A DNA stretch of 64,000 bases from Terriglobus albidus (GTDB taxonomy: Bacteria > Acidobacteriota > Terriglobia > Terriglobales > Acidobacteriaceae), in the NCBI RefSeq assembly GCF_008000815.1, contig NZ_CP042806.1, positions 1,984,001 to 2,048,000 on the forward strand, read 5' to 3'. Shown here in pieces: positions 1 through 64,000 of the stretch. Every line of letters begins with the position of its first letter. Position 1 is the stretch's first letter. The notes below the pieces were generated by a model, which saw only the letters and a program-made list of their open reading frames with translations, was not told the DNA's origin and made no database searches. The position numbers and the translations under genes are program-made.

Positions 1-858
1 GATCTGTTGAACCGCGTGCCGGATGCAAAGCTCTACGCGGAAGACTGTCTTCGTGATGGCAAGAAGATCATGCATGATCATGGCGCGGTCCGCACCGTAG
101 CACTGAGCGGAATGGGCACGCTGCCGGCAGGTGAAGAGGCAATCATCCGCATCCTGCGTCCGCTCGGTTATGCGTTGAACGGCGTCTATCCGCTGGAGCG
201 CCTGAAGATGACCGGACGTTCGTATGCTCAGGTGGAGTACCCGGAGGAACTCGCACAGTTCTTTATCAGCGAACTACACCCGGACCGCTTTTCCGCGGAA
301 TTCCAGGCGGCCGTCCAGCGTGTCACATCAACCTCTCGCGACCCGCTTACAGCCGAGGCAAAGGCTCTCCTCATTGAATTGGAAACGCAGCGTTCTCTGT
401 CTGTAGAAAAAGCGGTTGCGCTGTTGCCCGTGCTTGCAAAGGTCTTTAGCCGCCAGCATGATGATCCGGCTCTGGCCGACTACGAGACTTTGCTGGCTGA
501 ATCGGCAGAGATGGCATGGATTGCCACGGAAGGAAACGCCTTCAACCACGCTACGGACCGAGTCATCGATGTCGATCGGCTGGCCGAAGAGCAGAAGGCG
601 CTTGGCCGCGCCATGAAGGCAACGGTTGAGACCTCGCAATCAGGCAGGGTTCGCCAGACTGCGTTCCTTGCGGCTCGGGTGCGACGTGACTTCCGCACAG
701 AAGGTGGCAGCCTGATTGAAAAGGAAGTGCCGGGGTCGTTCTACGAATTCATCACGCGGCTTCCGCTCCCGGCAGAGGATGGAAAGACCAAGCTCGACCT
801 CAGCTTTGACAGTTCCAATGCCCAGGCAATCTTTAAAGTGACCGCCAACCAGAAGTAG
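1..858 (+). CDS. DUF1338 family 2-oxoadipate dioxygenase/decarboxylase, 5' partial
   Basis: The frame is open to the left window edge (GAT CTG TTG...), so the true start lies outside and only about 286 C-terminal residues are seen. The family (DUF1338, YdcJ/HglS) consists of Fe(II) enzymes converting 2-oxoadipate to D-2-hydroxyglutarate with CO2 release in bacterial lysine breakdown. The sequence shows a histidine in the NAFNHATDRV stretch and a glutamate in GSFYEFITRL, both placed like metal ligands of that family. The next gene, 65 bp downstream on the same strand, is an AmaB-like aminoadipate semialdehyde dehydrogenase, which supports a lysine/2-oxoadipate role. Family assignment is firm; the exact reaction is inferred from family and context. 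Confidence 0.85.
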   Translation, partial: DLLNRVPDAKLYAEDCLRDGKKIMHDHGAVRTVALSGMGTLPAGEEAIIRILRPLGYALNGVYPLERLKMTGRSYAQVEYPEELAQFFISELHPDRFSAEFQAAVQRVTSTSRDPLTAEAKALLIELETQRSLSVEKAVALLPVLAKVFSRQHDDPALADYETLLAESAEMAWIATEGNAFNHATDRVIDVDRLAEEQKALGRAMKATVETSQSGRVRQTAFLAARVRRDFRTEGGSLIEKEVPGSFYEFITRLPLPAEDGKTKLDLSFDSSNAQAIFKVTANQK

Positions 859-923
859 GCAGGTGCTCTTGCCGAGGTGCGGGCACAAGGCGACGCCGCC
901 ATTCGGTAACGGAGAAGTGAAAG

Positions 924-2456
924 ATGACGAGCAATAAGAGTTCACTTGAGCAAGAAGTGCATCGATTGCTCAAAAATCTCGGGGTGCCGGCTACTGCTTA
1001 TACGCATGGAGAACTGATCGTGCGGACACCCATCACCGGCGAGGTGATTGCACGCGTCGCGAAGACTGACGCGACAGCGGTCAACGATGCGCTGACGGCG
1101 GCACGGAATGCGTTCGTTGCGTGGCGTAGTGTTCCCGCTCCCAAACGCGGAGATCTGGTTCGACTGCTTGGCGAAGAGCTGCGGTCAGAGCTACCAGCGC
1201 TTGGCCGGCTTGTGACGATCGAGACGGGCAAAATCCTGTCAGAAGGTCTCGGAGAGGTGCAGGAGATGATCGATATCTGCGCCTTTGCCGCTGGACTATC
1301 GCGGCAACTCACCGGTCTCACCATCACGTCTGAACGCGCAAATCATCGCATGATGGAGACGTGGCATCCGCTCGGGGTTGTCGGCGTAATCTCCGCGTTC
1401 AACTTTCCGGTCGCGGTGTGGTCCTGGAACGCAGCACTCGCGCTAGTCTGTGGCAACGCCGTGGTATGGAAGCCCTCGGAGAAGACGCCACTCACAGCAC
1501 TCGCGACGCAGGCGTTATTTGAGCGGGCGGCAGCCAAATTTGGCGGCGTGCCCGCTGGACTCTCGACCTTGCTTGTAGGCGACGGAGGCCTGGGGCAGAT
1601 GCTTGTCGATAGCCCGAGCGTGTCGCTTGTCTCGGCAACTGGCTCGACTGCGATGGGGCGTGCCGTTGCACCGCGGCTCGCAGGGCGCTTCGCGCGAGCC
1701 ATCCTCGAGCTTGGCGGAAATAACGCCGCGATTGTCTGCCCAAGCGCCGATCTGGATCTGGCTCTACGGGCCATCGCATTCTCGGCGATGGGCACAGCGG
1801 GACAGCGTTGCACGACGCTTCGACGATTGATCGTGCATGACACGATCTATGACAACCTTGTCGCACGGCTCAAGAAGGTTTATCACTCTGTCGTCATCGG
1901 CGATCCGCGCAAAACAGGCACACTGGTTGGCCCGCTGATCGATGCACGTGCCTTTGAAGCAATGCAGCGTGCTCTCGTAGAAGCACGAATGGCAGGAGCA
2001 GCAATCACCGGAGGAGAACGTGTCGCGCCAGATGTTAGTTCGGACGAGGCGTTCTATGTCCGTCCCGCGCTCGTCGAAATTGGCAGTCAGGCAGAGATCG
2101 TGAGGCGCGAGACCTTCGCGCCGATCTTGTATGTTCTGAAGTATCGCGATTTTGAAGAGGCTCTCCATCTGCATAATGATGTGCCGCAGGGGCTCTCGTC
2201 CTCCATCTTTACGCTCAACATGCGCGAAGCCGAGCGGTTTCTCTCCGCAAGTGGATCGGACTGCGGCATTGCGAATGTCAACATCGGCACATCTGGCGCT
2301 GAAATTGGCGGCGCCTTCGGTGGCGAAAAAGATACCGGTGGCGGTCGCGAGTCAGGCTCAGATGCATGGAAGCAATACATGCGCCGTGCTACCAATACCA
2401 TCAACTACGGAACGGATCTTCCACTTGCACAGGGCGTGAGCTTCGAGATCGGCTAG
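924..2456 (+). CDS. amaB: Aldehyde dehydrogenase, L-piperidine-6-carboxylate / alpha-aminoadipate semialdehyde type
   Basis: A 510-residue cytosolic ALDH of the ALDH7/AmaB branch, which oxidises alpha-aminoadipate semialdehyde (in equilibrium with piperideine-6-carboxylate) to aminoadipate with NAD(+). Visible: ISAFNFPVAVWSWN near residue 157, the base Glu262 in LELGG, and the nucleophile Cys296 in GTAGQRCTTLRR. The AGQRCT context is typical of ALDH7 rather than of succinate semialdehyde enzymes. GGAGAAGTGAAAG precedes the ATG with suitable spacing. It follows the DUF1338 gene, so the pair probably feeds lysine carbon through aminoadipate and 2-oxoadipate to 2-hydroxyglutarate; the transaminase between these steps is not in the window. 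Confidence 0.88.
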   Translation: MTSNKSSLEQEVHRLLKNLGVPATAYTHGELIVRTPITGEVIARVAKTDATAVNDALTAARNAFVAWRSVPAPKRGDLVRLLGEELRSELPALGRLVTIETGKILSEGLGEVQEMIDICAFAAGLSRQLTGLTITSERANHRMMETWHPLGVVGVISAFNFPVAVWSWNAALALVCGNAVVWKPSEKTPLTALATQALFERAAAKFGGVPAGLSTLLVGDGGLGQMLVDSPSVSLVSATGSTAMGRAVAPRLAGRFARAILELGGNNAAIVCPSADLDLALRAIAFSAMGTAGQRCTTLRRLIVHDTIYDNLVARLKKVYHSVVIGDPRKTGTLVGPLIDARAFEAMQRALVEARMAGAAITGGERVAPDVSSDEAFYVRPALVEIGSQAEIVRRETFAPILYVLKYRDFEEALHLHNDVPQGLSSSIFTLNMREAERFLSASGSDCGIANVNIGTSGAEIGGAFGGEKDTGGGRESGSDAWKQYMRRATNTINYGTDLPLAQGVSFEIG

Positions 2457-2535
2457 TTCGTCTCCGATGGAGACCTTCACTTCTGAAAATAGCTGCCAAT
2501 AGATCGGAGTTCTGACTGAGTGATGCTCCGGCCGG

Positions 2536-4149
2536 CTATTTGTAAATCTGAATTTTATCGATGTTCACACTCGTTCCAGCAGCATCGCTATAGGTGAAGG
2601 TCAGAGTATTGTTGCCCTTTTTCAGCACGATGGGCAACGATTCGAAACCATTGATAAAACTGAAAAGATGGACCGGGATAGGTGTTCCATCATTCACTCG
2701 CAATTGCAGTTTGTCCGTAATGAGGTGGCTGTCGACGTAGTAGAGCGTCAAGTGATATTTGCCAGACTCGGGCGCAACAACATGGGTGAATTCAAGGGAC
2801 GCTGTATTCAACGGATCTTTCGGTCCGTGCAATGAGATAGCGTATCCCTGGCTGCACGAGGCGCAGGTCAGTAGTGCTGAATCTTCTTTCCGGAGATTGC
2901 CCGGCCACTCAGCTTCGAAGATAGCTCCTTTAGACCACATATAGGTTCCGCTGACTTTAAGCATGGCGGAGCCATGCGGCGGGAGGTGTGTGCGATAGCC
3001 TTCTGGCTGCGACGCGATGTCCTTGTGAGAGTAGAGGTCGCGTATCCGGATCTTTCCCGTAAGATTCAGATCACTCCATCGGAGAGCAACATCTGCGGCA
3101 GTGTCTGTTAGGTTTAGCAGAAGAACCGCATCCGTTCCGCTGGCCATGCTGCCCAACGGCTTGGACCATATCTCGAGACCCACGCTGTTTTCGGCAACTT
3201 TTACCGGTCCGGCTCCAAAAGGATCCTGATCAACCGCAATGACTTCGGGATTGGTATAGATCTTTCTTACCTCACCCGTCATCTTTGTAAGATCAGTCCC
3301 GGCCCATAAGGGAGCGGCTGAGATGGCCCACATGGAGAAGTGCGTTTGTGCTTCGATCATGTTGAGACCGCCATTTCCAACCTCGAGCATGTCAGGATCG
3401 TTCCAGCTATCAGGAGCGTTGAAGACGGCATGGAGCGCGTTCGATTTGAATCCAGCAACAACGTGCATCCAGTCAACCTGATTCTTTCGGTAACTGATGT
3501 CGGCATCTGTTCGCCATAGCTGTGCTTTTCCCTGAGCCCAGGTCCATGGACTTTCATTTCCCCAGGAACAGATATAAAGAAGCATGGGTCTTCCAGTTTC
3601 CTGGATCGCGGCAGCCATGCGTTCGTAGATCTCGCGTCCGGTATGCTCCGGATTGCGGTTGCAATAGTCCATTTCAATGAAGTCGATACCCCATGACGCG
3701 AATGTCCTGGCGTCCTGAAGTTCGTGCCCATAGCTTCCTTGATAATGCGGCTTTGGGAAGCAGGTATAAGGTCCTACGTCGGTATACGCGCCTGCTTTCA
3801 ATCCTCGGGAGTGGATGTAATCGACAAGGCTTTTCATCCCATGAGGAAAACGGATAGGGTCGAGTATCAGCTCCCCGGAAGCCTCGCGGGCAGGGGCGAT
3901 GCACTCCTGGACGAGGACATATTTATATCCGAGGTCACGCATTCCAGTGGCGACCAGCGCGTCGGCCTGATCCCGAATGGTCTGTTCGTTATAGTCGCAA
4001 AAAAACGGATTCCAGCTCGCCCATCCCATGGGCGGTGTCGGCGTGAGACTTTGTTGCGGGGATGCGGGTGACTGCGCGAAGGAGACTCGATTTGAGGCGC
4101 CGATCAGGCATGCCATCAGAATGAGAATCGCAATAGTCGGCTTTGGCAT
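2536..4149 (-). CDS. Secreted GH27 alpha-galactosidase with C-terminal carbohydrate-binding module
   Basis: About 537 residues from the ATG at 4149, chosen because it begins a signal peptide (MPKPTIAILILMACLIGAS, cleavage near SFA-QS) with AAAAGG upstream; an in-frame start at 4212 would add 21 residues without signal character. GH27 features in order: TPPMGWASWNPF at the mature N-terminus, IDFIEMDYCN carrying the nucleophile Asp, and LWRTDADIS carrying the acid/base Asp. A beta-sandwich C-domain follows, then about 125 residues beginning GAIFEAEWPG that read as a CBM35-like module. Expected to release alpha-linked galactose from plant galactosides outside the cytoplasm. It stands alone on its strand. 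Confidence 0.88.
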   Translation of the reverse strand: MPKPTIAILILMACLIGASNRVSFAQSPASPQQSLTPTPPMGWASWNPFFCDYNEQTIRDQADALVATGMRDLGYKYVLVQECIAPAREASGELILDPIRFPHGMKSLVDYIHSRGLKAGAYTDVGPYTCFPKPHYQGSYGHELQDARTFASWGIDFIEMDYCNRNPEHTGREIYERMAAAIQETGRPMLLYICSWGNESPWTWAQGKAQLWRTDADISYRKNQVDWMHVVAGFKSNALHAVFNAPDSWNDPDMLEVGNGGLNMIEAQTHFSMWAISAAPLWAGTDLTKMTGEVRKIYTNPEVIAVDQDPFGAGPVKVAENSVGLEIWSKPLGSMASGTDAVLLLNLTDTAADVALRWSDLNLTGKIRIRDLYSHKDIASQPEGYRTHLPPHGSAMLKVSGTYMWSKGAIFEAEWPGNLRKEDSALLTCASCSQGYAISLHGPKDPLNTASLEFTHVVAPESGKYHLTLYYVDSHLITDKLQLRVNDGTPIPVHLFSFINGFESLPIVLKKGNNTLTFTYSDAAGTSVNIDKIQIYK

Positions 4150-4324
4150 ATACGCCTTTTCCCACCAGATTCCTGCCAAGCTGCGGTGTTGCAAAGAGAT
4201 GAAAGTTCTCATATTGATGTTTCTTAGCAGTGAAATTTAGAGGAAGCGCACCAAAGTGTCCCGGGGGATTTACGAGCGTTTCCTAACGATGTACCGAAGT
4301 TTTCCTGATGCGATGCATCCACTG

Positions 4325-5278
4325 TTATGGATTGGCTTTCCTCCATTGGGCGACCAGATCCTGTGCAGCTTGAGGCCACGTTGGATACTCGAATTGAAAG
4401 CCGGCGTCGAGCAGTCGGCCTGGAACGACCTGACGACTCTTGAGTATTAGTTCGGATTCGGTACGCATCAGGAAAGTACCCAGCTCCAGCATCCACCTTG
4501 TGGTCGGCAGACCAAAGCGCGTACCCCATGTTTTTCGTAAAACGCCAAGGAACTCGCGATTCGGCAGTGGGTGGGGAGAGGCCAGGTTTACGGCTCCGGT
4601 GATCTCTTGCTTCTTAATGAGGAACTCAACTGAGCGAATAAAGTCGGCCTCATGAATCCACGAGACAAATTGAGTGCCAGGTAGCGTGGTTCCGCCGAGA
4701 CCGTGGCGAACAAGATTCAGAAATACATCGAAGACGCCCCCTCGATCAGCGCTGAAGGTCATGGCGCTCCGGAGGGCAACCTGTCTGGTTCCAGGAGTCA
4801 CGGCAGAGAAAAAGGCTTCTTCCCAGGCTTTTGCAACCTGAATTGAAAAATTCCAGGTGTTGGGGGCTCCCATCTCGTTACCGCCAAACTCCCCGGTCGC
4901 TTCATCCATTGGCCGATCAAGAGCATGGCGGTAGATTGTTGCTGTACTAGCATTGAGCCAAACCGCGGGTGGGTATTCCATCCTGGCAATGCCTTGATGG
5001 AGAACCCTGGTAGACAGGACACGGGACTCAAGAATTTCCCGGCGATTCTTCTGGGTGTAGCGGCAATTTACGCTCCTACCCGCAAGGTTGATCAAGACAT
5101 CGCTGCAATCGATTTCGCCGAGCCAGGGTCCCAATGTGGAGCCATCCCAATGAACAACACGCCAGGGAGCCTTTTGCAACCTGCGGCTGAGAACAACCAC
5201 ACTATGTCCATTCTGGTGAAAGTGCCGAGCGAGGATGGTTCCAACCTGCCCGCTCCCTCCAGCAATGATGATCTTCAT
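4325..5278 (-). CDS. TIGR01777-type NAD(P)-binding epimerase-like protein
   Basis: 317 residues of the SDR39U1/TIGR01777 family. The N-terminal Rossmann motif is IIAGGSGQVGTILARHF; INLAGRSVNCRYT and the tail region (DUF1731-like, VVPGRLLDAGFQFEYPTW) are characteristic. Substrates of this family are generally unknown. The ATG overlaps the stop of the upstream SRPBCC gene by 4 bp, so the two are translationally coupled and form an operon with the TetR gene. SRPBCC-epimerase pairs are a recurrent association and SRPBCC domains bind small hydrophobic ligands, so a role in small-molecule metabolism is likely but unspecified. Confidence 0.85.
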   Translation of the reverse strand: MKIIIAGGSGQVGTILARHFHQNGHSVVVLSRRLQKAPWRVVHWDGSTLGPWLGEIDCSDVLINLAGRSVNCRYTQKNRREILESRVLSTRVLHQGIARMEYPPAVWLNASTATIYRHALDRPMDEATGEFGGNEMGAPNTWNFSIQVAKAWEEAFFSAVTPGTRQVALRSAMTFSADRGGVFDVFLNLVRHGLGGTTLPGTQFVSWIHEADFIRSVEFLIKKQEITGAVNLASPHPLPNREFLGVLRKTWGTRFGLPTTRWMLELGTFLMRTESELILKSRQVVPGRLLDAGFQFEYPTWPQAAQDLVAQWRKANP

Positions 5279-5790
5279 AGCATGGTCTCCTTAATCCGAT
5301 GCGAGATGTCGGGTAGGTACTGTTCCCACTCTGAGGACTCCGCGACGCGCTTGATGACAGTATTGCGTTCACGCAGAAGAGCCAGCATGTAGCGGCGCAG
5401 GAAAAGAGCCTCGGCAATCAGACCGAGCAAGGGAAAGGGGGCGGCGACTGACAGGATGTTTTTCATCTCGGTATCGCCGGATTCCAGGCTCGCAAATAGG
5501 TGATCCGCCTGCATAGAACGGAAAATTCCGCGAACCATTGTGACCTGGAAATAGTAGGGCGATTCCATCGCGGTGATCTTGCTGGTCAGGTTTTGCCAGA
5601 TACCGAAGTGTTTGGCTCGCCATGTGACTTCTTCAGATAGTCCGACGAGACCGGAGGTAACGCCTTCGACCGCTAAAGCTTGTTCTCCCGAATGAACATT
5701 CGAGAGCAGATGCACTTCAACACTACGGGAGAGGTCGAAACAACGTTCGATGGGGGCCTTAATGATTGTGGTCTCTTCGAGTCGGATCAT
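5275..5790 (-). CDS. SRPBCC family (polyketide cyclase/ligand-binding START-like) protein
   Basis: About 171 residues from the ATG at 5790. The longer open frame upstream overlaps the TetR gene and lacks family similarity, and GGGAGTGAAAGCAACC precedes this ATG. The N-terminus (IRLEETTIIKAPIERCFDLSRSVEVHL) and the later EVTWRAKHFGIWQNLTSKI and FEVTMV-like strands fit the SRPBCC fold that folds around a hydrophobic ligand. It lies 8 bp after the TetR stop and overlaps the epimerase-like gene by ATGA, placing it mid-operon. No catalytic function can be named. Confidence 0.82.
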   Translation of the reverse strand: MIRLEETTIIKAPIERCFDLSRSVEVHLLSNVHSGEQALAVEGVTSGLVGLSEEVTWRAKHFGIWQNLTSKITAMESPYYFQVTMVRGIFRSMQADHLFASLESGDTEMKNILSVAAPFPLLGLIAEALFLRRYMLALLRERNTVIKRVAESSEWEQYLPDISHRIKETML

Positions 5791-5798
5791 GGTTGCTT

Positions 5799-6479
5799 TC
5801 ACTCCCCGGGCAAAAGGTCTGCCTGTCGCAAAAGCAGAAGAACCTTGCTTCTGATTGGCTTCAAGACTGCAAGCTTTGCAAGTCCAAGCAGCTTCAGAGT
5901 AAGGTCGAGTGCTCCATCTGCCATGTGTCGTGTTCGCCGTTGATTCTCTGAAGAGTCGTACAGAAACATCACCAGGAGACCCATCTGAAGCGCCCATAAC
6001 GCGACCGGAAGCAGCTCCTTGAGGTCATTGGGAAGCTTCTCTTCAGCAATTGCATTACGGAAGACCTGCGTACTGCGGCGACGAATCTCCGCTGTCCCTT
6101 GTCCAAGACAGGAGAGTGGATGTTTCGGCTCACCGGTATATCGGAACACCACTCCGAGCAAGTTCCGATCGTCCTTTGCCAAATCTAATTTTGAGTGAAG
6201 AGCTATCGCTAAGCGGGTCTTCAGGTGCCCGGTTTCAGCGAACACTTCTTCACACAAGCGTTCCTGCTCTGATTGAACCGTCTCGTAGTAGGCCTGGACA
6301 ATCGCCTCTTTGCTCGGAAAGTAGTAGTAAGCGGCGCTTTTGACCACCATGGCATGCTTGGCGATCTCTTGCATCGTCGTGGGATCGAACCCCCGTTCTC
6401 TGAATAGCTGTAGAGCGCTATTAAATATCTGCCTCCGAGTCTGCTCGCCTTTGTCGGTGGCCGGATCAGATTTGACCAT
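5799..6479 (-). CDS. TetR/AcrR family transcriptional regulator (autoregulated operon head)
   Basis: About 226 residues. The N-terminal HTH domain reads RRQIFNSALQLFRERGFDPTTMQEIAKHAMVVKSAAYYYFPSKEAIV, a textbook TetR fold; the C-terminal ligand domain is not assignable. ATG 6479 lies inside a perfect 16-bp palindrome. A TTG at 6485 is better spaced from the AGGAG upstream and may be the real start (228 residues). It heads the operon TetR-SRPBCC-TIGR01777. Two identical palindromes at its start and 50 bp upstream strongly suggest that it represses its own operon. Confidence 0.9.
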   Translation of the reverse strand: MVKSDPATDKGEQTRRQIFNSALQLFRERGFDPTTMQEIAKHAMVVKSAAYYYFPSKEAIVQAYYETVQSEQERLCEEVFAETGHLKTRLAIALHSKLDLAKDDRNLLGVVFRYTGEPKHPLSCLGQGTAEIRRRSTQVFRNAIAEEKLPNDLKELLPVALWALQMGLLVMFLYDSSENQRRTRHMADGALDLTLKLLGLAKLAVLKPIRSKVLLLLRQADLLPGE

Positions 6480-6486
6480 GGTCAAA
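6471..6486. promoter_or_regulatory. Perfect 16-bp palindrome, proximal TetR operator candidate
   Basis: TTTGACCATGGTCAAA is its own reverse complement and contains the ATG of the TetR gene. An identical copy lies 50 bp upstream. Position over the start codon and perfect symmetry suit a homodimeric TetR protein blocking transcription and initiation. Binding is inferred. Confidence 0.75.
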
Positions 6487-6520
6487 TCTTGCTCCTGCGA
6501 AGGACTCTCGTCAAGACATA

Positions 6521-6536
6521 TTTGACCATGGTCAAA
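6521..6536. promoter_or_regulatory. Perfect 16-bp palindrome, distal TetR operator candidate
   Basis: A second exact TTTGACCATGGTCAAA, 50 bp (about five helical turns) upstream of the first, in the promoter region of the TetR-SRPBCC-epimerase operon. The same helical face would allow cooperative binding or looping by two dimers. Confidence 0.72.
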
Positions 6537-6544
6537 AGAAGCTT

Positions 6545-6744
6545 GATTTCATGCCGGGACTTACGGGAGTAGAACTTGGTATGCGAGTAGCCCAGATGTA
6601 TCCGAGGTGCCGGATTCTTCTATTCTCCGGGCAGGCACCATGGAGCTGATGGGCAAAGCGGAAGCTCAGGGACCTCATTTCCGCCTTCTGGAAAAACCGA
6701 TTCATCCTTCCGAGCTGTTACAGGAGATCAGAGCCTTGCAATGA
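6545..6744 (+). pseudogene. Response-regulator receiver domain relic (C-terminal half, frameshifted)
   Basis: Translation gives DFMPGLTGVELGMRVAQMYP and then RCRILLFSGQA in one frame, continuing in the next frame as MELMGKAEAQGPHFRLLEKP followed by IHPSELLQEIRAL and a stop at 6742-6744. This is the second half of a receiver domain: the MPG turn, the FSG beta-4 strand, and the EKP lysine followed by the last helix. The phosphoacceptor half is missing and a single-base indel near 6640 breaks the frame. It was probably truncated when the TetR operon was placed beside it. Confidence 0.7.
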
Positions 6745-6821
6745 GGGGCAAGCTCACGGTTTCCGGATGGTATCGGTTCCGCCTGCATTGCGCGTCGGTA
6801 TATGAGGCACTGCGAACAGCT

Positions 6822-8702
6822 TCATATTGCTGCAAGCAGAATTGCTGCCGGACCGCTTATCCGCCAACCCGTGTCTGTGATGGGAAAGGCCACTGAAGAT
6901 CCCCCGTATTGCAGCCGCTCACTATTCCAGATCATCTTCCAATGTGTCTTCTCGGGTGGAGCGAGCAATGGTTCAGGAATATGTTCGAGCTTGAGCGTCT
7001 GCCCTAGATTGACGAGAAGGAGATGGTCAAGCCGCTGCGTGTCTTCAGAGAAAAAGTAGCGCAGCAGAAAGCAGCCGTCGGACAGTACCGCTCCATCGAT
7101 CATGCCGCGACCCTTCTGTGCGACCGCCAGCTCGTGTCTTCTTAGGTGCAGCAGGTCGCGGAAGAACTCGCAGTACTGCGTTGCTTCTTCTGTCGCTCGG
7201 TCGTCTGGCCCAAGCTTGCACCTCTGGAATGTGTCTGGGCTACCCGGATCAGAAAGAAGGTGTGCAAGATCCTCGGCATCGCGAACGGAGTCGAACTGCT
7301 TCAGAAAGGCGAGTCGTCCGCTTCGGACCTTCTCGTGTATCTCCGGCTTTTGGTCAGAGAAGTAGAGGAAGGGGCACTCCGAGCCGTATTCCTGCCCCAT
7401 AAAAAACATGGGAGTGCCTGGTGTAAGCAACCAATAGGCCGCCATGGCACGATACAGTCCAGGATTGCTCTGGGTTTTAGGACGGGTTCCACGAAGTGTA
7501 TTAGCGACCTGATCGTGGTTCTCCAGAAATGTGATCCATTGCCACGGTTCAAGGCGCAGGCAATCTGTCCCGCGCGGCGCTTTTTGCCATCCATAATATT
7601 GCCCCTGGAAGAGAGGGCCATACTTCGCAGCGGAGATAAACTCCTGAGGGCTTCCTGCGTGGTCGCTGTAATAAGCCTCTCGTCTTCCGGTAAGGCGAAC
7701 CATCATGGAATGATGGAGATCATCGTTCCACATGCCGTCGAATCCATGGCCACCTTCGGCAAGCGGCTTAAGTTGATGGGACCATTGACGCTCGCATTCG
7801 CTCACCAGAATGATCTTCCGATTGCCGGCAGCCTCGCGCGCACGCCGGCTCATGGCAGCAAGGATATGCTCCTCATGATGTCCGGAATCAACGATCGCCT
7901 GTGTTGCATCAAAGCGTAAGCCATCGAGCCTGTATTCATGAATCCAGGCGGCAACGTTCTGCAGGAAGTATTCGCGCACATGTTCGTTGTCGAAGTTCGG
8001 AGAGCTTCCCCATTCGCTTGCCCGTTTGGAGAAATAGTCGCAGCAATATTCTCCGAAGCAGTTCCCATCGGGGCCGAAGTGGTTGTAAACGACATCAAGG
8101 AGAACAGCCAGGCCCACAGCATGAGCCGCATCGACCATATGACGAAGGTCATCCGGGCGGCCATAGCGATGGTACGGCGCGAAGAAGGCGACCCCGTCAT
8201 AGCCCCAGCCGAATTCTCCACAGAACTCATGGACCGGCATAATCTCCAAAACGGTTATGCCAAGATTGCGAAGACGTTTGAATTCCCGTTCGGCAGCCCG
8301 ATAGGTGCCTTCCTGCGTAAATGTGCCGAGATGAAGCTCGTACAACACCTGTCCGGCGAGTTGGAGCTCCTGAAGGAGCCATTCGCCGGTAGTCCAGGCA
8401 TAGGAAAAGGGATCGATTACTTCGCTCCAGCCATGAGGTCCTTCAGGTTGAAATCGCGACGCCGGATCTGGGAAAGGTCTGCCGCCGTCCAGAACATAAC
8501 GGTAAAGGCATCCCTGTTTCAGACCTGGAACATGAAGGGAGAAATATCCATCCTCTTGATTCTGCGCCGGATAACGCCTTCCGTCGTACAGCAATAACTC
8601 GACCCGCTTGATATGGGGAGCCCAGAGATGAAATTGAACGCCGGTAGGACTAACTGTTGCTCCCAGAGGAGGCTTCGTAGATCGACCGATTGAATCGTGC
8701 AT
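6822..8702 (-). CDS. treZ: Malto-oligosyltrehalose trehalohydrolase (GH13_10)
   Basis: About 626 residues from ATG 8702; a longer open frame to 8750 reads into a dispersed repeat and was rejected. TreZ releases trehalose from maltooligosyl-trehalose made by TreY. Domain order: N-terminal E-set/CBM48-like domain (GVQFHLWAPHIKRVELLLYD), GH13 barrel with YELHLGTFTQEGTY, DVVYNHFGPDGN, nucleophile Asp about 265 in DGLRFDATQAI, general acid Glu about 302 in LVSECERQW, and FLENHDQ. The TreY partner and glycogen genes are not in the window, unlike the usual treXYZ cluster. Confidence 0.92.
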   Translation of the reverse strand: MHDSIGRSTKPPLGATVSPTGVQFHLWAPHIKRVELLLYDGRRYPAQNQEDGYFSLHVPGLKQGCLYRYVLDGGRPFPDPASRFQPEGPHGWSEVIDPFSYAWTTGEWLLQELQLAGQVLYELHLGTFTQEGTYRAAEREFKRLRNLGITVLEIMPVHEFCGEFGWGYDGVAFFAPYHRYGRPDDLRHMVDAAHAVGLAVLLDVVYNHFGPDGNCFGEYCCDYFSKRASEWGSSPNFDNEHVREYFLQNVAAWIHEYRLDGLRFDATQAIVDSGHHEEHILAAMSRRAREAAGNRKIILVSECERQWSHQLKPLAEGGHGFDGMWNDDLHHSMMVRLTGRREAYYSDHAGSPQEFISAAKYGPLFQGQYYGWQKAPRGTDCLRLEPWQWITFLENHDQVANTLRGTRPKTQSNPGLYRAMAAYWLLTPGTPMFFMGQEYGSECPFLYFSDQKPEIHEKVRSGRLAFLKQFDSVRDAEDLAHLLSDPGSPDTFQRCKLGPDDRATEEATQYCEFFRDLLHLRRHELAVAQKGRGMIDGAVLSDGCFLLRYFFSEDTQRLDHLLLVNLGQTLKLEHIPEPLLAPPEKTHWKMIWNSERLQYGGSSVAFPITDTGWRISGPAAILLAAI

Positions 8703-8743
8703 TGCTCTACTTGCGATGCAGCCAATAGAGAAAGTGCTGCCCC

Positions 8744-8856
8744 AGAGCATTTTCCCTGTAGGTGTAGAGTAGGGCTTCCGTATCTATGGGCGTTTTCCGC
8801 AATGAAAACGCCGCTGCACACCCTTCCGGCCTACCCAGCAACAGGGAAAATGCTCT
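8744..8856. repeat. Dispersed palindromic element, copy A (full)
   Basis: A 113-bp element with ends AGAGCATTTTCCCTGT and ACAGGGAAAATGCTCT, near-perfect inverted repeats, plus an internal hairpin GGCGTTTT/AAAACGCC at 8789-8812. Related elements lie at 12733, 14798 and 38880, with partial copies at 19452 and 35471. No coding capacity. It sits 42 bp upstream of the treZ start. Confidence 0.85.
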
Positions 8857-9374
8857 AGTCGTCTTGGCACATGCAAGCAGCAGGCCGCGGTCCGGCCAGA
8901 TAACGTCGAACCGTACAACGTGGGGAGCATAATCCCAGGCTATATCTTCGTAATCATCATGCGCACGGATACAGTCAGCATTGAACGCGTCCGCCAGGAT
9001 GAGGCAAATCTCTGCGAGTTCATCCGCAAGCATCAATCGACGTGTGTCTGCGGAATGATTCGAAGCATCTGTGCCGAGAAGCCTGCACTTTCCCGTAGAG
9101 AAAGCTTCTGACTAAAGAAGCGCGCAGGCATCATAGATTTCCGCGCAAGCATCATAGCTCGCATCGGGCCGGAACCCTTCCGATTCATGTTCGGCAAGGT
9201 CTGGAATAGGAAGGACGACAATCTGAAGGAGATTTCGTTTGGGCGGCGACTCTCGCGCAAGCGTGGCTGCTTGTCTTCCGAGAGACTTTATGCAGCCCGG
9301 ACCTGATTGCGCGGCCAAGATAGCACCCGGCAACTTTGATCAACGGATCGGGGCGCAGGACGCGCCCCGATTCT
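8857..9374. other. Region with no confident gene; short open frame runs into repeat A
   Basis: On the minus strand an open frame from 9036 (MMLADELAEICLILADAFNA, then HDDYEDIAWDYAPHVVRFDV) reads to 8857 and then through the repeat to a stop at 8707. The first 60 codons look protein-like, and the frame stays open about 20 codons further upstream without a start codon, so it could be the tail of a gene cut by the repeat. I do not recognise the family. Nothing supportable was seen in 9110-9374. Confidence 0.3.
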
Positions 9375-10502
9375 CTAGACGATGTCTTTGGCGGAGGAGA
9401 GTGCACTGTAGCTTTCGATCTGGCCCAGGGTGAAGGCGTGCATGTCGGCCTGCGAGTCCCAGTTTTTATACCAGCGCACCAGGTACTCCAGTGCCGCATC
9501 GAGCCGTAGCGCAGGAGCCCAGTCAAGGTCGGCGCGGGCGCGGCTGGCATCCAGCTTCAGGTAGTGGGCCTCGTGCGGAGATGGCGCGTCGTCAATCACC
9601 CAGGAGGCGCCGTCTCCCCAGAACGCCGACATATGCTCCGCAATCCACGCCACGGGACGGGCATCATCTTCGATGGGACCGAAGTTGTAGGCGGTGGCGT
9701 ATCTGGGATCATGAGTGAGCAGCCGTTCGGCGAGCTGAATATATCCGCGAAGCGGTTCGAGAACATGCTGCCATGGACGGATTGCATGCGGCCGTCTGAT
9801 CAGAACCGGCTTTTGCGACAGAAACCCGCGGACAAGGTCGGGGAGGAGGCGATCGTTTGACCAGTCGCCACCGCCAATCACGTTTCCGGCTCGCGCCGTT
9901 GCAACGGCCACCTGATGAGTTTTGCCAAGCTGCGCAACAGGGAAGTATGACTGCCGGTACGCCGCGCTTACGATCTCGGCACAAGCCTTACTGCTGGAAT
10001 AGGGGTCGTACCCTCCAAGCGGATCTGTCTCGCGATATGGCCAGATCCACTCTTTGTTTTCATAGCACTTGTCTGTCGTAACGGAGACGACAGCACGAAC
10101 GCTCGGAGTCCGCCGAACGCTGTCAAGAACCTTCGCCGTGCCGATGACGTTGGTCTCATAGGTGCCGATCGGGTCTTCATACGAATGAAGAACTAACGGC
10201 TGCGCCGCGAGATGAAAGACCACCTCCGGAGCGAACTCCCGCATGGCGGCTTCGAGCTTGGCCGCGTCGCGAATATCCCCGCGAATGTCTTCGATCACCG
10301 AGCCGACACGAGCAGCGGTGAAGAGATTCGGCTCGGTGCAGGGATCGAGTGCATAGCCGCGAACCGTGGCGCCAAGCTGAGCGAGCCACAGCGCCAGCCA
10401 TCCGCCTTTGAAGCCCGTGTGCCCTGTGAGAAAGACCTTGCGACCTTGCCAGGAGAAGGTCTGTGCCTGAGCGTGCTCGGCTGCTATCACCAGACCCTCC
10501 AT
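9375..10502 (-). CDS. rfbG: CDP-glucose 4,6-dehydratase
   Basis: 375 residues, extended SDR. It converts CDP-D-glucose to CDP-4-keto-6-deoxyglucose, the second step towards CDP-3,6-dideoxyhexoses. Visible: VFLTGHTGFKGGWLALWLAQ (the HTGFKG form of the NAD(+) motif diagnostic for RfbG), VFHLAAQPLV, the VSVTTDKCYEN stretch, and the catalytic pair in YDPYSSSKACAE. The start overlaps the end of rfbF by 16 bp, so the two are coupled. rfbH is divergently transcribed 0.9 kb away, completing the first three steps of the pathway. Confidence 0.93.
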   Translation of the reverse strand: MEGLVIAAEHAQAQTFSWQGRKVFLTGHTGFKGGWLALWLAQLGATVRGYALDPCTEPNLFTAARVGSVIEDIRGDIRDAAKLEAAMREFAPEVVFHLAAQPLVLHSYEDPIGTYETNVIGTAKVLDSVRRTPSVRAVVSVTTDKCYENKEWIWPYRETDPLGGYDPYSSSKACAEIVSAAYRQSYFPVAQLGKTHQVAVATARAGNVIGGGDWSNDRLLPDLVRGFLSQKPVLIRRPHAIRPWQHVLEPLRGYIQLAERLLTHDPRYATAYNFGPIEDDARPVAWIAEHMSAFWGDGASWVIDDAPSPHEAHYLKLDASRARADLDWAPALRLDAALEYLVRWYKNWDSQADMHAFTLGQIESYSALSSAKDIV

Positions 10503-11257
10503 GGGGCATTGCCTGAGTTCCAGAGCTCTTCCAGGTACTGCTTGTCGCGGAGCGTGTCCATGGGCTGCCAGAAGCCGCGATGCGAGAAGGCATGGACTTC
10601 CCGGCGTGCGACCAATGCTTCAATCGGCTCACGCTCGAACATCTGCCGGTCATCGGTGATATCGTCCAGTACCTTTGGTGAAAGGACGAAGAATCCACCG
10701 TTGATCCAGCCGCCCTCTTCAGCTGGTTTTTCGTGAAACGAGTGAATCTGTGTTCCGTTAAGTCCCAGACCTCCAAATCGAGCGACGGGCTGCACACTGG
10801 TCAGCGTTGCACTCTTTCCGTGCGAGCGATGAAAATTAATCAGCGCTGTGATGTCCACATCGGAGACGCCATCGCCATACGTCATGCAGAAGGCTTCGTC
10901 GTCTTTGATGTACGGGGCAACCCGCTTTAACCGTCCGGCTGTCCCGGTCGAGTCTCCGGTGTCGACGAGCGTCACACGCCAAGGTTCAGCTACCGAATCA
11001 TGCACCGTCATTTTGTTTTCCTTCATATCGAAGGTGACGTCAGAGGTGTGCAGGAAGTAGTTGGCGAAATACTCCTTGATCACATAGCCCTTGTAGCCGC
11101 AGCAGATGATGAAATCTTTAATGCCATGCGCCGAGTAGATTTTGAGGATGTGCCAGAGAATAGGGAGGCCGCCAATTTCGACCATCGGTTTAGGGCGGAC
11201 AGAAGTTTCTTCGCTGATACGGGTGCCAAGACCACCGGCAAGAATGACAGCTTTCAT
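10487..11257 (-). CDS. rfbF: Glucose-1-phosphate cytidylyltransferase
   Basis: 256 residues, normal for RfbF. It makes CDP-glucose from CTP and glucose-1-phosphate. The nucleotidyltransferase signature is VILAGGLGTRISEETSVRPK; also GLPILWHILKIYSAHGI, IICCGYKGYVIKEYF and TYGDGVSDVDI, which carries the metal-binding aspartate. It is transcribed towards rfbG with overlapping ends and away from rfbH, so the 137-bp gap to rfbH probably holds divergent promoters. Confidence 0.94.
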   Translation of the reverse strand: MKAVILAGGLGTRISEETSVRPKPMVEIGGLPILWHILKIYSAHGIKDFIICCGYKGYVIKEYFANYFLHTSDVTFDMKENKMTVHDSVAEPWRVTLVDTGDSTGTAGRLKRVAPYIKDDEAFCMTYGDGVSDVDITALINFHRSHGKSATLTSVQPVARFGGLGLNGTQIHSFHEKPAEEGGWINGGFFVLSPKVLDDITDDRQMFEREPIEALVARREVHAFSHRGFWQPMDTLRDKQYLEELWNSGNAPWRVW

Positions 11258-11394
11258 TTCAATCCTTTAGAAGCCAAAATGTAACCATGATACGGGGTGG
11301 GTCGTAATCAGGAAGCGATGAAAGTGTTCATCGCCATCTTGGAGATCGAATCGTCTTTCGACTCACAAAATTGCTGTGTATGCTAATTCTACAG
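11258..11394. promoter_or_regulatory. Divergent rfbF / rfbH intergenic region
   Basis: The only non-coding stretch between oppositely transcribed genes of one pathway, so promoters for both are expected here. On the plus strand TATGCTAAT near 11378 is a possible -10-like element. No clear ribosome-binding site precedes rfbH. Specific promoter calls are weak. Confidence 0.4.
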
Positions 11395-12732
11395 ATGACT
11401 GATAAAGCAGCAGCGATCCGCCAGCAAATCCTCGAATTGACTGCACAGTTTCACGCAGAGGCTTTTCCTGCCAGAAAGTTTACGCCAGGCACATCAGTCG
11501 TACCCGTCTCCGGCAAGGTGATCGGACCGGAGGATATCTGCTCCGTCGTCGACTCCGCGTTGGACGGATGGTTTACGACAGGGCGCTTCGCGAAGGACTT
11601 CGAGCGAAAGCTCGCGCGCTTTGTCGGCGTCCGCTCTGCCTCGCTGGTTAACTCAGGGTCGTCCGCCAATCTTGTTGCGCTCAGCGCGCTGACGTCGCCC
11701 AAGCTGGGGGATCGTCAGTTGAAGCCCGGCGATGAAGTAATCACTGTGGCCGCGGGATTTCCCACGACGGTGAACCCGATCCTGCAAAACCGGCTCGTAC
11801 CGGTCTTCCTGGATGTCACTCTGCCTACCTATGAGATCGACGTCACGCGACTGGAGGAGGCGTACAGTCCGAAGACGAAGGCCGTCATGATCGCGCATAC
11901 GCTGGGCAACGTCTTCAATCTCGATGCGATCACGGCGTTCTGCAAAAAGTACAATCTCTGGCTTGTAGAGGACTGCTGCGACGCGCTTGGCTCGACATAC
12001 AAAGGCCGGAAGGTGGGCACCTTTGGGGACATCGCCACGGTCAGCTTTTATCCTGCTCACCACATCACCATGGGAGAGGGCGGAGCCGTGCTGACGGACA
12101 AGCCCGCACTGCAGGTCCTGATCGATTCATTCCGCGACTGGGGCCGCGACTGCTGGTGTGAGCCTGGCGTCGACAACACCTGCGGGAAGCGGTTTGATTG
12201 GCAGCTCGGCACACTGCCCTGCGGATACGATCACAAGTACACCTACTCGCACGTGGGCTACAACCTGAAGGCGACCGACATGCAGGCTGCCCTCGGCGTC
12301 TCGCAGATCGAAAAGCTGCCGCAGTTCATCGAAAAGCGAAAAGAGAACTTCGCTTATTTGAGAAACGCATTGAAGCCGCTCGAGGAGTTCCTTCTGCTCC
12401 CGGTGGCGACCGAGAACTCGGATCCCAGCTGGTTCGGCTTTCCCATCGGCGTGAAGACCAGTGCGCCATTTACGCGCGACCAGCTGACCCGCGCACTTGA
12501 AGCACAGAAGATCGGTACGCGCCTTCTGTTCGCAGGGAACCTGCTTCGTCAGCCCGCATATGAAGGTTACGAGTACCGCGTGATTGGCGACCTCGCCAAT
12601 ACCGACTTCGTGATGAACCAGGTCTTCTGGATCGGTGTCTATCCCGGGCTCACCACCGAGATGCTGGACTTCATCGCTAAGACGATGACTGAGTTTGCCG
12701 TCTCGGTCGATGAAGGGCTGAAGGTTCTTTAG
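11395..12732 (+). CDS. rfbH: CDP-4-keto-6-deoxy-D-glucose-3-dehydrase (E1), PLP/[2Fe-2S]
   Basis: About 445 residues from ATG 11395; an earlier in-frame ATG at 11371 would add eight non-conserved residues. It removes the C3 hydroxyl of CDP-4-keto-6-deoxyglucose through a PMP adduct. The PLP-lysine of the aminotransferase fold is replaced by histidine in [14 protein letters not shown], diagnostic of E1. The iron-sulphur cysteines fit the E1 spacing: one in [11 protein letters not shown] and then [11 protein letters not shown] (C-X1-C-X7-C). The reductase partner (E3/RfbI) is not seen nearby. Confidence 0.94.
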
Positions 12733-12836
12733 AGGGTGTTGCTCAGTATCCCGAAAGGGCCGTACAGCGGCATTTTCATTGCAGAAAACGCCGCATAGAT
12801 GCGGAAGCCCTACATGACACCCACAAGGAAATGCTG
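12733..12836. repeat. Dispersed palindromic element, copy B (degenerate)
   Basis: A diverged member of the family at 8744. The core CATTTTCATTGCAGAAAACG and the downstream GATGCGGAAGCCCTAC match copies A and C; the left end is decayed and the right end reads AAGGAAATGCT. It begins directly after the rfbH stop codon. Confidence 0.65.
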
Positions 12837-12856
12837 TAACCCGGGCGCGACTGCAT

Positions 12857-13090
12857 CTACTTTGGTTTGAAACCGTTCCATCCGGCCATCCGCCGGATGG
12901 ACTCATCCAGACCAACGGTCGGTCGCAGGTTCAGCAGGCGCTGCGCCTTTTGCACGGACGCGGCCGAAGAAGCCGGTCCCGCCGGTAATGAAGAGCCTTT
13001 GGCCTTTCATCTCCTCCAGCATCGGGGAGATTGCGCGCAGAATGTACTCCAGATCGGATTCGGGAAGCGGCCTTGGCGTCGTCGACTCTT
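12857..13090 (-). pseudogene. NAD-dependent epimerase/dehydratase relic with internal deletion
   Basis: The 5' part reads LPESDLEYILRAISPMLEEM then GQRLFITGGTGFFGR, the Rossmann N-terminus of an NAD-epimerase. After about 36 codons the reading jumps, with a one-base frame change, to SVQKAQRLLNLRPTVGLDES then IRRMAGWNGFKPK and a stop at 12857-12859, the C-terminus of the same family. Some 250 central codons are missing (junction near 12960). Both ends resemble the intact epimerase at 27576-28640 (QGRRIFVTGGTGFFG; ELRPTVSLRECIRRTA). It begins immediately at the end of the GtrB gene, so it was probably the next operon gene. Confidence 0.8.
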
Positions 13091-14140
13091 CTAAGTCCCT
13101 TCCATCTCGATCGGCTGAGCCTGCGACTCCATGGAACTCATACTGGCCGCTTCGTATTCTATAGATACACTTTGAGGGACGGGCGTAGGTACCTGTGGCT
13201 CGATGTCGAAGTTAATCCGGTCGAGTTCAACTGCGTAAGGCCGCTTCTGTACCTGCGTGTAAATTGCGCCTATATACTCGCCCATGACCCCCATGAAGAC
13301 CAGTTGAATGGACGCGATGAAGAACACCCCGATGACGGTTGGCGCCAGGCCCAGGCTGAAGGTATTCCAGAAGATGACTTTGGCGATGGTGTAAGCGACT
13401 GCGACAAACAATGACAAGGCCGCGCCACCGAAACCAACGAACGTGGCCAGGCGCAACGGAACCCTGGAGTGGTTGATTATCCCCAGCATCCCAATGTCAT
13501 AAAGCGTGTACCAGTTATTCTTTGTGATGCCGAACTTGCGCTTAGGCTGATCGTAATAGATCTTCTTGTACGGAAGGCCTATCTCCGCGATCATTCCGCG
13601 GAAGTACGGATACGGGTCACCGAACGATCTGACAAACTCAATCACCTTGCGATCGTAGAGACCAAAGCCCGTGAAGTTTTGAAAGGTCTCAATGTTCGAA
13701 AGCCGCTCTGCAATCCTGTAATACTGCTTGCGGAGGAAGAAGACCAGCGAGTGCTCCTCGCTTGTCTTCTTGATCCCGATCACCATATAAGAACCAGCTT
13801 CCCACTCTTCGACGAAGGTGACGATCATGCTGGTGGGATCCTGCAGGTCCGCGACGATCAGCACGATGGCGTCGCCCGATGCCTGCAGCAGCGCGTGTAT
13901 TGGAGACCGTATATGCCCGAAGTTACGGGCATTGATGATGACCTTCACATTAGGATCAGACGCGGCCAGGCGCTTGAGAATCGGCACAGTGTTATCGAGT
14001 GAGCTGTTGTCGATGAAGATGTGCTCGTAGCGATAGCGCCCGATTCCAGCCATCACGTTGCGAACCTGCCGATAAACCTCCTCGACGTTGTCCTGTTCGT
14101 TGTAGCACGGCGTTACGACGCTGATCGTCTTCAAGGGCAC
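13091..14140 (-). CDS. GtrB-like polyprenyl-phosphate glycosyltransferase (GT2)
   Basis: 349 residues. The N-terminal GT-A domain begins ISVVTPCYNEQDNVEEVYRQ and has IDNSSLDNTVPIL and VADLQDPTSMI (DXD-like); two C-terminal membrane helices follow (ATFVGFGGAALSLFVAVAYT and TVIGVFFIASIQLVFMGVMG), then a cytoplasmic tail. The family moves a sugar onto undecaprenyl phosphate at the inner face. The GtrA-like flippase gene is 20 bp upstream on the same strand and a GT-C-like membrane protein follows further upstream, together resembling an O-antigen decoration module (GtrA-GtrB-Gtr). Confidence 0.9.
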   Translation of the reverse strand: MPLKTISVVTPCYNEQDNVEEVYRQVRNVMAGIGRYRYEHIFIDNSSLDNTVPILKRLAASDPNVKVIINARNFGHIRSPIHALLQASGDAIVLIVADLQDPTSMIVTFVEEWEAGSYMVIGIKKTSEEHSLVFFLRKQYYRIAERLSNIETFQNFTGFGLYDRKVIEFVRSFGDPYPYFRGMIAEIGLPYKKIYYDQPKRKFGITKNNWYTLYDIGMLGIINHSRVPLRLATFVGFGGAALSLFVAVAYTIAKVIFWNTFSLGLAPTVIGVFFIASIQLVFMGVMGEYIGAIYTQVQKRPYAVELDRINFDIEPQVPTPVPQSVSIEYEAASMSSMESQAQPIEMEGT

Positions 14141-14160
14141 CTCGACAAGGAATGAAGCTT

Positions 14161-14742
14161 TTAAGCAGTATGGCTTTCTGTGGCTACCGCGGAATTCGAT
14201 TGGGTTGGAAGGCCGGATTTATCAGTATTGCGTCGCGAAAAGGAGAAGTTTTTGTGCGCCAGGTAGGTATAAATCGTTGTTCCTCCCATAACGACGGCGC
14301 CTGCAAGATAAGGCGCGACGCCGCGCAGCGGAGCGATGGACTGCAGCAGCTTGGTGAGGACTGGAAGGATAAAGAGGCCTGGAATGGTTGCGCTGCCATA
14401 GACGGCAAAGCAGCGGAGCCACTCTTTGAGATAGTCTCCCTTGGTGCGAAAGACGAAGGTCTTGTAGGTAAGAAAAGACATCGTCACCCCGATAGGGGTT
14501 GCGGTGATAGACGCAAGATCGACCGTGAAAGGAAGATAGCGCGCCGGGAGCAGGTGGTTGTACAGCGCGACGAAGACTGCGTAACAGCCATATCCAAAGA
14601 GCGTGTTTCCAACTCCCACGACGAGATATCGCAGGACCTCCCGGGCCGGAAACAATCGCATGATCGTTCCCGCAACGCCGGGTTGACGAACCCTGGATGC
14701 CTCTGGGGAAAGGCTGGGACCGTTGCTGATCATAGTCTCCAT
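14161..14742 (-). CDS. GtrA-like small membrane protein (polyprenyl-phosphate-sugar flippase)
   Basis: About 193 residues from ATG 14742 (ATG 14733 is an alternative). The longer frame to 14895 reads through the dispersed repeat at 14798-14906 and was rejected. Four hydrophobic segments are visible, starting at EVLRYLVVGVGNTLFGYGCY, the GtrA/DPMS-type motif; a later one holds IGVTMSFLTYKTFVFRTKGD. The C-terminus is YLAHKNFSFSRR. The family is proposed to flip the lipid-linked sugar made by GtrB; the gtrB gene lies directly downstream. Confidence 0.88.
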   Translation of the reverse strand: METMISNGPSLSPEASRVRQPGVAGTIMRLFPAREVLRYLVVGVGNTLFGYGCYAVFVALYNHLLPARYLPFTVDLASITATPIGVTMSFLTYKTFVFRTKGDYLKEWLRCFAVYGSATIPGLFILPVLTKLLQSIAPLRGVAPYLAGAVVMGGTTIYTYLAHKNFSFSRRNTDKSGLPTQSNSAVATESHTA

Positions 14743-14797
14743 TCTCTCAAAAATCGGTCCACAAAAGCGATATTGCCAGATAAAGGAAGCAAGTCTC

Positions 14798-14906
14798 AGA
14801 GCATTTTCGTTGTTGCTGGGTATCCCGGGAGGCGGAGTGCAGCCGTGTTTCATCGCGGAAAACGCCCATAGATGCGGAGCCCTACTCCACACCAAGGAAA
14901 AGCTCT
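14798..14906. repeat. Dispersed palindromic element, copy C (full)
   Basis: A 109-bp member of the 8744 family: ends AGAGCATTTTCGTTGTTGCT and AAGGAAAAGCTCT, centre CGCGGAAAACGCCCATAGAT. It sits between the gtrA-like gene and the membrane protein gene upstream, and its right end overlaps the final bases of the latter (stop at 14905). Confidence 0.82.
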
Positions 14907-16440
14907 AATGTTGCAAATGACCGTCAGTCAACGCCACGTTCCCGGATTTCAATAAGTAGATTCTGTAGCCGCGTGGGTTGATGGGATCGTACATACGGGT
15001 TACGTCCAAAGAATAGTTCGAGTTGAGAAACTCAACAAACTGTGGCCATTGCGCGATCTTTTCAAACGATTCCGGCTGACCGAGCCCCGATGTTGTCAGG
15101 ACGATGACCCCGGGAGGATTGTGTTGAACTTCCTCCAGGAACATGTTGCGATAGTAAGCCGAGGGATGGCTGCCGGGCGGGCCGAAGAGCATGAAGTCGC
15201 CCAGGAATTTTGTGTGATGTACCAGGCCAACGCGGTACAGTGCGCCGAGACAGCCGGATACCATGTCAAGGCACTGCACCTGGTTCTGCAGTTTGGGACC
15301 ACCCAGGCGATTAAGATCCAGCACAAGTGCGTCTGTCAGCTCAGAGTTTGGTTTTGCCCCATAGATCGAAACACAGTATCCGGGGATCAGCAGGAGAACG
15401 CCGGCGACGCCTGTCAATCCCAGGCCGCGCGTCCAACCCTGCATCTTCATCGCGCGGCAAAACTCCAGCCCCATCCACAAAAGCAGGAAGGCCGTAAGTG
15501 GATAACGATGGTAGGAGAAGCCTTTTCGCTGAGCGACGAAGGAAAGCGCTCCGAAGCATATTGTCACCGCGAGGGCCTGTCGCTCCCAATTCTTCCAGTC
15601 TTTGTTTCTGAGGGTAAGAATCAGCGTGATCAGCAGCAGGGGAATAAACGCAATGCGCGGAGGAAGAAGGATGAGAAGCGTGACTATATCAAGATTGCCT
15701 ACCCCCGCGTAATAAGGCAGAAGGCGCTTCGTGATGCTCAGGAAATCACCCGTAGCATGATATCGAAGCAGGAACCCCGCGATGATGAGCGACGCGGCGG
15801 CGAAACCCAGAAGCGCGAACCCTATATAAGGAATGACTGCTTCTTTTCGTCTCCGCAGCGGAGGGATCGACATCAGCAGAAGAATGACGCCAAGGGGGGC
15901 AGCCATAGGCTTTAGCGAGGCGGCCAACCAGACCAGAAAGCCGAACGGAAGCATCAGCAGGGGGCGCCTTGCCCGCAGAGCTGAGAAGGCAAAGGCAATT
16001 CCGGCCACGATCAGCACCGTCATGACCTCTTCCCGTTGGGCGGCATTCCCGGCCCCCTCGGCTCCATGGATGATAGTGAACATCGCTCCGCCAAATAGCC
16101 CTGCCAGCCAGTCGTACGGCCAGGCGATCACGATCATGGATGCAGTAAGAACGGCGAGCAGAAAGAAGTCATACAGCCGCCAGCCGAGATCGCCAGGTCC
16201 AAAGATCCGCAATGCCCAACCTTCGATGAAGTAGGAGCCAGGCATGTTCATGTCGACAATGTCGCGGTACGGAGCCTTGCCGTGATCTATGAAAAAGTTG
16301 ACGTAGTGCATGGCAGAGGTGTCCCACTGCCAGCTCCAGTTGATCGAGCGATACGCAAAAAAGAATGCGGCGACGCAAAATATCACAATGGACGCGGCCC
16401 GGAAAATTCCTATAAAACGAGGCGCTGGCGCTCTTTCCAT
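14905..16440 (-). CDS. Polytopic membrane protein, GT-C (GT39-like) glycosyltransferase candidate
   Basis: About 511 residues from ATG 16440 (AGGGG lies about 8 nt upstream; a TTG at 16446 is also in frame). Roughly ten hydrophobic segments. After the first helix comes the loop SWQWDTSAMHYVNFFIDHGK then APYRDIVDMNMPGSYFIEGW, whose acidic residues and position match the catalytic loop of GT-C enzymes using polyprenyl-phosphate sugars. A soluble C-terminal domain of about 150 residues follows. With GtrB and GtrA directly downstream it is the likely transferase of a surface glycan modification set. The substrate is unknown. Confidence 0.75.
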   Translation of the reverse strand: MERAPAPRFIGIFRAASIVIFCVAAFFFAYRSINWSWQWDTSAMHYVNFFIDHGKAPYRDIVDMNMPGSYFIEGWALRIFGPGDLGWRLYDFFLLAVLTASMIVIAWPYDWLAGLFGGAMFTIIHGAEGAGNAAQREEVMTVLIVAGIAFAFSALRARRPLLMLPFGFLVWLAASLKPMAAPLGVILLLMSIPPLRRRKEAVIPYIGFALLGFAAASLIIAGFLLRYHATGDFLSITKRLLPYYAGVGNLDIVTLLILLPPRIAFIPLLLITLILTLRNKDWKNWERQALAVTICFGALSFVAQRKGFSYHRYPLTAFLLLWMGLEFCRAMKMQGWTRGLGLTGVAGVLLLIPGYCVSIYGAKPNSELTDALVLDLNRLGGPKLQNQVQCLDMVSGCLGALYRVGLVHHTKFLGDFMLFGPPGSHPSAYYRNMFLEEVQHNPPGVIVLTTSGLGQPESFEKIAQWPQFVEFLNSNYSLDVTRMYDPINPRGYRIYLLKSGNVALTDGHLQH

Positions 16441-16654
16441 CGGCAAAACCCCTATCTCAATAATCTATCGTTCAGGAGCTGCGCGTACACCCAATTTCTA
16501 ATGGCGGACGTGTCGCCAGTGTAGGCCGCCATGACCTCCGGCTCTATTGCCACCGCTGCTCAATGATAGTGCGATTATGCCATGCCCATCTTGCAGAGCA
16601 GTAAAAAAAGACGTGTCTGTAAGGGAAGCGCATGTTGCGTGCCGAACGAGCGGC
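16441..16654. other. Intergenic, nothing recognised
   Basis: 214 bp between the membrane protein start and the end of the GH36-like gene, both on the minus strand. No repeat copy, no clear terminator hairpin and no coding signal were seen. Confidence 0.4.
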
Positions 16655-19396
16655 TCACTTGGTTATGCGGATCCCATCCAGGTAGATACGCGTCCCCACC
16701 CCACGAGGTCCGGCGTGTTTTCCTAGAACTGTGATCTTCACTTGATGTGCCCCGGCGGTCGCAAAGCTCTTGCCGTAGATGCCCACTCCGAAGATGTCAT
16801 CCGCTGAATACGTGTCGACGTTGGCTACATCTTGACCGTCGATGTTGACTTCAGCTTCGCCGCATTCTCCGCACAAGCGTGTGAACCAGGTGAATCCTGT
16901 TCCGTCGAACTTGAACTCCATCGTGGCGTCTTTCTCTGAGGACGAGGTGAGAGTGCCGGCATACGCCGGTTGCAGGTTGGCTTCGTGCTTCCAGTCTCCG
17001 GTGAAGGACAGTCCAGCCGGTGAAGCATCGTCGAGTACGACAGCGCGAGTCGCCGCGACGGAACCCGTCGCCTCCGCGAACGGGGAAGCCAAACCTCCGC
17101 CATTGACAGCTCTCACCGCATACTGCGCACCCAGGTCGGCGCCTGCGGAGTGGTCGAAAAAGTATGCTCCCTTCGCGACCTTATCGATCACGATTCCGTC
17201 GCGTGCTACTTCGTAATAGGAAATCCATTGTTCATCGTGAGCCGGACTCCACCTTATCTCGACCCCGGGATAGCCCATATTACTGGCACTCGCCTTGCGT
17301 ACATCTGCTGGTGATGTCGGTTTTGCGCGATAAAGCCCGCTGCCCGGGTGGAAGGGGACGTTCAGGTAGACCAGTTCGCCGGCAGCCTGGTGATTGATTG
17401 TGATGCCTGACTTCATCAGGTCGGCGCCCGTCCTGGATTCGCTTTGATTCGATTCCTGATACGAGACCAGATATTTGTCTGCCGGGTTAAGCCCTTTGGG
17501 CCATACAACGACAGGGCTGGCAGCAACGTGCTTGAGGATGATGATGCCGCGGTTCCCATCGCGGCTCAACCGCTCGAAATACATGGCCGGATCGTCGCCC
17601 TGTATCGCGGGGCGATACACATGGACCCATTGACCCACCAGGCCCACGTGTTCAAGGTAGTGGTAAATGTCGATGAGTCCCCGCACTCCTTCCAGCTTCG
17701 ACGGATTCCATGTATCTCCCGCCATGTCAAAGTTGATGGTCAGCAGTCCACGCCACAATGCCTTGTCATATTGCTCTGGTTGCCAGTTATCCCCAATATC
17801 GCTCGATTTATCTGGAGGCAAAATCAGCGAAGCCCAGTAATTACGCAGTATGCCGACGGCGCCATCGCTGAACGAGATGCTCGAAGCATAGCGGGCATAG
17901 TCATATCCTGCATTCTTGCCTCCGTCATTCACACCCTGAAATGCGTAGCCGGGATGCCGATCGAGGAAGGTTTTGAGAATTGTGCGCAACCCTTGATCTT
18001 GTCCCAGTAGAGGCGTGTCATCTGTGCCGTGCTGCGCGGTGGGCGTGCTGTCATTGCGCCATTCGAAGGGACCAAAGCGGTCTGCGAATTCGTCCAACTG
18101 GCCTTCCAGGTAGCGAACGACTGCCGGGTTCGACATGTCCAGAGTGCTGCCCAAAAGCCAGTCCGGATGTTCCTGTGCCACCTTGGAGCGCTTGTCCACC
18201 GTATAAATGAAGGCATAAATAAGCTGCCCCATGTCATGCTTCCGCAAATATTCGCCCATCGTTCGGAAGTCGGGGCCACCCCAGTCGCCCGCGCGGTCCC
18301 ACCAGCCCCAATCACGGTGGTAGACATCCGCGCCGACCTCGCTCATCAGGTCCGACATGCGAAACACTTTGCGGAATGCGGATGCGGCGTCACCATTGCC
18401 GCCAACCCAGGTGTTCCCCGGATCCTTCCAGGACGTTCCCTTCCACCACCAGCCCGCCATGCGGATGGCAGGGAACCAGTCCGCCCGCGTGTAGTCCCAT
18501 AGATACTGATACTGCCAGTCCAGAACCTCGTTGCCGGCGTTGTCCAAATCGTTGCGGAAGATGCCAGTAAATGCTTTCGGCGTCGTCACGGAAGCACCCG
18601 GCGCCAGCGACTGATGGTAGCCCGCGACTTTCAACTGCATCGATATGGATTGATCTGCATTTGGCCTGAAGCTTGACGCCCATCGACCGAAGTAGTCGAA
18701 GCCGACCACGATTCCTTCTTGCCGCCCGCGATCGAACAACGCGAACCAGGGGGCATAGCTCGCGCTGCCCATCCTGAATCCGAATTTGGAACCCGTCGCG
18801 CCAGGGAACGGATCATACGAGTCGAAGTTCCGGTCGAGGCCCGGGTGCAGCGATTCAGTTTTCAGCATCCACGATCCTGGACGGTTCTCGCCACCCGTCA
18901 TCCAATCCAGGTCGATGGAGCCAAGGTCGCCGAGCCGCGTGCCAATGTTTAAAAATTGGGGATCGGAAATGTCGACAGCAGCCGGTCCTGTATTTTTGTA
19001 AGTCGCCCATTCACGAATGATGGATCTTTCGGGGTAGACCACGTAGGACTTCGTTACCTCAAGCGTCCCATGCGTCAGCGTCAAATCCAATTCCCAGGAT
19101 CCGTCAGCGTTTGGCTGCTTGTGCGCGGAATGCAGCGACCATTTGCCGTCCGTGCTAGTGACTTCCTGGCCGTTCCATGTCACACCGAACTCAGTGGGTT
19201 TCAGGCCCCTCTGTAACTCCCGGCCGTTGCTCCCATCGATCCAGCTCTCGGAATACAGTTTGCCGTCGGCGAAGGCTATCGTTCTGCGCACCTTCGCTGT
19301 GCAGAGGCACCAGGATTGCCGGCTATGCGGCGCTGATGGTGTCTGCCCCAGCATGGATGTCGCGAGCAGGAACAGTGCTAAGAAGATAGGCTTCAT
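16655..19396 (-). CDS. Secreted GH36-like (melibiase superfamily) protein with C-terminal beta modules
   Basis: About 913 residues from ATG 19396; ATG 19405 is possible but badly spaced from GGAG. Signal peptide MKPIFLALFLLATSMLGQ. Order: N-terminal beta-supersandwich (about 25-270), a TIM-barrel region (about 300-640) with RMAGWWWKGTSWKDPGNTW and DVYHRDWGWWDRAGDW, an antiparallel sheet, an Fn3-like segment (about 690-770) and a C-terminal carbohydrate-binding-type sandwich (FDGTGFTWFTRLCG to the end). The expected nucleophile strand reads GPFEWRNDSTPT, not the usual KWD/KYD motif, so activity and specificity are uncertain. Probably degrades plant or microbial glycans outside the cell. Confidence 0.72.
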   Translation of the reverse strand: MKPIFLALFLLATSMLGQTPSAPHSRQSWCLCTAKVRRTIAFADGKLYSESWIDGSNGRELQRGLKPTEFGVTWNGQEVTSTDGKWSLHSAHKQPNADGSWELDLTLTHGTLEVTKSYVVYPERSIIREWATYKNTGPAAVDISDPQFLNIGTRLGDLGSIDLDWMTGGENRPGSWMLKTESLHPGLDRNFDSYDPFPGATGSKFGFRMGSASYAPWFALFDRGRQEGIVVGFDYFGRWASSFRPNADQSISMQLKVAGYHQSLAPGASVTTPKAFTGIFRNDLDNAGNEVLDWQYQYLWDYTRADWFPAIRMAGWWWKGTSWKDPGNTWVGGNGDAASAFRKVFRMSDLMSEVGADVYHRDWGWWDRAGDWGGPDFRTMGEYLRKHDMGQLIYAFIYTVDKRSKVAQEHPDWLLGSTLDMSNPAVVRYLEGQLDEFADRFGPFEWRNDSTPTAQHGTDDTPLLGQDQGLRTILKTFLDRHPGYAFQGVNDGGKNAGYDYARYASSISFSDGAVGILRNYWASLILPPDKSSDIGDNWQPEQYDKALWRGLLTINFDMAGDTWNPSKLEGVRGLIDIYHYLEHVGLVGQWVHVYRPAIQGDDPAMYFERLSRDGNRGIIILKHVAASPVVVWPKGLNPADKYLVSYQESNQSESRTGADLMKSGITINHQAAGELVYLNVPFHPGSGLYRAKPTSPADVRKASASNMGYPGVEIRWSPAHDEQWISYYEVARDGIVIDKVAKGAYFFDHSAGADLGAQYAVRAVNGGGLASPFAEATGSVAATRAVVLDDASPAGLSFTGDWKHEANLQPAYAGTLTSSSEKDATMEFKFDGTGFTWFTRLCGECGEAEVNIDGQDVANVDTYSADDIFGVGIYGKSFATAGAHQVKITVLGKHAGPRGVGTRIYLDGIRITK

Positions 19397-19451
19397 GGCG
19401 ATCATAGCTCCAGTTCTTTCGACCTACAGGTATCGTATTGCACTTGCAGTT

Positions 19452-19469
19452 AGAGCATTTTTCCTGTTG
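19452..19469. repeat. Dispersed element, end fragment (copy D)
   Basis: AGAGCATTTTTCCTGTTG matches the outer end of the repeat family; the rest is absent or unrecognisable. It lies in the gap between the divergent GH36-like and TIGR03435 genes. Confidence 0.55.
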
Positions 19470-19586
19470 GAAAATCGTGAAAGCTGCGGATCACTCTGCC
19501 GATGGCCAATCAACTCGAGTACAGTTTTGAATACCGTTGCTTTACGATGGGCGTGCATTGCGGTCTATCAATCGGAGGACAAACGC

Positions 19587-20357
19587 ATGTCCGAGATCAC
19601 CCGCCGTGACTTCGTCACTAACGCCACCCTCGGCATCACCGCCTCTGCGCTCAACCTGAAAGCCTTCGCCGTCTCCCAGAACGCGCCAGCCCGCTTCGAA
19701 GTTGCTTCCATCCGTCCCAGCCAACCTGGGGCTACTGCGCAGCAGGCCCACTTCTCTCCATCTTTTGGTGTAACGGATCGCTTCGATGCCGAGGCCGTTA
19801 CGGTCGGCGACATCCTCGACATGCTTAACAATTGGCAGCTCGGACGCGTTCTGGGCGGCCCTGCCTGGATGAGGACCGACCGCTACGACATCCACGCCAA
19901 AGCCGACACGCCGATCTCTTCGGAAGAACGAAAGAGTGCTGTCCAGGCACTTCTCACCGAACGTTTCAAGTTCGTAGCGCACCAGGAGACCCGCGATATC
20001 CCCGCGGCGGTACTACTGGCTCCCAAGCGACCTGTGGGACTGAAGCCGGCTGCCGGCGGGGAAACTCCCTCCATGCACGTCGACGCACGTGGCGATCCCG
20101 TCTTCGTTGCAACGCCGATGTCAACAGTGACCAACTACCTTGCGCAGATGTGGCACTTGCCGGTAGTTGATCAGACCGGTCTGACAGGTACGTTCGACTT
20201 TTCCCTTGCACCATCGGCTATCGAGCACGTACGCGGTCAGACGTGGGGCGATCTGGTTCGTGAGGCGATGCTTGATTTCGGATTCAAAGTCGAGATGAGG
20301 AAGGTGCCCCTGCAAGTCACGATTGTAGATCGCTGCGAGCGGCCGAGCGAAAATTGA
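19587..20357 (+). CDS. TIGR03435 family (soil acidobacterial) protein, exported
   Basis: 256 residues from ATG 19587, preceded by CGGAGGAC; the upstream in-frame extension to 19119 overlaps the opposite gene and has no export signal. The N-terminus ITRRDFVTNATLGITASALN is twin-arginine-like. The family signatures are FEVASIRPSQP after the leader, DRYDIHAKAD, ERFKFVAHQETRDIP, PVVDQTGLTGTFDFSLA and a final IVDRCERPSEN. TIGR03435 proteins are strongly expanded in Acidobacteria; their function is unknown. A good taxonomic marker here. Confidence 0.9.
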   Translation: MSEITRRDFVTNATLGITASALNLKAFAVSQNAPARFEVASIRPSQPGATAQQAHFSPSFGVTDRFDAEAVTVGDILDMLNNWQLGRVLGGPAWMRTDRYDIHAKADTPISSEERKSAVQALLTERFKFVAHQETRDIPAAVLLAPKRPVGLKPAAGGETPSMHVDARGDPVFVATPMSTVTNYLAQMWHLPVVDQTGLTGTFDFSLAPSAIEHVRGQTWGDLVREAMLDFGFKVEMRKVPLQVTIVDRCERPSEN

Positions 20358-20410
20358 AGGGTGGACATCCTTCAACTTCTGAAAGAAGTGTGATTTTGGT
20401 GCAGGACGGT

Positions 20411-22075
20411 CTACTTTCCGTCCAGCGTAAAGCTGTAAAGAGTATCGCCCGCCCCGACGATGACGTTCTGAGTCCCGTCGAGCTCCCACGTCGATGGGCC
20501 GTTACTTACGGCAGATTCCAGCTTCGAAGACCAGAGAATCTTTCCATTTGCAGGGTCGAAGGCGGCGAGGTGGTTTGAGTCTCCGGTAAAGAGCAGGCCG
20601 CCTGAAGTGGTGAGGATTCCTCCAGTCATGCCACCTCCCTCTTCGCCGCCGGATTTAGCAACGTGCTTCCAGCGGACATCGCCGGTCTTCGTATCCAGAG
20701 CAATCAGAGAAGACTTGGAGTCGATGCGGCCGCTTGCTCCACCGGCGTACCCTTGGGGGTCCTTCGATGTGTCATACAGCCAGGCGATACTGTAGCCTTC
20801 GCTGGCGTTCACGTAGAAGAGCCCGGTTTGCGGGCTGTAGCTTGGCGCTGGCCAGTTGGTAGCTCCGTTTGCAGGTACGTCGACCATCGAGCCATCGACC
20901 TTTGGGTCTTTATCCGGATTCGGGATGGGCTGGCCGCGCTTATCAAGTCCCATGGACCAGTTGGCCGTAAGAGTGAAGGGCTTTGAAACAAGGTTTTTGC
21001 CGGTCTCGCGGTCGAGCACGAAGAAGTAGCCGCAACGGGCAGCCTGAGCCAGCAACTTGCGCGGCTTCCCGTCGATATTCGTATCAAACAGGATGGGAGT
21101 TTCGACGTTGTCCCAGTCATGGGTATCGTGCGGCGAACCCTGAAAGTACCACTTCATCTTGCCGCTGTCGGGATCGAGCGCAACGATGGAGTCGGTGTAG
21201 AGGTTGGCGCCCTTGCGGCTCTGCCCGGCATAGACCGGGTTGGTGTTGCCGGTGCCCCAGTAGATCAGATTCAACTCGGGGTCATAGGTGCCGGGCATCC
21301 AGGTCATGCCGCCGCCGTGGTCCATGGCAGCCTGCGTCGGCCAGGTCTCGGAGCCAGGGTCTCCCATCTTCCTCGGTTCAGACCACCACCGCCATTGCAT
21401 CTCGCCGGTCTCCGGATCACGCGACTCGAGATAACCGCGCACGTCCATGGCATCACCGCCGACTCCGATAATGATATGGTTCTTCACGATAACCGCCGCC
21501 ATGGTGGTGAAGTACTGCAGCTTCTCGTCAGCTACCTTCTTGCGCCAACGTTCTTTTCCTGTTCCCGAATCAAGCGAGATGAACCAGCCGTCGGGGGTGA
21601 GGAAATAGATCCACTTCCCGTACATGCCCACACCGCGTTGCCCGAGGACGTGACCGCCGTGATCTTCAAAGTCGTAGTGCCAGCGCTCTTTGCCGCTGCG
21701 GGCATCGACTGCAAAGACGTGGTCCGGGACGGTGAAGTAGAGAACGCCATCTACCATCAAAGGAGTGGACTTAATTGTGGGGTTCCCGCTGCCGCGAATG
21801 GTGACGCCCTCGATCTTGTACTTCCATTTCACTTTGAGATCGGCGATGTTCTTCTGATTGACCTGGTCGAGCGAAATATAACGGCGCCCCGAGTAGTCGC
21901 CATTGTAGGTGGGCCATACGTCGGCGGGTTTGGAGAAGAGTGTGAGCGCCTTGGAATCAAGGGTGGGGGCTGAGGTCTCCTGCGCAAACGCGGCGATACT
22001 GAGAGACGCAGCGGTAAGTGCCCCGAAGAGTGCCGTGCGAAAGAGGCGGGATGTGAGCAGGGTCTTCGGCGTCAT
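20411..22075 (-). CDS. PQQ-dependent alcohol/glucose-type dehydrogenase (quinoprotein)
   Basis: 554 residues with a signal peptide (LFGALTAASLSIAAFAQ). Eight-bladed propeller repeats are visible as AVDARSGKERWHYDF, SLDSGTGKERWRKKV, ALDPDSGKMKWYFQG, ALDTKTGDVRWKHV and AFDPANGKILWSSKL. GSPHDTHDWDNVETPIL carries the catalytic Asp of the methanol/ethanol dehydrogenase type. It oxidises an alcohol or aldose in the periplasm and passes electrons to cytochrome c. The gene overlaps by 4 bp the cytochrome gene upstream, so the two form an enzyme-acceptor pair. The substrate cannot be told from sequence. Confidence 0.9.
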   Translation of the reverse strand: MTPKTLLTSRLFRTALFGALTAASLSIAAFAQETSAPTLDSKALTLFSKPADVWPTYNGDYSGRRYISLDQVNQKNIADLKVKWKYKIEGVTIRGSGNPTIKSTPLMVDGVLYFTVPDHVFAVDARSGKERWHYDFEDHGGHVLGQRGVGMYGKWIYFLTPDGWFISLDSGTGKERWRKKVADEKLQYFTTMAAVIVKNHIIIGVGGDAMDVRGYLESRDPETGEMQWRWWSEPRKMGDPGSETWPTQAAMDHGGGMTWMPGTYDPELNLIYWGTGNTNPVYAGQSRKGANLYTDSIVALDPDSGKMKWYFQGSPHDTHDWDNVETPILFDTNIDGKPRKLLAQAARCGYFFVLDRETGKNLVSKPFTLTANWSMGLDKRGQPIPNPDKDPKVDGSMVDVPANGATNWPAPSYSPQTGLFYVNASEGYSIAWLYDTSKDPQGYAGGASGRIDSKSSLIALDTKTGDVRWKHVAKSGGEEGGGMTGGILTTSGGLLFTGDSNHLAAFDPANGKILWSSKLESAVSNGPSTWELDGTQNVIVGAGDTLYSFTLDGK

Positions 22076-22956
22076 TTGATCGTCAGTAGATAGCGGGTGA
22101 GGTCGTGGAGGTTTTCATCGGAGTACCTGGGTAGCAGAGCGCGGTGACCGGCGAGCTTGTCTGGGATCTCAACGTGGACAGAGTCGGTGATCCAAGTAGA
22201 GGTCTTGCCATCGTCGGTCTTAAGCGTGGTCTCGAAGTCGTCGTAGTGCTCGAGGGTGCCGGTGAGCTTCTGTCCCTCAGGGGTGGTGACGGTTGCGGTG
22301 ACTGGGCCATGATCGGCGGGCCACGCGATGCGCATGATAAGGGCCGAGGGCTGCGAGTATTTCGTCCCGATCCCGGCGAGATCACCAGTGACGGAGTGGC
22401 AGGAGGCGCAGTTGGCGGCGAAGAAGGCCTTACCCTTGTCGACGTTGCCGGAGGTCATGGTCTCGGCGCCTTTATATAGGCCCCGGTTGGCGGCTAACTC
22501 AACGAGCTGGTGCAGGTACTCGGCGATATCGTGCTGCTGTTGTTCGGTGAGTTCAGTGAAGGGAGGCATGCCTGCCTGAGGGCGGCCACCGCGAATGACC
22601 TTGGCGATCTCGGAGTCGTCATCGTCATGCAGCACCAGCACGGAGCGGACGAGGTTGGGGCCGATGCCCCCGCGTGCTCCCTCGCCATGGCAGGCGAGGC
22701 AGTTCTGGTTGTAGAGTGGCTCACCGCGCTTGGCGGCTTCAGCGTCGGGCAGGCGCCCGAGGCCGAGTGCGGTGTGCGAGTCCATACGGCGACGGGGCCG
22801 ACGGGCAGGGGGAGGAGCTTGCTGGGTCAGCTGCTGGGGATGGTACTCCGGCTCCTGAGCGCCGACGAGGATCGGGGCGAGATGGAGCGCGTCGGGCAGC
22901 GCGGAGAAACAAAGCAGGCCAGTTACTGACAGCAGAATCGCTCGTGTTCTCGTCAT
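22072..22956 (-). CDS. Dihaem cytochrome c, partner of the PQQ dehydrogenase
   Basis: 294 residues with an N-terminal signal segment (ILLSVTGLLCFSALPDALH). Two haem-binding CXXCH motifs: NQNCLACHGEGARGGIG (about residue 90) and AANCASCHSVTGDLAG (about 185), each followed by a methionine-bearing loop. The tail region (LTGTLEHYDDFETTLKTDDG) is the extension often seen in acidobacterial cytochromes paired with PQQ enzymes. First gene of a two-gene operon coupled by ATGA to the dehydrogenase; it should carry electrons from PQQ to the respiratory chain. Confidence 0.88.
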   Translation of the reverse strand: MTRTRAILLSVTGLLCFSALPDALHLAPILVGAQEPEYHPQQLTQQAPPPARRPRRRMDSHTALGLGRLPDAEAAKRGEPLYNQNCLACHGEGARGGIGPNLVRSVLVLHDDDDSEIAKVIRGGRPQAGMPPFTELTEQQQHDIAEYLHQLVELAANRGLYKGAETMTSGNVDKGKAFFAANCASCHSVTGDLAGIGTKYSQPSALIMRIAWPADHGPVTATVTTPEGQKLTGTLEHYDDFETTLKTDDGKTSTWITDSVHVEIPDKLAGHRALLPRYSDENLHDLTRYLLTIK

Positions 22957-23236
22957 GCCTGCGTCAAATGCCCCTTGTCTGTGCGGAATTCCCGTTCGCT
23001 AGTCGCGTGGACTCGTTCGCCGAAAGTATAGCTTGCAGAGCAGAGAATTGGCTCGCTCGGTGACGTCAGGTCATCTTTCGCGCGGGAGCGACGATGCAAC
23101 AAAATCACGCAACCTGCGGAAGTGAATTTGTCGATACAACCCTAGTACCGTCGATTGTTAGATGGTAATCTGCGGATACCGAAGCTCACACGATCCCACA
23201 ACCAAACCGTAGCAGAACCGATGGCAGGAGGCCTAC

Positions 23237-24034
23237 GTGAACTCGCAAGAACGCAAGATGTTGGACATTCTTAAGCAGGGCCGGGACGAGTACGGATACG
23301 TTGCGGTGAAAGCAGAGTACGAGGCCGAAGGGACGCGCGTCGATGAGCTGCTGCGTCTTGTGGAAATCTGTCGGAAAGCCAATCTGAAGCTCGCCGTCAA
23401 GATAGGTGGCTGTGAAGCCATGCGCGACTTGATGGAGACTAAGCAGATTGGCGTGGATTACATCATCGCACCGATGGTCGAGAGCCGCTACGCGCTGTCG
23501 AAATTCGCAGAAGCCATCGGCAAGGTCTACACGGACGGGGAGCGGGCGGATACGGAATTCCTCTTCAATCTCGAAACAATCAATGCGTATAACGTGCTCG
23601 ACGAGTTGATCGAGTTTGCGGCTTCGGCTCCAGAAATCGCTGGTCCGGTGTTCGGGCGCGTGGACTTTTCATTGTCAGCCAACCTCGGGCGTGACGCCAT
23701 CAACACGCGCGAAGTGACTAATTACGTTCTGGAAGTCGGACGCAAAGCCAAGGCCAAGGGGCTTGATCTCGTGGTCGGGGGCGGCGTCTCGTCCGATTCG
23801 ATCCCCGTGCTGAAGGAAATGGTGGATGTGCACCTTACTCGATTCGAAACCCGCAAGGTCATCTTCAACGCGGAAGCAGCCCGTGCCCAGCACATCGATC
23901 AAGGTCTGCTGAATGCGGTTCATTTCGAACTTCTCTGGTTGCTCAACAAGCGCGAATACTACGGTGCTATCCATAGGGAGGACGCCAAGCGTATCGATAT
24001 GCTTGAGAAGCGATGGGAAGTTCTAAACAAATGA
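23237..24034 (+). CDS. HpcH/HpaI-type aldolase/citrate lyase family protein
   Basis: 265 residues, TIM barrel. The GTG start at 23237 is supported by AGGAGG five bases upstream. Family landmarks: [45 protein letters not shown] and [13 protein letters not shown], the last two carrying acidic metal ligands. These enzymes form or cleave C-C bonds between pyruvate-type enolates and aldehydes or act on CoA esters. First gene of a five-gene run with overlapping ends (SDR, DHQ-synthase-like, ThDP enzyme, epimerase), so a biosynthetic aldol role in making an unusual sugar or carbocycle is inferred. Confidence 0.82.
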
Positions 24035-24744
24035 GCTTGCCGGAGCAGCATCTGCTTGTGTTCGGGGCATCGGGGGCCATCGGTGCGGAAATCTGCCGCA
24101 TGGCTTCCGATGCATCATGGCAGGTGACGGGCGTTTCTCGTACTGGTATCGAAGAAACAGGCCGAATCCGTTCGATTGTTGCCGACCCACTTGCGCCAGG
24201 GTTCTGTGCCGAGCAATTAGCCTCTCAAGTCCCCTACACGGGGATATGCTGGGCTCAGGGAATGAATGCCACTGATAGTGTGTACTCGGTGCAACAGGCC
24301 AAAAACCTGGAACTCTACTCGGCTAATTGCCTGTACATCCTGGAAACCCTAAAGATTCTTCTTGGGGAAAAGCTGCTAGCGCCGGGTTCGCGTCTTTGTG
24401 TGATTTCTTCTATTTGGCAGAATCTGGCCCGGCAGAACAAACTTTCGTATTGCATGACGAAAGCGGCTATTCAGGGGCTGGTGCTCTCTGCTTCGGTGGA
24501 CTTGGCGCCCGAAGGGCACCTGATTAACGCTGTTCTTCCGGGCGCGGTGGATACGCCGATGACCCGAACCAACCTCTCGGCGCAGCAGATCGATCGGATG
24601 ACCGGTGGAACGGAGTTTCACCGCCTGACGTCGCTTATGGATGTCGCGTCGGCCGTCTTGTACTTGTGTTCGCCGCAAAACACCGGCATCACGGGGCAGT
24701 TCATTTGTGTAGATCTAGGATGGAGCCGTGCCCGCATCGTTTAG
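24031..24744 (+). CDS. SDR family oxidoreductase of the sugar operon
   Basis: About 237 residues from ATG 24031, which overlaps the aldolase stop as ATGA. Rossmann motif [25 protein letters not shown] in place of the usual NAG; catalytic serine in [10 protein letters not shown] and [11 protein letters not shown] as the YXXXK pair; the C-terminal [13 protein letters not shown] is a classical SDR ending. The next gene starts inside its 3' end. Probably a ketone/alcohol conversion on the pathway intermediate. Confidence 0.85.
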
Positions 24745-25801
24745 CATCCAATCTGCGTCCGGTAGTTACGATGTGTCTGTTCAGCAGGGGAGCTTTGTCA
24801 CTCTGCTGGAGCAGGTGGAAGGCGCCACGATTTTAGCCGATGAGTTTCTTCGGCCCCTCTTGGTCAACGCAGGCGTTCCAGCCACATTTGTTCAGGCGAT
24901 TGAAGAGAACAAATCTCTTGAAGCCTCGCCTCTGCTGATCCAGCAGATGCGCGCTGCGGGGGTGAACCGGCAGACTCGGTTGATCGCGGTTGGCGGCGGG
25001 ATTGTTCAAGACATCTCGGCGTTTATCGCTTCGGTCTATATGCGCGGCATCGAGTGGACGTACGTGCCTACGACGGTTCTTTCGATGGTTGATTCCTGCA
25101 TCGGCGGCAAGAGCTCGATCAACGTCGGCCCATACAAAAATCTTGTGGGAACATTCCACCCTCCTGTGCAGATCACGATTGATCCGGCACTTATCACGAC
25201 CTTGCCCCAAGCCGACCGCGCGAGCGGTTTAATCGAAGCTGCGAAGATTTGCTTCTGCAGGGGGGAGGACGCATTCAACGAGTACCTTAGCTTTCAACCC
25301 TCGGCGTCCATGCCCCTCGCAGATCTCGAAGGTGTCATCAACATCAGCCTTCTTTCGAAAAAATGGTTCATCGAGATCGACGAGTTCGACAAGAAGGAAC
25401 GTCTGCTCCTGAACTTTGGCCACACGTTCGGCCATGCGATTGAGGGGGCGACGCACTTTGGCATTCCGCATGGCATCGCAGTTGGGCTGGGCATAGCTTG
25501 TGCTCTCGAATTCGGAGAGATGGCCGGTACCGAATATAGTGCAACCCCGGCAGTGCGGTATCTGCGGGATCACATCGCGAATCTGGTGAGCTCTTGCCCC
25601 GATGTGGGCGAGCGACTCCAGGCGATGTCGCTCCAAGACGTGCTGGACCGCTTCCGCAGCGACAAGAAGCACGGCAAAGACTTTTACACCCTGATCCTAG
25701 TCAGTGAGAAAGGTGCCGTTGAGCTTCGCCGCTTGCCTAAAGACAACCAAACCATCGCCCGCGTCCAGCAGGCGTTTGAACGAGTGATCGGCAAATTCTG
25801 A
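24728..25801 (+). CDS. 3-Dehydroquinate-synthase-like sugar phosphate cyclase
   Basis: 357 residues with a GTG start overlapping the SDR by 17 bp. It belongs to the DHQ synthase/sugar phosphate cyclase fold: LIAVGGGIVQDISAFIASVY (NAD binding), VPTTVLSMVDSCIGGKSSIN (DHQS has KTGVN here), metal ligands Glu in SGLIEAAKICF and His residues in LNFGHTFGHAIEG and HFGIPHGIAVG. The context lacks shikimate genes and the GKSSIN variant departs from ordinary AroB, so a secondary cyclase forming a carbocycle (as for 2-deoxy-scyllo-inosose or valiolone-type products) is more likely than housekeeping DHQ synthesis. Confidence 0.82.
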   Translation: MPASFSIQSASGSYDVSVQQGSFVTLLEQVEGATILADEFLRPLLVNAGVPATFVQAIEENKSLEASPLLIQQMRAAGVNRQTRLIAVGGGIVQDISAFIASVYMRGIEWTYVPTTVLSMVDSCIGGKSSINVGPYKNLVGTFHPPVQITIDPALITTLPQADRASGLIEAAKICFCRGEDAFNEYLSFQPSASMPLADLEGVINISLLSKKWFIEIDEFDKKERLLLNFGHTFGHAIEGATHFGIPHGIAVGLGIACALEFGEMAGTEYSATPAVRYLRDHIANLVSSCPDVGERLQAMSLQDVLDRFRSDKKHGKDFYTLILVSEKGAVELRRLPKDNQTIARVQQAFERVIGKF

Positions 25802-27579
25802 TGAGTGAATCGAAGTACAGCGATGTTTTAGCAGATTGGCTCCAGCAGCTTGGTTATACGCACTGCTTTTTCGTAGCGGGTGGAAACATCATGCACCTTC
25901 TGGAAAGCTGTAGTCAGCGTATGACCTGCATCCCCGTTATGCACGAAGTTGCTTCCTGCATTGCGGCGGAATACTTCAACGAAGTGCATCTCGGAGGCAA
26001 AGCCTTCGCGCTTGTTACCGCCGGCCCTGGGATGACGAACGCGGTGACGGGCATCGCAGGGGCGTATCTGGAAAGCCGCGAAGTTCTGGTCATTGGCGGA
26101 CAGGTAAAGGTCTCGGATCTGGCACGCGATGAAGTCCGGCAGCGTGGGATCCAAGAGATCGATGGTGTTGCCATAGCTAAGCCCATCACTGAGAAGTCAC
26201 TGCGCTTGGAGCGCGTGGTAGATCGCGCAACGTTTGCTGAGATGACAGTCAGCGGAAGCTCTGGCCGAAAAGGGCCAGTGTTCCTTGAAATCCCGCTGGA
26301 TCTCCAAGGTGCGCGCGTCGATGCGAGCGGGTTAGAGACGCCTCTACGCAGCGCCGCGCCGGTCATGAAGCAGCTGCCCCCAGATCTGATTGGGGAGCTC
26401 GCTGCTAAACTGCGCAGCTCCAAACGGCCCGTCCTGTTGCTGGGCGCGGGTATCGATCGGTGCGTGAGCGACTCGATGCAGGAGTCTCTTGCAGAGTTCG
26501 GTGTTCCGGTATTTCTTACTTGGAATGCCATGGACCGGCTGGGCAGCGACCATCCGATGTACTTCGGCCGCCCGAACACGTGGGGTCAGCGGTCCGCCAA
26601 TATTCTTCTTCAACAGTCGGATCTCCTCCTTGCCTTGGGCACACGGCTGAGCCTGCAGCAGACTGGATTTAACTGGCAGAACTTCGCTCCCCTTGCCGAA
26701 GTCGTGCAGGTGGATTGCGATCCCGCCGAACTGGCCAAAGGCCATCCTATCGTCGACTTGAAGGTCTGCGGAGATGCCAATGAGGTGCTTCGCGAGCTGC
26801 TCAGCCACAATGCAGGGAACCACACCGACTGGGTCCAATTTTGTCGCTTCGTTCGCGAGCAGCTTCCCCTCGTAGAAGAGAACCAGACGGGCGAAGGGTA
26901 CCTGTCGCCGTATGTATTTGCGCAGCAGCTCGGCCAGCTCGCATTGGATTCGGACATAGTGATTCCTTGCTCCAGCGGGGGGGCGTTCACGACGATGATG
27001 CAGGCCTTTTCCCAGAAGCTCGGACAACGCATTGTCTCGAACAAGGGGCTCGCCTCAATGGGGTACGGGCTAAGCGGAGCTATTGGCGCGGCAGTGGCCG
27101 GCAAGGGGAAGCGTACGATCCTCGTGGAGGGTGATGGCGGCTTCACCCAAAACATGCAGGAGCTTGGAACTGTGCGCCAGAACCGACTCAATCTGAAGAT
27201 ATTTGTCTTCGACGACCACGGCTACGCCTCAATCCGAATGACCCAGCGGAATTACTTTGGTGGACGGTACGTGGGCTGCGATATCGAAACCGGTCTTGGC
27301 ATGCCGGACTGGACCCACCTGTTTGCCGCCTACTCCATTCCGATGCTCCGCATCGGGCCAGGCTTTGCAAGCGATGCCGAGTTCCTCAAGCACTTCGACG
27401 CAGAGGGGCCTGCCGCATTTGTGGTCAGCATCGATCCCAAACAGACCTACTTTCCTAAGATCACCAGCCGCGTCACGGCCAGCGGAAGCATGGAGTCGAA
27501 CCCGCTCCACGTTATGTCTCCCGATCTTGAACCGTCCATTGCCGCAAGGGTTCTGCCTTACCTTCTGGAGCGCGAATGA
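25801..27579 (+). CDS. Thiamine diphosphate-dependent enzyme (acetolactate synthase-like)
   Basis: 592 residues in the three-domain ThDP arrangement: PYR domain with the catalytic Glu in VMHEVASCIAAEYF and VTAGPGMTNAVTGIAGAYLE; a central domain (PVLLLGAGIDRC); PP domain with the ThDP/Mg motif VEGDGGFTQNMQELGTV. The ATG shares a base with the preceding TGA, giving tight coupling. Related enzymes transfer two- or three-carbon units from pyruvate; YerE-type members attach them to nucleotide-linked ketosugars. Next to an aldolase and a cyclase-like gene this suggests carbon-carbon extension of a sugar. It is not expected to be housekeeping acetolactate synthase, since no small subunit or ilv genes are near. 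Confidence 0.83.
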   Translation: MSESKYSDVLADWLQQLGYTHCFFVAGGNIMHLLESCSQRMTCIPVMHEVASCIAAEYFNEVHLGGKAFALVTAGPGMTNAVTGIAGAYLESREVLVIGGQVKVSDLARDEVRQRGIQEIDGVAIAKPITEKSLRLERVVDRATFAEMTVSGSSGRKGPVFLEIPLDLQGARVDASGLETPLRSAAPVMKQLPPDLIGELAAKLRSSKRPVLLLGAGIDRCVSDSMQESLAEFGVPVFLTWNAMDRLGSDHPMYFGRPNTWGQRSANILLQQSDLLLALGTRLSLQQTGFNWQNFAPLAEVVQVDCDPAELAKGHPIVDLKVCGDANEVLRELLSHNAGNHTDWVQFCRFVREQLPLVEENQTGEGYLSPYVFAQQLGQLALDSDIVIPCSSGGAFTTMMQAFSQKLGQRIVSNKGLASMGYGLSGAIGAAVAGKGKRTILVEGDGGFTQNMQELGTVRQNRLNLKIFVFDDHGYASIRMTQRNYFGGRYVGCDIETGLGMPDWTHLFAAYSIPMLRIGPGFASDAEFLKHFDAEGPAAFVVSIDPKQTYFPKITSRVTASGSMESNPLHVMSPDLEPSIAARVLPYLLERE

Positions 27580-28640
27580 ACTTCTCTCCGCCGATTGAAG
27601 AACGCGACCTGGAACTGGTGCTGCAGGCGACAGCATCGCTCTGGGACCAAGCGCAAGGGCGCCGAATCTTCGTTACCGGTGGCACAGGATTTTTCGGCGC
27701 TTGGCTGCTGGAGAGTTTCGCCTACATCCGGCGCAAGATGAAATTGGACACCACGCTTGTAGCCCTTTCGCGGCGGCCTGAGGCATTTCGTGACAAAATG
27801 CCGCATCTGTTCAGGGAGGAAGGCATTGAACTGATTGAGGGCGACGTCCGTGACTTTGCCTTTCCCGAAGGCACCTTTCACTACGTGGTTCACGCTGCCA
27901 CGGAAGCGAGCGCCAAGCAGTTGGCCGAACAGCCGGGCCAGATGCTCTCGACGATCCTCGGCGGGACAGAGCGAACGTTGCAGTTTGCGGCGGAACACGG
28001 GACGAGACGGTTCCTCCTGACGAGCTCCGGAGCTGTGTACGGCCGCCAGCCCAGTGAGATAACTCGTTTACCGGAAAGCTATTCGGGCGCGCCCGATCCC
28101 ACACAGGCGGGGAGCGCCTACGGCGAAGGCAAGCGAACTTCAGAGCTTCTTTGTTCGTTGTTCGCCAAACAATATGGCATAGATTGCGCCATTGCACGCT
28201 GCTGGGCATTCTGTGGACCGCATCTGCCGCTGACAAGTCACTTTGCCATAGGGAATTTCATCCGCGATGTCATCACAGGCGGCCCTATCCGCATCGGCGG
28301 AGACGGAACTCCGACACGCTCTTACCTCTACGCGGCAGACCTCACCATTTGGCTTTGGACCATGCTCTTCCGTGCACCTTCTATGCGGCCCTATAACGTA
28401 GGGTCTAGCCAGGGCATGTCGATCCGAGACCTTGCCGAGGCTGTACGCGATGCACTCGACTCGAATGCGGAGATCGAACTCGCGGCCAAGCCGCAACCGG
28501 ATGGTCCTATCTCGCGTTACGTACCCTCGATCGAACGTGCTGAGTTTGAGCTGGAGCTTCGCCCGACGGTTTCACTGCGGGAGTGCATCCGCCGCACCGC
28601 TGTTTGGTACGGCTGGAGTGAGAACGCAACCCAGTTATAA
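27576..28640 (+). CDS. NAD-dependent epimerase/dehydratase, nucleotide-sugar type
   Basis: 354 residues, extended SDR, start overlapping the ThDP gene by ATGA. RIFVTGGTGFFGAWLLESFA; HYVVHAATEAS; LLTSSGAVYGRQP with the active-site serine; GSAYGEGKRTSELLC with the YXXXK pair; FCGPHLPLTSHFAIGNFIRD; a C-terminal LRPTVSLRECIRRTAVWY. Typical of CDP/GDP/dTDP-sugar 4,6-dehydratases or epimerases. Last intact gene of the operon; the following glycosyltransferase is truncated. A deleted paralogue lies at 12857-13090 beside gtrB and the rfbFGH genes. Confidence 0.87.
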   Translation: MNFSPPIEERDLELVLQATASLWDQAQGRRIFVTGGTGFFGAWLLESFAYIRRKMKLDTTLVALSRRPEAFRDKMPHLFREEGIELIEGDVRDFAFPEGTFHYVVHAATEASAKQLAEQPGQMLSTILGGTERTLQFAAEHGTRRFLLTSSGAVYGRQPSEITRLPESYSGAPDPTQAGSAYGEGKRTSELLCSLFAKQYGIDCAIARCWAFCGPHLPLTSHFAIGNFIRDVITGGPIRIGGDGTPTRSYLYAADLTIWLWTMLFRAPSMRPYNVGSSQGMSIRDLAEAVRDALDSNAEIELAAKPQPDGPISRYVPSIERAEFELELRPTVSLRECIRRTAVWYGWSENATQL

Positions 28641-28705
28641 AAAAATTAGTATCATCCGCCCAGCCTACAACGAAGAAGATAACCTCACACCCCTCGTTGA
28701 ACGGA
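28641..28705 (+). pseudogene. GT2 glycosyltransferase, N-terminal stub only
   Basis: Directly after the epimerase stop the sequence reads KKISIIRPAYNEEDNLTPLV, the opening beta-strand and helix of a GT2 glycosyltransferase, then loses similarity near 28700 where an antitoxin-like sequence begins. No ATG precedes it. It was probably the sixth gene of the sugar operon before a deletion or insertion removed the rest. Confidence 0.65.
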
Positions 28706-28869
28706 ACGAAAGAGCGTCGGAGAGGTCATATCCGCACTTGCTCAACGTGCCCTGGTGCCCCCGAAACTGGCCGGAAGACGCGAAACGGTGTGCCCTGTTG
28801 TCGACCAATCCAGGGACTCCGCGTATAACTTCCGAATTGGTGCATCAGCTGCGTGAGGAATTGCAGTGA
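28700..28869 (+). pseudogene. VapB-like antitoxin, frameshifted remnant
   Basis: One frame reads ERKSVGEVISALAQRALVPP then KLAGRRE, a typical VapB/RHH antitoxin body. After a frame change the rest continues as ALLSTNPGTPRITSELVHQL then REELQ and a stop. The GTG of the following vapC overlaps this TGA, the usual antitoxin-toxin coupling. The 5' end is missing (fused to the glycosyltransferase stub). Confidence 0.6.
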
Positions 28870-29151
28870 CGCGATTTTTGCTGGATGTCAATGTGTTGAT
28901 CGCGCTGATTGCTGATGTGGGCGGGGTCACTGATGACAACCTTTATGGCTCACTCGGGGCATGAGTTCTGGCCGGATAATGTCACGCTGCTGGATGGCAA
29001 ACATACTGACTCTGCGCGTCTGCCGGACTCCGCCCAGGTAACGGACAGCTATCTATTAACGCTGGCTTCGGGCGGAAAACCGGCGACTTTCGACTGGCAA
29101 CTTGTCACCGATGCTGTGAATGGGGCGCAGGCTTTGCAGCTGATTAACTGA
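28866..29151 (+). pseudogene. VapC (PIN domain) toxin, deleted and frameshifted
   Basis: It starts GTG ACG CGA... as MTRFLLDVNVLIALI, the PIN N-terminus with the first acidic residue, then runs to a stop after NLYGSLGA. The downstream frame gives GHEFWPDNVTLLDGK, SAQVTDSYLLTLASGGKPAT then FDWQLVTDAVNGAQALQLIN, the PIN C-terminus. The middle, including a catalytic acid, is missing. The module cannot make an intact toxin. Confidence 0.72.
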
Positions 29152-29182
29152 AGGCAAGCAGGTCTCTACTTCACCCAATAGA

Positions 29183-29212
29183 TTGACAGCTCGGAATTCA
29201 ACTGTATACAGT
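29183..29212 (+). promoter_or_regulatory. Sigma-70-type promoter with palindromic operator over the -10
   Basis: TTGACA at 29183-29188, a 16-bp spacer and TATACA at 29205-29210, about 50 bp before the ThuA gene ATG. The -10 lies inside a perfect 12-bp palindrome ACTGTATACAGT (29201-29212), whose TGTATACA core resembles operators of GntR-family regulators of hexuronate and sugar-acid genes. The regulator gene is not in the vicinity. Confidence 0.6.
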
Positions 29213-29260
29213 GTTGCGGCACGCGGCAATGCACTGATCCAACACTGCATAAGGAGAGCT

Positions 29261-30157
29261 ATGTTCCGTTCATTGCTCAAGCTGGGTATTGCTTTAGCTG
29301 CGTGGGTCCCATGTTTGCGTGCGCAGAGCTACCCGCCGGCTCCTCCTATTCCTGGGCAGAATGTGAATGGCATGCATATCTATATCCGAGCAGGATTGAA
29401 GACGCATGCGGCGGGCTTGCATGACTATCCGCAGTTTCTTGCGGACTGGAGCAAGGTACTGACCGAGCACGGCGCCGTTGTGGATGGTTCGTATCATTTC
29501 CCCACGGATGATGAGCTTGCGCATATCGATGTGATCGTCTTCTACAAGGGTGACTCTGGTTATTTGACGGACAAGCAGAAAGCGACGCTCGAAGCTTACA
29601 TAAAGCACGGCGGTGGCCTGGTAAGTATTCACGATACGATCTGCGGACCAGATCCGACCTACTTTGCCACAGTCTTTGGCGGAGCGAAGAAGCATGGTGA
29701 GGTGAACTATACCTGGGATGCTCCAATCCCATACACCGTTGTCGACAAGTCCGATCCGATTATGCAGGGAATGGCAGATATGACTCTGCCGGATGATGAG
29801 GCATTCTTCAGCATGACATGGGCGCAGAATCCCAAGATCCATGTGCTGGCGACTACCGTGGTGGCGGCAACGCCGACCGCTGGTACACATAAAGGAGAGG
29901 TGGTGCCGCAAATCTGGACCTACGAACACACGCTTCCAGATGGACAGCCGGCGCGTGCGTTTGTGTGGATGCAGGGGCACAAATACGAGAGTTTCTCTAA
30001 CACGCAGATTCAGGCAATGCTGTTGCGTGGTATCGCGTGGGCGGGTAAGCACCCGGTGAACGAACTGGTAGATTACAAGGCCCCGCCGCAAAGGAATCGC
30101 ACGCCAGGGGCGCGGGCGGAAGTTCCTGGTCAATACGTGCAGAACCAAAGACAATGA
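29261..30157 (+). CDS. Secreted ThuA-domain protein (class I glutamine amidotransferase-like)
   Basis: About 298 residues from ATG 29261 behind AAGGAG; the open frame extends upstream but a signal peptide starts here (MFRSLLKLGIALAAWVPCLRAQ). ThuA features: MHIYIRAGLKTHAAGLHDYP, DVIVFYKGDSGYLTDKQKATLE, GGGLVSIHDTIC, FVWMQGHKYESF and the AMLLRGIAWAG tail. The fold is that of glutamine amidotransferases without an obvious catalytic cysteine; roles in sugar metabolism are assumed for the family but unproven. The MFS carrier gene starts 1-2 bp after its stop, with an SDR farther on, suggesting a sugar or sugar-acid utilisation set. Confidence 0.85.
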   Translation: MFRSLLKLGIALAAWVPCLRAQSYPPAPPIPGQNVNGMHIYIRAGLKTHAAGLHDYPQFLADWSKVLTEHGAVVDGSYHFPTDDELAHIDVIVFYKGDSGYLTDKQKATLEAYIKHGGGLVSIHDTICGPDPTYFATVFGGAKKHGEVNYTWDAPIPYTVVDKSDPIMQGMADMTLPDDEAFFSMTWAQNPKIHVLATTVVAATPTAGTHKGEVVPQIWTYEHTLPDGQPARAFVWMQGHKYESFSNTQIQAMLLRGIAWAGKHPVNELVDYKAPPQRNRTPGARAEVPGQYVQNQRQ

Positions 30158-30158
30158 A

Positions 30159-31484
30159 ATGCACGCCAAGGGTGCTGCGGAAACGAGATTGAAGTTGTCG
30201 ATGAAGCCGACTCGTGCTCGCTACGGTGTTGTTGCGCTGGCGATTTCGCTGGCTGTGCTCTCTTATGTGCAGCGAGTGGCTATCTCGCAGGCGGCTGTTC
30301 CAATCGCTCAGGATCTTCATTTGAGCAAGGCACAGATGGGCCTTATCTTCGGCGCCTTCGGTTTGTCATACGCGCTGTTCGAACTCCCGATGGGACTGCT
30401 CGGTGATCGTATCGGTGTCCGCCGCATTCTCCTGCAGATCGTATTCGCGTGGTCGGCCTTCACCGCATTAACCGGTGCCGCATGGAATGTGGCCAGCATG
30501 TGGGTGATTCGTTTTCTCTTTGGCGCTGGGGAGGCTGGCTGTTTCCCAAACCTGACGCGCATGTTGAGTGTCTGGTTGCCGCGGAACGAGCGTATCAGGG
30601 CTCAGTCCATGATGTGGGCTTTTACACGATGGGGCGGTGCTGTCACGCCGCCATTGGCGCTGGCGTTGATCACTCTGGTGGGTTGGCGTTGGGCGTTCGT
30701 ACTCTTCGCACTTATGGGTGTGCTTTGGTGTGTCGTGTTTTCCATATGGTTTCGCGATGATCCCCTACGGCACGGCAGCGTAAACGTTGCAGAGGCCGAT
30801 CTGATTTCGCAGCAGCGCGCGCTGACAACCCATGTTGGGGAGCACAATTGGCTGAAGGTGCTGCTCACGACTCGCGTCTTGCTGCTGACGCTGCAGTACT
30901 TCTGTTTCTCGTTCGTTTGGTATTTCTACATCACCTGGCTACCCACATACCTGCGCGAAGCGCGGGGACAGACCGTCGCGCGTGCGGCCACGCTCTCTGT
31001 GATTCCGTTACTTTTCGGAGGAGTGGGATCGCTGCTGAGTGGTATGTTGCCGCTGCGCATGCCGCGCCGCATTGTCGCCTTATGTGGCTTTTTGTTTACG
31101 GCAGTGCTGCTGTTTGTGTTTACGCGCATCACCGGCGTATTGCCGGCGATGATCTGTCTCGGCTTTGCAAGCTTCTTCAGCGATATCACCATGCCGATCT
31201 CCTGGAATACGTGCGTGGAGATCGGTGGTCCATACACCGCTACAGTGGCTGCAACGATGAACATGCTGGGTAACCTTGCCGGCTTTGTTGCGCCGGTATT
31301 CGCAGGTTTTCTTCTGCAGCGCAGCGGCGGCGATTGGAATTCCCTGATCTACACGATGGTAGGGGCGGCGTGCGTCTCCGCAAGCTGTTGGCTCGTGCTC
31401 GACCCAGAGAGTAGGTTGTCTGCTCCGGGGCAGGGAAGCTCAGTACAAATGTTGGACGCTCAGGCAAAAACGAATTCCTTGTAA
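30159..31484 (+). CDS. MFS transporter, hexuronate/sugar-acid (ACS) type
   Basis: 441 residues with twelve predicted membrane helices. The start at 30159 directly follows the thuA-like stop; ATG 30201 (MKPTRARYGVVALAISLAVL) is an equally plausible start without the 14 extra residues. MFS motif PMGLLGDRIGVRRILL after helix 2; LFGAGEAGCFPNLTRMLSVW and SYVQRVAISQAAVPI are characteristic of the anion:cation symporter family (ExuT/GudP relatives). Expected to import a carboxylated sugar by proton symport; the substrate is inferred. Confidence 0.87.
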   Translation: MHAKGAAETRLKLSMKPTRARYGVVALAISLAVLSYVQRVAISQAAVPIAQDLHLSKAQMGLIFGAFGLSYALFELPMGLLGDRIGVRRILLQIVFAWSAFTALTGAAWNVASMWVIRFLFGAGEAGCFPNLTRMLSVWLPRNERIRAQSMMWAFTRWGGAVTPPLALALITLVGWRWAFVLFALMGVLWCVVFSIWFRDDPLRHGSVNVAEADLISQQRALTTHVGEHNWLKVLLTTRVLLLTLQYFCFSFVWYFYITWLPTYLREARGQTVARAATLSVIPLLFGGVGSLLSGMLPLRMPRRIVALCGFLFTAVLLFVFTRITGVLPAMICLGFASFFSDITMPISWNTCVEIGGPYTATVAATMNMLGNLAGFVAPVFAGFLLQRSGGDWNSLIYTMVGAACVSASCWLVLDPESRLSAPGQGSSVQMLDAQAKTNSL

Positions 31485-31588
31485 GTCGAGAACTGTATTG
31501 AATATTGCAAATGCTGGCTTTACATGAGGAATTGCGGTCAGTTTTTGGGATACTATGCCACTGTACTAGCGACAATTGGAGGCGCGTC

Positions 31589-32125
31589 ATGCGGAGAATA
31601 TTCATCGCGATAGCCTTTTCAGCGTTGTTGATCCAGAAAGCAACAGCGCAAAAAAATACGTCGGCTATGTCTCGGCACTACGGTCATGGGATACCTCCAT
31701 TATCTCCACTAAAGAATTTAGATAATAAGACTTTCAACATTCCGGCACCGCGAGGTCATTGGACCCTTCTCTATTTTTGGGCAGACTGGTGCGTTCCGTG
31801 CATAAAGGAGGGTATTCCAGAGCTGGCTGCCTTTGTCAGGTCCAACCCGAAGGTATTTCCCAACGTACAAATTATTGCTATACGGTTTAACAGCAAAGAA
31901 GAAGCTGGTGACTGGAATCTCTTCAAATCGACCACAGAAGGTCTGGAAAACACGCTCTGGCATGGGCCGCTACCGTTTCCTGTTGTGTACGACGCTAGTA
32001 CGAAAATGACCTCAGATTGGGGCATCCATGAATTGCCAACATATGCATTAATCGACCCTAACGGAAATCTGGTGCCTGACGGAAACCTTAAGATGCTGAA
32101 AGAAAAGATTAAAACTAAACAATAG
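31589..32125 (+). CDS. Exported thioredoxin-like (TlpA/AhpC-TSA) protein
   Basis: About 178 residues from ATG 31589 (TTGGAGG upstream), signal peptide MRRIFIAIAFSALLIQKATA. The thioredoxin motif lies in TLLYFWADWCVPCIKEGIPE (WCVPC active site) and the cis-proline region in WGIHELPTYALIDPNGNL. Probably a periplasmic thiol-disulphide reductant; no cytochrome-maturation gene is adjacent, so a target cannot be named. Confidence 0.85.
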   Translation: MRRIFIAIAFSALLIQKATAQKNTSAMSRHYGHGIPPLSPLKNLDNKTFNIPAPRGHWTLLYFWADWCVPCIKEGIPELAAFVRSNPKVFPNVQIIAIRFNSKEEAGDWNLFKSTTEGLENTLWHGPLPFPVVYDASTKMTSDWGIHELPTYALIDPNGNLVPDGNLKMLKEKIKTKQ

Positions 32126-32277
32126 CAACTGCCGATCTATACGGCATCCTGTCCTATGGGAAATGCAGCCAATCCAACACTTATCGTTATTGTTCCGTTT
32201 CGTGATCGAATACAGTTACAGAAATCTCCAGCCGGTCCCATGTAGTTATTCCGGACTCTCGAAAAACAGGTGAGACG

Positions 32278-33033
32278 ATGGTCATCGATTTATCTGGCAG
32301 GACAGCAGTTATCACCGGCGCAAGTCGTGGCCTTGGAGAGGCGATGTCGCGGGCCCTGGCGGAAGCTGGCGCGGCGATCGCGCTGGTGGCGCGCGATGTT
32401 GAGCGTCTCAAGGCCGTCAAGTCCGCCATCGAGGCGAAGGGCGGCATTGCGGAGTTGTTCACCGCCGACGTGACCCGCGAGAGTGATGTGACCCGGCTGC
32501 AGGAGCAGGTTCAGGAACGCTTTGGTGCTCCCCAGATCCTAATCAACAATGCTGGAACCAACATCCGTAAGCCGCTGATCGAGTTCACCCTAGAGGAATT
32601 TCGCAGTGTGCTCGACTCCAGTCTGATCTCCACGTTTCTACTATGCCGCGCGTTTGTGCCTGGTATGCAGGGCACAGGCTTCGGGCGCATTTTGAACATG
32701 ACGTCCGTCATGAGTCATGTTTCACTACCGGGGCGCACGGCCTACTCGTCGGCGAAGACGGCGCTTCTTGGATTCACACGCGCACTTTCACACGAGCTCG
32801 CGTTAGAGGGCATCACCGTCAACGGCATCAGCCCAGGGCCTTTCGGCACCGACATGAACCTGCCGGTGATGAACAATCCCGAGGCGAATGCGCAGTTCCT
32901 GGCCAGCCTTCCGGTCGGACGCTGGGGCAAGGTGGAGGAGATCGGTGCGCTCGCGTGCTATATGTGCTCAGAACATGCCGGCTTTATCACTGGAACGGAC
33001 ATTCTTATCGATGGTGGCTGGACTGCGAAATGA
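32278..33033 (+). CDS. SDR oxidoreductase, gluconate 5-dehydrogenase-like
   Basis: 251 residues, classical SDR: TAVITGASRGLGEAMSRALA (cofactor), ILINNAGTN, active-site serine in NMTSVMSHVSLPG, YSSAKTALLGFTRALSHELA and ITVNGISPGPFGTDMN; it ends ITGTDILIDGGWTAK. AGGTGAGACG precedes the ATG. Closest in pattern to gluconate/2-dehydro-3-deoxygluconate SDRs, consistent with the hexuronate-type carrier two genes upstream. Substrate inferred. Confidence 0.85.
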   Translation: MVIDLSGRTAVITGASRGLGEAMSRALAEAGAAIALVARDVERLKAVKSAIEAKGGIAELFTADVTRESDVTRLQEQVQERFGAPQILINNAGTNIRKPLIEFTLEEFRSVLDSSLISTFLLCRAFVPGMQGTGFGRILNMTSVMSHVSLPGRTAYSSAKTALLGFTRALSHELALEGITVNGISPGPFGTDMNLPVMNNPEANAQFLASLPVGRWGKVEEIGALACYMCSEHAGFITGTDILIDGGWTAK

Positions 33034-33131
33034 GCTCAACCATAGGCATAAGAAAGCGAAACAAAACGGGGAGCGAGGTCAGTATTTAGGGGATAAGTAG
33101 AGTTTTTGCTCCAGGAAGGGCGGCAGGAAAA

Positions 33132-35471
33132 ATGCAATTCAAATCAGGATTGACTAGGGGAGGGTCGCTCAGCCTTCTGTCCACATTCTTATTCGTGTCA
33201 CAATTTGCCGCAAGCGAAGGTGGTCAGAGCTCCCCCGAAACTAAACCTACATCCCTGACGGCGCCGGGTGATTGGCCAATGGTCGGTCGTGATTCGACAG
33301 GGGCACGTTATTCCCCGCTGACACAGATCACCCCGGAGAATGTGAATAAATTAGCGGTTGCATGGGTTTATCACATGAAGCCGGCAGCAAGTACCGGCAC
33401 GACGCAGTCTCCCTCAACAGCTTCACCGGCGATATCGAGCTTCCATCAGTCGGAAGATCAGCCCCTAGTGATCGGTACGACGATGTATGTAGTCACTCCC
33501 TACAGTCGAATCGTTGCTTTGGATTCGGCAACGGGTGCGGAGAAGTGGGTGTTTGATATTCCCGACGATGACAATGCTTCGATGCGTGGCTGCGCCTATT
33601 GGCCCGGCGATGCAACTTCAGGGCCTTCCATCATCTTCGGCACTCGTCTCGGACGCATGTATTCGATTAGCGCAGCAACGGGACGGATCAACTCCGACTT
33701 CGGTACCGACGGGATGGTTAATCTCAAAACCCCCGAAGTTATGACGACCGGCATGGATAAGAGCTTTATTTTGCCTTCTCCGCCGGTTATTTATAAGGGA
33801 TTGGTCATTACAGGTGCGGGACCTGGGGAGGGGCCGGGAGGAGCATTCGGGGGCGTTGGTCCTGCCGGCGACACTCGTGCATGGGATGCACATACGGGCA
33901 AGCTGGTATGGACGTTTCACTCCGTTCCGCGGCCGGGAGAGCCAGGACACGAAAGCTGGACAGGCGATTCCTGGAAGGATCGGTCGGGCGTCAACGTCTG
34001 GGGTTACATGACGATCGATGAGGCGCGAGGCATTCTCTATATGCCTCTAGGTGCGCCTAATAATGATCGCGTTGGTGTGGATCGGCCAGGCGATAATTTA
34101 TTCGGTTCTTCGCTCGTTGCCGTCAATGTAAATACGGGTAAGCTGCTGTGGTATTTTCAAGTGGTTCACCACGACATCTGGGATATCGACACCCAGTCGC
34201 CACCGACTCTGTTTGATGTAAAGCGCGCCGGCAAAATCATCCCCGTGGTAGCCACTGTTAATAAAAACGGATTGATGTTTATTCTCGATCGCGTTACGGG
34301 CAAGCCGATCTACGGTGTTGTGGAGCGACCGGTTCCTGCAAGTAATGTTCCTGGAGAAAAGGCTTCTCCAACACAACCGTTCCCCGTGCTTCCCGAACCG
34401 CTTTCGCAAACAACTCTAAGCCGATCGAATCTATACAAGGACACCCCTGAGCATCAGGCATGGTGTGAACGATATGTCGACGACAACAATATGCTCCTCG
34501 GAGATGTATATACCCCTCCAGCATTAGATCGCTATACCGTCGTTCTGCCCGGGACACAAGGCGGCGTGAACTATTATGGCGGGGCGTTCGATCCTAAGCT
34601 CGGTCTATTCATCGCCAATGTGAACAATCTTGCGCAGCCGGTGCGTGTGATACGCAGCGCTGATGGGAGCTATATCAACTCGGGGCCGCTCGCGGGCGTG
34701 GTGCGTTTCTGGAATCCCAGCAACCACTTACCTTGTGGTCCCACGCCCTGGGGAGAGTTGGTGGCTGTCGACGTCAACACCGGAAAGATAGCATGGCGCT
34801 CGACACTGGGAGTTACCGACAGCTTGCCCGAGGGGAAGCGGAATACCGGTAGGCCCGGCCTTGGCGGAGCTATCATCACGGCCAGTGGATTGGTCTTCAT
34901 TGGTGCTACCGATGACTCTCGCTTCCGGGCATTCGATGCAAAAAACGGAAAAGAGATTTGGACAGTCAAATTGCCGGCTTCCGCAGAGGCTACGCCGATT
35001 ACCTATACCGCAAATGGTAAGCAATATGTAGCTGTTGTCGCGACCGGGGGCGGTCTCATCGGCGCGAAATTGGCCAGTGACTCATTGATGGTGTACAGCC
35101 TTCCCGATGCGAATGGCGAGGTGGTATCTCGGCGGGCACAGCCTTCTGCAACAGCGCCGCAGGTATCGTCCTCTGTGAAGGCAACGCCGACCGTGGCTAC
35201 TCCACAGCTTATGAAACAACTAAGCGCATCCGACCTCGCTCCCTTTCCGACGGGTTCAGGTCGAGAGACGACTCTTCGCGTGTGCTCCGGCTGTCATTCC
35301 GTTTCAATGATAGCTACGCAGCATCTTGATGCCCAGGCGTGGAACGATCTGGTTCAGGTTATGGCTGGTCGTGGCGCTGTGGCTAGCGATACAGAGTTCG
35401 AACAGATCGCAGCTTACTTAGCAAAATCGTTTCCCAAGCATCCACCATCGGCTCCGCCTGCTCACCCCTAA
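33132..35471 (+). CDS. Quinoprotein (PQQ) dehydrogenase fused to a C-terminal c-type haem domain
   Basis: 779 residues. Signal peptide to about residue 30. Propeller start WPMVGRDSTGARYSPLTQIT then PENVNKLAVAW; repeats ALDSATGAEKWVFDI, WDAHTGKLVWTFHS, AVNVNTGKLLWYFQV and AVDVNTGKIAWRST; catalytic-type HHDIWDIDTQSPP. A proline/serine-rich linker then leads to about 75 residues with one haem motif RVCSGCHSVSMIA near residue 717. Glucose-dehydrogenase-like architecture with a built-in electron acceptor. A duplicate of the linker and haem domain lies at 36214-36644. Confidence 0.9.
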   Translation: MQFKSGLTRGGSLSLLSTFLFVSQFAASEGGQSSPETKPTSLTAPGDWPMVGRDSTGARYSPLTQITPENVNKLAVAWVYHMKPAASTGTTQSPSTASPAISSFHQSEDQPLVIGTTMYVVTPYSRIVALDSATGAEKWVFDIPDDDNASMRGCAYWPGDATSGPSIIFGTRLGRMYSISAATGRINSDFGTDGMVNLKTPEVMTTGMDKSFILPSPPVIYKGLVITGAGPGEGPGGAFGGVGPAGDTRAWDAHTGKLVWTFHSVPRPGEPGHESWTGDSWKDRSGVNVWGYMTIDEARGILYMPLGAPNNDRVGVDRPGDNLFGSSLVAVNVNTGKLLWYFQVVHHDIWDIDTQSPPTLFDVKRAGKIIPVVATVNKNGLMFILDRVTGKPIYGVVERPVPASNVPGEKASPTQPFPVLPEPLSQTTLSRSNLYKDTPEHQAWCERYVDDNNMLLGDVYTPPALDRYTVVLPGTQGGVNYYGGAFDPKLGLFIANVNNLAQPVRVIRSADGSYINSGPLAGVVRFWNPSNHLPCGPTPWGELVAVDVNTGKIAWRSTLGVTDSLPEGKRNTGRPGLGGAIITASGLVFIGATDDSRFRAFDAKNGKEIWTVKLPASAEATPITYTANGKQYVAVVATGGGLIGAKLASDSLMVYSLPDANGEVVSRRAQPSATAPQVSSSVKATPTVATPQLMKQLSASDLAPFPTGSGRETTLRVCSGCHSVSMIATQHLDAQAWNDLVQVMAGRGAVASDTEFEQIAAYLAKSFPKHPPSAPPAHP

Positions 35472-35501
35472 AGCATGACCCAGCAACAGGAAAAATGCTC
35501 T
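35471..35501. repeat. Dispersed element, short form (copy F)
   Basis: AGCATGACCCAGCAACAGG then AAAAATGCTCT: one end of the repeat family followed almost at once by a shortened other end. It begins on the last base of the quinoprotein stop codon. Confidence 0.6.
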
Positions 35502-35502
35502 A

Positions 35503-36115
35503 GAGAGAGTAATGTGTTCTTTTGCACCTTCGAATCGAATGCAAAACTCTGTCTAAGTCTTTGAAAGGATTTGGCGTCCCCAGAGAGTTTGAGTTGGAGC
35601 ACACTGCTAAAACCTCAAAAGACTGGATTCACTGCGACATGCTTCGGCGCAGCATAAAACAAAGCACCTAGACGCCTGATTCTCTTCGAACTTGCCCTGC
35701 CGCCTATATCCCTTCCGGATATTGAACATGCTTCGAGTTCGCTTGCAGCATTGTCCGGTGGCACTATTGGTGATCATTGATCGTCGTGACTAGCCTGCGG
35801 ATTTTGTATGCTGGCTCGACCCGCCCCAAGGCTCCCACTCCTGTAACACCGGCAAGATCAGGCCGGGCTTGTGGGTTTCTCTGGAACTTCAACGCCTGCC
35901 CACCGACCTCTACCGGTTCTACAAGCGTTGATTTCACGATCCCCAAAAAGGCTACACGGCCTCCAACTACAAACGTTCCCCATTTATTAAGTCCAGACGG
36001 GATTCTGAATGCTGGACCTCTGCGACGGCAACTCGCATTAGCATCCGCATGAATAACACCTCTTATAGATTGGAACGAGGATACACCCATTTCTTGCATT
36101 CAATTTGTATTCGCA
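35503..36115. other. Gene-poor stretch, no supportable gene
   Basis: Open frames on both strands at about 35770-36100 overlap each other and match no family I know. Nothing in codon use or initiation signals favours either. The stretch separates the quinoprotein gene from its partial duplicate. Confidence 0.35.
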
Positions 36116-36216
36116 GGATGGGTCTTCTCTGACCTAAATGCTCCATTACGTGGCAGCCATGTCCCACTGGTCAACCAGGAATTATTCGACAAAGTCCAAG
36201 ATGTGCTGGCAGGAAG
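36116..36216 (+). pseudogene. Large serine recombinase fragment
   Basis: The frame reads GWVFSDLNAPLRGSHVPLVN then QELFDKVQDVLAGR. The stretch HVPLVNQELFDKVQDVLAGR matches the conserved end of the Recombinase domain of large serine recombinases (typically ..PLVSRELFDRVQEVL.G). It stops exactly where the duplicated quinoprotein tail begins, so it marks a recombination junction. Only about 33 codons remain. Confidence 0.55.
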
Positions 36217-36644
36217 GCGGGGGCGGCCTGATTGGCGCTAAATTGGCCAGTGATTCGTTGGTGGTGTACGGCCTCCCCGATGCTAATGGCGTGGTGGCAT
36301 CTCGCCCCACACCACCTTCTCCAAGGGCGCCGCAGGTATCGTCCTCTGTGAAGGCGGCGCCGACCGCGGCCACACCGCAGCTTATGAAACAACTAAGCGC
36401 ATCTGATCTCGCTCTCTTTCCGAAGGGGCCGGGTCGAGAGACGACTCTTCGTGTATGCTCCGGCTGTCATTCCGTCTCAGTGGCAGCTACGCAGCACCTC
36501 GATCCCCAGGAATGGAACGATCTGGTTCAAGTTATGGCCAGTCGCGGCGCCATCGCTAGCGATACAGAGTTCGACCAGATTGCTGCTTACTTAGCAAAAT
36601 CGTTTCCCAAGCATCCACCATCACCTCCGCCTGGCCACCGGTAA
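36214..36644 (+). pseudogene. Partial duplicate of the quinoprotein-cytochrome 3' end
   Basis: From GGGGLIGAKLASDSLVVYGL to PGHR the translation parallels the last about 140 residues of the gene at 33132-35471, including RVCSGCHSVSVAATQHLD, at high but incomplete nucleotide identity. An in-frame ATG at 36138 would give a 168-residue product without a signal peptide, so the haem domain could not be exported or matured. Probably a non-functional leftover of a tandem duplication. Confidence 0.8.
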
Positions 36645-36733
36645 TGAGTCTCAGAGATTGTTGGAACGGCTAGAAGCCGGGCCGAATGGAGCCCAAAGGC
36701 CCGAACCGGCTCGAACACGGTATCCTTGGTCCT

Positions 36734-38530
36734 ATGAGCGACACCGAAGTCCCCCTTCTCTCCACCTTCGCCCTTGAGGACATCCTCATGAAGCGCAAGG
36801 GCCTGAAGCGACGGCTCTCTGCCCGCCCTCACCTCCGCCCGGTCCGCATCGCCATCCTGGGCGGCGCCACGACGAATGAAGTCGCCGATCTGCTCGAGCT
36901 CTATCTCATCGAGTCCGGGTTCCTTCCTACCCTGCATCAGGCGGAGTACGGCCGCTTCTACGTAGACGCCGTGCACTCCCCCGAAGCCCTCATTGCCTTC
37001 GCCCCGGACATCGTCTACCTCCACACCTCCGTCCGCGACATCCAGGCTTTCCCGCCCATCAACGCCACCGAAGCCGACCTCACCCAGTACCTCGAAGCAG
37101 AGCTCCAACGCTACCGGCAGATCTGGACCTCCCTCGGCGAAAAGCTCAACTGCACCATCATCCAGAACAACTTCGAGCCGCCCGTCGAAGCCGTCCTTGG
37201 CAACCTCGATGCATCGCTCCCCGGTGGCCACACCCGTTTCGTCAATGAGCTCAACCGCGCCTTCGCGACCTCCGCCACAAATAAGCTCCTCATCAACGAC
37301 GTAGCCTCCATCGCTGCCCGTGTCGGCCTCGATCGCTGGTTCGACGCCGAGCGTTGGTTCTCCTACAAGCTCCACACCACCCCCGAGGGCTCGAACGCGC
37401 TGGCCCTGTCACTCGCCGCCATCGTCCGCGGTATCTACGGCAAAACCCGTAAGGTCCTCGTCCTTGACCTCGACAACACCGTCTGGGGCGGTGTCATCGG
37501 CGACGACGGTGTCGATAAGATTGCCATCGGCCGAGAGACACCCCTCGCCGAGGCTTATACCGCCTTCCAGGAGTACTGTCTCTCCCTCCGCAATCGCGGC
37601 ATCCTCCTCGCCGTCTGCTCCAAGAACAACGAGGAGATCGCCAGGCAGGGTTTTGAGCATCCCGACTCTGTCCTGAAGCTCGAGCACATCTCCTGCTTCA
37701 AGGCCAACTGGGACCCCAAGCATCAGAACATCGAGGCCATCGCCCGAGAGCTCAATCTCGGCGCCGACTCCTTCGTCTTCGTCGACGATAACCCCGCCGA
37801 GCGCGCCATCGTCGAAGCTCAGGTCGCAGGTATTGCCGTCCCCAACATCGGCAACGAAGTCTCGCACTATGCCCGCATCATCGAAGCAGGCCGCTACTTC
37901 GAGCAAACTTCCTTCTCCAAGGAAGACATCGAGCGCGCCGCCCTCTACCAGGAGAACTCTCAGCGCGCCGCCTTCGAGTCCAAGTTCGCCGACTACGGCG
38001 AGTATCTCGATTCGCTCGAGATGACCGCCGAGATTGCCCGCTTCAAGCCGCTCTACCTCGATCGCATCACGCAGCTCACCAACAAGACCAATCAGTTCAA
38101 CCTCACGACCCGTCGCTACGCCCAGCACGAGATCGAAGCCGCAGCCATCAACCCCGATGCCATCGGTATCTACGGCAAGCTCACTGACCGCTTCGGCGAC
38201 AATGGTCTTATCTCCATCGTGCTCGGCCAAAAGCAGGGAACTGAGCTCGACATCGAGCTCTGGCTCATGAGCTGCCGTGTTCTCAAGCGCGACATGGAGC
38301 AGGCCATGCTCGATGAACTCGTCCGCCACGCACAAGCCATCGGGATTACCGCGCTGCGCGGAACTTATATCCCCACCAAGAAGAACGGCATGGTCGCCGA
38401 CCACTACGACAAACTAGGCTTCAACCCCGTATCCGAGACTGAAGATGGAGTTAAAACCTACCTCTTCGACCTGCATGAATACGCGCCGCGCAACACGCAC
38501 ATCCGGCTGCTTGACGCCACGGAACTCTAA
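36734..38530 (+). CDS. FkbH-like HAD-IIIC domain protein (acyl-carrier loading)
   Basis: About 598 residues from ATG 36734 (36686 is an alternative). The N-terminal SGNH-like domain (VRIAILGGATTNEVADLLEL) precedes a HAD domain with VLVLDLDNTVWGGVIGDDG (Asp245, Asp247) and FVFVDDNPAERAIV; the C-terminal GNAT-like part has LGFNPVSETEDGVKTYLF. FkbH proteins take 1,3-bisphosphoglycerate and place a glyceryl group on an acyl carrier protein. The carrier gene lies 38 bp downstream, and convergent MBOAT and SGNH-like genes follow, pointing to acyl decoration of a surface polymer. The acyl group is inferred. Confidence 0.88.
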   Translation: MSDTEVPLLSTFALEDILMKRKGLKRRLSARPHLRPVRIAILGGATTNEVADLLELYLIESGFLPTLHQAEYGRFYVDAVHSPEALIAFAPDIVYLHTSVRDIQAFPPINATEADLTQYLEAELQRYRQIWTSLGEKLNCTIIQNNFEPPVEAVLGNLDASLPGGHTRFVNELNRAFATSATNKLLINDVASIAARVGLDRWFDAERWFSYKLHTTPEGSNALALSLAAIVRGIYGKTRKVLVLDLDNTVWGGVIGDDGVDKIAIGRETPLAEAYTAFQEYCLSLRNRGILLAVCSKNNEEIARQGFEHPDSVLKLEHISCFKANWDPKHQNIEAIARELNLGADSFVFVDDNPAERAIVEAQVAGIAVPNIGNEVSHYARIIEAGRYFEQTSFSKEDIERAALYQENSQRAAFESKFADYGEYLDSLEMTAEIARFKPLYLDRITQLTNKTNQFNLTTRRYAQHEIEAAAINPDAIGIYGKLTDRFGDNGLISIVLGQKQGTELDIELWLMSCRVLKRDMEQAMLDELVRHAQAIGITALRGTYIPTKKNGMVADHYDKLGFNPVSETEDGVKTYLFDLHEYAPRNTHIRLLDATEL

Positions 38531-38568
38531 ACTCCCGATGCTATACTTCGCCTAAAACTAGGAGCCCT

Positions 38569-38811
38569 ATGGACAGCAGCGCAATTCTTTCGGAGTTGCA
38601 AGACATCTTCCGCGATGTGCTTGATCAGCCGGACCTCGTTCTTACCCCAAAGTCGAACGCCAGTACCGTTGAAGACTGGGATTCTCTCGCGCACATCAAT
38701 CTGGTGACGGCTGTCGAGAAACGCTACAAGATCAAGTTCGCCCTCGGCGAGTTGCAGGATCTCAAGAACGTCGGTGACATGGCTGACCTCATTCAAACCA
38801 AGCTTGCCTAG
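38569..38811 (+). CDS. Acyl carrier protein
   Basis: 80 residues. The phosphopantetheine site is Ser39 in VEDWDSLAHINLVTAVE; an acidic four-helix pattern follows (FALGELQDLKNVGDMADLI). AGGAGCCCT precedes the ATG. As partner of the FkbH-like protein directly upstream it would hold a glyceryl (or related) thioester for transfer. No ketosynthase or other fatty-acid gene is near, so it is unlikely to be the housekeeping ACP. Confidence 0.92.
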   Translation: MDSSAILSELQDIFRDVLDQPDLVLTPKSNASTVEDWDSLAHINLVTAVEKRYKIKFALGELQDLKNVGDMADLIQTKLA

Positions 38812-38824
38812 CAACGAGACAAAC

Positions 38825-38866
38825 GCAGGCGGCCGGCATCGAAGCCGGCCGCCTGCGATATTTTCT
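38825..38866 (+). terminator. Strong rho-independent-type hairpin after the ACP gene
   Basis: GCAGGCGGCCGGC pairs perfectly with GCCGGCCGCCTGC (13 bp, six-base loop ATCGAA), followed by GATATTTTCT. It starts 14 bp after the ACP stop and closes the fkbH-acp unit before the convergent MBOAT gene. Confidence 0.8.
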
Positions 38867-38879
38867 CCATGCCAGCGCT

Positions 38880-38992
38880 AGAGCATTTCTCCCAATGGCG
38901 TAGAGCGGAGTTTTGGCTGTTTGCGCCGTTCCCGCAAAGAAAACGGCATTCGCAGATTTTTCCAAAAGCTACAGTATTAGGAGAAATGCTTT
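38880..38992. repeat. Dispersed palindromic element, copy E (full, diverged)
   Basis: Ends AGAGCATTTCTCC and GGAGAAATGCTTT, centre CCGCAAAGAAAACGGC. Same organisation as copies A and C but the most diverged. Its right end overlaps the stop codon of the MBOAT gene (38991-38993). Confidence 0.68.
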
Positions 38993-40550
38993 AAAACTGG
39001 AAGTACAGGAACCGCGTCGTAGCATCGAGCAGCAAGATCACAGCTACGAACATCGCCGTGATTCCCAGGCTCCATACTGCATTTGCCTGCCACTTTAATC
39101 GCGGCAGCAATGTCGGTAGCCAAACGTGATCCTTATCCGTCTGCTCCAGAATCTCCTGCGTATTCGGAGCGCCCCACACGATCAGCAAGGCAAACCCGAT
39201 CGCCAGCGTCGCCAGCTTCAGATTACCCATAAACTTCGAGATCGCCGGAAGCTCACTCAGATACGGAAATCCCGCATAAGCCGTGCCCGCGCCATGCAAT
39301 CCAAACATCGTGCCGACCACGTAGCAACCGTCGCCTACGTTCGCCGCTCGGAAGAAGACCATGCCCACAAGTACGCATACGAATGTCAGCAGAATCATCA
39401 CCGGCGCCGGAACTACCTGGTGCAGACGATGCCCGCGCGGTGTCCATAACCGCCACGCGTGGTTCACCGTGAGATAGAAGCCATGCAGCAATCCGAAGAC
39501 AAGATACTGTAGCCCTGCCCCATGCCAGATGCCGGCCAGAAACATGGTCGTCATCAAGGGAAACGCCACCATGCTTGCAAAACCTTCAGGAGTGGTCTGT
39601 GCCTTCTTTGAAACCTTCTTGCCCGCGTCCATCCGCCATCCGTTTACCTTGCGCACGATTGGCGTATAGAGATACTCGTTCAGATAGCGCGACAGCGTCA
39701 TATGCCAGCGCGTCCAGAATTCGATCACACTCTGCGACTTGAAGGGAGAGTTGAAGTTAACCGGGAAATCCAGGCCGAACATCTTCGCCAGTCCAAGCGC
39801 CATATCCGAATAACCGGAGAAGTCGAAATACAACTGAACCGCATAGCTCAGGATGCCGACCCACGTGGTTGTAAAGCCGGCCTCATGGACATGACCGAAC
39901 ATGGCATCCGCCAGCGGAGCCACGCGATCCGCAATCAGCACCTTCTTCCCCAGGCCAAGCATGAACCATGTCACGCCCAGGGCCAGGTTGCCAGACCGCA
40001 GCCGACCAATACGGCCCTCTTCCAGCTGTGGCATCAACTCGCGCGGATGGATAATCGGTCCCGCAATCAGGTGGGGAAAGACGGTCACGAACACCGAGTA
40101 CGGAAGCAGCCCCTGCCTCTTCGCAATATTCTGGCGAACGTCGATCAGGTAAGCAATCTGCGTGAACGTAAAGAACGAGATCCCGAGCGGCAGAATCACA
40201 TTCGCAAACCCGCGCGGCATCGCGCCATGGGCATGCAGGAAGTTCAGAATCGGAAACAGATACTTGTAATAGACCAGCAGCGAAAGATTGACGACGATGC
40301 CGCCGATCAGCCATCGGCTGCGACTGCTCTCGCTTCTGCCCTCTCCCACGCGTGTCGAGACAAGAAAGTTCATCAACATGGACCCGCACAGAAGCAGCAG
40401 GTAGATCGGGTTCCAGTAGCCGTAGAAGAACAACGAAGAAGCGGTCAGCCAGAAAAGAAGTGCGGGCCGTCCAAAACGCGATAGAAGCTGATACCCAATC
40501 AGCGCTATCGGCAGAAACATAAAGATGAAAATATTCGAGGAGAAGAGCAA
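38991..40550 (-). CDS. MBOAT family membrane O-acyltransferase
   Basis: 519 residues with about ten membrane helices. Start MLFSSNIFIFMFLPIALIGY. Family motifs: NVILPLGISFFTFTQIAYLI, HLIAGPIIHPRELMPQL, YFDFSGYSDMALGLAKMFGL, VIEFWTRWHMTLSRYLNEYL and the catalytic-histidine region LAGIWHGAGLQYLVFGLLHG. This is the AlgI/DltB branch, which passes an acyl group across the membrane to an extracytoplasmic acceptor. The SGNH-like gene sits 4 bp upstream, as for algI/algJ or dltB/dltD pairs. Confidence 0.92.
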   Translation of the reverse strand: MLFSSNIFIFMFLPIALIGYQLLSRFGRPALLFWLTASSLFFYGYWNPIYLLLLCGSMLMNFLVSTRVGEGRSESSRSRWLIGGIVVNLSLLVYYKYLFPILNFLHAHGAMPRGFANVILPLGISFFTFTQIAYLIDVRQNIAKRQGLLPYSVFVTVFPHLIAGPIIHPRELMPQLEEGRIGRLRSGNLALGVTWFMLGLGKKVLIADRVAPLADAMFGHVHEAGFTTTWVGILSYAVQLYFDFSGYSDMALGLAKMFGLDFPVNFNSPFKSQSVIEFWTRWHMTLSRYLNEYLYTPIVRKVNGWRMDAGKKVSKKAQTTPEGFASMVAFPLMTTMFLAGIWHGAGLQYLVFGLLHGFYLTVNHAWRLWTPRGHRLHQVVPAPVMILLTFVCVLVGMVFFRAANVGDGCYVVGTMFGLHGAGTAYAGFPYLSELPAISKFMGNLKLATLAIGFALLIVWGAPNTQEILEQTDKDHVWLPTLLPRLKWQANAVWSLGITAMFVAVILLLDATTRFLYFQF

Positions 40551-40554
40551 GCTA

Positions 40555-41514
40555 TCAGCGTCCTCCCTGCATCGCGCGAATCTGCTCGCCTATCATCGCC
40601 GAAACCTTGGCCGCACCCTTGGCATTCATATGCATCCTTTGGCCGTGCTCATCCGCGTAGTCCGTCACCGGGTACTGCGGCAACGGCAGGTCGTCCACCA
40701 GTCCTGCAAGATGGGCCTGATAGAAGGGAATCCCTTGATCGCAGTTCATCACCGGTGTTGCATCGACTACTACTGTCGTGCCATTCCCGCTATACTTCGA
40801 CCGCAGACCCGCAATCCACGTAGGATCCGGTTCATACAAACGCGTTGGCATACTGCAGCTCTGCAGGTCCGGTATATTGACCACCTTCAACTGTCCTAGG
40901 TCCCGCTCACGCACGCGCGCCTTTTCATCTGAGATCGGCTTCGACTTCACGCGGGTCAACGCCATGCGCAATCCCTGCTCGGCCCATCCCAGCGTCGGTC
41001 CAGGATGCGTCGCCAACGTCCATGCCGTGCCCAGCGTGTGCTCCTCGCGCACCCGGTAGGTGATTGCCTCAAAGAAGCCCACATGCTCCCACGCGAACGG
41101 ACGGCTGAGTCCCTCCGGAGCGTAGAGAAAGACAATATATTTCGGACGTGGATTCTGTGACAGAAACTTGTCCACCGGCTCCGTGCCGCTCACCAGCGTT
41201 ACCCCGCCAAACTCCGCGATGTTGCACGCCGTAAGACCCGACTTCTTCGCAATAACCTTCGGATCAGCCCCCACCATCGCGGTGGAGTCGCCGTACACCA
41301 GCACCTGGCAATCACGTCCGTTGAGTTTTGCCCCATAGCCCAGGTTGGCCATGTAGGTATTGCCCGCGCGCAGCGCAAACCATTTGCTCGGAATAATCAC
41401 GAATGCGGCGGCAAACATCAGAAGAGGCGCGGCTACTATCGGTAGGAGGTAGAGCAGCTTGGCTTGCCTATTTTCCAGTGCTTCCCGCGCGCCGTTCTCA
41501 ACAGACGGTCTCAA
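40555..41514 (-). CDS. Membrane-anchored SGNH-like protein, MBOAT partner
   Basis: 319 residues: one N-terminal helix (KLLYLLPIVAAPLLMFAAAF) and an extracytoplasmic domain with VLVYGDSTAMVGADP (GDS block) and near the C-terminus HGQRMHMNAKGAAKVSAMI, where the histidine fits SGNH block V. Such proteins (DltD, AlgJ/AlgX-like) accept or transfer acyl groups delivered by MBOAT proteins. It is coupled to the MBOAT gene. With the ACP and FkbH genes facing it, it completes a four-part acylation set. Confidence 0.78.
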   Translation of the reverse strand: MRPSVENGAREALENRQAKLLYLLPIVAAPLLMFAAAFVIIPSKWFALRAGNTYMANLGYGAKLNGRDCQVLVYGDSTAMVGADPKVIAKKSGLTACNIAEFGGVTLVSGTEPVDKFLSQNPRPKYIVFLYAPEGLSRPFAWEHVGFFEAITYRVREEHTLGTAWTLATHPGPTLGWAEQGLRMALTRVKSKPISDEKARVRERDLGQLKVVNIPDLQSCSMPTRLYEPDPTWIAGLRSKYSGNGTTVVVDATPVMNCDQGIPFYQAHLAGLVDDLPLPQYPVTDYADEHGQRMHMNAKGAAKVSAMIGEQIRAMQGGR

Positions 41515-41869
41515 TCCGATGCCCCTGGTTTTTGAATTTGCGGCTAGATTTTAGTATGCCATACCCCCCATTTGGGCTAGCTTACTGCTGCATAAATATA
41601 GATCTGAGCGGGAGAGGCTGACATCCCTGTATAGGTCGCCGGGGGATGCGTACATGCCCTTCATTTAAGAGAGCTATGGACTGCAGATCAGAGAGATTGA
41701 ACAAGTGCGCAAATTTCTTCACGGTCTATGCCCGCGCGCGCTTCCATGGATTGAACCGGGCCTGCGACGACTCCGATCAGTCCAACTCCAAGTAGCGCAC
41801 GTCAGCGCCTTGCGTCTCATGCGCGTAGTAGTGAGTTTATTGAAATTCTCTGGAGATGTATTTGACGCG
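41515..41869. other. Intergenic, nothing recognised
   Basis: Upstream of the SGNH gene and left of the tRNA-derived repeat. It presumably contains the promoter of the SGNH-MBOAT operon, but no convincing -35/-10 pair was seen. Short open frames here read through the tRNA fragment and were rejected. Confidence 0.35.
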
Positions 41870-41906
41870 CCCGACGGGATTCGAACCCGTGTTATCGCCG
41901 TGAAAG
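41870..41906 (-). repeat. Left copy of tRNA-Glu-derived 37-bp direct repeat (att-like)
   Basis: Identical over 37 bp to 59733-59769, same orientation. Read on the minus strand it gives the anticodon-loop CTTTCACGGCG, the variable region and the T arm GGGTTCGAATCCCGTCGGG, the 3' half of a tRNA-Glu(TTC). The 5' half of the tRNA and a proper CCA end are absent, so it is not a working tRNA gene. It marks the left edge of a putative island. Confidence 0.78.
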
Positions 41907-42065
41907 GCAGCAAGGTGAGGTAACTCATTGAGTCTAAAGGGAACGGGTGCCTCCTAAGTCCCTCAAAAGTCCTCAATACGCCCGTTATTTGGCCGGCTAT
42001 TGGCTGGCCCATTCGCTATTGTTTCCGATTGATCGGAAGGTTTATGAGGATTGTGGAAGGTTCCC

Positions 42066-42182
42066 ATGACTGCCCACACAGACGCTCTTACTCCAGCCGA
42101 AGCCGCCGTGACCGCTGGTGTCTCCGTGCTTTCACTGGTTTCTCCAATTTTCAACTTAGCTACGCCAATCCGAATTGCTTAC
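42066..42182 (+). pseudogene. Possible excisionase/HTH N-terminal scrap
   Basis: MTAHTDALTPAEAAVTAGVS followed by VLSLVSPIFN resembles the first helices of a MerR/excisionase-type HTH (..LTPAEAAELAGVS..), then loses similarity. It lies 160 bp inside the left tRNA-derived repeat, where a recombination directionality factor could sit. Low certainty because of its length. Confidence 0.35.
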
Positions 42183-42485
42183 GCAGGATCTTGTCGAACA
42201 AAGGCCGGGGGAAAAAGCGCCGGGCGAATGCGACCTGACGTGCGGTGTTTCCGGATGGGTAGCGCAGAAGCGGAGTCTTATCGCGCGCCGCAGCCGGGTC
42301 TGCAGCGGCCATCGAATTCTCAAACGCGATGAGATATTTTGCGCGGCTCGGATTGTAGATTGCGAGCGGTTTGTCGGCTTGGACAGTACTGGATTCGAAC
42401 GACGTCTTCGTGGCGGCAGGTTCAATGACTGCTACACGCACGCCAAATTCACGCACCTCGTGTGATAACGATTCGATTTTCTACG
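42160..42485 (-). pseudogene. SDR oxidoreductase, 3' fragment
   Basis: The reading begins after a stop as ESLSHEVREFGVRVAVIEPA then ATKTSFESS.. and continues to RFFPRPLFDKILRKQFGLA. This is the C-terminal third of a classical SDR, beginning just after the catalytic YXXXK; a stretch between AAADPAA and ARDKTPLLRYPSG is also missing. No start and no cofactor-binding half, so non-functional. Confidence 0.7.
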
Positions 42486-42608
42486 TGAATGACGTTCTCA
42501 GATTTGAGCGGATGCAGCCTTCTCTGAAAAGCCTATACTTGCCACATTGGGAATGGTCCGCTTGCAATGAGCCATCGCTAAAAATGAGCTCCGGGCCAAC
42601 GGAGGGAC

Positions 42609-42884
42609 ATGCATTACTTCAGGGGCTGGCAATGCCGAAGCTGCGGTGGTTACACGGCGATCGCAATTGGTGTGGAGATGACCTCCTCTGTTCCTGATGC
42701 GGCGCCAGTATTTCGTTGGCGATCTGCAGAAGCCACTTGCGAAAAGTGCGGGACGGTGACGGCGATATGTTGCTCCGGCTTACTGGATATGCCGATGAAA
42801 AAGATGGAGGACCAAGCTTCCTGGGATTTCGCCCGTACCGCCTGTCATTCAAATCTCAACGCCCTGACAAACCTTATTGAATAG
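42609..42884 (+). CDS. Small hypothetical protein with CXXC pairs
   Basis: 91 residues. Two zinc-ribbon-like knuckles, WQCRSCGGYTA near the N-terminus and ATCEKCGTVTA near residue 45; no family recognised. Such small ribbons usually bind zinc and are involved in nucleic acid or protein contacts. It stands alone inside the island. Confidence 0.45.
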   Translation: MHYFRGWQCRSCGGYTAIAIGVEMTSSVPDAAPVFRWRSAEATCEKCGTVTAICCSGLLDMPMKKMEDQASWDFARTACHSNLNALTNLIE

Positions 42885-42885
42885 A

Positions 42886-43144
42886 AGGTGCGGAAACTTG
42901 TCCGAATGGGCATCCGCAGAACACGCAGTGTTAGCCTACCGGCTGACTACTAAATCGCCTAGAGCATGGGCACCATAGTATTGATGGCGAGATAACGAAC
43001 TTCCTGTGCCAGGTTTTTCTTCGCAAGGGCATACCAAAAAGAGAAGCGCCGTTCGCGTCCGGCGATGCCGCAGTCAATCTCTATAGATGCATCCCGTCTC
43101 CTTTTAATGCGAGGTGAGCGGAATGAACGTGATGCGGATCGCGA
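42886..43144. other. Intergenic, nothing recognised
   Basis: Between the small CXXC protein and the csp terminator. Short frames only, without initiation signals. Confidence 0.3.
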
Positions 43145-43179
43145 AAGAAGAAGGGCAGCCTGTGGCTGCCCTTCTTCTT
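43145..43179 (-). terminator. Perfect 16-bp-stem terminator hairpin for csp
   Basis: AAGAAGAAGGGCAGCC and GGCTGCCCTTCTTCTT are exact reverse complements around a TGT loop, 18 bp beyond the csp stop on the minus strand. The outer A/T-rich part gives the U-rich tail. It could work in both directions. Confidence 0.8.
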
Positions 43180-43197
43180 CTTCTTCCCAGATTCGAG

Positions 43198-43398
43198 TTA
43201 GGCGATCTGGACGTTTTCAGCTTGCCAGCCCTTGGGCCCCTTGCTGACATTGAACTGAACCTGTTGGCCTTCCTGCAGTGAGCGAAAGCCGTTGCTCTGG
43301 ATGGCGCTGTGATGGACGAAAACGTCTTCGCCGTTATCGCGACTCAGAAATCCAAAGCCTTTCGCGTCGTTGAACCACTTAACTGTTCCTTGTTCCAT
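43198..43398 (-). CDS. Cold-shock domain protein (CspA family)
   Basis: 66 residues from ATG 43398 with AAGGAAAACATC upstream; the longer open frame to 43500 is the 5' leader. RNP1 lies in [20 protein letters not shown] and RNP2 contributes VFVHHSA; the start [16 protein letters not shown] is canonical. Binds single-stranded RNA/DNA in the cytoplasm. A decayed second copy lies at 48310-48490 on the same strand. Confidence 0.95.
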
Positions 43399-43846
43399 GA
43401 TGTTTTCCTTTATGACTCGATTTACCGCTGAACGCAATTTGGGAATTTGTGCGAGTAAAGCGAGGAGCCAGAACAAGCAGGAAGACCAGATCGATTCCAA
43501 CGACTGTTATTAGTCTAGCAGCATTCCGGAATCAAAATCCGAATATTGCTCAGATCGTCCGCAAACCGTCCTCCTCTCGATGTTTGAAAGAATGCTCCTA
43601 TCTATGCGCGGGAAACGGCGATAAGGCTCGCCCAGACCGTCCGAGGATTGAATCTTGTCGATCTCTCAAAAATGGATGTCGCAGCGGTTCTCCTCAAAAT
43701 GCGCGTGCATTTCGATTTAGGGTGAAAGTATCTCCCGGGATATGATTTTGTAAATTAATTCGCGGCCTGCGGATTGAAATTGCAGCGGAATTCCCTAGAG
43801 TACTGAAGACGAGGCGGACAGAGGACATCGGCTAAAATGTAACCAC
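43399..43846. other. csp 5' leader and divergent intergenic region
   Basis: 448 bp between csp (minus) and the receiver protein gene (plus). The part near csp is probably its long untranslated leader, as usual for cold-shock genes. No specific promoter elements are called. Confidence 0.4.
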
Positions 43847-44446
43847 GTGTCTACGAGGCCCTTTCCATATCGTGTACTCGTTGTAGATGATGATCCTTTA
43901 TTGCGGGAGTTGGGCTCCGCGTTGCTTGAGAACCAAGGCTACGAAGTTCGCTGTGCGGAAGACGGCTTTGAAGGACTGGCAGCTCTTAAGCAGTCCCTTC
44001 CTGACATCATTATTTCCGATTTACGCATGCCAAACATGAGCGGTTTCGAATTTCTATCTGTAGTCCGCAGACGCTTTCCTCTTATCCCTGTCATCGTTAT
44101 TTCAGGAGAATTTATAGGCTTGGCTGTCCCAGATTCGGTCCTTGCGGATGCCTTTTTTCCAAAAGCTGGCTACAAAATGACTGAGTTGTTCTCGAAGATG
44201 GAGGACTTGCTTCACGAACTACCTGCGCGGCCGAGGACGGAAAGCCACGGGAATGCCGCAGTTTGGGTGCGGAATGGCAAAGGAAGAATTGCTGTTACCT
44301 GTCCCGAGTGTTTACGCACTTTCCCGTTGGAAAGTGCTATTACGGGAGTTAACATTGCAGAATGTGATTTCTGCTCCAGTAAAGTTCGTTTCGAAATCAT
44401 CGACAATGTCCACAGATTTGTTTCTGTTGCAAAGCCGGAGATATGA
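43847..44446 (+). CDS. Response regulator receiver with C-terminal zinc ribbon
   Basis: 199 residues from a GTG start. Receiver domain: VLVVDDDPLLRELG acidic pocket, phosphoacceptor Asp58 in DIIISDLRMPNMSG, VISGE switch residue and Lys106 in DAFFPKAGYK. Instead of a known output domain the last 60 residues carry two CXXC knuckles, TCPECLRTFP (Cys152/155) and AECDFCSSKV (Cys173/176). The output function is unknown; it may contact nucleic acid or a protein partner. The histidine kinase 2 kb away on the opposite strand is a possible partner. Confidence 0.85.
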   Translation: MSTRPFPYRVLVVDDDPLLRELGSALLENQGYEVRCAEDGFEGLAALKQSLPDIIISDLRMPNMSGFEFLSVVRRRFPLIPVIVISGEFIGLAVPDSVLADAFFPKAGYKMTELFSKMEDLLHELPARPRTESHGNAAVWVRNGKGRIAVTCPECLRTFPLESAITGVNIAECDFCSSKVRFEIIDNVHRFVSVAKPEI

Positions 44447-45311
44447 GCGAATTGTCATAACTCTGGCTAGGGTACGGGCTACGGGCGGAAGAGACGTTGC
44501 TGACGACCTCAAAGGCAAGCTCAAAAGAGGGATGCAGTCAAGGTCAACTCCTCGGCTGCATCGCCGAAGGCATCAGCGATTTCTTATACAGTCGACAAGT
44601 CCGTGTTCGTATCCTTTTGGAATTGAATATGACGAATGCACTTCGGCCGAGCGAAGCGTTGGGAGTTGGGAGTGCTTCTCTCGTGAGGATTGAACTTTAA
44701 AGCTCGTGGAAACGCGTCCTCACCGGAGGCGATCACGAATGGCTTGGATGACGACACCCACGAGCAACGAAGTCCAGGCAACAGTGAAGATCACCATAAG
44801 CGCTTGAGCCTGATGTGCGTCACGTGGATAGGAAACAGGGGATTCTACGAAGCGGCTGTGAAAGCTTCGCTACGTTTCACCGCGTATTCGAATTACTCCA
44901 TCCATCCAGATTGGATGAGCGAGTGGAGCGGCGATGTAGCAGGATAGTACCCCGGGGAACTGGTCACTCCCGCACAAAAAAACGATCAATGAGCAAAATT
45001 GAACGGCACGAAAGTGAGCCCCGTGGGATACTTCCCGAAAGCTCTTCCATGTCTTGAGCTTCAGGCAGGATGTATGGTCCCCCGCAAAGCAAGGCGCCTT
45101 ATTGGAGACGATAAGCATCATCCCGGCTGTCGCTGCCGCGCCTTACGGAGCCGGGATGGAGATACATGCTACTCGCCGATGATTTTTCGTTTTTGTTGAG
45201 AATCCTGCAAGAAATTTCGGCCTTGCTTCTTTTGGATACGACGATAACGTGGCGATATCCAACCTCTTCCCGTGCTTGGTCCTAACTACGAGAATATGAG
45301 AGAGTCCTACG
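44447..45311. other. Gene-poor stretch inside the island
   Basis: 865 bp with only short, mutually overlapping frames on both strands. None has a ribosome-binding site plus a recognisable product. Possibly decayed sequence. Confidence 0.35.
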
Positions 45312-45707
45312 ATGCGTATTGTCGCACTAGTCATGCTTGTACACGGGTCAGCTAAGATGCCCGGCGATCTGGAACTTGTGACGGAAAAGTTCGACGAAGA
45401 TTGGAGCTTCGTGCGGTCGGGAGACGCGCACTGGCTGGGCCAAGAGATCAGGGCGCGTGGAGGGCATTTCATCAGGATTACGGAAATGACGCTAAGAAGC
45501 GGACTGGGGACCACTCCGCAGGAAGCGATTGCAGGTACTCTCAGACTGGCTCTTAATCACATAAGTGAGCGCTTCAATACGGTGCAGATCAAGCATTTTG
45601 AAGTCAGCCAGTATCGAAATCTCTTTCTGGCCAGAGTGAAGATATATCCCTATCAGATCCAGCAGAATGAAACCTTGTCTGTGTCTGATGAAACCGTGGT
45701 TCATTGA
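45312..45707 (+). CDS. Conserved hypothetical protein (acidobacterial type)
   Basis: 131 residues; ATG 45312, though a start at a later methionine (MPGDLELVTEKF) is possible. The pattern DWSFVRSGDAHWLGQEIRAR, GTTPQEAIAGTLRLALNHIS and FEVSQYRNLFLARVKIYPYQ looks like a conserved cytosolic domain that I remember from other acidobacterial genomes without a function. No motif suggests catalysis. Confidence 0.6.
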   Translation: MRIVALVMLVHGSAKMPGDLELVTEKFDEDWSFVRSGDAHWLGQEIRARGGHFIRITEMTLRSGLGTTPQEAIAGTLRLALNHISERFNTVQIKHFEVSQYRNLFLARVKIYPYQIQQNETLSVSDETVVH

Positions 45708-46061
45708 CTGCTGGTTGAGGCGCCGGCGATTACAGGTGCCCAGCTCGCATCAGTCATGTCAGCGCTGTTGTTCGCTGTATCGGCGGTCAATTCCGCTAGC
45801 TGTCTAATGCATCGGAAGGGTCATCCGGTTAAGGGCGGAGAGTTCAGCGATCAGGCCCTCTGGGTGATCTAGCCACTGATGGGATGAGAATCTGTATTTT
45901 CGGGGCTTCCCCGCGAGATGGATGTTCCTGTCTCGGCTCAACTCCGCCGGCTGCATCTTGTCTCGTCAATTGCCACCGTGTCAGTGACGAGAACATAACG
46001 TTCCCTTGCAACGCCTTAGAGGCTGCCGCCAAGCTGTTCACACATGGTGAGCAGATGGTTA
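45708..46061. other. Intergenic, nothing recognised
   Basis: Overlapping long frames run on both strands over 45844-46359 but neither has protein-like composition (many Ser/Arg/Cys) or start signals. Confidence 0.3.
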
Positions 46062-46262
46062 CGCAACAGAAGCAGAAGGCTGCTCGGAACGCTTGTGTCG
46101 CATGGCATTGCGCTCGCACGTATAGCAATGCCAGGGGTAAAACCCGATCCACTTCAAAACTATGTGGAGAGGTGTTCTGCGTCGAAAAGACCTCACCAAG
46201 ATACCGTTGCAATTCCCCCGACCGCATTTCATGGCTATGCTCCTCCCTCCGGATGATTGCAT
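46062..46262 (-). CDS. Small zinc-ribbon-like protein, doubtful
   Basis: Translation from ATG 46262 or 46232 contains MKCGRGNCNGILVRSFRRRT then WIGFYPWHCYTCERN, similar in layout to the zinc-ribbon protein at 53077-53283: a cysteine knuckle, a basic stretch, a hydrophobic helix and a second knuckle. The first knuckle is irregular (C-X4-C), so it may be decaying. Confidence 0.4.
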
Positions 46263-46564
46263 CCGAACTTCGCATTTTTCTGGTCTTTGCGGGTAAATGC
46301 CAGGTGGCCGCAACGATAGCGTGAATGGGACCTGGGTCCATATGTGGCGAGCCTATCATTTGAACGTAATCTCTTCGATTGCATCTATCGGCTCACCGTT
46401 GTCTGTTCGGTCAGAGTTGCAATCAAAATCTGTGCAGCCACTCAAGAGTCAACAAATGGACCGGTATGCACGCATTTGGAGGGGAGTAGGGCAGCCACCA
46501 GGGCGGGCACGGGCGGCATCAGAAACATAGGGAGCACCCCTGGCAACGAGGCGGTACATCCTCT

Positions 46565-48052
46565 TTAGAAAGCCGGTAGAAATAGCCGAAACACCGTACC
46601 TGAAGCATCCTTGCGCTGGCGGCTTCTTACTGTCAGGTTTCCATGATGTCGCTTCACAATTTCTTGACTGATCCATAGCCCCAGGCCATTCCCATCGATT
46701 CCCTTGGTCGTAAAGAAGGGATCGAAGATCTTCGACTGCACAACGGGGGACATGCCATCACCTGTGTCAGCGACTGTAATCACTAGACCTCGCTTCAAGC
46801 ATGTCTTTCCCCTCAATTCGCGTGTGCGGAGAATGAGTCGACCACCATGGCTCATGGCATCAATCGCGTTCGCAACCAGATTACTCACGACCTGACGAAT
46901 ATCTCCTTCAAAGCAGGACACCGGTGAGCTTGCCATGAGGTCCATCTCCACCTGCACGGCGACACTATTAAGTTTTCTTTGATACAGAGTAAGAACCGTT
47001 GTGAGCAAATTTGTTGGGCTCACGGCCTGTGGACTCGATGATTGCTTATGAAACCGTAGGGTCTGGTTAACGATAATGGAGACGCGGCGCAACTCCTGAT
47101 CCGCGATATCCAAATATGCCATCACCTCAGGCCGGTTTTCTTCCAGGCGGGCAAGGTAGAGCAGGTTCGTCAGAGCCGCAAGTGGATTATTGATCTCATG
47201 TGCGATGGAGCTCACAAGGCGGCCGACGGTTGCAAGCTTTTCACTTTGAATTAGAGCCTGCTCCGCCTGCTTGCGTGGGGTAATGTCATGGGAGATTGCC
47301 AAGAGATGGTCGATCTCGCCGATGAGGTTTAGCTCCGGTAATAGTTTGATGTCCCACCATACAGATTCTCCCTTTGAGGTCATGAAGTGGCGCTCATAGT
47401 GTCCGTCACTCCCGGAACGAGCTGCCTTCATCGCATCTTCAGCGCCGCATGAGCTTTCCTCTTTTTTCCAGAATGAGCGCGACGAAGCTCCGCGTATTTC
47501 CGTAAAGTTGGGGATACCAATCCGCTCCTGTCCATCGAAGTCCATCGCAAGCAGATTGCCATCGAGGTCTAAATGTTCTACGCAGATCCCGTTGCTTCGA
47601 AGTATTGATCTCATCCGCGCCTTACATGTATCCAGAGCCTGGATCGCATCGCGAGTCTGGTACTGTTTTCGCCGCGCATGAAGTGCACTTTGTAGCACAC
47701 TGGCCAATGTGTGGAAACTGAGCGGCTTTTCTAAGATCGTCGTCGATCCACGAGACAACAATTTGCTGAAGCTGTTCTTCGATGCTCCATCGGGTGTAAG
47801 TAGCAGTAAAAGCGGTAGATCTGACCAGTCTGGCTGTGTGTCGATCAATTCGAAAAGCCGTTCCGCCAGCGAAGATGTTAGCGCTTCCTCCGTCACCAGA
47901 ATTGGGCCTGACAAGTCGCGGCCATTGGAAGTCAATGCGCCGATCGTTCCTAGTGCGATTGTGGTGGGAATCCCTGCTCGTTTCAGTTGTGAAGAAAGCC
48001 TCTCGGCTTGATGGATGGTGTGCGTAACGATTTGGACAGCAAGATCGCTCAT
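46565..48052 (-). CDS. Sensor histidine kinase with receiver-like and PAS domains
   Basis: About 495 residues from ATG 48052 (ATG 48079 possible). The N-terminal about 130 residues resemble a receiver (ILVTEEALTSS, LLLLTPDG, TTILEKPLSF) without a clear phosphoacceptor; a PAS-like region ends SHDITPRKQAEQALIQSEK; the HisKA H-box is VSSIAHEINNPLAALTNL; the ATPase has NLVANAIDAM, VADTGDGMSP and GNGLGLWISQ. No membrane helices, so a cytosolic sensor. The signal is unknown. Confidence 0.87.
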   Translation of the reverse strand: MSDLAVQIVTHTIHQAERLSSQLKRAGIPTTIALGTIGALTSNGRDLSGPILVTEEALTSSLAERLFELIDTQPDWSDLPLLLLLTPDGASKNSFSKLLSRGSTTILEKPLSFHTLASVLQSALHARRKQYQTRDAIQALDTCKARMRSILRSNGICVEHLDLDGNLLAMDFDGQERIGIPNFTEIRGASSRSFWKKEESSCGAEDAMKAARSGSDGHYERHFMTSKGESVWWDIKLLPELNLIGEIDHLLAISHDITPRKQAEQALIQSEKLATVGRLVSSIAHEINNPLAALTNLLYLARLEENRPEVMAYLDIADQELRRVSIIVNQTLRFHKQSSSPQAVSPTNLLTTVLTLYQRKLNSVAVQVEMDLMASSPVSCFEGDIRQVVSNLVANAIDAMSHGGRLILRTRELRGKTCLKRGLVITVADTGDGMSPVVQSKIFDPFFTTKGIDGNGLGLWISQEIVKRHHGNLTVRSRQRKDASGTVFRLFLPAF

Positions 48053-48309
48053 TGGCGGGCCGCTTTCAACGAGCGCCATTCCGCGGCAGATCTGGCTGCC
48101 CTCGAAGGAGCGTCTACGGAAAGTCTCGATCCGGCGTGGCCGGACTGCCAGGCTATTCTTCCTAGCGAGAGGTCTACTCGTAATCACTACGATGCGTTCT
48201 AGCTCTTCACCGTCGCCTTGAAATCGCTAAATCTAGAATCACTTTGTCGGTTCTATTGTGGAAAGACAGGCGGGCCTTATCGCGATTCTTTCAGATAGCA
48301 CGAACGTTA

Positions 48310-48490
48310 TCAGCCGGCGGGCACTTCATTACCTTGAATTCCACGCATGACCCTGCCAGCGTGCGAACCCGCTTCTCTGTAAGGTCGAATGGAGGACAAA
48401 ACGTCTTCACCGTTACCAGAGCGGCTGATAACCCCAAAAACCTTCGAATCGTTAAACAACTCCACCGTCCACAGTTCTATAACTATCTTC
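48310..48490 (-). pseudogene. Cold-shock protein relic
   Basis: The minus-strand frame reads WTVELFNDSKVFGVISRSGN then GEDVLSSIRPYREAGSHAGR and GIQGNEVPAG before a stop at 48310-48312. It parallels the intact csp ([31 protein letters not shown]) but has lost the start codon, the RNP1 aromatic residues and the HH of VFVHHS. Confidence 0.72.
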
Positions 48491-48757
48491 TCTGGGATTC
48501 AATGTACTGACGAACGCAAGTGGGGGAGATGCGCTATGTTAGTTCAGGAACTCGCGAGAAAGCCAATCTAATTCCGCGGCCTCTTGCCGCAGGAGCAGTC
48601 TATCCGGCTCTGCTCTGAAATATCCATCTGCAAATTTTCAGACGTATTTTACCGAAGCGCATCTAACAGACATCCACTTCCGACGTATCCGTTAGCGATA
48701 ATCCCGCCGGAAATGCAATCGCGACTGCTCGTCACGTTCTGTCAGGAGAAAAGAACA
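48491..48757. other. Intergenic, nothing recognised
   Basis: 267 bp between the cold-shock relic and the discoidin-like gene. It presumably carries the latter's promoter. No clear elements seen. Confidence 0.3.
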
Positions 48758-49234
48758 ATGCGCAAAACTATCGTACCTGTGACTGCCGAGATTCCCGAAA
48801 TACGAGCTGAGCGTCGACCATGGTTGGATCTCGAGTATATCGCCCACGTGGAGCTTTCCTCCGAAGACCCAGAATACCCTTTCGAGAATGCACTCAAGGA
48901 CACTAGCCTGAAATCATGGAAGGCTGCAACATCAGGTGTGCAGCACATCAAGCTGAGCTTCGACAAGCCGCAGGCGGTCAAACGGATCCATCTACAGTTT
49001 TTGGAAAGCAGCCTAGAACGTAGCCAGGAGATCGCTTTGTATGCTTGGGCGGAAGACCAGCCGCGCAAGGAACTAGTTCGACAGCAATGGGCATTCAGCC
49101 CTAACGGTTCAACATCAGAGACGGAAGACTATTATTTCGATCTCAGACGGGTTAGGTCGATCGAACTCCGAATCGATCCGGGCCGTCACGATCAGACCGC
49201 TATAGCGACATTACAGTCCATCAGGATTGGATAA
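48758..49234 (+). CDS. F5/8 type C (discoidin)-like small protein
   Basis: About 158 residues from ATG 48758, with CAGGAG upstream; the open frame starts earlier but without similarity. The stretch IAHVELSSEDPEYPFENALK, the VQHIKLSFDKPQAVKRIHLQ strand and SIELRIDP with LQSIRIG at the end follow the F5/8-type jelly-roll pattern. No signal peptide. Conserved small proteins of this kind occur widely; the ligand is unknown. The stop overlaps the following short frame. Confidence 0.65.
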   Translation: MRKTIVPVTAEIPEIRAERRPWLDLEYIAHVELSSEDPEYPFENALKDTSLKSWKAATSGVQHIKLSFDKPQAVKRIHLQFLESSLERSQEIALYAWAEDQPRKELVRQQWAFSPNGSTSETEDYYFDLRRVRSIELRIDPGRHDQTAIATLQSIRIG

Positions 49235-49386
49235 TGCGAAAACGATGGCATCTCTTCTCAATCCATGCCGCGAGCGATATTCACCGTGTGAGAATGCTTC
49301 CTCACAAGCGTCCACTGATTCATAAAAGTTTATCGGGCTGTTCCGTAGCGGATAGCCGTGCCACGCCAGAGCATGCTGGAGGCATC

Positions 49387-49749
49387 ATGACCCTGCAACA
49401 TAGTATCTCTCCACGGCCGTTAGCTCTTTGGAAGGGGCTCAATGCTCCGGAGCCTGCCATGAACTATATGGCTGTTGCCCAAAGCCTCCTTGAGATCAAG
49501 GACCTGCAGAACTCCCCCTCCGTCAGCATGTGGCCATTCTTGGTTGATACGCAGCAGACCAGATACATCAACCAGATCAGCATCTATGTCGATCCCCAGA
49601 TCACGCGGACAGGATGCCGCACTTTCTACATGAACGCAGTCGCCTTGAGGCTTTGGCGTGTGATGGATAAGGCCGGCGTGGCAGTTGGCGAGTGTCATCG
49701 GCCACCCCGCACCGCTGTGCTGGCCTTCGGCATGCCGTTCAGCGAGTAG
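49387..49749 (+). CDS. Hypothetical protein, paralogue of 53681-54055
   Basis: About 120 residues from ATG 49387, chosen for GGAGG just upstream; an in-frame start at 49234 is possible. It shares with the gene at 53681-54055 a block pattern: VAQSLLEIKDLQNSPSVSMW, a central ISIYVD strand, CRTFYMNAVALRLWRVMDK and HRPPRTAVLAFGMPF at the end. Family unknown to me. Confidence 0.6.
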   Translation: MTLQHSISPRPLALWKGLNAPEPAMNYMAVAQSLLEIKDLQNSPSVSMWPFLVDTQQTRYINQISIYVDPQITRTGCRTFYMNAVALRLWRVMDKAGVAVGECHRPPRTAVLAFGMPFSE

Positions 49750-50357
49750 CTGTGAGTCCCAGGGCAACAAAGACATTACAGTGGGGAAGGGGTTCGCCCG
49801 GATATGTTGAAGCATTCTTAGCTGTTGTCGGACCAGTAGTCCAGGGCCACCCGCTCCATTGGCTATCATTCCGTAGTCAGTGACATCGGTTTGTAACACT
49901 GCCAGCCATCTTACCCTCCATGTCGAGAACCACACGATCACCACATTGGGCAGGGGGAAAGGTCATTGCGACGGGGCCAATCGATTCTGCAACGAAGATC
50001 TTCACATTTCTGAAGCTGTCCGGGCGTCGACGCGGTCCCATCGTGTGGCAGGCATTCGAGTTGCACCGATCTGCTCACCTGGATTTGTCTCTGTTTCCCA
50101 GTCAAGGTGAGCTATTTAGCTCAGTCATTAGGCCGTACCTTCTGAAACAATGCAAGTGCTATTGAAGTAGCGCCGAAAGACAACATGTTTGCTAGTTCGT
50201 GCTTCTTGCTAAATATGTGCATCGGATCGCCCTCAAGGTAGCAAATGCGCAATCGTCAGGCAGGCTCTCTCTGGTTAGGTGTTTGTGTTGGAAATGGTCA
50301 GATTTGACCATGTAAACCGACGGTCGAAAGCTATCCTAGCTCCCGAAGACGCGATGA
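49750..50357. other. Stretch with one doubtful small frame
   Basis: A frame at 49920-50165 (VIATGPIDSATKIFTFLKLS, then RGPIVWQAFELHRSAHLDLS) looks somewhat protein-like but has no ribosome-binding site and no known family. The rest is non-coding, including the promoter region of the winged-helix gene. Confidence 0.3.
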
Positions 50358-50915
50358 ATGCATTCATCATGCCTTCACAAAAATGGCGTGTACTTCAGGC
50401 CTCAGGAGCCCTCGATCATCCAGTTTGGAGAGTACGTTATGGACATACCGTCCCAGCGGCTGCTACGGGGACTTGAGGTCATCCACATGACCCCGAAACA
50501 GTTTGAGTTGCTTGCGTTGCTCCTTGGGGCAAAGGGACAAACGGTGAGTAACTTCGTCCTGATGGAACAGCTATGGAGTGATTCTAAAGTCGCAAAATAC
50601 AATCTCACGCAAGCTATCCACCGACTGCGCCTCACTTTGGGTAAGCTGCCTAATCGAGGAGAATATATAGAAACAGTTCGGCATCGCGGTTACCGTATCT
50701 CTTCCAAAGCACTTGTAGCGCCGCCGCCTCGTCCCGGTCAGCCATTTGAAAGGTCCTCCTGGTCGACGAATCAAGACGCGCCAAGAAGCATGAATGCTGC
50801 GCTGGTCAGGCGGCATCGTGAGATCTTTGTTCCCTCATCGACGTGGTCGAGGGTGGTGAAACAGATTATTTCGATTGTTACAGGCTTTGCAAAGGGTATC
50901 AGGAGGAGCCCATGA
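50358..50915 (+). CDS. Winged-helix (OmpR/ToxR-type) DNA-binding protein without receiver
   Basis: About 185 residues. The region around residues 20-115 (FGEYVMDIPSQRLLRGLEVI, MTPKQFELLALLLGAKGQTV, YNLTQAIHRLRLTLGKLP, YIETVRHRGYRIS) is a complete Trans_reg_C winged helix with the recognition helix and C-terminal hairpin. There is no receiver domain; the about 70-residue tail is basic, with a weak hydrophobic stretch (VVKQIISIVTGFAKGI) but no clear membrane helix. It likely regulates transcription; targets unknown. Start uncertain. Confidence 0.75.
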   Translation: MHSSCLHKNGVYFRPQEPSIIQFGEYVMDIPSQRLLRGLEVIHMTPKQFELLALLLGAKGQTVSNFVLMEQLWSDSKVAKYNLTQAIHRLRLTLGKLPNRGEYIETVRHRGYRISSKALVAPPPRPGQPFERSSWSTNQDAPRSMNAALVRRHREIFVPSSTWSRVVKQIISIVTGFAKGIRRSP

Positions 50916-51035
50916 TCCCAACCACATGCGAGATTAGCTCTCGAGGAGATACGATTCTATTTCCTGTGACTTCGTATTGAAGGCTTTTAGCGATCTCTGT
51001 TTTCCGTGTTTATCAAGGTAAATGATCACATAAGG

Positions 51036-51251
51036 CTAGATACGCTCACAATGCAGGTCGATCCCCACCTCTTCCTCTGTGTAAAAGTGAAAGAAGCGTT
51101 TCTTGACTAACCAGATCTCTTCTCTTTCTTCAGTGGATGCGATGTGATCGCCCACCAAAGGAATACAACCGATCTGAGTCGCGTCGAAAGTCTTGGTTTT
51201 CGTGAATTCACTCCCGGCAGGGCTGAAAAACGAAACGGTGATTTCTCTCAT
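51036..51251 (-). CDS. Small hypothetical protein
   Basis: About 71 residues from ATG 51251 (51266 possible). Sequence MREITVSFFSPAGSEFTKTK, TFDATQIGCIPLVGDHIAST and VKKRFFHFYTEEEVGIDLHC looks like a compact beta-rich domain; I do not recognise the family. Protein-like composition and lack of overlap support it. Confidence 0.5.
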   Translation of the reverse strand: MREITVSFFSPAGSEFTKTKTFDATQIGCIPLVGDHIASTEEREEIWLVKKRFFHFYTEEEVGIDLHCERI

Positions 51252-51453
51252 GCCAAAGCGTATCACTTAAGATGAGCGCAGTGCGGCGATTGTCGATGGG
51301 CGAGGCTCCTTCCAGGGAAGCCGCCAAGAAACGTCAATCTATTGGTCGAAACGCGCACCCGGAAAGCCATCCTCACAGTTCGATCCGAACACTCCACTCC
51401 CACCAGCGTCCGCGAGTTATGTCAGTTTAGAGAACTTTCATTCATCCGCTGTA

Positions 51454-51717
51454 TCAAAGGATCACTGCAGGCTGCCCGTTGATGCTCCGCAGATGTGTGC
51501 TCGGATGAGACCTTTCACATTCGCCTCTCAGTGCTCGGTCTAAAGCTGCAATGCTCGCGGCGCCATCGGTTGAGAGGACTTCTCCTTCAATGAACAGACC
51601 GTAGATCACTTTGCAAGTCGGGCACATCCAGGGTGGCGAGAGCTCAACCGAAAACTCGGGGATCCCAAAGACGGTGGCATTCTCACGCACCGCATCGACA
51701 ATGATTTGCTGCGCCAT
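51454..51717 (-). CDS. Small hypothetical protein
   Basis: About 87 residues from ATG 51717. MAQQIIVDAVRENATVFGIP, PPWMCPTCKVIYGLFIEGEV and SIAALDRALRGECERSHP. It has one CXXC pair and a C-terminal cysteine/histidine pair that could bind zinc. No known family; no operon partner. Confidence 0.5.
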   Translation of the reverse strand: MAQQIIVDAVRENATVFGIPEFSVELSPPWMCPTCKVIYGLFIEGEVLSTDGAASIAALDRALRGECERSHPSTHLRSINGQPAVIL

Positions 51718-51834
51718 GCTTGATGGTCTACGCCCTGAAAAGGGTCTTGTCAAATGATTGCGATTGTGTGGCTCTAGGCGAGTTCGAAATGTGGAAAGGT
51801 CCACCCTTCTCGCTTGCCTTGCCACGGGCGCCAC

Positions 51835-52189
51835 GGGTCCTCACCGTAGAAATTATTTCGGAAAGCCGACTGGGATGGAGATAGCGACCTTGCCGGCCGA
51901 GCATACTAGGGTTGCCACGGCCTGCTACGCACGATCTTTTGATCCTGGCGCGGAATGGATTTATTGCAAAAAGAAGTGTCCCAAACGTGCGACAGAGCTC
52001 TCTTAATAGAAGCACGAAGCATGCAAAACTCCGTTAGCTCTCACGATACGGAGGTGGCTTTATGCGGTAGGGAAGTAATCCCAGTCGAGCCGAAAGCGTC
52101 GCCCCTATGTAAGGCTGTTTCGCTAGTCTGAGAAGAACCCGCGTGGCCAGCGCATTTATCGCAAAAGAGTGCGGGCTTGGAGTATAGCG
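51835..52189. other. Intergenic, nothing recognised
   Basis: Short frames on both strands only; no motif, no hairpin, no repeat copy. Confidence 0.3.
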
Positions 52190-52642
52190 ATGAGGATTTC
52201 ACACTTCTCGAAAATGCCCGCACAACCGATTGACGGTTATGAAGCCGATCCGATCATGGCTGGACCGCACATGCAACTTAGACAGGAACAGGGGACCCCA
52301 AACGCGGTTGGATCCACCGACGGAGATAACTCCGCGTTAAGATACTCCAGAGGTTATTACCTGCACGTATCTGCGGTGCGCCAGGCATCGGCGGGTGTTC
52401 CCATAGACCAGATGAAAGCCGTAGAAGTGGCAGCCTGGTTACATCTCGCTCGTCCGTCCAGAGCCAAGGTCCGAAACGTCTACTCTGTCTTATTTACACA
52501 TGCCTGCCCGAACACACAGAATATCTCGCAGGTCTGTCCCAATGCCAGTCTGGTCCTGCTCGAAGGTGTCACTTACTTCGCTCCGATTCAGCGTCCAGAG
52601 CAGTTCAACACGGTGGTGCCGAGTTTTCTGCGCGGATTGTGA
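52190..52642 (+). CDS. Hypothetical protein
   Basis: About 150 residues from ATG 52190 (52169 is in frame). The C-terminal half (MKAVEVAAWLHLARPSRAKV, NASLVLLEGVTYFAPIQRPE) is protein-like; no signal peptide, membrane segment or known motif. Neighbours give no hint. Confidence 0.4.
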   Translation: MRISHFSKMPAQPIDGYEADPIMAGPHMQLRQEQGTPNAVGSTDGDNSALRYSRGYYLHVSAVRQASAGVPIDQMKAVEVAAWLHLARPSRAKVRNVYSVLFTHACPNTQNISQVCPNASLVLLEGVTYFAPIQRPEQFNTVVPSFLRGL

Positions 52643-53076
52643 GCTACGAATTCTTTGATAGGAAGCGGCGCGACGGCGTGTGCAGGCGTATGCTTGGTCT
52701 AGCAAGAACAAACCTTACTCGCCTTCAGCTTTTCCAGCTTTGCTCCAGACGAGCCACTTCCAAGCACGTAACGGCACGGATGGAGACTCGGCATGAGCGG
52801 ATATTGGCAGAAGTCTGACGTTAAGAAGCACCTTTCTCGTAAGGTGAAGAAGCTTATTATTTTCTCGCCGGAACCGCTTGTGCCCGGCGCCTCAACGCTT
52901 GCCGATAACGGAACGAAGCCCATCGATGAATCAGGGTCGATACCGGCTTCGGTCGCCTGGTCGCGGGAAAAGCTGATCGACAGACGTTTGCCGTGAAAGT
53001 ACCTTTGCTCTTTCTTGAGAAAGGCTTTCCTTTTATTCGTCGCGCGCACTCTCTATTTGCGGCAAATCGCATCAAT
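52643..53076. other. Stretch with only doubtful frames
   Basis: Frames at 52793-52996 (plus) and 52699-53049 (minus) overlap and neither resembles a family. Not called. Confidence 0.3.
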
Positions 53077-53283
53077 ATGAAATTTGAACTGATGAAATGG
53101 GGCGGACCGATACCCCATCTCCTGTGGCGGGGGCGCAGTTGTCCTCGTTGTACGTCTATCGAATTCCACCAGGAAGAACCGGGATTGCGTTTCAAAATCT
53201 TCCGACGGTGGTTCGGCCTTATGCCCGTGCGATGTTCCAACTGTTGGAGGCGCCACTATTGGTTCTCTATGACAAAAAGATAA
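53077..53283 (+). CDS. Small zinc-ribbon protein
   Basis: About 68 residues from ATG 53077. Two knuckles, RSCPRCTSIEFHQ and PVRCSNCWRRHYWF, separated by a basic amphipathic stretch (LRFKIFRRWFGLM). Layout common to small acidobacterial zinc-ribbon proteins of unknown function; a degenerate relative may lie at 46062-46262. Confidence 0.55.
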   Translation: MKFELMKWGGPIPHLLWRGRSCPRCTSIEFHQEEPGLRFKIFRRWFGLMPVRCSNCWRRHYWFSMTKR

Positions 53284-53680
53284 TTACTCAGAAGCGCAAT
53301 AGCCGATGATTTGCCGCTGCCTCTGCGGAAAGTTCGCGTCCTGTTTTGCAGCAGGGCCGTGATGCTCCTGATTACCTGGTGGGAGAGCTGCGTCCAGAAT
53401 CGCGCATTCTTATGCGGCCAGAAGCGCTTTGTGGTCTCGAGACGGCAACGTTATGAGCCGGCCGTGAAATGCACCGCTGCCGATACCGTCGAGTACTGCG
53501 GTAAGGGTACCGTCAAAGGGATTTCCGTTGACGTGAATGCGCCGGACGCTTTGAGAGACTGTATGGCAAAGGGTAAAGCGGTTCGGAACTTGATCAAGAG
53601 CACGATAGACCTGAAGTGAACGCACGTAATAATCCTTTCGGGGAAACTTGCAGATGTAGAAGGTGAGTGACGAAATGGTG
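53284..53680. other. Stretch with one doubtful frame
   Basis: A plus-strand frame at 53311-53619 contains RRQRYEPAVKCTAADTVEYC, faintly like the start of a PilZ domain (RRxxR then xVxC) but with nothing after it to confirm. Not called as a gene. Confidence 0.3.
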
Positions 53681-54055
53681 TTAAGCACCGAATGGCGTTC
53701 CAAATGCGAGCACCGCTGAGTTTGGAGGTCGATGTTGGGTTCCGATCTCCCTTGGATGCTTTCCCATGGCTTTCCAGACACGGAGTGCCGCTGCATTCAT
53801 ATAGAGCAGGCGTGCATGTTTGCGATTGTAGCCCTCGCGCGTGTAAACACTGATCGTCGGAAAGATATTCGCTTCATCCACCATCGCGAGAAAAGCGCCC
53901 ATGCTAAATGCCGGAGCATTGCGGATGTCCTGCACCTCAATGGCATCTTGCGCGACGATGATGTAGTCCGAGGATTCTGAAAAGAATTCGGGAAGCGTTT
54001 GCAGGGCGAAGTGATTTTCGCTTCCTGATCTAACTGGATATATCCACGGATGCAT
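53681..54055 (-). CDS. Hypothetical protein, paralogue of 49387-49749
   Basis: 124 residues; AAGGAGG stands five bases before the ATG. Shares with the other copy VAQDAIEVQDIRNAPAFSMG, ISVYTREGYNRKHARLLYMN, AALRVWKAMGKH and HRPPNSAVLAFGTPFGA. The N-terminal 25 residues differ. No known family; the conserved arginines and the HRPP..AVLAFG block suggest a maintained fold. Confidence 0.65.
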   Translation of the reverse strand: MHPWIYPVRSGSENHFALQTLPEFFSESSDYIIVAQDAIEVQDIRNAPAFSMGAFLAMVDEANIFPTISVYTREGYNRKHARLLYMNAAALRVWKAMGKHPREIGTQHRPPNSAVLAFGTPFGA

Positions 54056-54400
54056 GGAGGCCTCCTTCAGAGGCGAAATGAGTAGGCGTCTCTGATGCTC
54101 CCATTGTGGTTCGGCGTCTGCCGCTTTCGCGCAAGCGATGAGTCCGTCGCAGATTACGTCCGAAGTGTGGGAATGTATCGAGAACGGACAACTCGTCAGG
54201 TCAGGCGGAAGTTCATTGCAGCTCCGATCGTCCGGTGGCGTACCTGGTAAAGGACTCGTCTGGAGCGAAGAGGACGGCTGAAGGCGAGAAAGCGTATTTC
54301 TGCGTCTGTTATAAGTCTACTCCCTCGGGCACAGGAGGACGGCCGACTTGCTGAAACATCTTCATCGAGTGGAAGGAATGACGGAAGACGTGCAGACCGA
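54056..54400. other. Intergenic, nothing recognised
   Basis: Between two minus-strand genes. It presumably includes the 3' region of the radical SAM gene and the promoter of the small paralogue. No clear terminator. Confidence 0.3.
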
Positions 54401-55429
54401 TCAGTTCTGCAAAATCCGGAACGGTACATCCTCCGGAACCGATTGAGGCCGCTTGAATATGGTTGCTGTCTTCCTCCAGTACATGCCAATGGTGTCGGAA
54501 ATATCGAAGAGGTGGCCTGCCGTAAGCCTGCCTAATACCTTGTGGTGGCCGACTGCGGCCAGGCCCATGGAAGCGATACAGCCGCACTGAGCGCAATCCG
54601 GATCTCCGCCAAACTGACATGGTGTGATCTTGGTCTTCAGGTCCGCGGAGATTGTCTGCGTCGTGCGTGCAAAGATACATTCGGCCGGGCTGGAGGGCGG
54701 AGTCTGCATCTCCCGGATGAGCGATGCAGACATATCCAGAATGGGATAATCTTCCCGAAGTCTTAGAAGGTCCGCGATCACGAACGCTCGCTGTTCAGTT
54801 GTGAGAATCTCCGGGCCGGCCGCGCTTCGCTGTGGCGTAAACAGGCTGAACCATACTTTGTTGATCTCCGGACGTCCGCTCCAGAACTTGAGAAATTCCT
54901 CCAGATAGCCAGGCCGGGCCGCAACGTCTCCCGTAATCGTGGAGTGGATCGTAACCTTCGCACCGGCAATATTTTTGAGAATTCGCTCATAAGTTGCCGG
55001 GCTGCGCCGTTTATCGTGGTCTGCCTGAAGTCCGTCGATAGAGACAACGATGTTCAGGCGGCGCAATCTGTTCCATGCGGCAGGTATGACCCGGAAAGCG
55101 CTGGTCACAACCTGTGTATGGATACCGCGTGCTTCCAATTGCGGAAGCAGCAACTCCAACTCGCGATAGCGCACCAAGGGATCACCGCCGACAAGAGACA
55201 GATGCAACGGTTTTTCGCGGTCGACGATCGCAAGAACGTTGCTAACCAGTTGCTCACCTTTGAAATCTGAAAGTTGTCGGAGTTCCGAGCTATTCCCGAG
55301 ATGAGCAGGGTCAAAGGCATAACATCCAGGACACCGGAGCGGACACTCCTTTGTGATCTCGATGGAGAGAGACGGTTTTCGGCCCGTGAGGATACCTCTC
55401 CATGCCTTCAATACTTCAGTCGTCTTCAT
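54401..55429 (-). CDS. Radical SAM / SPASM-like protein
   Basis: 342 residues. The SAM cluster motif is ITKECPLRCPGCYAFD (Cys29, Cys33, Cys36, CX3CX2C). LSLVGGDPLVRYRELELLLP is the GGxP region of the barrel; VVSIDGLQADHDKRR follows. A cysteine-rich C-terminal part (ITPCQFGGDPDCAQCGCIAS) suggests auxiliary Fe-S binding as in SPASM/twitch proteins. The reaction is unknown; no peptide substrate gene is evident next to it. Separately, a thiG fragment lies to its left. Confidence 0.85.
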   Translation of the reverse strand: MKTTEVLKAWRGILTGRKPSLSIEITKECPLRCPGCYAFDPAHLGNSSELRQLSDFKGEQLVSNVLAIVDREKPLHLSLVGGDPLVRYRELELLLPQLEARGIHTQVVTSAFRVIPAAWNRLRRLNIVVSIDGLQADHDKRRSPATYERILKNIAGAKVTIHSTITGDVAARPGYLEEFLKFWSGRPEINKVWFSLFTPQRSAAGPEILTTEQRAFVIADLLRLREDYPILDMSASLIREMQTPPSSPAECIFARTTQTISADLKTKITPCQFGGDPDCAQCGCIASMGLAAVGHHKVLGRLTAGHLFDISDTIGMYWRKTATIFKRPQSVPEDVPFRILQN

Positions 55430-55761
55430 CTGTCTCCATTCAAACGGATCGTATATTCAAATCGGATTACCGTCATGAGATTCCTGCATCTCACTACTAT
55501 TGGACGTCATCGTGCGGCTTGGGTTTGTAGGCTCACGACCGATTATCGCGACTGGCGCGATTCTCACACGTAAGTTCGAGAGTCAGCCATGTGTCGCAGT
55601 GAACAAGGGCCGGAGATAAAGCGAGGCAGCTCACCTACAACTCAGAGCCAAAGAGGGTGACGCCCAGGAAGAAAAGAGGGAATTCAGTTCGCAAGATGTG
55701 CCAGCGCACAACCAGCACCGCAATGGCTTGTTCGCTTGGGCAATCTGTTTCCAAGAGGTAG
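55430..55761. other. Intergenic, nothing recognised
   Basis: Upstream of the radical SAM gene. It may hold its promoter. A minus-strand frame at 55635-55952 is the shadow of the thiG fragment. Confidence 0.3.
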
Positions 55762-56205
55762 GTGTTGATTTTCTCTCTCGGTCTTGATCCGGCTTGTTTG
55801 CCGTACTGCACGGAAGACTGGATTCTTTGCAGACGTCTCATCGACGATGGATGTATGGTGCTGATGCCATGGGCGGCTCCCATCGGGGCCGGCCAGAGAC
55901 CACGCAATCCGCGGGCTTTACGGGAACTGCGTGAGCACGCCCCACACGTCACGCTTATCGTAGACGCGGGTATCGGTCTGCCGTCTCACGCGTGTCAGGT
56001 GATGGAATGGGGGTTCGACAGGGTACTGCTAAATACGGCTGTATCGCGTGCTCGTGATCCGGTTCGAATGGCGAGTGCATTTGCAACAGCTATCAGGGGA
56101 GGCCATAGTGCTTTCCTCGCAGGTCCAATGAGCGTGCGGGAAATCGCTGTTGCGAGCACGCCCGAAATAGGGCGTCCTTTCACGGACAGACGGTCAAACC
56201 TTTAA
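55762..56205 (+). pseudogene. thiG: Thiazole synthase ThiG, 5'-truncated
   Basis: From about 55800 the translation is ThiG-like: [20 protein letters not shown] then [40 protein letters not shown] and [20 protein letters not shown] to the end. The N-terminal half of the barrel, including the catalytic lysine, is missing, and a TAG lies directly before the GTG at 55762. No other thi gene is near, so this is a relic. Confidence 0.78.
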
Positions 56206-56264
56206 AGTCATTTGATTAATATCCCAGCCTTTGGCAATGCCATAGCGCATCAACGGGTAGGCAG

Positions 56265-58955
56265 TTACTGAATACGAAGAGCGGCTAACGGATCCACACG
56301 GGAAGCCCTTCGCGCCGGTAAATATCCGGACATCAGAGCTACTGCAAGGATCGCTAACATCATTACCAAATAGGTAGTCATGTCCCACGGTGAAGTACCG
56401 AAAAGCAGGGATGCAATGAGGCGGGCCGATGTGATGGAGACAACTGTTCCCGTCACAATGCCAATAGCAGCAAGACGTAAGGTGCTAAGGATGACGTCAC
56501 GCCGGACGCGGCCCGTGGTTGCCCCAAGTGCCATGCGAACCCCAATTTCCTGGGTCTTCTGAGTGACAGAGTAGGAGATGATTCCATAAATGCCCAGGGC
56601 GGCCAATAGAACGCCGAGAGAAGCGAAGGCACCCACAAGCATCATGAAGAAACGGCGCGGAGAGACGGCGCGATCGACGATTGTGCGGAGGGGGCGGAAC
56701 TCAGCGGCAGGCTGCCTGGGATTCAGGGCACGCAGAATGTGCAGGATGCCGGTGGCAAGCGAAGCCGGCGGAAGACTCGTGCGAATCACAAGCTGCGCTC
56801 CAGCCGGGTCTTGCTGTGTCGCCGGATAATAGATTTGCGATCCCGTCCCCGCCTCAACATCCTCTTCACGAACATCATTCACAACGCCGATCACATGATC
56901 TGCCTCCTTGCCGCGCATGAGGATCTTTCCCACCGCGCTTTCGCCGGGCCAGTACACTCGTGCCGCGGAGTGATTGATGAGAACAACTCGTTGACTCTGC
57001 AGATTGTCGGCCCAGGTGAAATCACGGCCTTCGAACTGAATGCCCATCGCACGGAAGAAACCAGGGGAAACAACGTACACGAGGGGAGATGGGAGCGTAC
57101 CTCGTGCGAAAGTCTTTCCTTGCGGAGCCGGTTCATCCCACTGGCGATTTGGGCCAAGTGGAAGATAGTCTGCTATGCCGGCGGCTTCGACTCCAGGGAG
57201 TGCGCTGATTTGCGTAAGAGCCTGCTGAAAGATGGCACCACGTTTTGCCGCAGCTGCTTCAAAAGTCGGAGCGCTATCTTCGTAGTCGAACTTGATTGAC
57301 GCGGCACTGTCTGGCCGGAATCCAAGGTCAACGTCCAGAACCTTCAAGAAGCTGCGCAGCAGCAATCCGGCACTGATCAAAAGAACACATGCGAGGGCGA
57401 TCTCAGAGACAACCAGTGTTGAGCGAAGACGCTCGTGAGTGCGACCAAGGCCCGCTCTCTGTCCCGAATCCTTGAGGGCCTCCTGATGATTGACTCTTGA
57501 CATTCTCAGACCTGGAAGAAACCCGAAGAGAAGCGCAGTGAAGGTGACGATGAGAACAGACCATCCTGCTGCGTGGCCGTCAATCCGCAAGCTGCTGAGC
57601 AGGGGCAGCGCCAGCGAACCCTGATGGGAGAGCCATCTGAGCAGAATCGCAGCCAGGGCAATGCCGAGAACCGCACCCGCAGATGAGAGTACAAAACTTT
57701 CCATCAACAATTGACGCACGACGCGGCTGCGGCTTGCGCCAAGCGCGCTGCGGATAGCAAATTCCTTGGCGCGGGCCGCCGAGCGGGCCAGCAGAAGATT
57801 GGAAAGATTAACTCCAGCAATGAGGAGGATCAAGCCTACTGCGGACCACAAGATGATGAGTGAACGACGCAATGCCCCGGTAACATGGTCCTTGAGCGAC
57901 ACAGGGATAAGATCGCCTTTGTAGCGGCCCTTGGTCTCGGGGTATTTCACATTGAAATAAATATCTGGAGCAATGCGGTTGGCATCGTCGAGTGCCTGGG
58001 CTGCCGTCACATGCGGCTTGAGACGGCCAATGAGAGTCACAATGTTTCCCCAGTCGCGAGCCTGATCAAGATACAAGGGTGTGAAGACATCGATTCTGGT
58101 TCCCGGGGCAAACACCGCGCCGAAGTCGAAACTTGCCGGCAGCACACCGACCACCGTAACCAACTCGCCAGCCTGTCCGCTTAGGCTGATTGGCTTGCCG
58201 ATGATGTTTGGGTCTGCGGCGAATTGCCGTTTCCAAAAGGCATTGCTCAATAGCACCGCCGGTTGACTGCCCTTACGCCCTTCGTCAGCCGTGAAGAGGC
58301 GCCCCATCGCCGGCTGAACTCCCAGGACCTGAAAGAAATTGCCAATGACGTCGAGACCCGTTACTGGAACTGGATCGCCATGACCTCTCAAGCGCAGATT
58401 GTCTGCTGTGGAAAAGGCAAAGTAGCCCGTGACGTCCTGAAACGTACGGTTTCCGGCGCGGAATTCGTCGTATGCGTCGGCGGAGTAGGTGGCACAGGAA
58501 AGGCCGCATTCGCTTGGAGGTGGAGCAATCCATACCAGCCGATTCGATTCAGGAAACGGAAGCGGCCGCAAAAGTAGCGAGTTCACCACGCTGAAAACAG
58601 AGATGTTCGCGCCGATCGCTAATGCCAGAATAAGAACCGATATTGCGGCGAATCCACGATCACGAAGAAGGATGCGAAAGGTGTATCGCAAGTCCTGTTG
58701 CGCATCGGTCCAATAATCGTTGAAGCGTTTGCGCTTCTGGTCTTTTTGTCCAAAGGCTTTACCTACGTTCCGTATCATGCGAAGGTCTCCAAACTGGCGC
58801 TCTGCTTCTTTGCGCGCCTCCCCGGGTTGCCAGCCTTGCGCGATCAACTCCTCCGTCTTGGTTTCGAGATGAAATCGCAACTCATCGTCGACGTCGGCAA
58901 CCGGGTCTGCGCCAAAAAAGCGTGCATAGCGGCGCCACATGGGAGTGGGTATCAC
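56265..58955 (-). CDS. ADOP-type duplicated ABC transporter permease (MacB/FtsX family)
   Basis: 896 residues. An N-terminal about 60-residue segment (DVDDELRFHLETKTEELIAQ) precedes two MacB-PCD/FtsX units: helix 1 at GFAAISVLILALAIGANISV, a periplasmic domain, three helices around IILWSAVGLILLIAGVNLSN, then a second large periplasmic part and a final FtsX block (FFMMLVGAFASLGVLLAALG .. PARRASRVDPLAALRIQ). This duplicated architecture (TIGR03434) is a hallmark of Acidobacteria. It is coupled by ATGA to the PadR gene. No ATPase gene is nearby. Confidence 0.93.
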   Translation of the reverse strand: MIPTPMWRRYARFFGADPVADVDDELRFHLETKTEELIAQGWQPGEARKEAERQFGDLRMIRNVGKAFGQKDQKRKRFNDYWTDAQQDLRYTFRILLRDRGFAAISVLILALAIGANISVFSVVNSLLLRPLPFPESNRLVWIAPPPSECGLSCATYSADAYDEFRAGNRTFQDVTGYFAFSTADNLRLRGHGDPVPVTGLDVIGNFFQVLGVQPAMGRLFTADEGRKGSQPAVLLSNAFWKRQFAADPNIIGKPISLSGQAGELVTVVGVLPASFDFGAVFAPGTRIDVFTPLYLDQARDWGNIVTLIGRLKPHVTAAQALDDANRIAPDIYFNVKYPETKGRYKGDLIPVSLKDHVTGALRRSLIILWSAVGLILLIAGVNLSNLLLARSAARAKEFAIRSALGASRSRVVRQLLMESFVLSSAGAVLGIALAAILLRWLSHQGSLALPLLSSLRIDGHAAGWSVLIVTFTALLFGFLPGLRMSRVNHQEALKDSGQRAGLGRTHERLRSTLVVSEIALACVLLISAGLLLRSFLKVLDVDLGFRPDSAASIKFDYEDSAPTFEAAAAKRGAIFQQALTQISALPGVEAAGIADYLPLGPNRQWDEPAPQGKTFARGTLPSPLVYVVSPGFFRAMGIQFEGRDFTWADNLQSQRVVLINHSAARVYWPGESAVGKILMRGKEADHVIGVVNDVREEDVEAGTGSQIYYPATQQDPAGAQLVIRTSLPPASLATGILHILRALNPRQPAAEFRPLRTIVDRAVSPRRFFMMLVGAFASLGVLLAALGIYGIISYSVTQKTQEIGVRMALGATTGRVRRDVILSTLRLAAIGIVTGTVVSITSARLIASLLFGTSPWDMTTYLVMMLAILAVALMSGYLPARRASRVDPLAALRIQ

Positions 58956-59311
58956 TTTGCTACCTCCGATAAGGAAGGCTCCTTCGCGCTAAGAACCTTG
59001 GCAACAGCGGTCGCATACGCTTCCCAGGTTTTGATTTCGTGATGCAACTGGCGTCGTCCCTCAGACGTGAGCCGATAGAACTTTGCCTTGCGATTGTTCT
59101 CGGACAATCCCCAGTCAGCCGCAAGGAGTCCTTTACTTTGTAAGCGCCAGAGCGCGGGGTATAGCGTACCCTCCTCCAGCAGCAGAGCGTGGTCGCTGTG
59201 CCCCCGGATAAGACTGGTGATGGCATAGCCGTGGAGAGGACCCCACACCAATGCTTTGAGGATAAGAACATCGAGCGTGCCGCGAAGAAACTCGAGTTTG
59301 GTGTCCACCAT
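58952..59311 (-). CDS. PadR family transcriptional regulator (acidobacterial type)
   Basis: About 119 residues from ATG 59311 with AAAGGGGAGA upstream. Winged helix: FLRGTLDVLILKALVWGPLH, GYAITSLIRG, LEEGTLYPALWRLQSKGLLA and AKFYRLTSEGRRQLHHEIKT. Matches the TIGR03433-type PadR that accompanies ADOP permeases. It should repress its own operon; two inverted repeats at the start codon are good operator candidates. Confidence 0.93.
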   Translation of the reverse strand: MVDTKLEFLRGTLDVLILKALVWGPLHGYAITSLIRGHSDHALLLEEGTLYPALWRLQSKGLLAADWGLSENNRKAKFYRLTSEGRRQLHHEIKTWEAYATAVAKVLSAKEPSLSEVAK

Positions 59312-59337
59312 TCTCCCCTTTGATTGCAAGGGGAGAA
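59311..59337. promoter_or_regulatory. Inverted repeat 1, PadR operator candidate
   Basis: TTCTCCCCTT, seven-base spacer TGATTGC, AAGGGGAGAA: perfect 10-bp arms covering the ribosome-binding site and start of padR. A related repeat follows at 59347. Confidence 0.65.
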
Positions 59338-59346
59338 TTTCATAGT

Positions 59347-59369
59347 TTCCCCTTTGAACGCAAGGGGAA
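59347..59369. promoter_or_regulatory. Inverted repeat 2, PadR operator candidate
   Basis: TTCCCCTT, spacer TGAACGC, AAGGGGAA: perfect 8-bp arms and the same spacer length and pattern (TGANNGC) as repeat 1, with centres 34 bp apart (about three helical turns). Confidence 0.65.
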
Positions 59370-59661
59370 TGTACCGATCTGGCTATCGACGGTCATGCGG
59401 TATCACATCCAACCGGTGGTTAAGCGGCTTGGCATCAAGAAGCAGGTCAGCTGGCATACGTTCCGGCGAACCTTCACCTCGTTGCTCCATGCAGATGGGG
59501 AGGACGTGAAGGTGGTTCAGGAACTGTTGCGGCACGGGTCGGTGAAGGTAACGATGGACATCTACGCGCAGGCGCAGATGCCGGTCAAGCGAGAGGCACT
59601 GAGAAAGGTAGTGGAGATGATGCGACCGGTGGCGGCCGACAGGGCAGTGCTGGGCGCATGA
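59365..59661 (+). pseudogene. Tyrosine integrase, C-terminal fragment
   Basis: The reading VMRYHIQPVVKRLGIKKQVS, WHTFRRTFTSLLHADGEDVK, VVQELLRHGSVKVTMDIYAQ is the catalytic C-terminus of a phage-type integrase: HXXR in HTFRR, the later His in LLRHGS and the nucleophile Tyr in MDIYAQ. The first catalytic Arg and the N-terminal domains are absent. The break coincides with the padR operator region. It lies 65 bp from a tRNA-derived repeat, as integrases normally do. Confidence 0.82.
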
Positions 59662-59725
59662 AAATGGGGGACCCAGAGGAGCCCCGGCGATTTCCGGGGT
59701 TTTGCGCTAAGTTTTTTGGAATGTT

Positions 59726-59769
59726 TGGCGTCCCCGACGGGATTCGAACCCGTGTTATCGCCGTGAAAG
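59726..59769 (-). repeat. Right copy of tRNA-Glu-derived direct repeat (att-like)
   Basis: The 37-bp core 59733-59769 equals 41870-41906. This copy also has the acceptor end GGGGACGCCA on the minus strand, so it is the complete 3' part of a tRNA-Glu(TTC)-like gene from the anticodon loop on. The sequence beyond 59770 does not supply a 5' half, so no full tRNA is formed. Confidence 0.8.
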
Positions 59770-60251
59770 CGCCGGGCAACTCGCAACAATAACGCATTGC
59801 TGAGAATCAGAATGCATCGGAATGAACCACAGCAACAGGAACGAACAGCTTAAGTGCTCCTCAATTGTCCGCGACGATGATACGCCGAATTGGCCAGTCT
59901 ACATCAGGAATGCGGTTCGCTGAAGACGAATCAGGTCTTGGACAATCTAGCAACCGTCCCAAATGCCGGGTCGCGAGCCGGGGTTAAAATCCGGACGGCC
60001 GACAATCATCTGTCGATCCGAAGGACGGAGATATGGAGAATGCCATGGGACTCGAAAAGTCGGTTCACCTCTACACAGCCCGAGAACTCGGGGACCTCAC
60101 GGAGATGCATCCTGAGGCTCTTCTTGCTGGACCCCGCGTAGCACAACCATCGACCCACATCTGATGGCGCAGAAGTCGTTAACATGGTGGCTGATCGGAT
60201 CAACAGTCTCAGGATCTCTAGCTTTCGTGGACGTGCATGGAAGCCACTCTA
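59770..60251. other. Stretch without a confident gene
   Basis: A 43-codon frame at 60033-60164 (MENAMGLEKSVHLYTARELG, then DLTEMHPEALLAGPRVAQ) has a start and stop but no known family. The rest shows only scattered short frames. Confidence 0.3.
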
Positions 60252-60795
60252 TTAGTTGTCGCGGAGAGCGACCATCGGATCGATGCGGGTGGCCCGGCGG
60301 GCGGGCAAGAAGCAGGCGATAGCCGACGCGACGAGGAAGACGGCGGAGATGATGGCGAGAACGGCGGCGTCGCGCATACTGCTTTGGGTCCAACGATGGA
60401 CCGCGTCGCTGAGGCCGATGCTGAGGAGGCCGCCGAGGACGAGTCCGATGGCGGTGGTTCGAGCGGTGGAGGCGAGGGTGAGGAATAGGACATTCCATTG
60501 AGGAGCGCCCAGGGCCATGCGGATCCAGAACTCGCGGGTGCGCTGCTCGACGGAGTTGGCCCTACACTGGCGAGACCGATGGTGGCGAGACCCGGGGCTA
60601 CGAAGGAAAAGATGGCGAAAAGGATTGCGATGAAGCGCTCGTGCGACCAGACGAACAATGAGAGGAAGTCGTCGAGGGAGTAGGCGGTGCTGATTGCCTG
60701 ATTTTGATTGAGGTTGCGCATATTGGCGCAGATGGCGTGAAGGAGCGTGGTGGGATCTCCGGTGGTGACGAGAAGATCGTTTAGCGCTGTACGGC
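60252..60795 (-). pseudogene. MacB/ADOP-type permease, 3' relic with frameshift
   Basis: One frame reads LNDLLVTTGDPTTLLHAICA, NMRNLNQNQAISTAYSLDDF then FAIFSFVAPGLATIGLASVG; after an indel near 60555 the next frame goes on with RTREFWIRMALGAPQWNVLF to CFLPARRATRIDPMVALRDN. Together this is the last periplasmic stretch and the final FtsX block of an ADOP permease. All upstream domains are gone. Confidence 0.78.
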
Positions 60796-60932
60796 GCGTC
60801 TTTGCAGAGAGAATTGCAAATGGTTAAGGGTGCATGGCCGTGGGCACGGGCCGTAGCCATGCGCGGCATCAGACTACCGGCACCTGCGAGTGAGGCGGCT
60901 CCGAGTTTCTTTCTGCGCGAGATGTGATTCAT
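60796..60932 (-). pseudogene. N-terminal scrap of an exported protein
   Basis: From ATG 60932: MNHISRRKKLGAASLAGAGS then LMPRMATARAHGHAP, a twin-arginine-like leader (SRRKKLG). Similarity ends where the permease relic begins. The parent family is not recognised. Confidence 0.4.
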
Positions 60933-60956
60933 GGTTATTGCTCCGTGGGATGGATT

Positions 60957-61130
60957 TCATTCGGGATGAGCAGGTGAATGCTGCACTTCGATGGTCTGCG
61001 CGCCGAACTTCAGTGCAAAGGACCTGCCATGCCACTGGAAGGTGCCGGGTAGCGAGGACGGCAGCGTGATGTTAAAGATGTCGCTGTTTTGGATGTGTCG
61101 CACGGAGTTGGTTACTCAATGGATGTTTCG
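60957..61130 (-). pseudogene. C-terminal scrap of an unidentified protein
   Basis: The frame VRHIQNSDIFNITLPSSLPG, TFQWHGRSFALKFGAQTIEV then QHSPAHPE with a stop at 60957-60959 is beta-rich and protein-like but has no start. It stops 25 bp before the next leader sequence. Probably the tail of a deleted gene. Confidence 0.4.
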
Positions 61131-61282
61131 AGAGGTTCAAGAAAGGAGAACAGGCACGGGAGGTCTCCGCGCAAAGTCAGGAGATAAGGAGGGCTTGGCC
61201 ATCGCGTGGCGGACATCATCGGTCCATCGCCTGTGGCTCAAGCCCCAGTGGAGCGCAGCTCCAAATAACAAGACAGACGACG

Positions 61283-63976
61283 TTAGGGAGCCGCCAGGAT
61301 TTCGGGAACAATGAAACCGGCTTCTGTTGGTGCCGTATAGATTGGCGTACGGTTGATCACATCTGTAAAAGGGTTCGTCGTCGCGCCTGCTCCAGCCTGA
61401 CAGGAACCCGCAGCCCATACATAGAAGGGATAGCTTTGGGAGGCCACTGTTTGGGAACTCGTAGGCTCTACTTCTTCTATGAACGTAGATTCCACTTTTG
61501 ATCCGCCACTAAGGATATACATAGCGGAGGTTGCACTGGTTGTGCTCGTAGTTGAACCCGCGCCGGCACACGTTGTTCCCGGAACAGTACTGTGACTCCC
61601 TGGTTGTGTGTAAAAGAATCCCCCGATGATTTCATTTGTCGAAGGAGAGTTGAGGCTGGCAACAATATTGCTGGGCCCTTCTGTTTTGAAGCCAAAAATC
61701 CATAGAGGGGCGCCGTTATTGGTGACGCGCGACGATCCAAGGGTTGCCGATTCCGAATTGAATTGCCTTGCTAAAACATAGTTGTTTCCATCGATGCGAG
61801 CGGGGCTTCCCGTCGTATTTTCGAGGAAGAGTTCTCCGGCGTCGGCCAAGCGGTGCACCTGGCCGACGCCAATACTGTAGTGATCCCGTAGTACCACGGT
61901 ACGAGCGATCATGTTGTTGAGAGGAGCATCTGCTTGTACGGCATACAGTCCACTTACGGACGCTCCTGTAGCGTCAAAGGCCAGGCGTTCGATCACGACG
62001 GTTGGTGCATAGGGGCAGCTGCCTGAGGTGTCGCTCACAATTTCGAACATTGGGGTGCCTGACGGGAAGTTCGCGGTAGCGGAAGGCAAAATGCGGATCG
62101 TCGAATTCATGCCCACGACCCGGTCAACCCAAGAGGGGATTTTGATGGGAGAGGATATGTACCAGATCCCATGGGGAAGGTACAGCGTGGACGTGCTTCC
62201 GTTCTGACAGGTCAGTGCCGCATTAATCGCAGAGGTTGCATCAATTGGCGTGGTAACCTGATCGGTCCACTGTGCGGACATCCCTGATGCCGGGGCGAAC
62301 CACTGCGAAGCCACATCGTAGGGAAGCACTGGCGTGTCCAGCTTGAGAGGAAGAAGGAAATCACTGCCTGAGTTATAGCTTTGAGCGCGAATGGTCCCAT
62401 TGATCGTCCCGGAAGAGCCGCCAAGGTTGCTCTGTGCGGATGGAAATGAAGTGTTGCGAATCGACACAACACCCCCGGTCGACGAAACGTTATTGATCAG
62501 GGCTGATCCAGCCTGATCGATCCTGCTATTGGCGAGAATGACCATTCCGTTGCCCGTCGAATTCGTGATGGCAGATGAGCCATGCCCTGACTTAATCCAG
62601 ATGGCATTTGCATTGATCAAATCATCAGCATTGAAGATTGCGCCTGAAAGTTGATTGTCGAACGTCAGATGCTCCAAATTGATCGAGCAACAGTTATAGG
62701 CGACATCTACGCCGCGGTTATACCCGGATATCGAGACATTTTCTACAAGACCTGGTCCCAATACGCCTCGTGTCATGTCGATTCCCATTCCAGTGCTTGT
62801 GGAACTCGTATCTCCAAGGAGAGTCACATTGCGGATTGTGCCCATATTACTTACCAGGAAGCTTATTCCTGTGGCGGCTTGATTCCCGCTCGCACTGGTA
62901 TCGACGGTTAAGTTTTCTATTACATTGTGGAATGCCTGATTTCCGAATTGCTGGTAAACGCCTCCGGATAGCGCCAGGATGGATTGAGTGAAAATAACAG
63001 GAGTGAGCACTGTGACTGCTGTCGCAGTCGCGGTCGTACTGGCACTAATCGACAGGGTGACAGAGTTGCTCCCGATCGCTGCAATGGTCGTTCCCGGACG
63101 TATGGCTGGCCCACGCAACTGCTGATTGACATATAGACCGGAAACGTTGGAGACATTCGAGATGACTCGATTTCCTGCGGTTGTATTTCCGGTAAATTGA
63201 AGGTTCGGCAAGGTATTTGCCGCAAGTTTGAGTACGCTGCCCGCCTGACTCTCTCCGACAAACACCATGCCGTAATCGGGCGTTCCATCGCTATAGTTCT
63301 TCGCCAAGGGCAAACAAGCCGGGTTGCTCAAAAGGTACGTGCCGTTTGGGAAAAAGACAATCAAGTCTTGCCATGGCGCCGCAGCCCCATACTTTACACC
63401 GTTGTGGGTTAATGTGGTGTTGTTCAGTAGCGCCTGTATCGCGCAGGCGGCGTCCGTCGTACCGGTGTTATCGACTCCCCCTTGGGTCACGACGTTCAGA
63501 AAGCCGGCACCTGATAGGGAAGGGTCTGCTAATGGAATCTCTTCAACATACGACACCTGCCCAGCTACCGTCGGAGCGTCCCACAGTGTTGGGGAAATAG
63601 TTGGAATAGGCACGGAAGCGGAGGCAACATCACTGTCCAGATATCCAGATGCAGTTGCGTATGCCTGAACCGTGCTGGTTGTGGTGATGGATAGAGGAGA
63701 CGAATAGACCGGCGAGGATGGCGTCGGAACAGACCCGTCGAGGGTGTAATAGATTACGGAACCGGGTGTAGAGTCAGTGATCGTAACGGGCCGGAGCGTT
63801 GTGTACATCGAGCCCCCTACCGTAATTGTGGGAGAATCTGTTTGTGTTGAGCCTTGTGCCTCGACGGAAACACCGTAGAGGATGGTCGCAATCAAAACGA
63901 TAGAAGCCGTACGGAACTCTAGCTTGGATAGGGCAGTTGCAACGAGCCAATAGAGAGATGTGGCCGGAAATGTCAT
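61283..63976 (-). CDS. Large secreted beta-helix protein, GH55/pectate-lyase-3-like, with N-terminal CHB_HEX-like domain
   Basis: 897 residues; GAGGATAATACG precedes the ATG at 63976. A long leader with a hydrophobic stretch (ASIVLIATILYGVSVEA) gives export. Residues about 50-115 (YTTLRPVTITDSTPGSVIYY then TLDGSVPTPSSPVY) form the chitobiase-type beta domain. Two beta-helix modules follow, each opening with the pectate-lyase-3 pattern: GGVDNTGTTDAACAIQALLN with FFPNGTYLLSNP, and IDATSAINAALTCQ with LYLPHGIWYISSP. The twin-helix arrangement is that of GH55 beta-1,3-glucanases, but catalytic residues cannot be fixed by eye. Probably acts on polysaccharides outside the cell. Confidence 0.78.
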   Translation of the reverse strand: MTFPATSLYWLVATALSKLEFRTASIVLIATILYGVSVEAQGSTQTDSPTITVGGSMYTTLRPVTITDSTPGSVIYYTLDGSVPTPSSPVYSSPLSITTTSTVQAYATASGYLDSDVASASVPIPTISPTLWDAPTVAGQVSYVEEIPLADPSLSGAGFLNVVTQGGVDNTGTTDAACAIQALLNNTTLTHNGVKYGAAAPWQDLIVFFPNGTYLLSNPACLPLAKNYSDGTPDYGMVFVGESQAGSVLKLAANTLPNLQFTGNTTAGNRVISNVSNVSGLYVNQQLRGPAIRPGTTIAAIGSNSVTLSISASTTATATAVTVLTPVIFTQSILALSGGVYQQFGNQAFHNVIENLTVDTSASGNQAATGISFLVSNMGTIRNVTLLGDTSSTSTGMGIDMTRGVLGPGLVENVSISGYNRGVDVAYNCCSINLEHLTFDNQLSGAIFNADDLINANAIWIKSGHGSSAITNSTGNGMVILANSRIDQAGSALINNVSSTGGVVSIRNTSFPSAQSNLGGSSGTINGTIRAQSYNSGSDFLLPLKLDTPVLPYDVASQWFAPASGMSAQWTDQVTTPIDATSAINAALTCQNGSTSTLYLPHGIWYISSPIKIPSWVDRVVGMNSTIRILPSATANFPSGTPMFEIVSDTSGSCPYAPTVVIERLAFDATGASVSGLYAVQADAPLNNMIARTVVLRDHYSIGVGQVHRLADAGELFLENTTGSPARIDGNNYVLARQFNSESATLGSSRVTNNGAPLWIFGFKTEGPSNIVASLNSPSTNEIIGGFFYTQPGSHSTVPGTTCAGAGSTTSTTSATSAMYILSGGSKVESTFIEEVEPTSSQTVASQSYPFYVWAAGSCQAGAGATTNPFTDVINRTPIYTAPTEAGFIVPEILAAP

Positions 63977-64000
63977 CGTATTATCCTCAAAAATGCCTGC

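Follow-up and report, generated by a model that had tools for sequence, protein, structure and literature searches.

The 64,000 nucleotides of DNA from the soil bacterium Terriglobus albidus analysed here (the window) contain an operon that joins an HpcH/HpaI-fold aldolase, a classical SDR, a DHQS homologue, a YerE-like ThDP carboligase and an extended SDR, in this order. What could such a combination of enzymes make? A preliminary description, made from the sequence, had proposed an unusual sugar, either carbocyclic or carbon-branched. We observed that the gene set recurs across bacteria. From its composition we consider it likely that the operon serves a surface glycan by building the long side chain of a C4-branched CDP-sugar of the caryophyllose type; the individual steps are inferred below.

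The operon and its setting in the window

All five ORFs of the operon (23237-28640) are intact and situated on the plus strand, and they overlap in the way the preliminary description had stated. The features of this region are as follows.

23237..24034, plus strand: HpcH/HpaI-fold pyruvate aldolase; GTG start behind AGGAGG; PF03328, AF2 model and fold matches
24031..24744, plus strand: classical SDR; PF13561/PF00106; likely ATG start at 24031
24728..25801, plus strand: DHQS homologue; GTG start, 17 bp overlap with the SDR gene; PF01761 and PF24621
25801..27579, plus strand: YerE-like ThDP carboligase; TGATG overlap with the DHQS gene; three TPP domains (Pfam)
27576..28640, plus strand: extended SDR ('epimerase'); ATGA overlap with the ThDP gene; PF01370
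28621..28704, plus strand: remnant of a GT2 N-terminus; tblastn against the GT2 of locus L011, 46% over 28 aa, 2e-5

The longest ORF of the classical SDR runs from 24013, while the ATG at 24031 gives an ATGA overlap with the aldolase gene. The 'GT2 stub' reported behind the operon does carry GT2 N-terminal sequence; it is a remnant of about 28 codons, which match the N-terminus of the GT2 trailing the same gene in related loci.

Further genes for a CDP-sugar and its transfer are found upstream.

9375..10502, minus strand: rfbG, CDP-glucose 4,6-dehydratase; TIGR02622, 495.6 bits (cut-off 278)
10487..11257, minus strand: rfbF, glucose-1-phosphate cytidylyltransferase; TIGR02623, 452.1 bits (cut-off 300)
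11371..12732, plus strand: rfbH, CDP-4-keto-6-deoxyglucose 3-dehydrase; NF011936, 744.7 bits (cut-off 423)
12869..13070, minus strand: remnant of a second extended SDR copy; N- and C-terminal pieces, 50% identity each (2e-10 and 1e-7)
13091..14140, minus strand: GT2 of the polyprenyl-phosphate glycosyltransferase type; NF047588, 171 bits (cut-off 500)
14161..14895, minus strand: small membrane protein, GtrA-flippase-like; read by eye, no NCBIfam match
14905..16446, minus strand: polytopic membrane protein, GT-C-like; read by eye only

The rfbF, rfbG and rfbH genes are located 10-13 kb upstream of the operon, each scoring above its curated cut-off. The remnant of the extended SDR lies directly behind the intact GT2, and relatives of this GT2 come after the extended SDR gene in loci L011 and L022. 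The intact GT2 is a candidate for the transferase of the finished CDP-sugar.

Enzyme families of the operon

The aldolase scored barely above the Pfam cut-off for PF03328 (26.2 bits against 25), and the NCBIfam scan gave no match. In its AF2 model (pLDDT 96.9) the 13 best PDB fold matches were all HpaI/HpcH-type enzymes, with TMq from 0.57 to 0.61; the Pfam score and the fold (TMq near 0.6) thus agree with the HpcH/HpaI-type identity proposed earlier. Judged by motif, E113 and D143 would correspond to the metal-binding Glu and Asp; neither residue varies among 42 sequences. A lysine, K55, may take the place of the pyruvate-binding Arg.

For the DHQS homologue the best-scoring curated model was TIGR04425 (AroB-related putative sugar phosphate phospholyase, cyclizing), as it was for each of the nine other cluster DHQS scanned, yet all ten remained under its cut-off of 400 bits (range 270-362; 286.6 for the window's protein). 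The window's protein shares with AroB (3-dehydroquinate synthase) the fold, seen in an AF2 model with pLDDT 94.3, and the catalytic motifs, but scored 232.9 bits with the AroB model TIGR01357, below the cut-off of 305. In the DHQS tree 11 AroB sequences made up one side (SH-aLRT 100), the window's homologue was not among them, and the cluster DHQS fell into three subclades. The identity of a specialised AroB was rejected on this score and tree position, and clustering inside housekeeping AroB, the result named beforehand as refuting, was absent.

The AroB-like motifs kept in the cluster DHQS are GGGxxxD, RG, D..-GGK, KN, K..DE, RxxLNxGHxxGHAxE, HG and DKK, which we take to be the metal, NAD and phosphate sites. 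GGK is replaced by GAK or GSK in two subclades, and HGE is HGI in the window's protein. E170 and K173 are invariant in 40 cluster sequences, their AroB equivalents having been matched by eye.

The ThDP enzyme had its best PDB match in 8rph (317 bits, the next being 205), which is JanthE, a YerE-like enzyme (PMC12188165, accessible part). Against the acetohydroxyacid synthase (AHAS) model TIGR00118 it scored 251 bits with a cut-off of 538, so the AHAS identity was rejected and the YerE-type assignment of the preliminary description stands. Its remark that neither shikimate nor ilv genes accompany the operon is correct locally; the genome's own AroB (C1:1595766; 349.9 bits, cut-off 305) and acetohydroxyacid synthase (C1:2100109; 716.6 bits, cut-off 538) are situated elsewhere. 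The extended SDR occurs in two types, one or the other in 46 of 51 loci, both in none and neither in 5.

Recurrence of the gene set and its exchangeable part

One genome scan confirmed 493 relatives of the aldolase, and the counts below refer to the loci of the best 80. A HAD phosphatase or an SDR was counted if located within 3.5 kb of the aldolase, while DHQS was counted anywhere in the locus DNA examined; the seeds of the HAD and rfb HMMs were hand-picked from the loci viewed first, and the score and distance thresholds were set manually.

We observed that DHQS with SDR and the HAD phosphatase are swapped for each other beside the aldolase. SDR and DHQS were present in 58 of the 80 loci, a HAD phosphatase in 10, neither in 12 and both in none (Fisher 4e-7, with related loci treated as independent). 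An SDR of the window's kind accompanied DHQS in all 58 DHQS loci. A laxer HAD search (E 1e-3) over the examined loci found none in any locus with DHQS; a weak match in L050 (36 bits, 7.7 kb from the aldolase) was left uncounted. Mapped on a tree of the aldolases, this state switches 8 times, with at least 6 of the switches forced; the tree is a quick one with long-branch warnings, including those for HAD rows L008 and L032. States were assigned to 76 of its 88 rows (65 DHQS, 11 HAD), with the 12 rows having neither omitted and L059 scored as DHQS on account of an SDR+DHQS pair about 17 kb off in the genome.

The expectation that HAD would appear wherever DHQS and SDR are missing was formed after a HAD gene had been seen in L013, a locus outside the 80, and before the other loci were viewed. 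HAD was present in 10 of the 22 loci lacking DHQS, and in 8 of the 12 such loci with 5 kb on both sides. Neither HAD nor DHQS was detected in L031, L050, L062, L075, L081 and L082, where the aldolase is away from the contig end on the searched side; L082 has just 1.4 kb of flank in one direction, and the sole DHQS found in the genome of L081 is AroB-like.

The ThDP gene was found in 68 of the 80 loci examined; of the 12 without it, three (L043, L044 and L046) have 5 kb of sequence to either side. With 58 of the 80 having SDR+DHQS and 68 the ThDP gene, the grouping is not due to chance, and the other result named beforehand as refuting, a lack of co-occurrence in other genomes, was likewise absent. 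At least one of rfbF, rfbG and rfbH was present in 66 loci and all three in 39, the co-occurrence in other genomes that the preliminary description had anticipated. The DHQS form extends over six phyla (per database records) and T4-like phages. Among cultured strains, Granulicella rosea DSM 18704 (L020) is of the DHQS type and Azonexus fungiphilus DSM 23841 (L085) of the HAD type. PHROGs matched one of the 10 neighbours of two viral cassettes, and named phage records gave no aldolase match. A plasmid collection had three aldolase matches, one of which (Ilyobacter) is in an acid-metabolism operon with no sugar genes.

A proposed route to a long branch and its alternatives

In the route we favour, the aldolase would condense pyruvate with the aldehyde of a sugar phosphate, the simplest candidate being erythrose 4-phosphate, to yield a 3-deoxy-heptulosonate 7-phosphate, which is a phosphorylated 2-keto-3-deoxy acid. 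Judged by the stereochemistry of caryophyllose, this acid would have the D-ribo configuration and be the C4 epimer of DAHP. The DHQS homologue is probably a non-cyclising, NAD-assisted, phosphate-eliminating enzyme; it would, as DHQS does, oxidise C5 with NAD, expel the C7 phosphate and re-reduce C5, and its product would open to a 6-keto-7-methyl acid with no ring closure. The classical SDR probably reduces the C6 ketone so left, which would give a branch ending in CH3. Its presence beside every DHQS is expected if the ketone arises by the DHQS route alone. At HAD-type loci the phosphate would be hydrolysed instead, leaving a CH2OH end.

The ThDP enzyme would then most likely decarboxylate the acid and attach the remaining six carbons at C4 of CDP-4-keto-3,6-dideoxyglucose, an acceptor that RfbF, RfbG and RfbH would supply. 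The last ketone, at C1', is probably reduced by the extended SDR, and the GT2, GtrA-like and GT-C-like proteins would carry the finished sugar to the cell surface. The wider proposal is that a DHQS-fold enzyme halted before ring closure acts as a deoxygenating phospholyase, which together with the SDR turns a phosphorylated end into a methyl end, and that this module is interchangeable with a HAD phosphatase in a widespread kit for long-branched CDP-sugars. We see the chances of this proposal as close to even, leaning slightly in its favour.

Caryophyllose provides the closest comparison. Its branch (1,3,4,5-tetrahydroxyhexyl, with CH2 at C2' and CH3 at C6') corresponds, carbon by carbon, to decarboxylated 3,7-dideoxyheptulosonate, as derived here. 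Mycobacterial LOS loci have the order PKS-MeT-GTC-GtrA-RfbG-RfbH-RfbF-GT2-ThDP-ALD-SDR-DHQS, and the M. marinum LOS locus (MMAR_2329-2336) would have, side by side, rfbF, rfbG, rfbH, GT2, YerE-like ThDP, aldolase, SDR and DHQS genes, families that the window also contains. The numbering is anchored by MMAR_2340 (PKS), MMAR_2333 (GT) and MMAR_2332 (ThDP) (PMC4403928, accessible part; PMC12247030), while the assignments of MMAR_2329-2331 and MMAR_2334-2336 are our own. By synteny from Mycobacterium genomes, among which M. marinum itself was not identified, MMAR_2331 would be the aldolase. Deletion of MMAR_2331 results in LOS-II* devoid of caryophyllose, and the accessible text ties the gene to the synthesis or transfer of this sugar, an open chain with a CH3 end (PMC5706390). 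The M. marinum system differs in host and surface lipid, and the subclade of its DHQS and SDR is not that of the window's proteins, against which the mycobacterial DHQS scores about 160 bits and the SDR about 60. With this divergence the two systems may differ in product. The mycobacterial loci L057 and L061 (DHQS, 5 kb flanks) also have the other extended-SDR type.

The YerE/ErwE pathways to yersiniose and erwiniose share with the window a YerE-like carboligase and the acceptor CDP-4-keto-3,6-dideoxyglucose (PMC12247030, where MygE and gastriose are also named). The donor for yersiniose is pyruvate itself, so neither aldolase nor DHQS nor SDR is required for it, whereas the window has a dedicated donor route. 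ErwE favours hydroxylated 2-keto acids, e.g., 4-hydroxy-2-oxopentanoate (PMC12247030); these are of the kind that pyruvate aldol chemistry yields, which supports passage of the product from aldolase to ThDP enzyme. MMAR_2332 is said to share the ErwE-like donor preference, with ketone acceptance not yet tested there (PMC12247030). A literature search of partial coverage found no account of donor-chain synthesis for caryophyllose-like sugars or of a link to DHQS; the passage from aldolase to ThDP enzyme, or more of the route, may have been published before.

A carbocyclic product would arise if the ThDP enzyme took the phosphorylated keto acid before the DHQS homologue came into play; the latter would then eliminate phosphate from the CDP-bound branch and use the C1' ketone to close a six-membered ring, and reduction of the ring ketone by the SDR would give a cyclitol-bearing sugar. 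Gene order leaves the order of steps unfixed, and the retained DHQS fold and catalytic motifs, like the word 'cyclizing' in the name of the nearest NCBIfam family, are in keeping with such a ring. We nevertheless regard this course as unlikely: the DHQS pocket would need to bind a CDP-sugar, no ketone would be left for the extended SDR present in 46 of 51 loci, and the known product of the related gene set is open-chain with a CH3 end (PMC5706390, accessible part). Ring closure before the ThDP step is also unlikely, by pathway logic alone, since it would consume the alpha-keto group that ThDP needs. Given this loss of the keto group, the replacement of DHQS+SDR by a phosphatase in some other clusters and the open chain of caryophyllose, the carbocyclic or polycyclic half of the preliminary description is not supported. 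Its other half, a branched higher sugar, fits best.

The same logic could operate on another aldehyde, such as a pentose or triose phosphate, producing a branch with length or stereochemistry unlike those of caryophyllose. The sequence does not reveal the substrate of the aldolase, the cluster DHQS form three subclades, and gastriose has a longer branch; still, DHQS-type chemistry involves seven-carbon and six-carbon sugar phosphates, which favours the heptulosonate. We regard a different aldehyde as quite improbable. A pathway unrelated to branched CDP-sugars (to an aminocyclitol, a bradyrhizose-like sugar or a second shikimate-type route) would suit the DHQS fold, whose members work in such pathways. 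A pyruvate aldol would introduce a CH2, yet bradyrhizose bears a hydroxyl group on every ring carbon. An eleven-gene cluster has been tied to Bradyrhizobium O-antigen and bradyrhizose, but the words 'dehydroquinate', 'epimerase' and 'rfb' are missing from the accessible text (PMC4743980), and bradyrhizose was rejected as unsupported. With rfbF, rfbG and rfbH all in the window, one or more of these genes in 66 of the 80 loci, a YerE-like carboligase and cluster DHQS outside AroB, an unrelated pathway is highly improbable. No positive support was found for the bradyrhizose-like and caryose-like products suggested earlier.

The branched-sugar pathway assigns one step to each gene, accounts for the DHQS homologue and SDR travelling together and is open to testing with purified enzymes. 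If true, it would extend a fold associated with ring making by an enzyme that does not cyclise. How the branch ends could then be predicted from gene content, CH3 with DHQS+SDR and CH2OH with HAD, and this would help in reading the many uncharacterised surface-glycan clusters to which the 493 aldolase relatives point.

Operon, companion genes and enzyme families

The five ORFs of the operon are intact, run in the same direction and overlap, as the preliminary description had claimed. Their Pfam matches were HpcH/HpaI (barely above the cut-off), short-chain dehydrogenase/reductase (SDR), DHQ synthase, a three-domain ThDP enzyme and NAD-epimerase (the extended SDR). The remaining pathway genes are present in the same window of this 6.4-Mb single-contig genome:

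CDP-sugar genes of the window, all above curated cut-offs
9375-10502, minus strand, rfbG
10487-11257, minus strand, rfbF
11371-12732, plus strand, rfbH

RfbF, RfbG and RfbH supply CDP-4-keto-3,6-dideoxyglucose. The minus strand next carries a GT2 gene, followed by genes for two membrane proteins, GtrA-like and GT-C-like (both by eye). Behind the GT2 gene the extended SDR gene occurs a second time, in decayed form (12869-13070), and behind its intact copy lies a decayed GT2 start (28621-28704). The two remnants are complementary, as if a duplicated extended-SDR/GT2 pair had lost opposite halves. This explains the "GT2 stub" described earlier: the GT2-like start is there, as a remnant of a decayed duplicate copy. 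By eye, similar stretches of ~60 bp (12775-12838 and 14850-14910) flank the GT2 and GtrA-like genes; a repeat search of the window reported no ungapped repeat for them. Also by eye, broken frames 3' of the operon (28868-29152) resemble a PIN-domain (VapC-like) toxin gene, and the short ORF 36138-36644 is very similar to the C-terminal portion of 33132-35471, a PQQ-dehydrogenase/cytochrome-c-like ORF, which makes it a partial duplication.

The best solved relative of the ThDP enzyme was 8rph (317 bits; next 205), described as JanthE, a YerE-like carboligase (PMC12188165). Assignment as AHAS was rejected, as the enzyme did not reach the AHAS cut-off and the genome encodes its proper AHAS elsewhere. 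The aldolase model (pLDDT 96.9) best matched HpaI/HpcH pyruvate aldolases, though the TM-scores were modest (near 0.6); pyruvate kinases and malyl-CoA lyases ranked lower. A 34% identical homolog on an Ilyobacter plasmid (L004, 14001-14774) lies beside aconitase and 2-hydroxyacid dehydrogenase genes, neighbors that suggest an additional, catabolic branch of the family.

The DHQ-synthase homolog (DHQS) scored below the cut-offs of both AroB and TIGR04425. In a quick tree for which AroB was chosen as the root, 11 AroB sequences formed one side (SH-aLRT 100), and the window's DHQS, grouping with cluster DHQS of Acidobacteriaceae, fell outside this housekeeping side. AroB-like catalytic motifs persist in the cluster enzymes, and the differences are minor: two subclades have GAK or GSK in place of GGK, and the window's enzyme has HGI in place of HGE. 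Its predicted fold (pLDDT 94.3) resembles those of AroB, 2-deoxy-scyllo-inosose synthase and ValA alike and therefore cannot separate ring-closing subtypes.

Alternation of DHQS and phosphatase

A genome scan confirmed 493 aldolase relatives, the best 80 of which were used for counts. In the sequence around the aldolase, 58 of these 80 loci had SDR and DHQS, 10 had a HAD phosphatase within 3.5 kb, none had both and 12 had neither. A ThDP gene was found in 68, and the families co-occur with rfbFGH in other genomes, a point that the preliminary description had named as a check (at least one rfb gene in 66, all three in 39). For the 51 loci flanked by 5 kb or more on each side, the numbers were 39, 8, 0 and 4, with ThDP in 48 and at least one rfb gene in 49; the extended SDR was of the window's type in 18, of another type in 28, of both in none and of neither in 5. 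The full set (ThDP, DHQS or HAD, extended SDR, rfb gene) was seen in 38 of the 51.

Among the 12 loci with neither, five (L016, L030, L076, L086, L091) have a contig end ~1.3 kb or less from the aldolase on one side, and L059 has an SDR-DHQS pair ~17 kb away from the aldolase; the other six fit neither case. The Mycobacterium loci L168/L169, on the L059 contig, show this ~17 kb separation, and transposase-like remnants (by eye) lie just behind the aldolase. Pfam scans of nine of the 10 HAD proteins and of the L013 protein placed every one above the HAD_2 cut-off; against a model built from hand-picked seeds, 5 of 10 scored below 100 bits.

Mapped on the tree of the aldolases, DHQS and HAD alternate through 8 state changes, of which starred branches force at least 6; shuffling gave a mean of ~10.5. 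The swap is seen inside Acidobacteriaceae, since in L022, L024 and L026 a phosphatase sits between the aldolase and ThDP genes, in the position of the window's SDR-DHQS. The window's closest cluster relatives among the best 80 belong, by record title, to this family (Terriglobus, Granulicella, Edaphobacter). The cluster is patchy, as only 4 of the 297 genomes sampled from the phylum have the aldolase, the window's own included.

In seven DHQS loci (L040, L045, L058, L065, L092, L093, L095) the ThDP enzyme is of a more distantly related type (302-343 bits). In L045, L058, L092 and L095, rfbF and rfbG were found around the aldolase and rfbH was not; there the acceptor sugar would keep its 3-OH.

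Aldolase, SDR, DHQS and ThDP genes were together in 18 of 50 viral-contig loci (IMG/VR contigs L096-L113, some near-copies), 14 of the 18 with an RfbH-like gene of at least 400 bits. Ten viral contigs (L114 and nine that have the full set) were checked for phage genes: a T4-type Gp23 capsid gene was present in 5 and a terminase gene in 6. The sugar cassette is therefore carried, in at least some cases, by true T4-like phages.

Proposed role of the DHQ-synthase homolog

Phosphate removal is the one trait common to the phosphatase and DHQS, so the most likely product of the aldolase is a sugar-acid phosphate. By the HAD route the phosphate would be hydrolyzed, leaving a CH2OH end. By the DHQS route, elimination and then ring opening would give a methyl ketone for reduction by the SDR, which would account for the SDR accompanying DHQS in 58 of 58 loci. 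Ring closure before the ThDP step would use up the 2-keto group due for decarboxylation, and DHQS should therefore stop before the aldol step. If DHQS worked after the ThDP step, on the CDP-bound branch, ring closure would be possible and a carbocycle could form. A non-cyclizing role is likely. Of the unusual carbocyclic or branched sugar proposed earlier, the branched part is strongly supported; the carbocycle is not supported and is unlikely. The cluster probably represents a variant of YerE-type branched CDP-sugar synthesis.

Caryophyllose, the known product of a related gene set

According to the review PMC12247030, ErwE prefers hydroxylated 2-keto acids and MMAR_2332, serving caryophyllose, has a similar donor preference, its use of a ketone acceptor being still putative. 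Caryophyllose is described with a 1,3,4,5-tetrahydroxyhexyl branch at C4 (PMC5706390); a CH2 lies beside C1' and a CH3 is terminal. By our own derivation, the branch matches decarboxylated 3,7-dideoxyheptulosonate position by position, and the altro prefix would imply D-ribo at C4-C6. For gastriose, a link to the HAD route is only predicted.

The aldolase was found in 10 of 396 sampled Mycobacterium genomes, one copy with an internal stop. The order in genome G466 is PKS, methyltransferase, GT-C, GtrA (these four named by eye), RfbG, RfbH, RfbF, GT2, ThDP, aldolase, SDR, DHQS; genome G540 has the same order, with GtrA not called. The published anchors MMAR_2340 (PKS) and MMAR_2333 (GT) (PMC4403928, Table 1), with MMAR_2332 (ThDP), match the G466 spacing exactly, so by synteny MMAR_2331 should be the aldolase, MMAR_2330 the SDR and MMAR_2329 DHQS. 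Deletion of MMAR_2331 is reported to give LOS-II* without caryophyllose, which the authors linked to the making or the transfer of this sugar (PMC5706390). The mycobacterial DHQS and SDR belong to a different subclade from the window's, and the window's sugar may therefore be a stereoisomer or homolog of caryophyllose.
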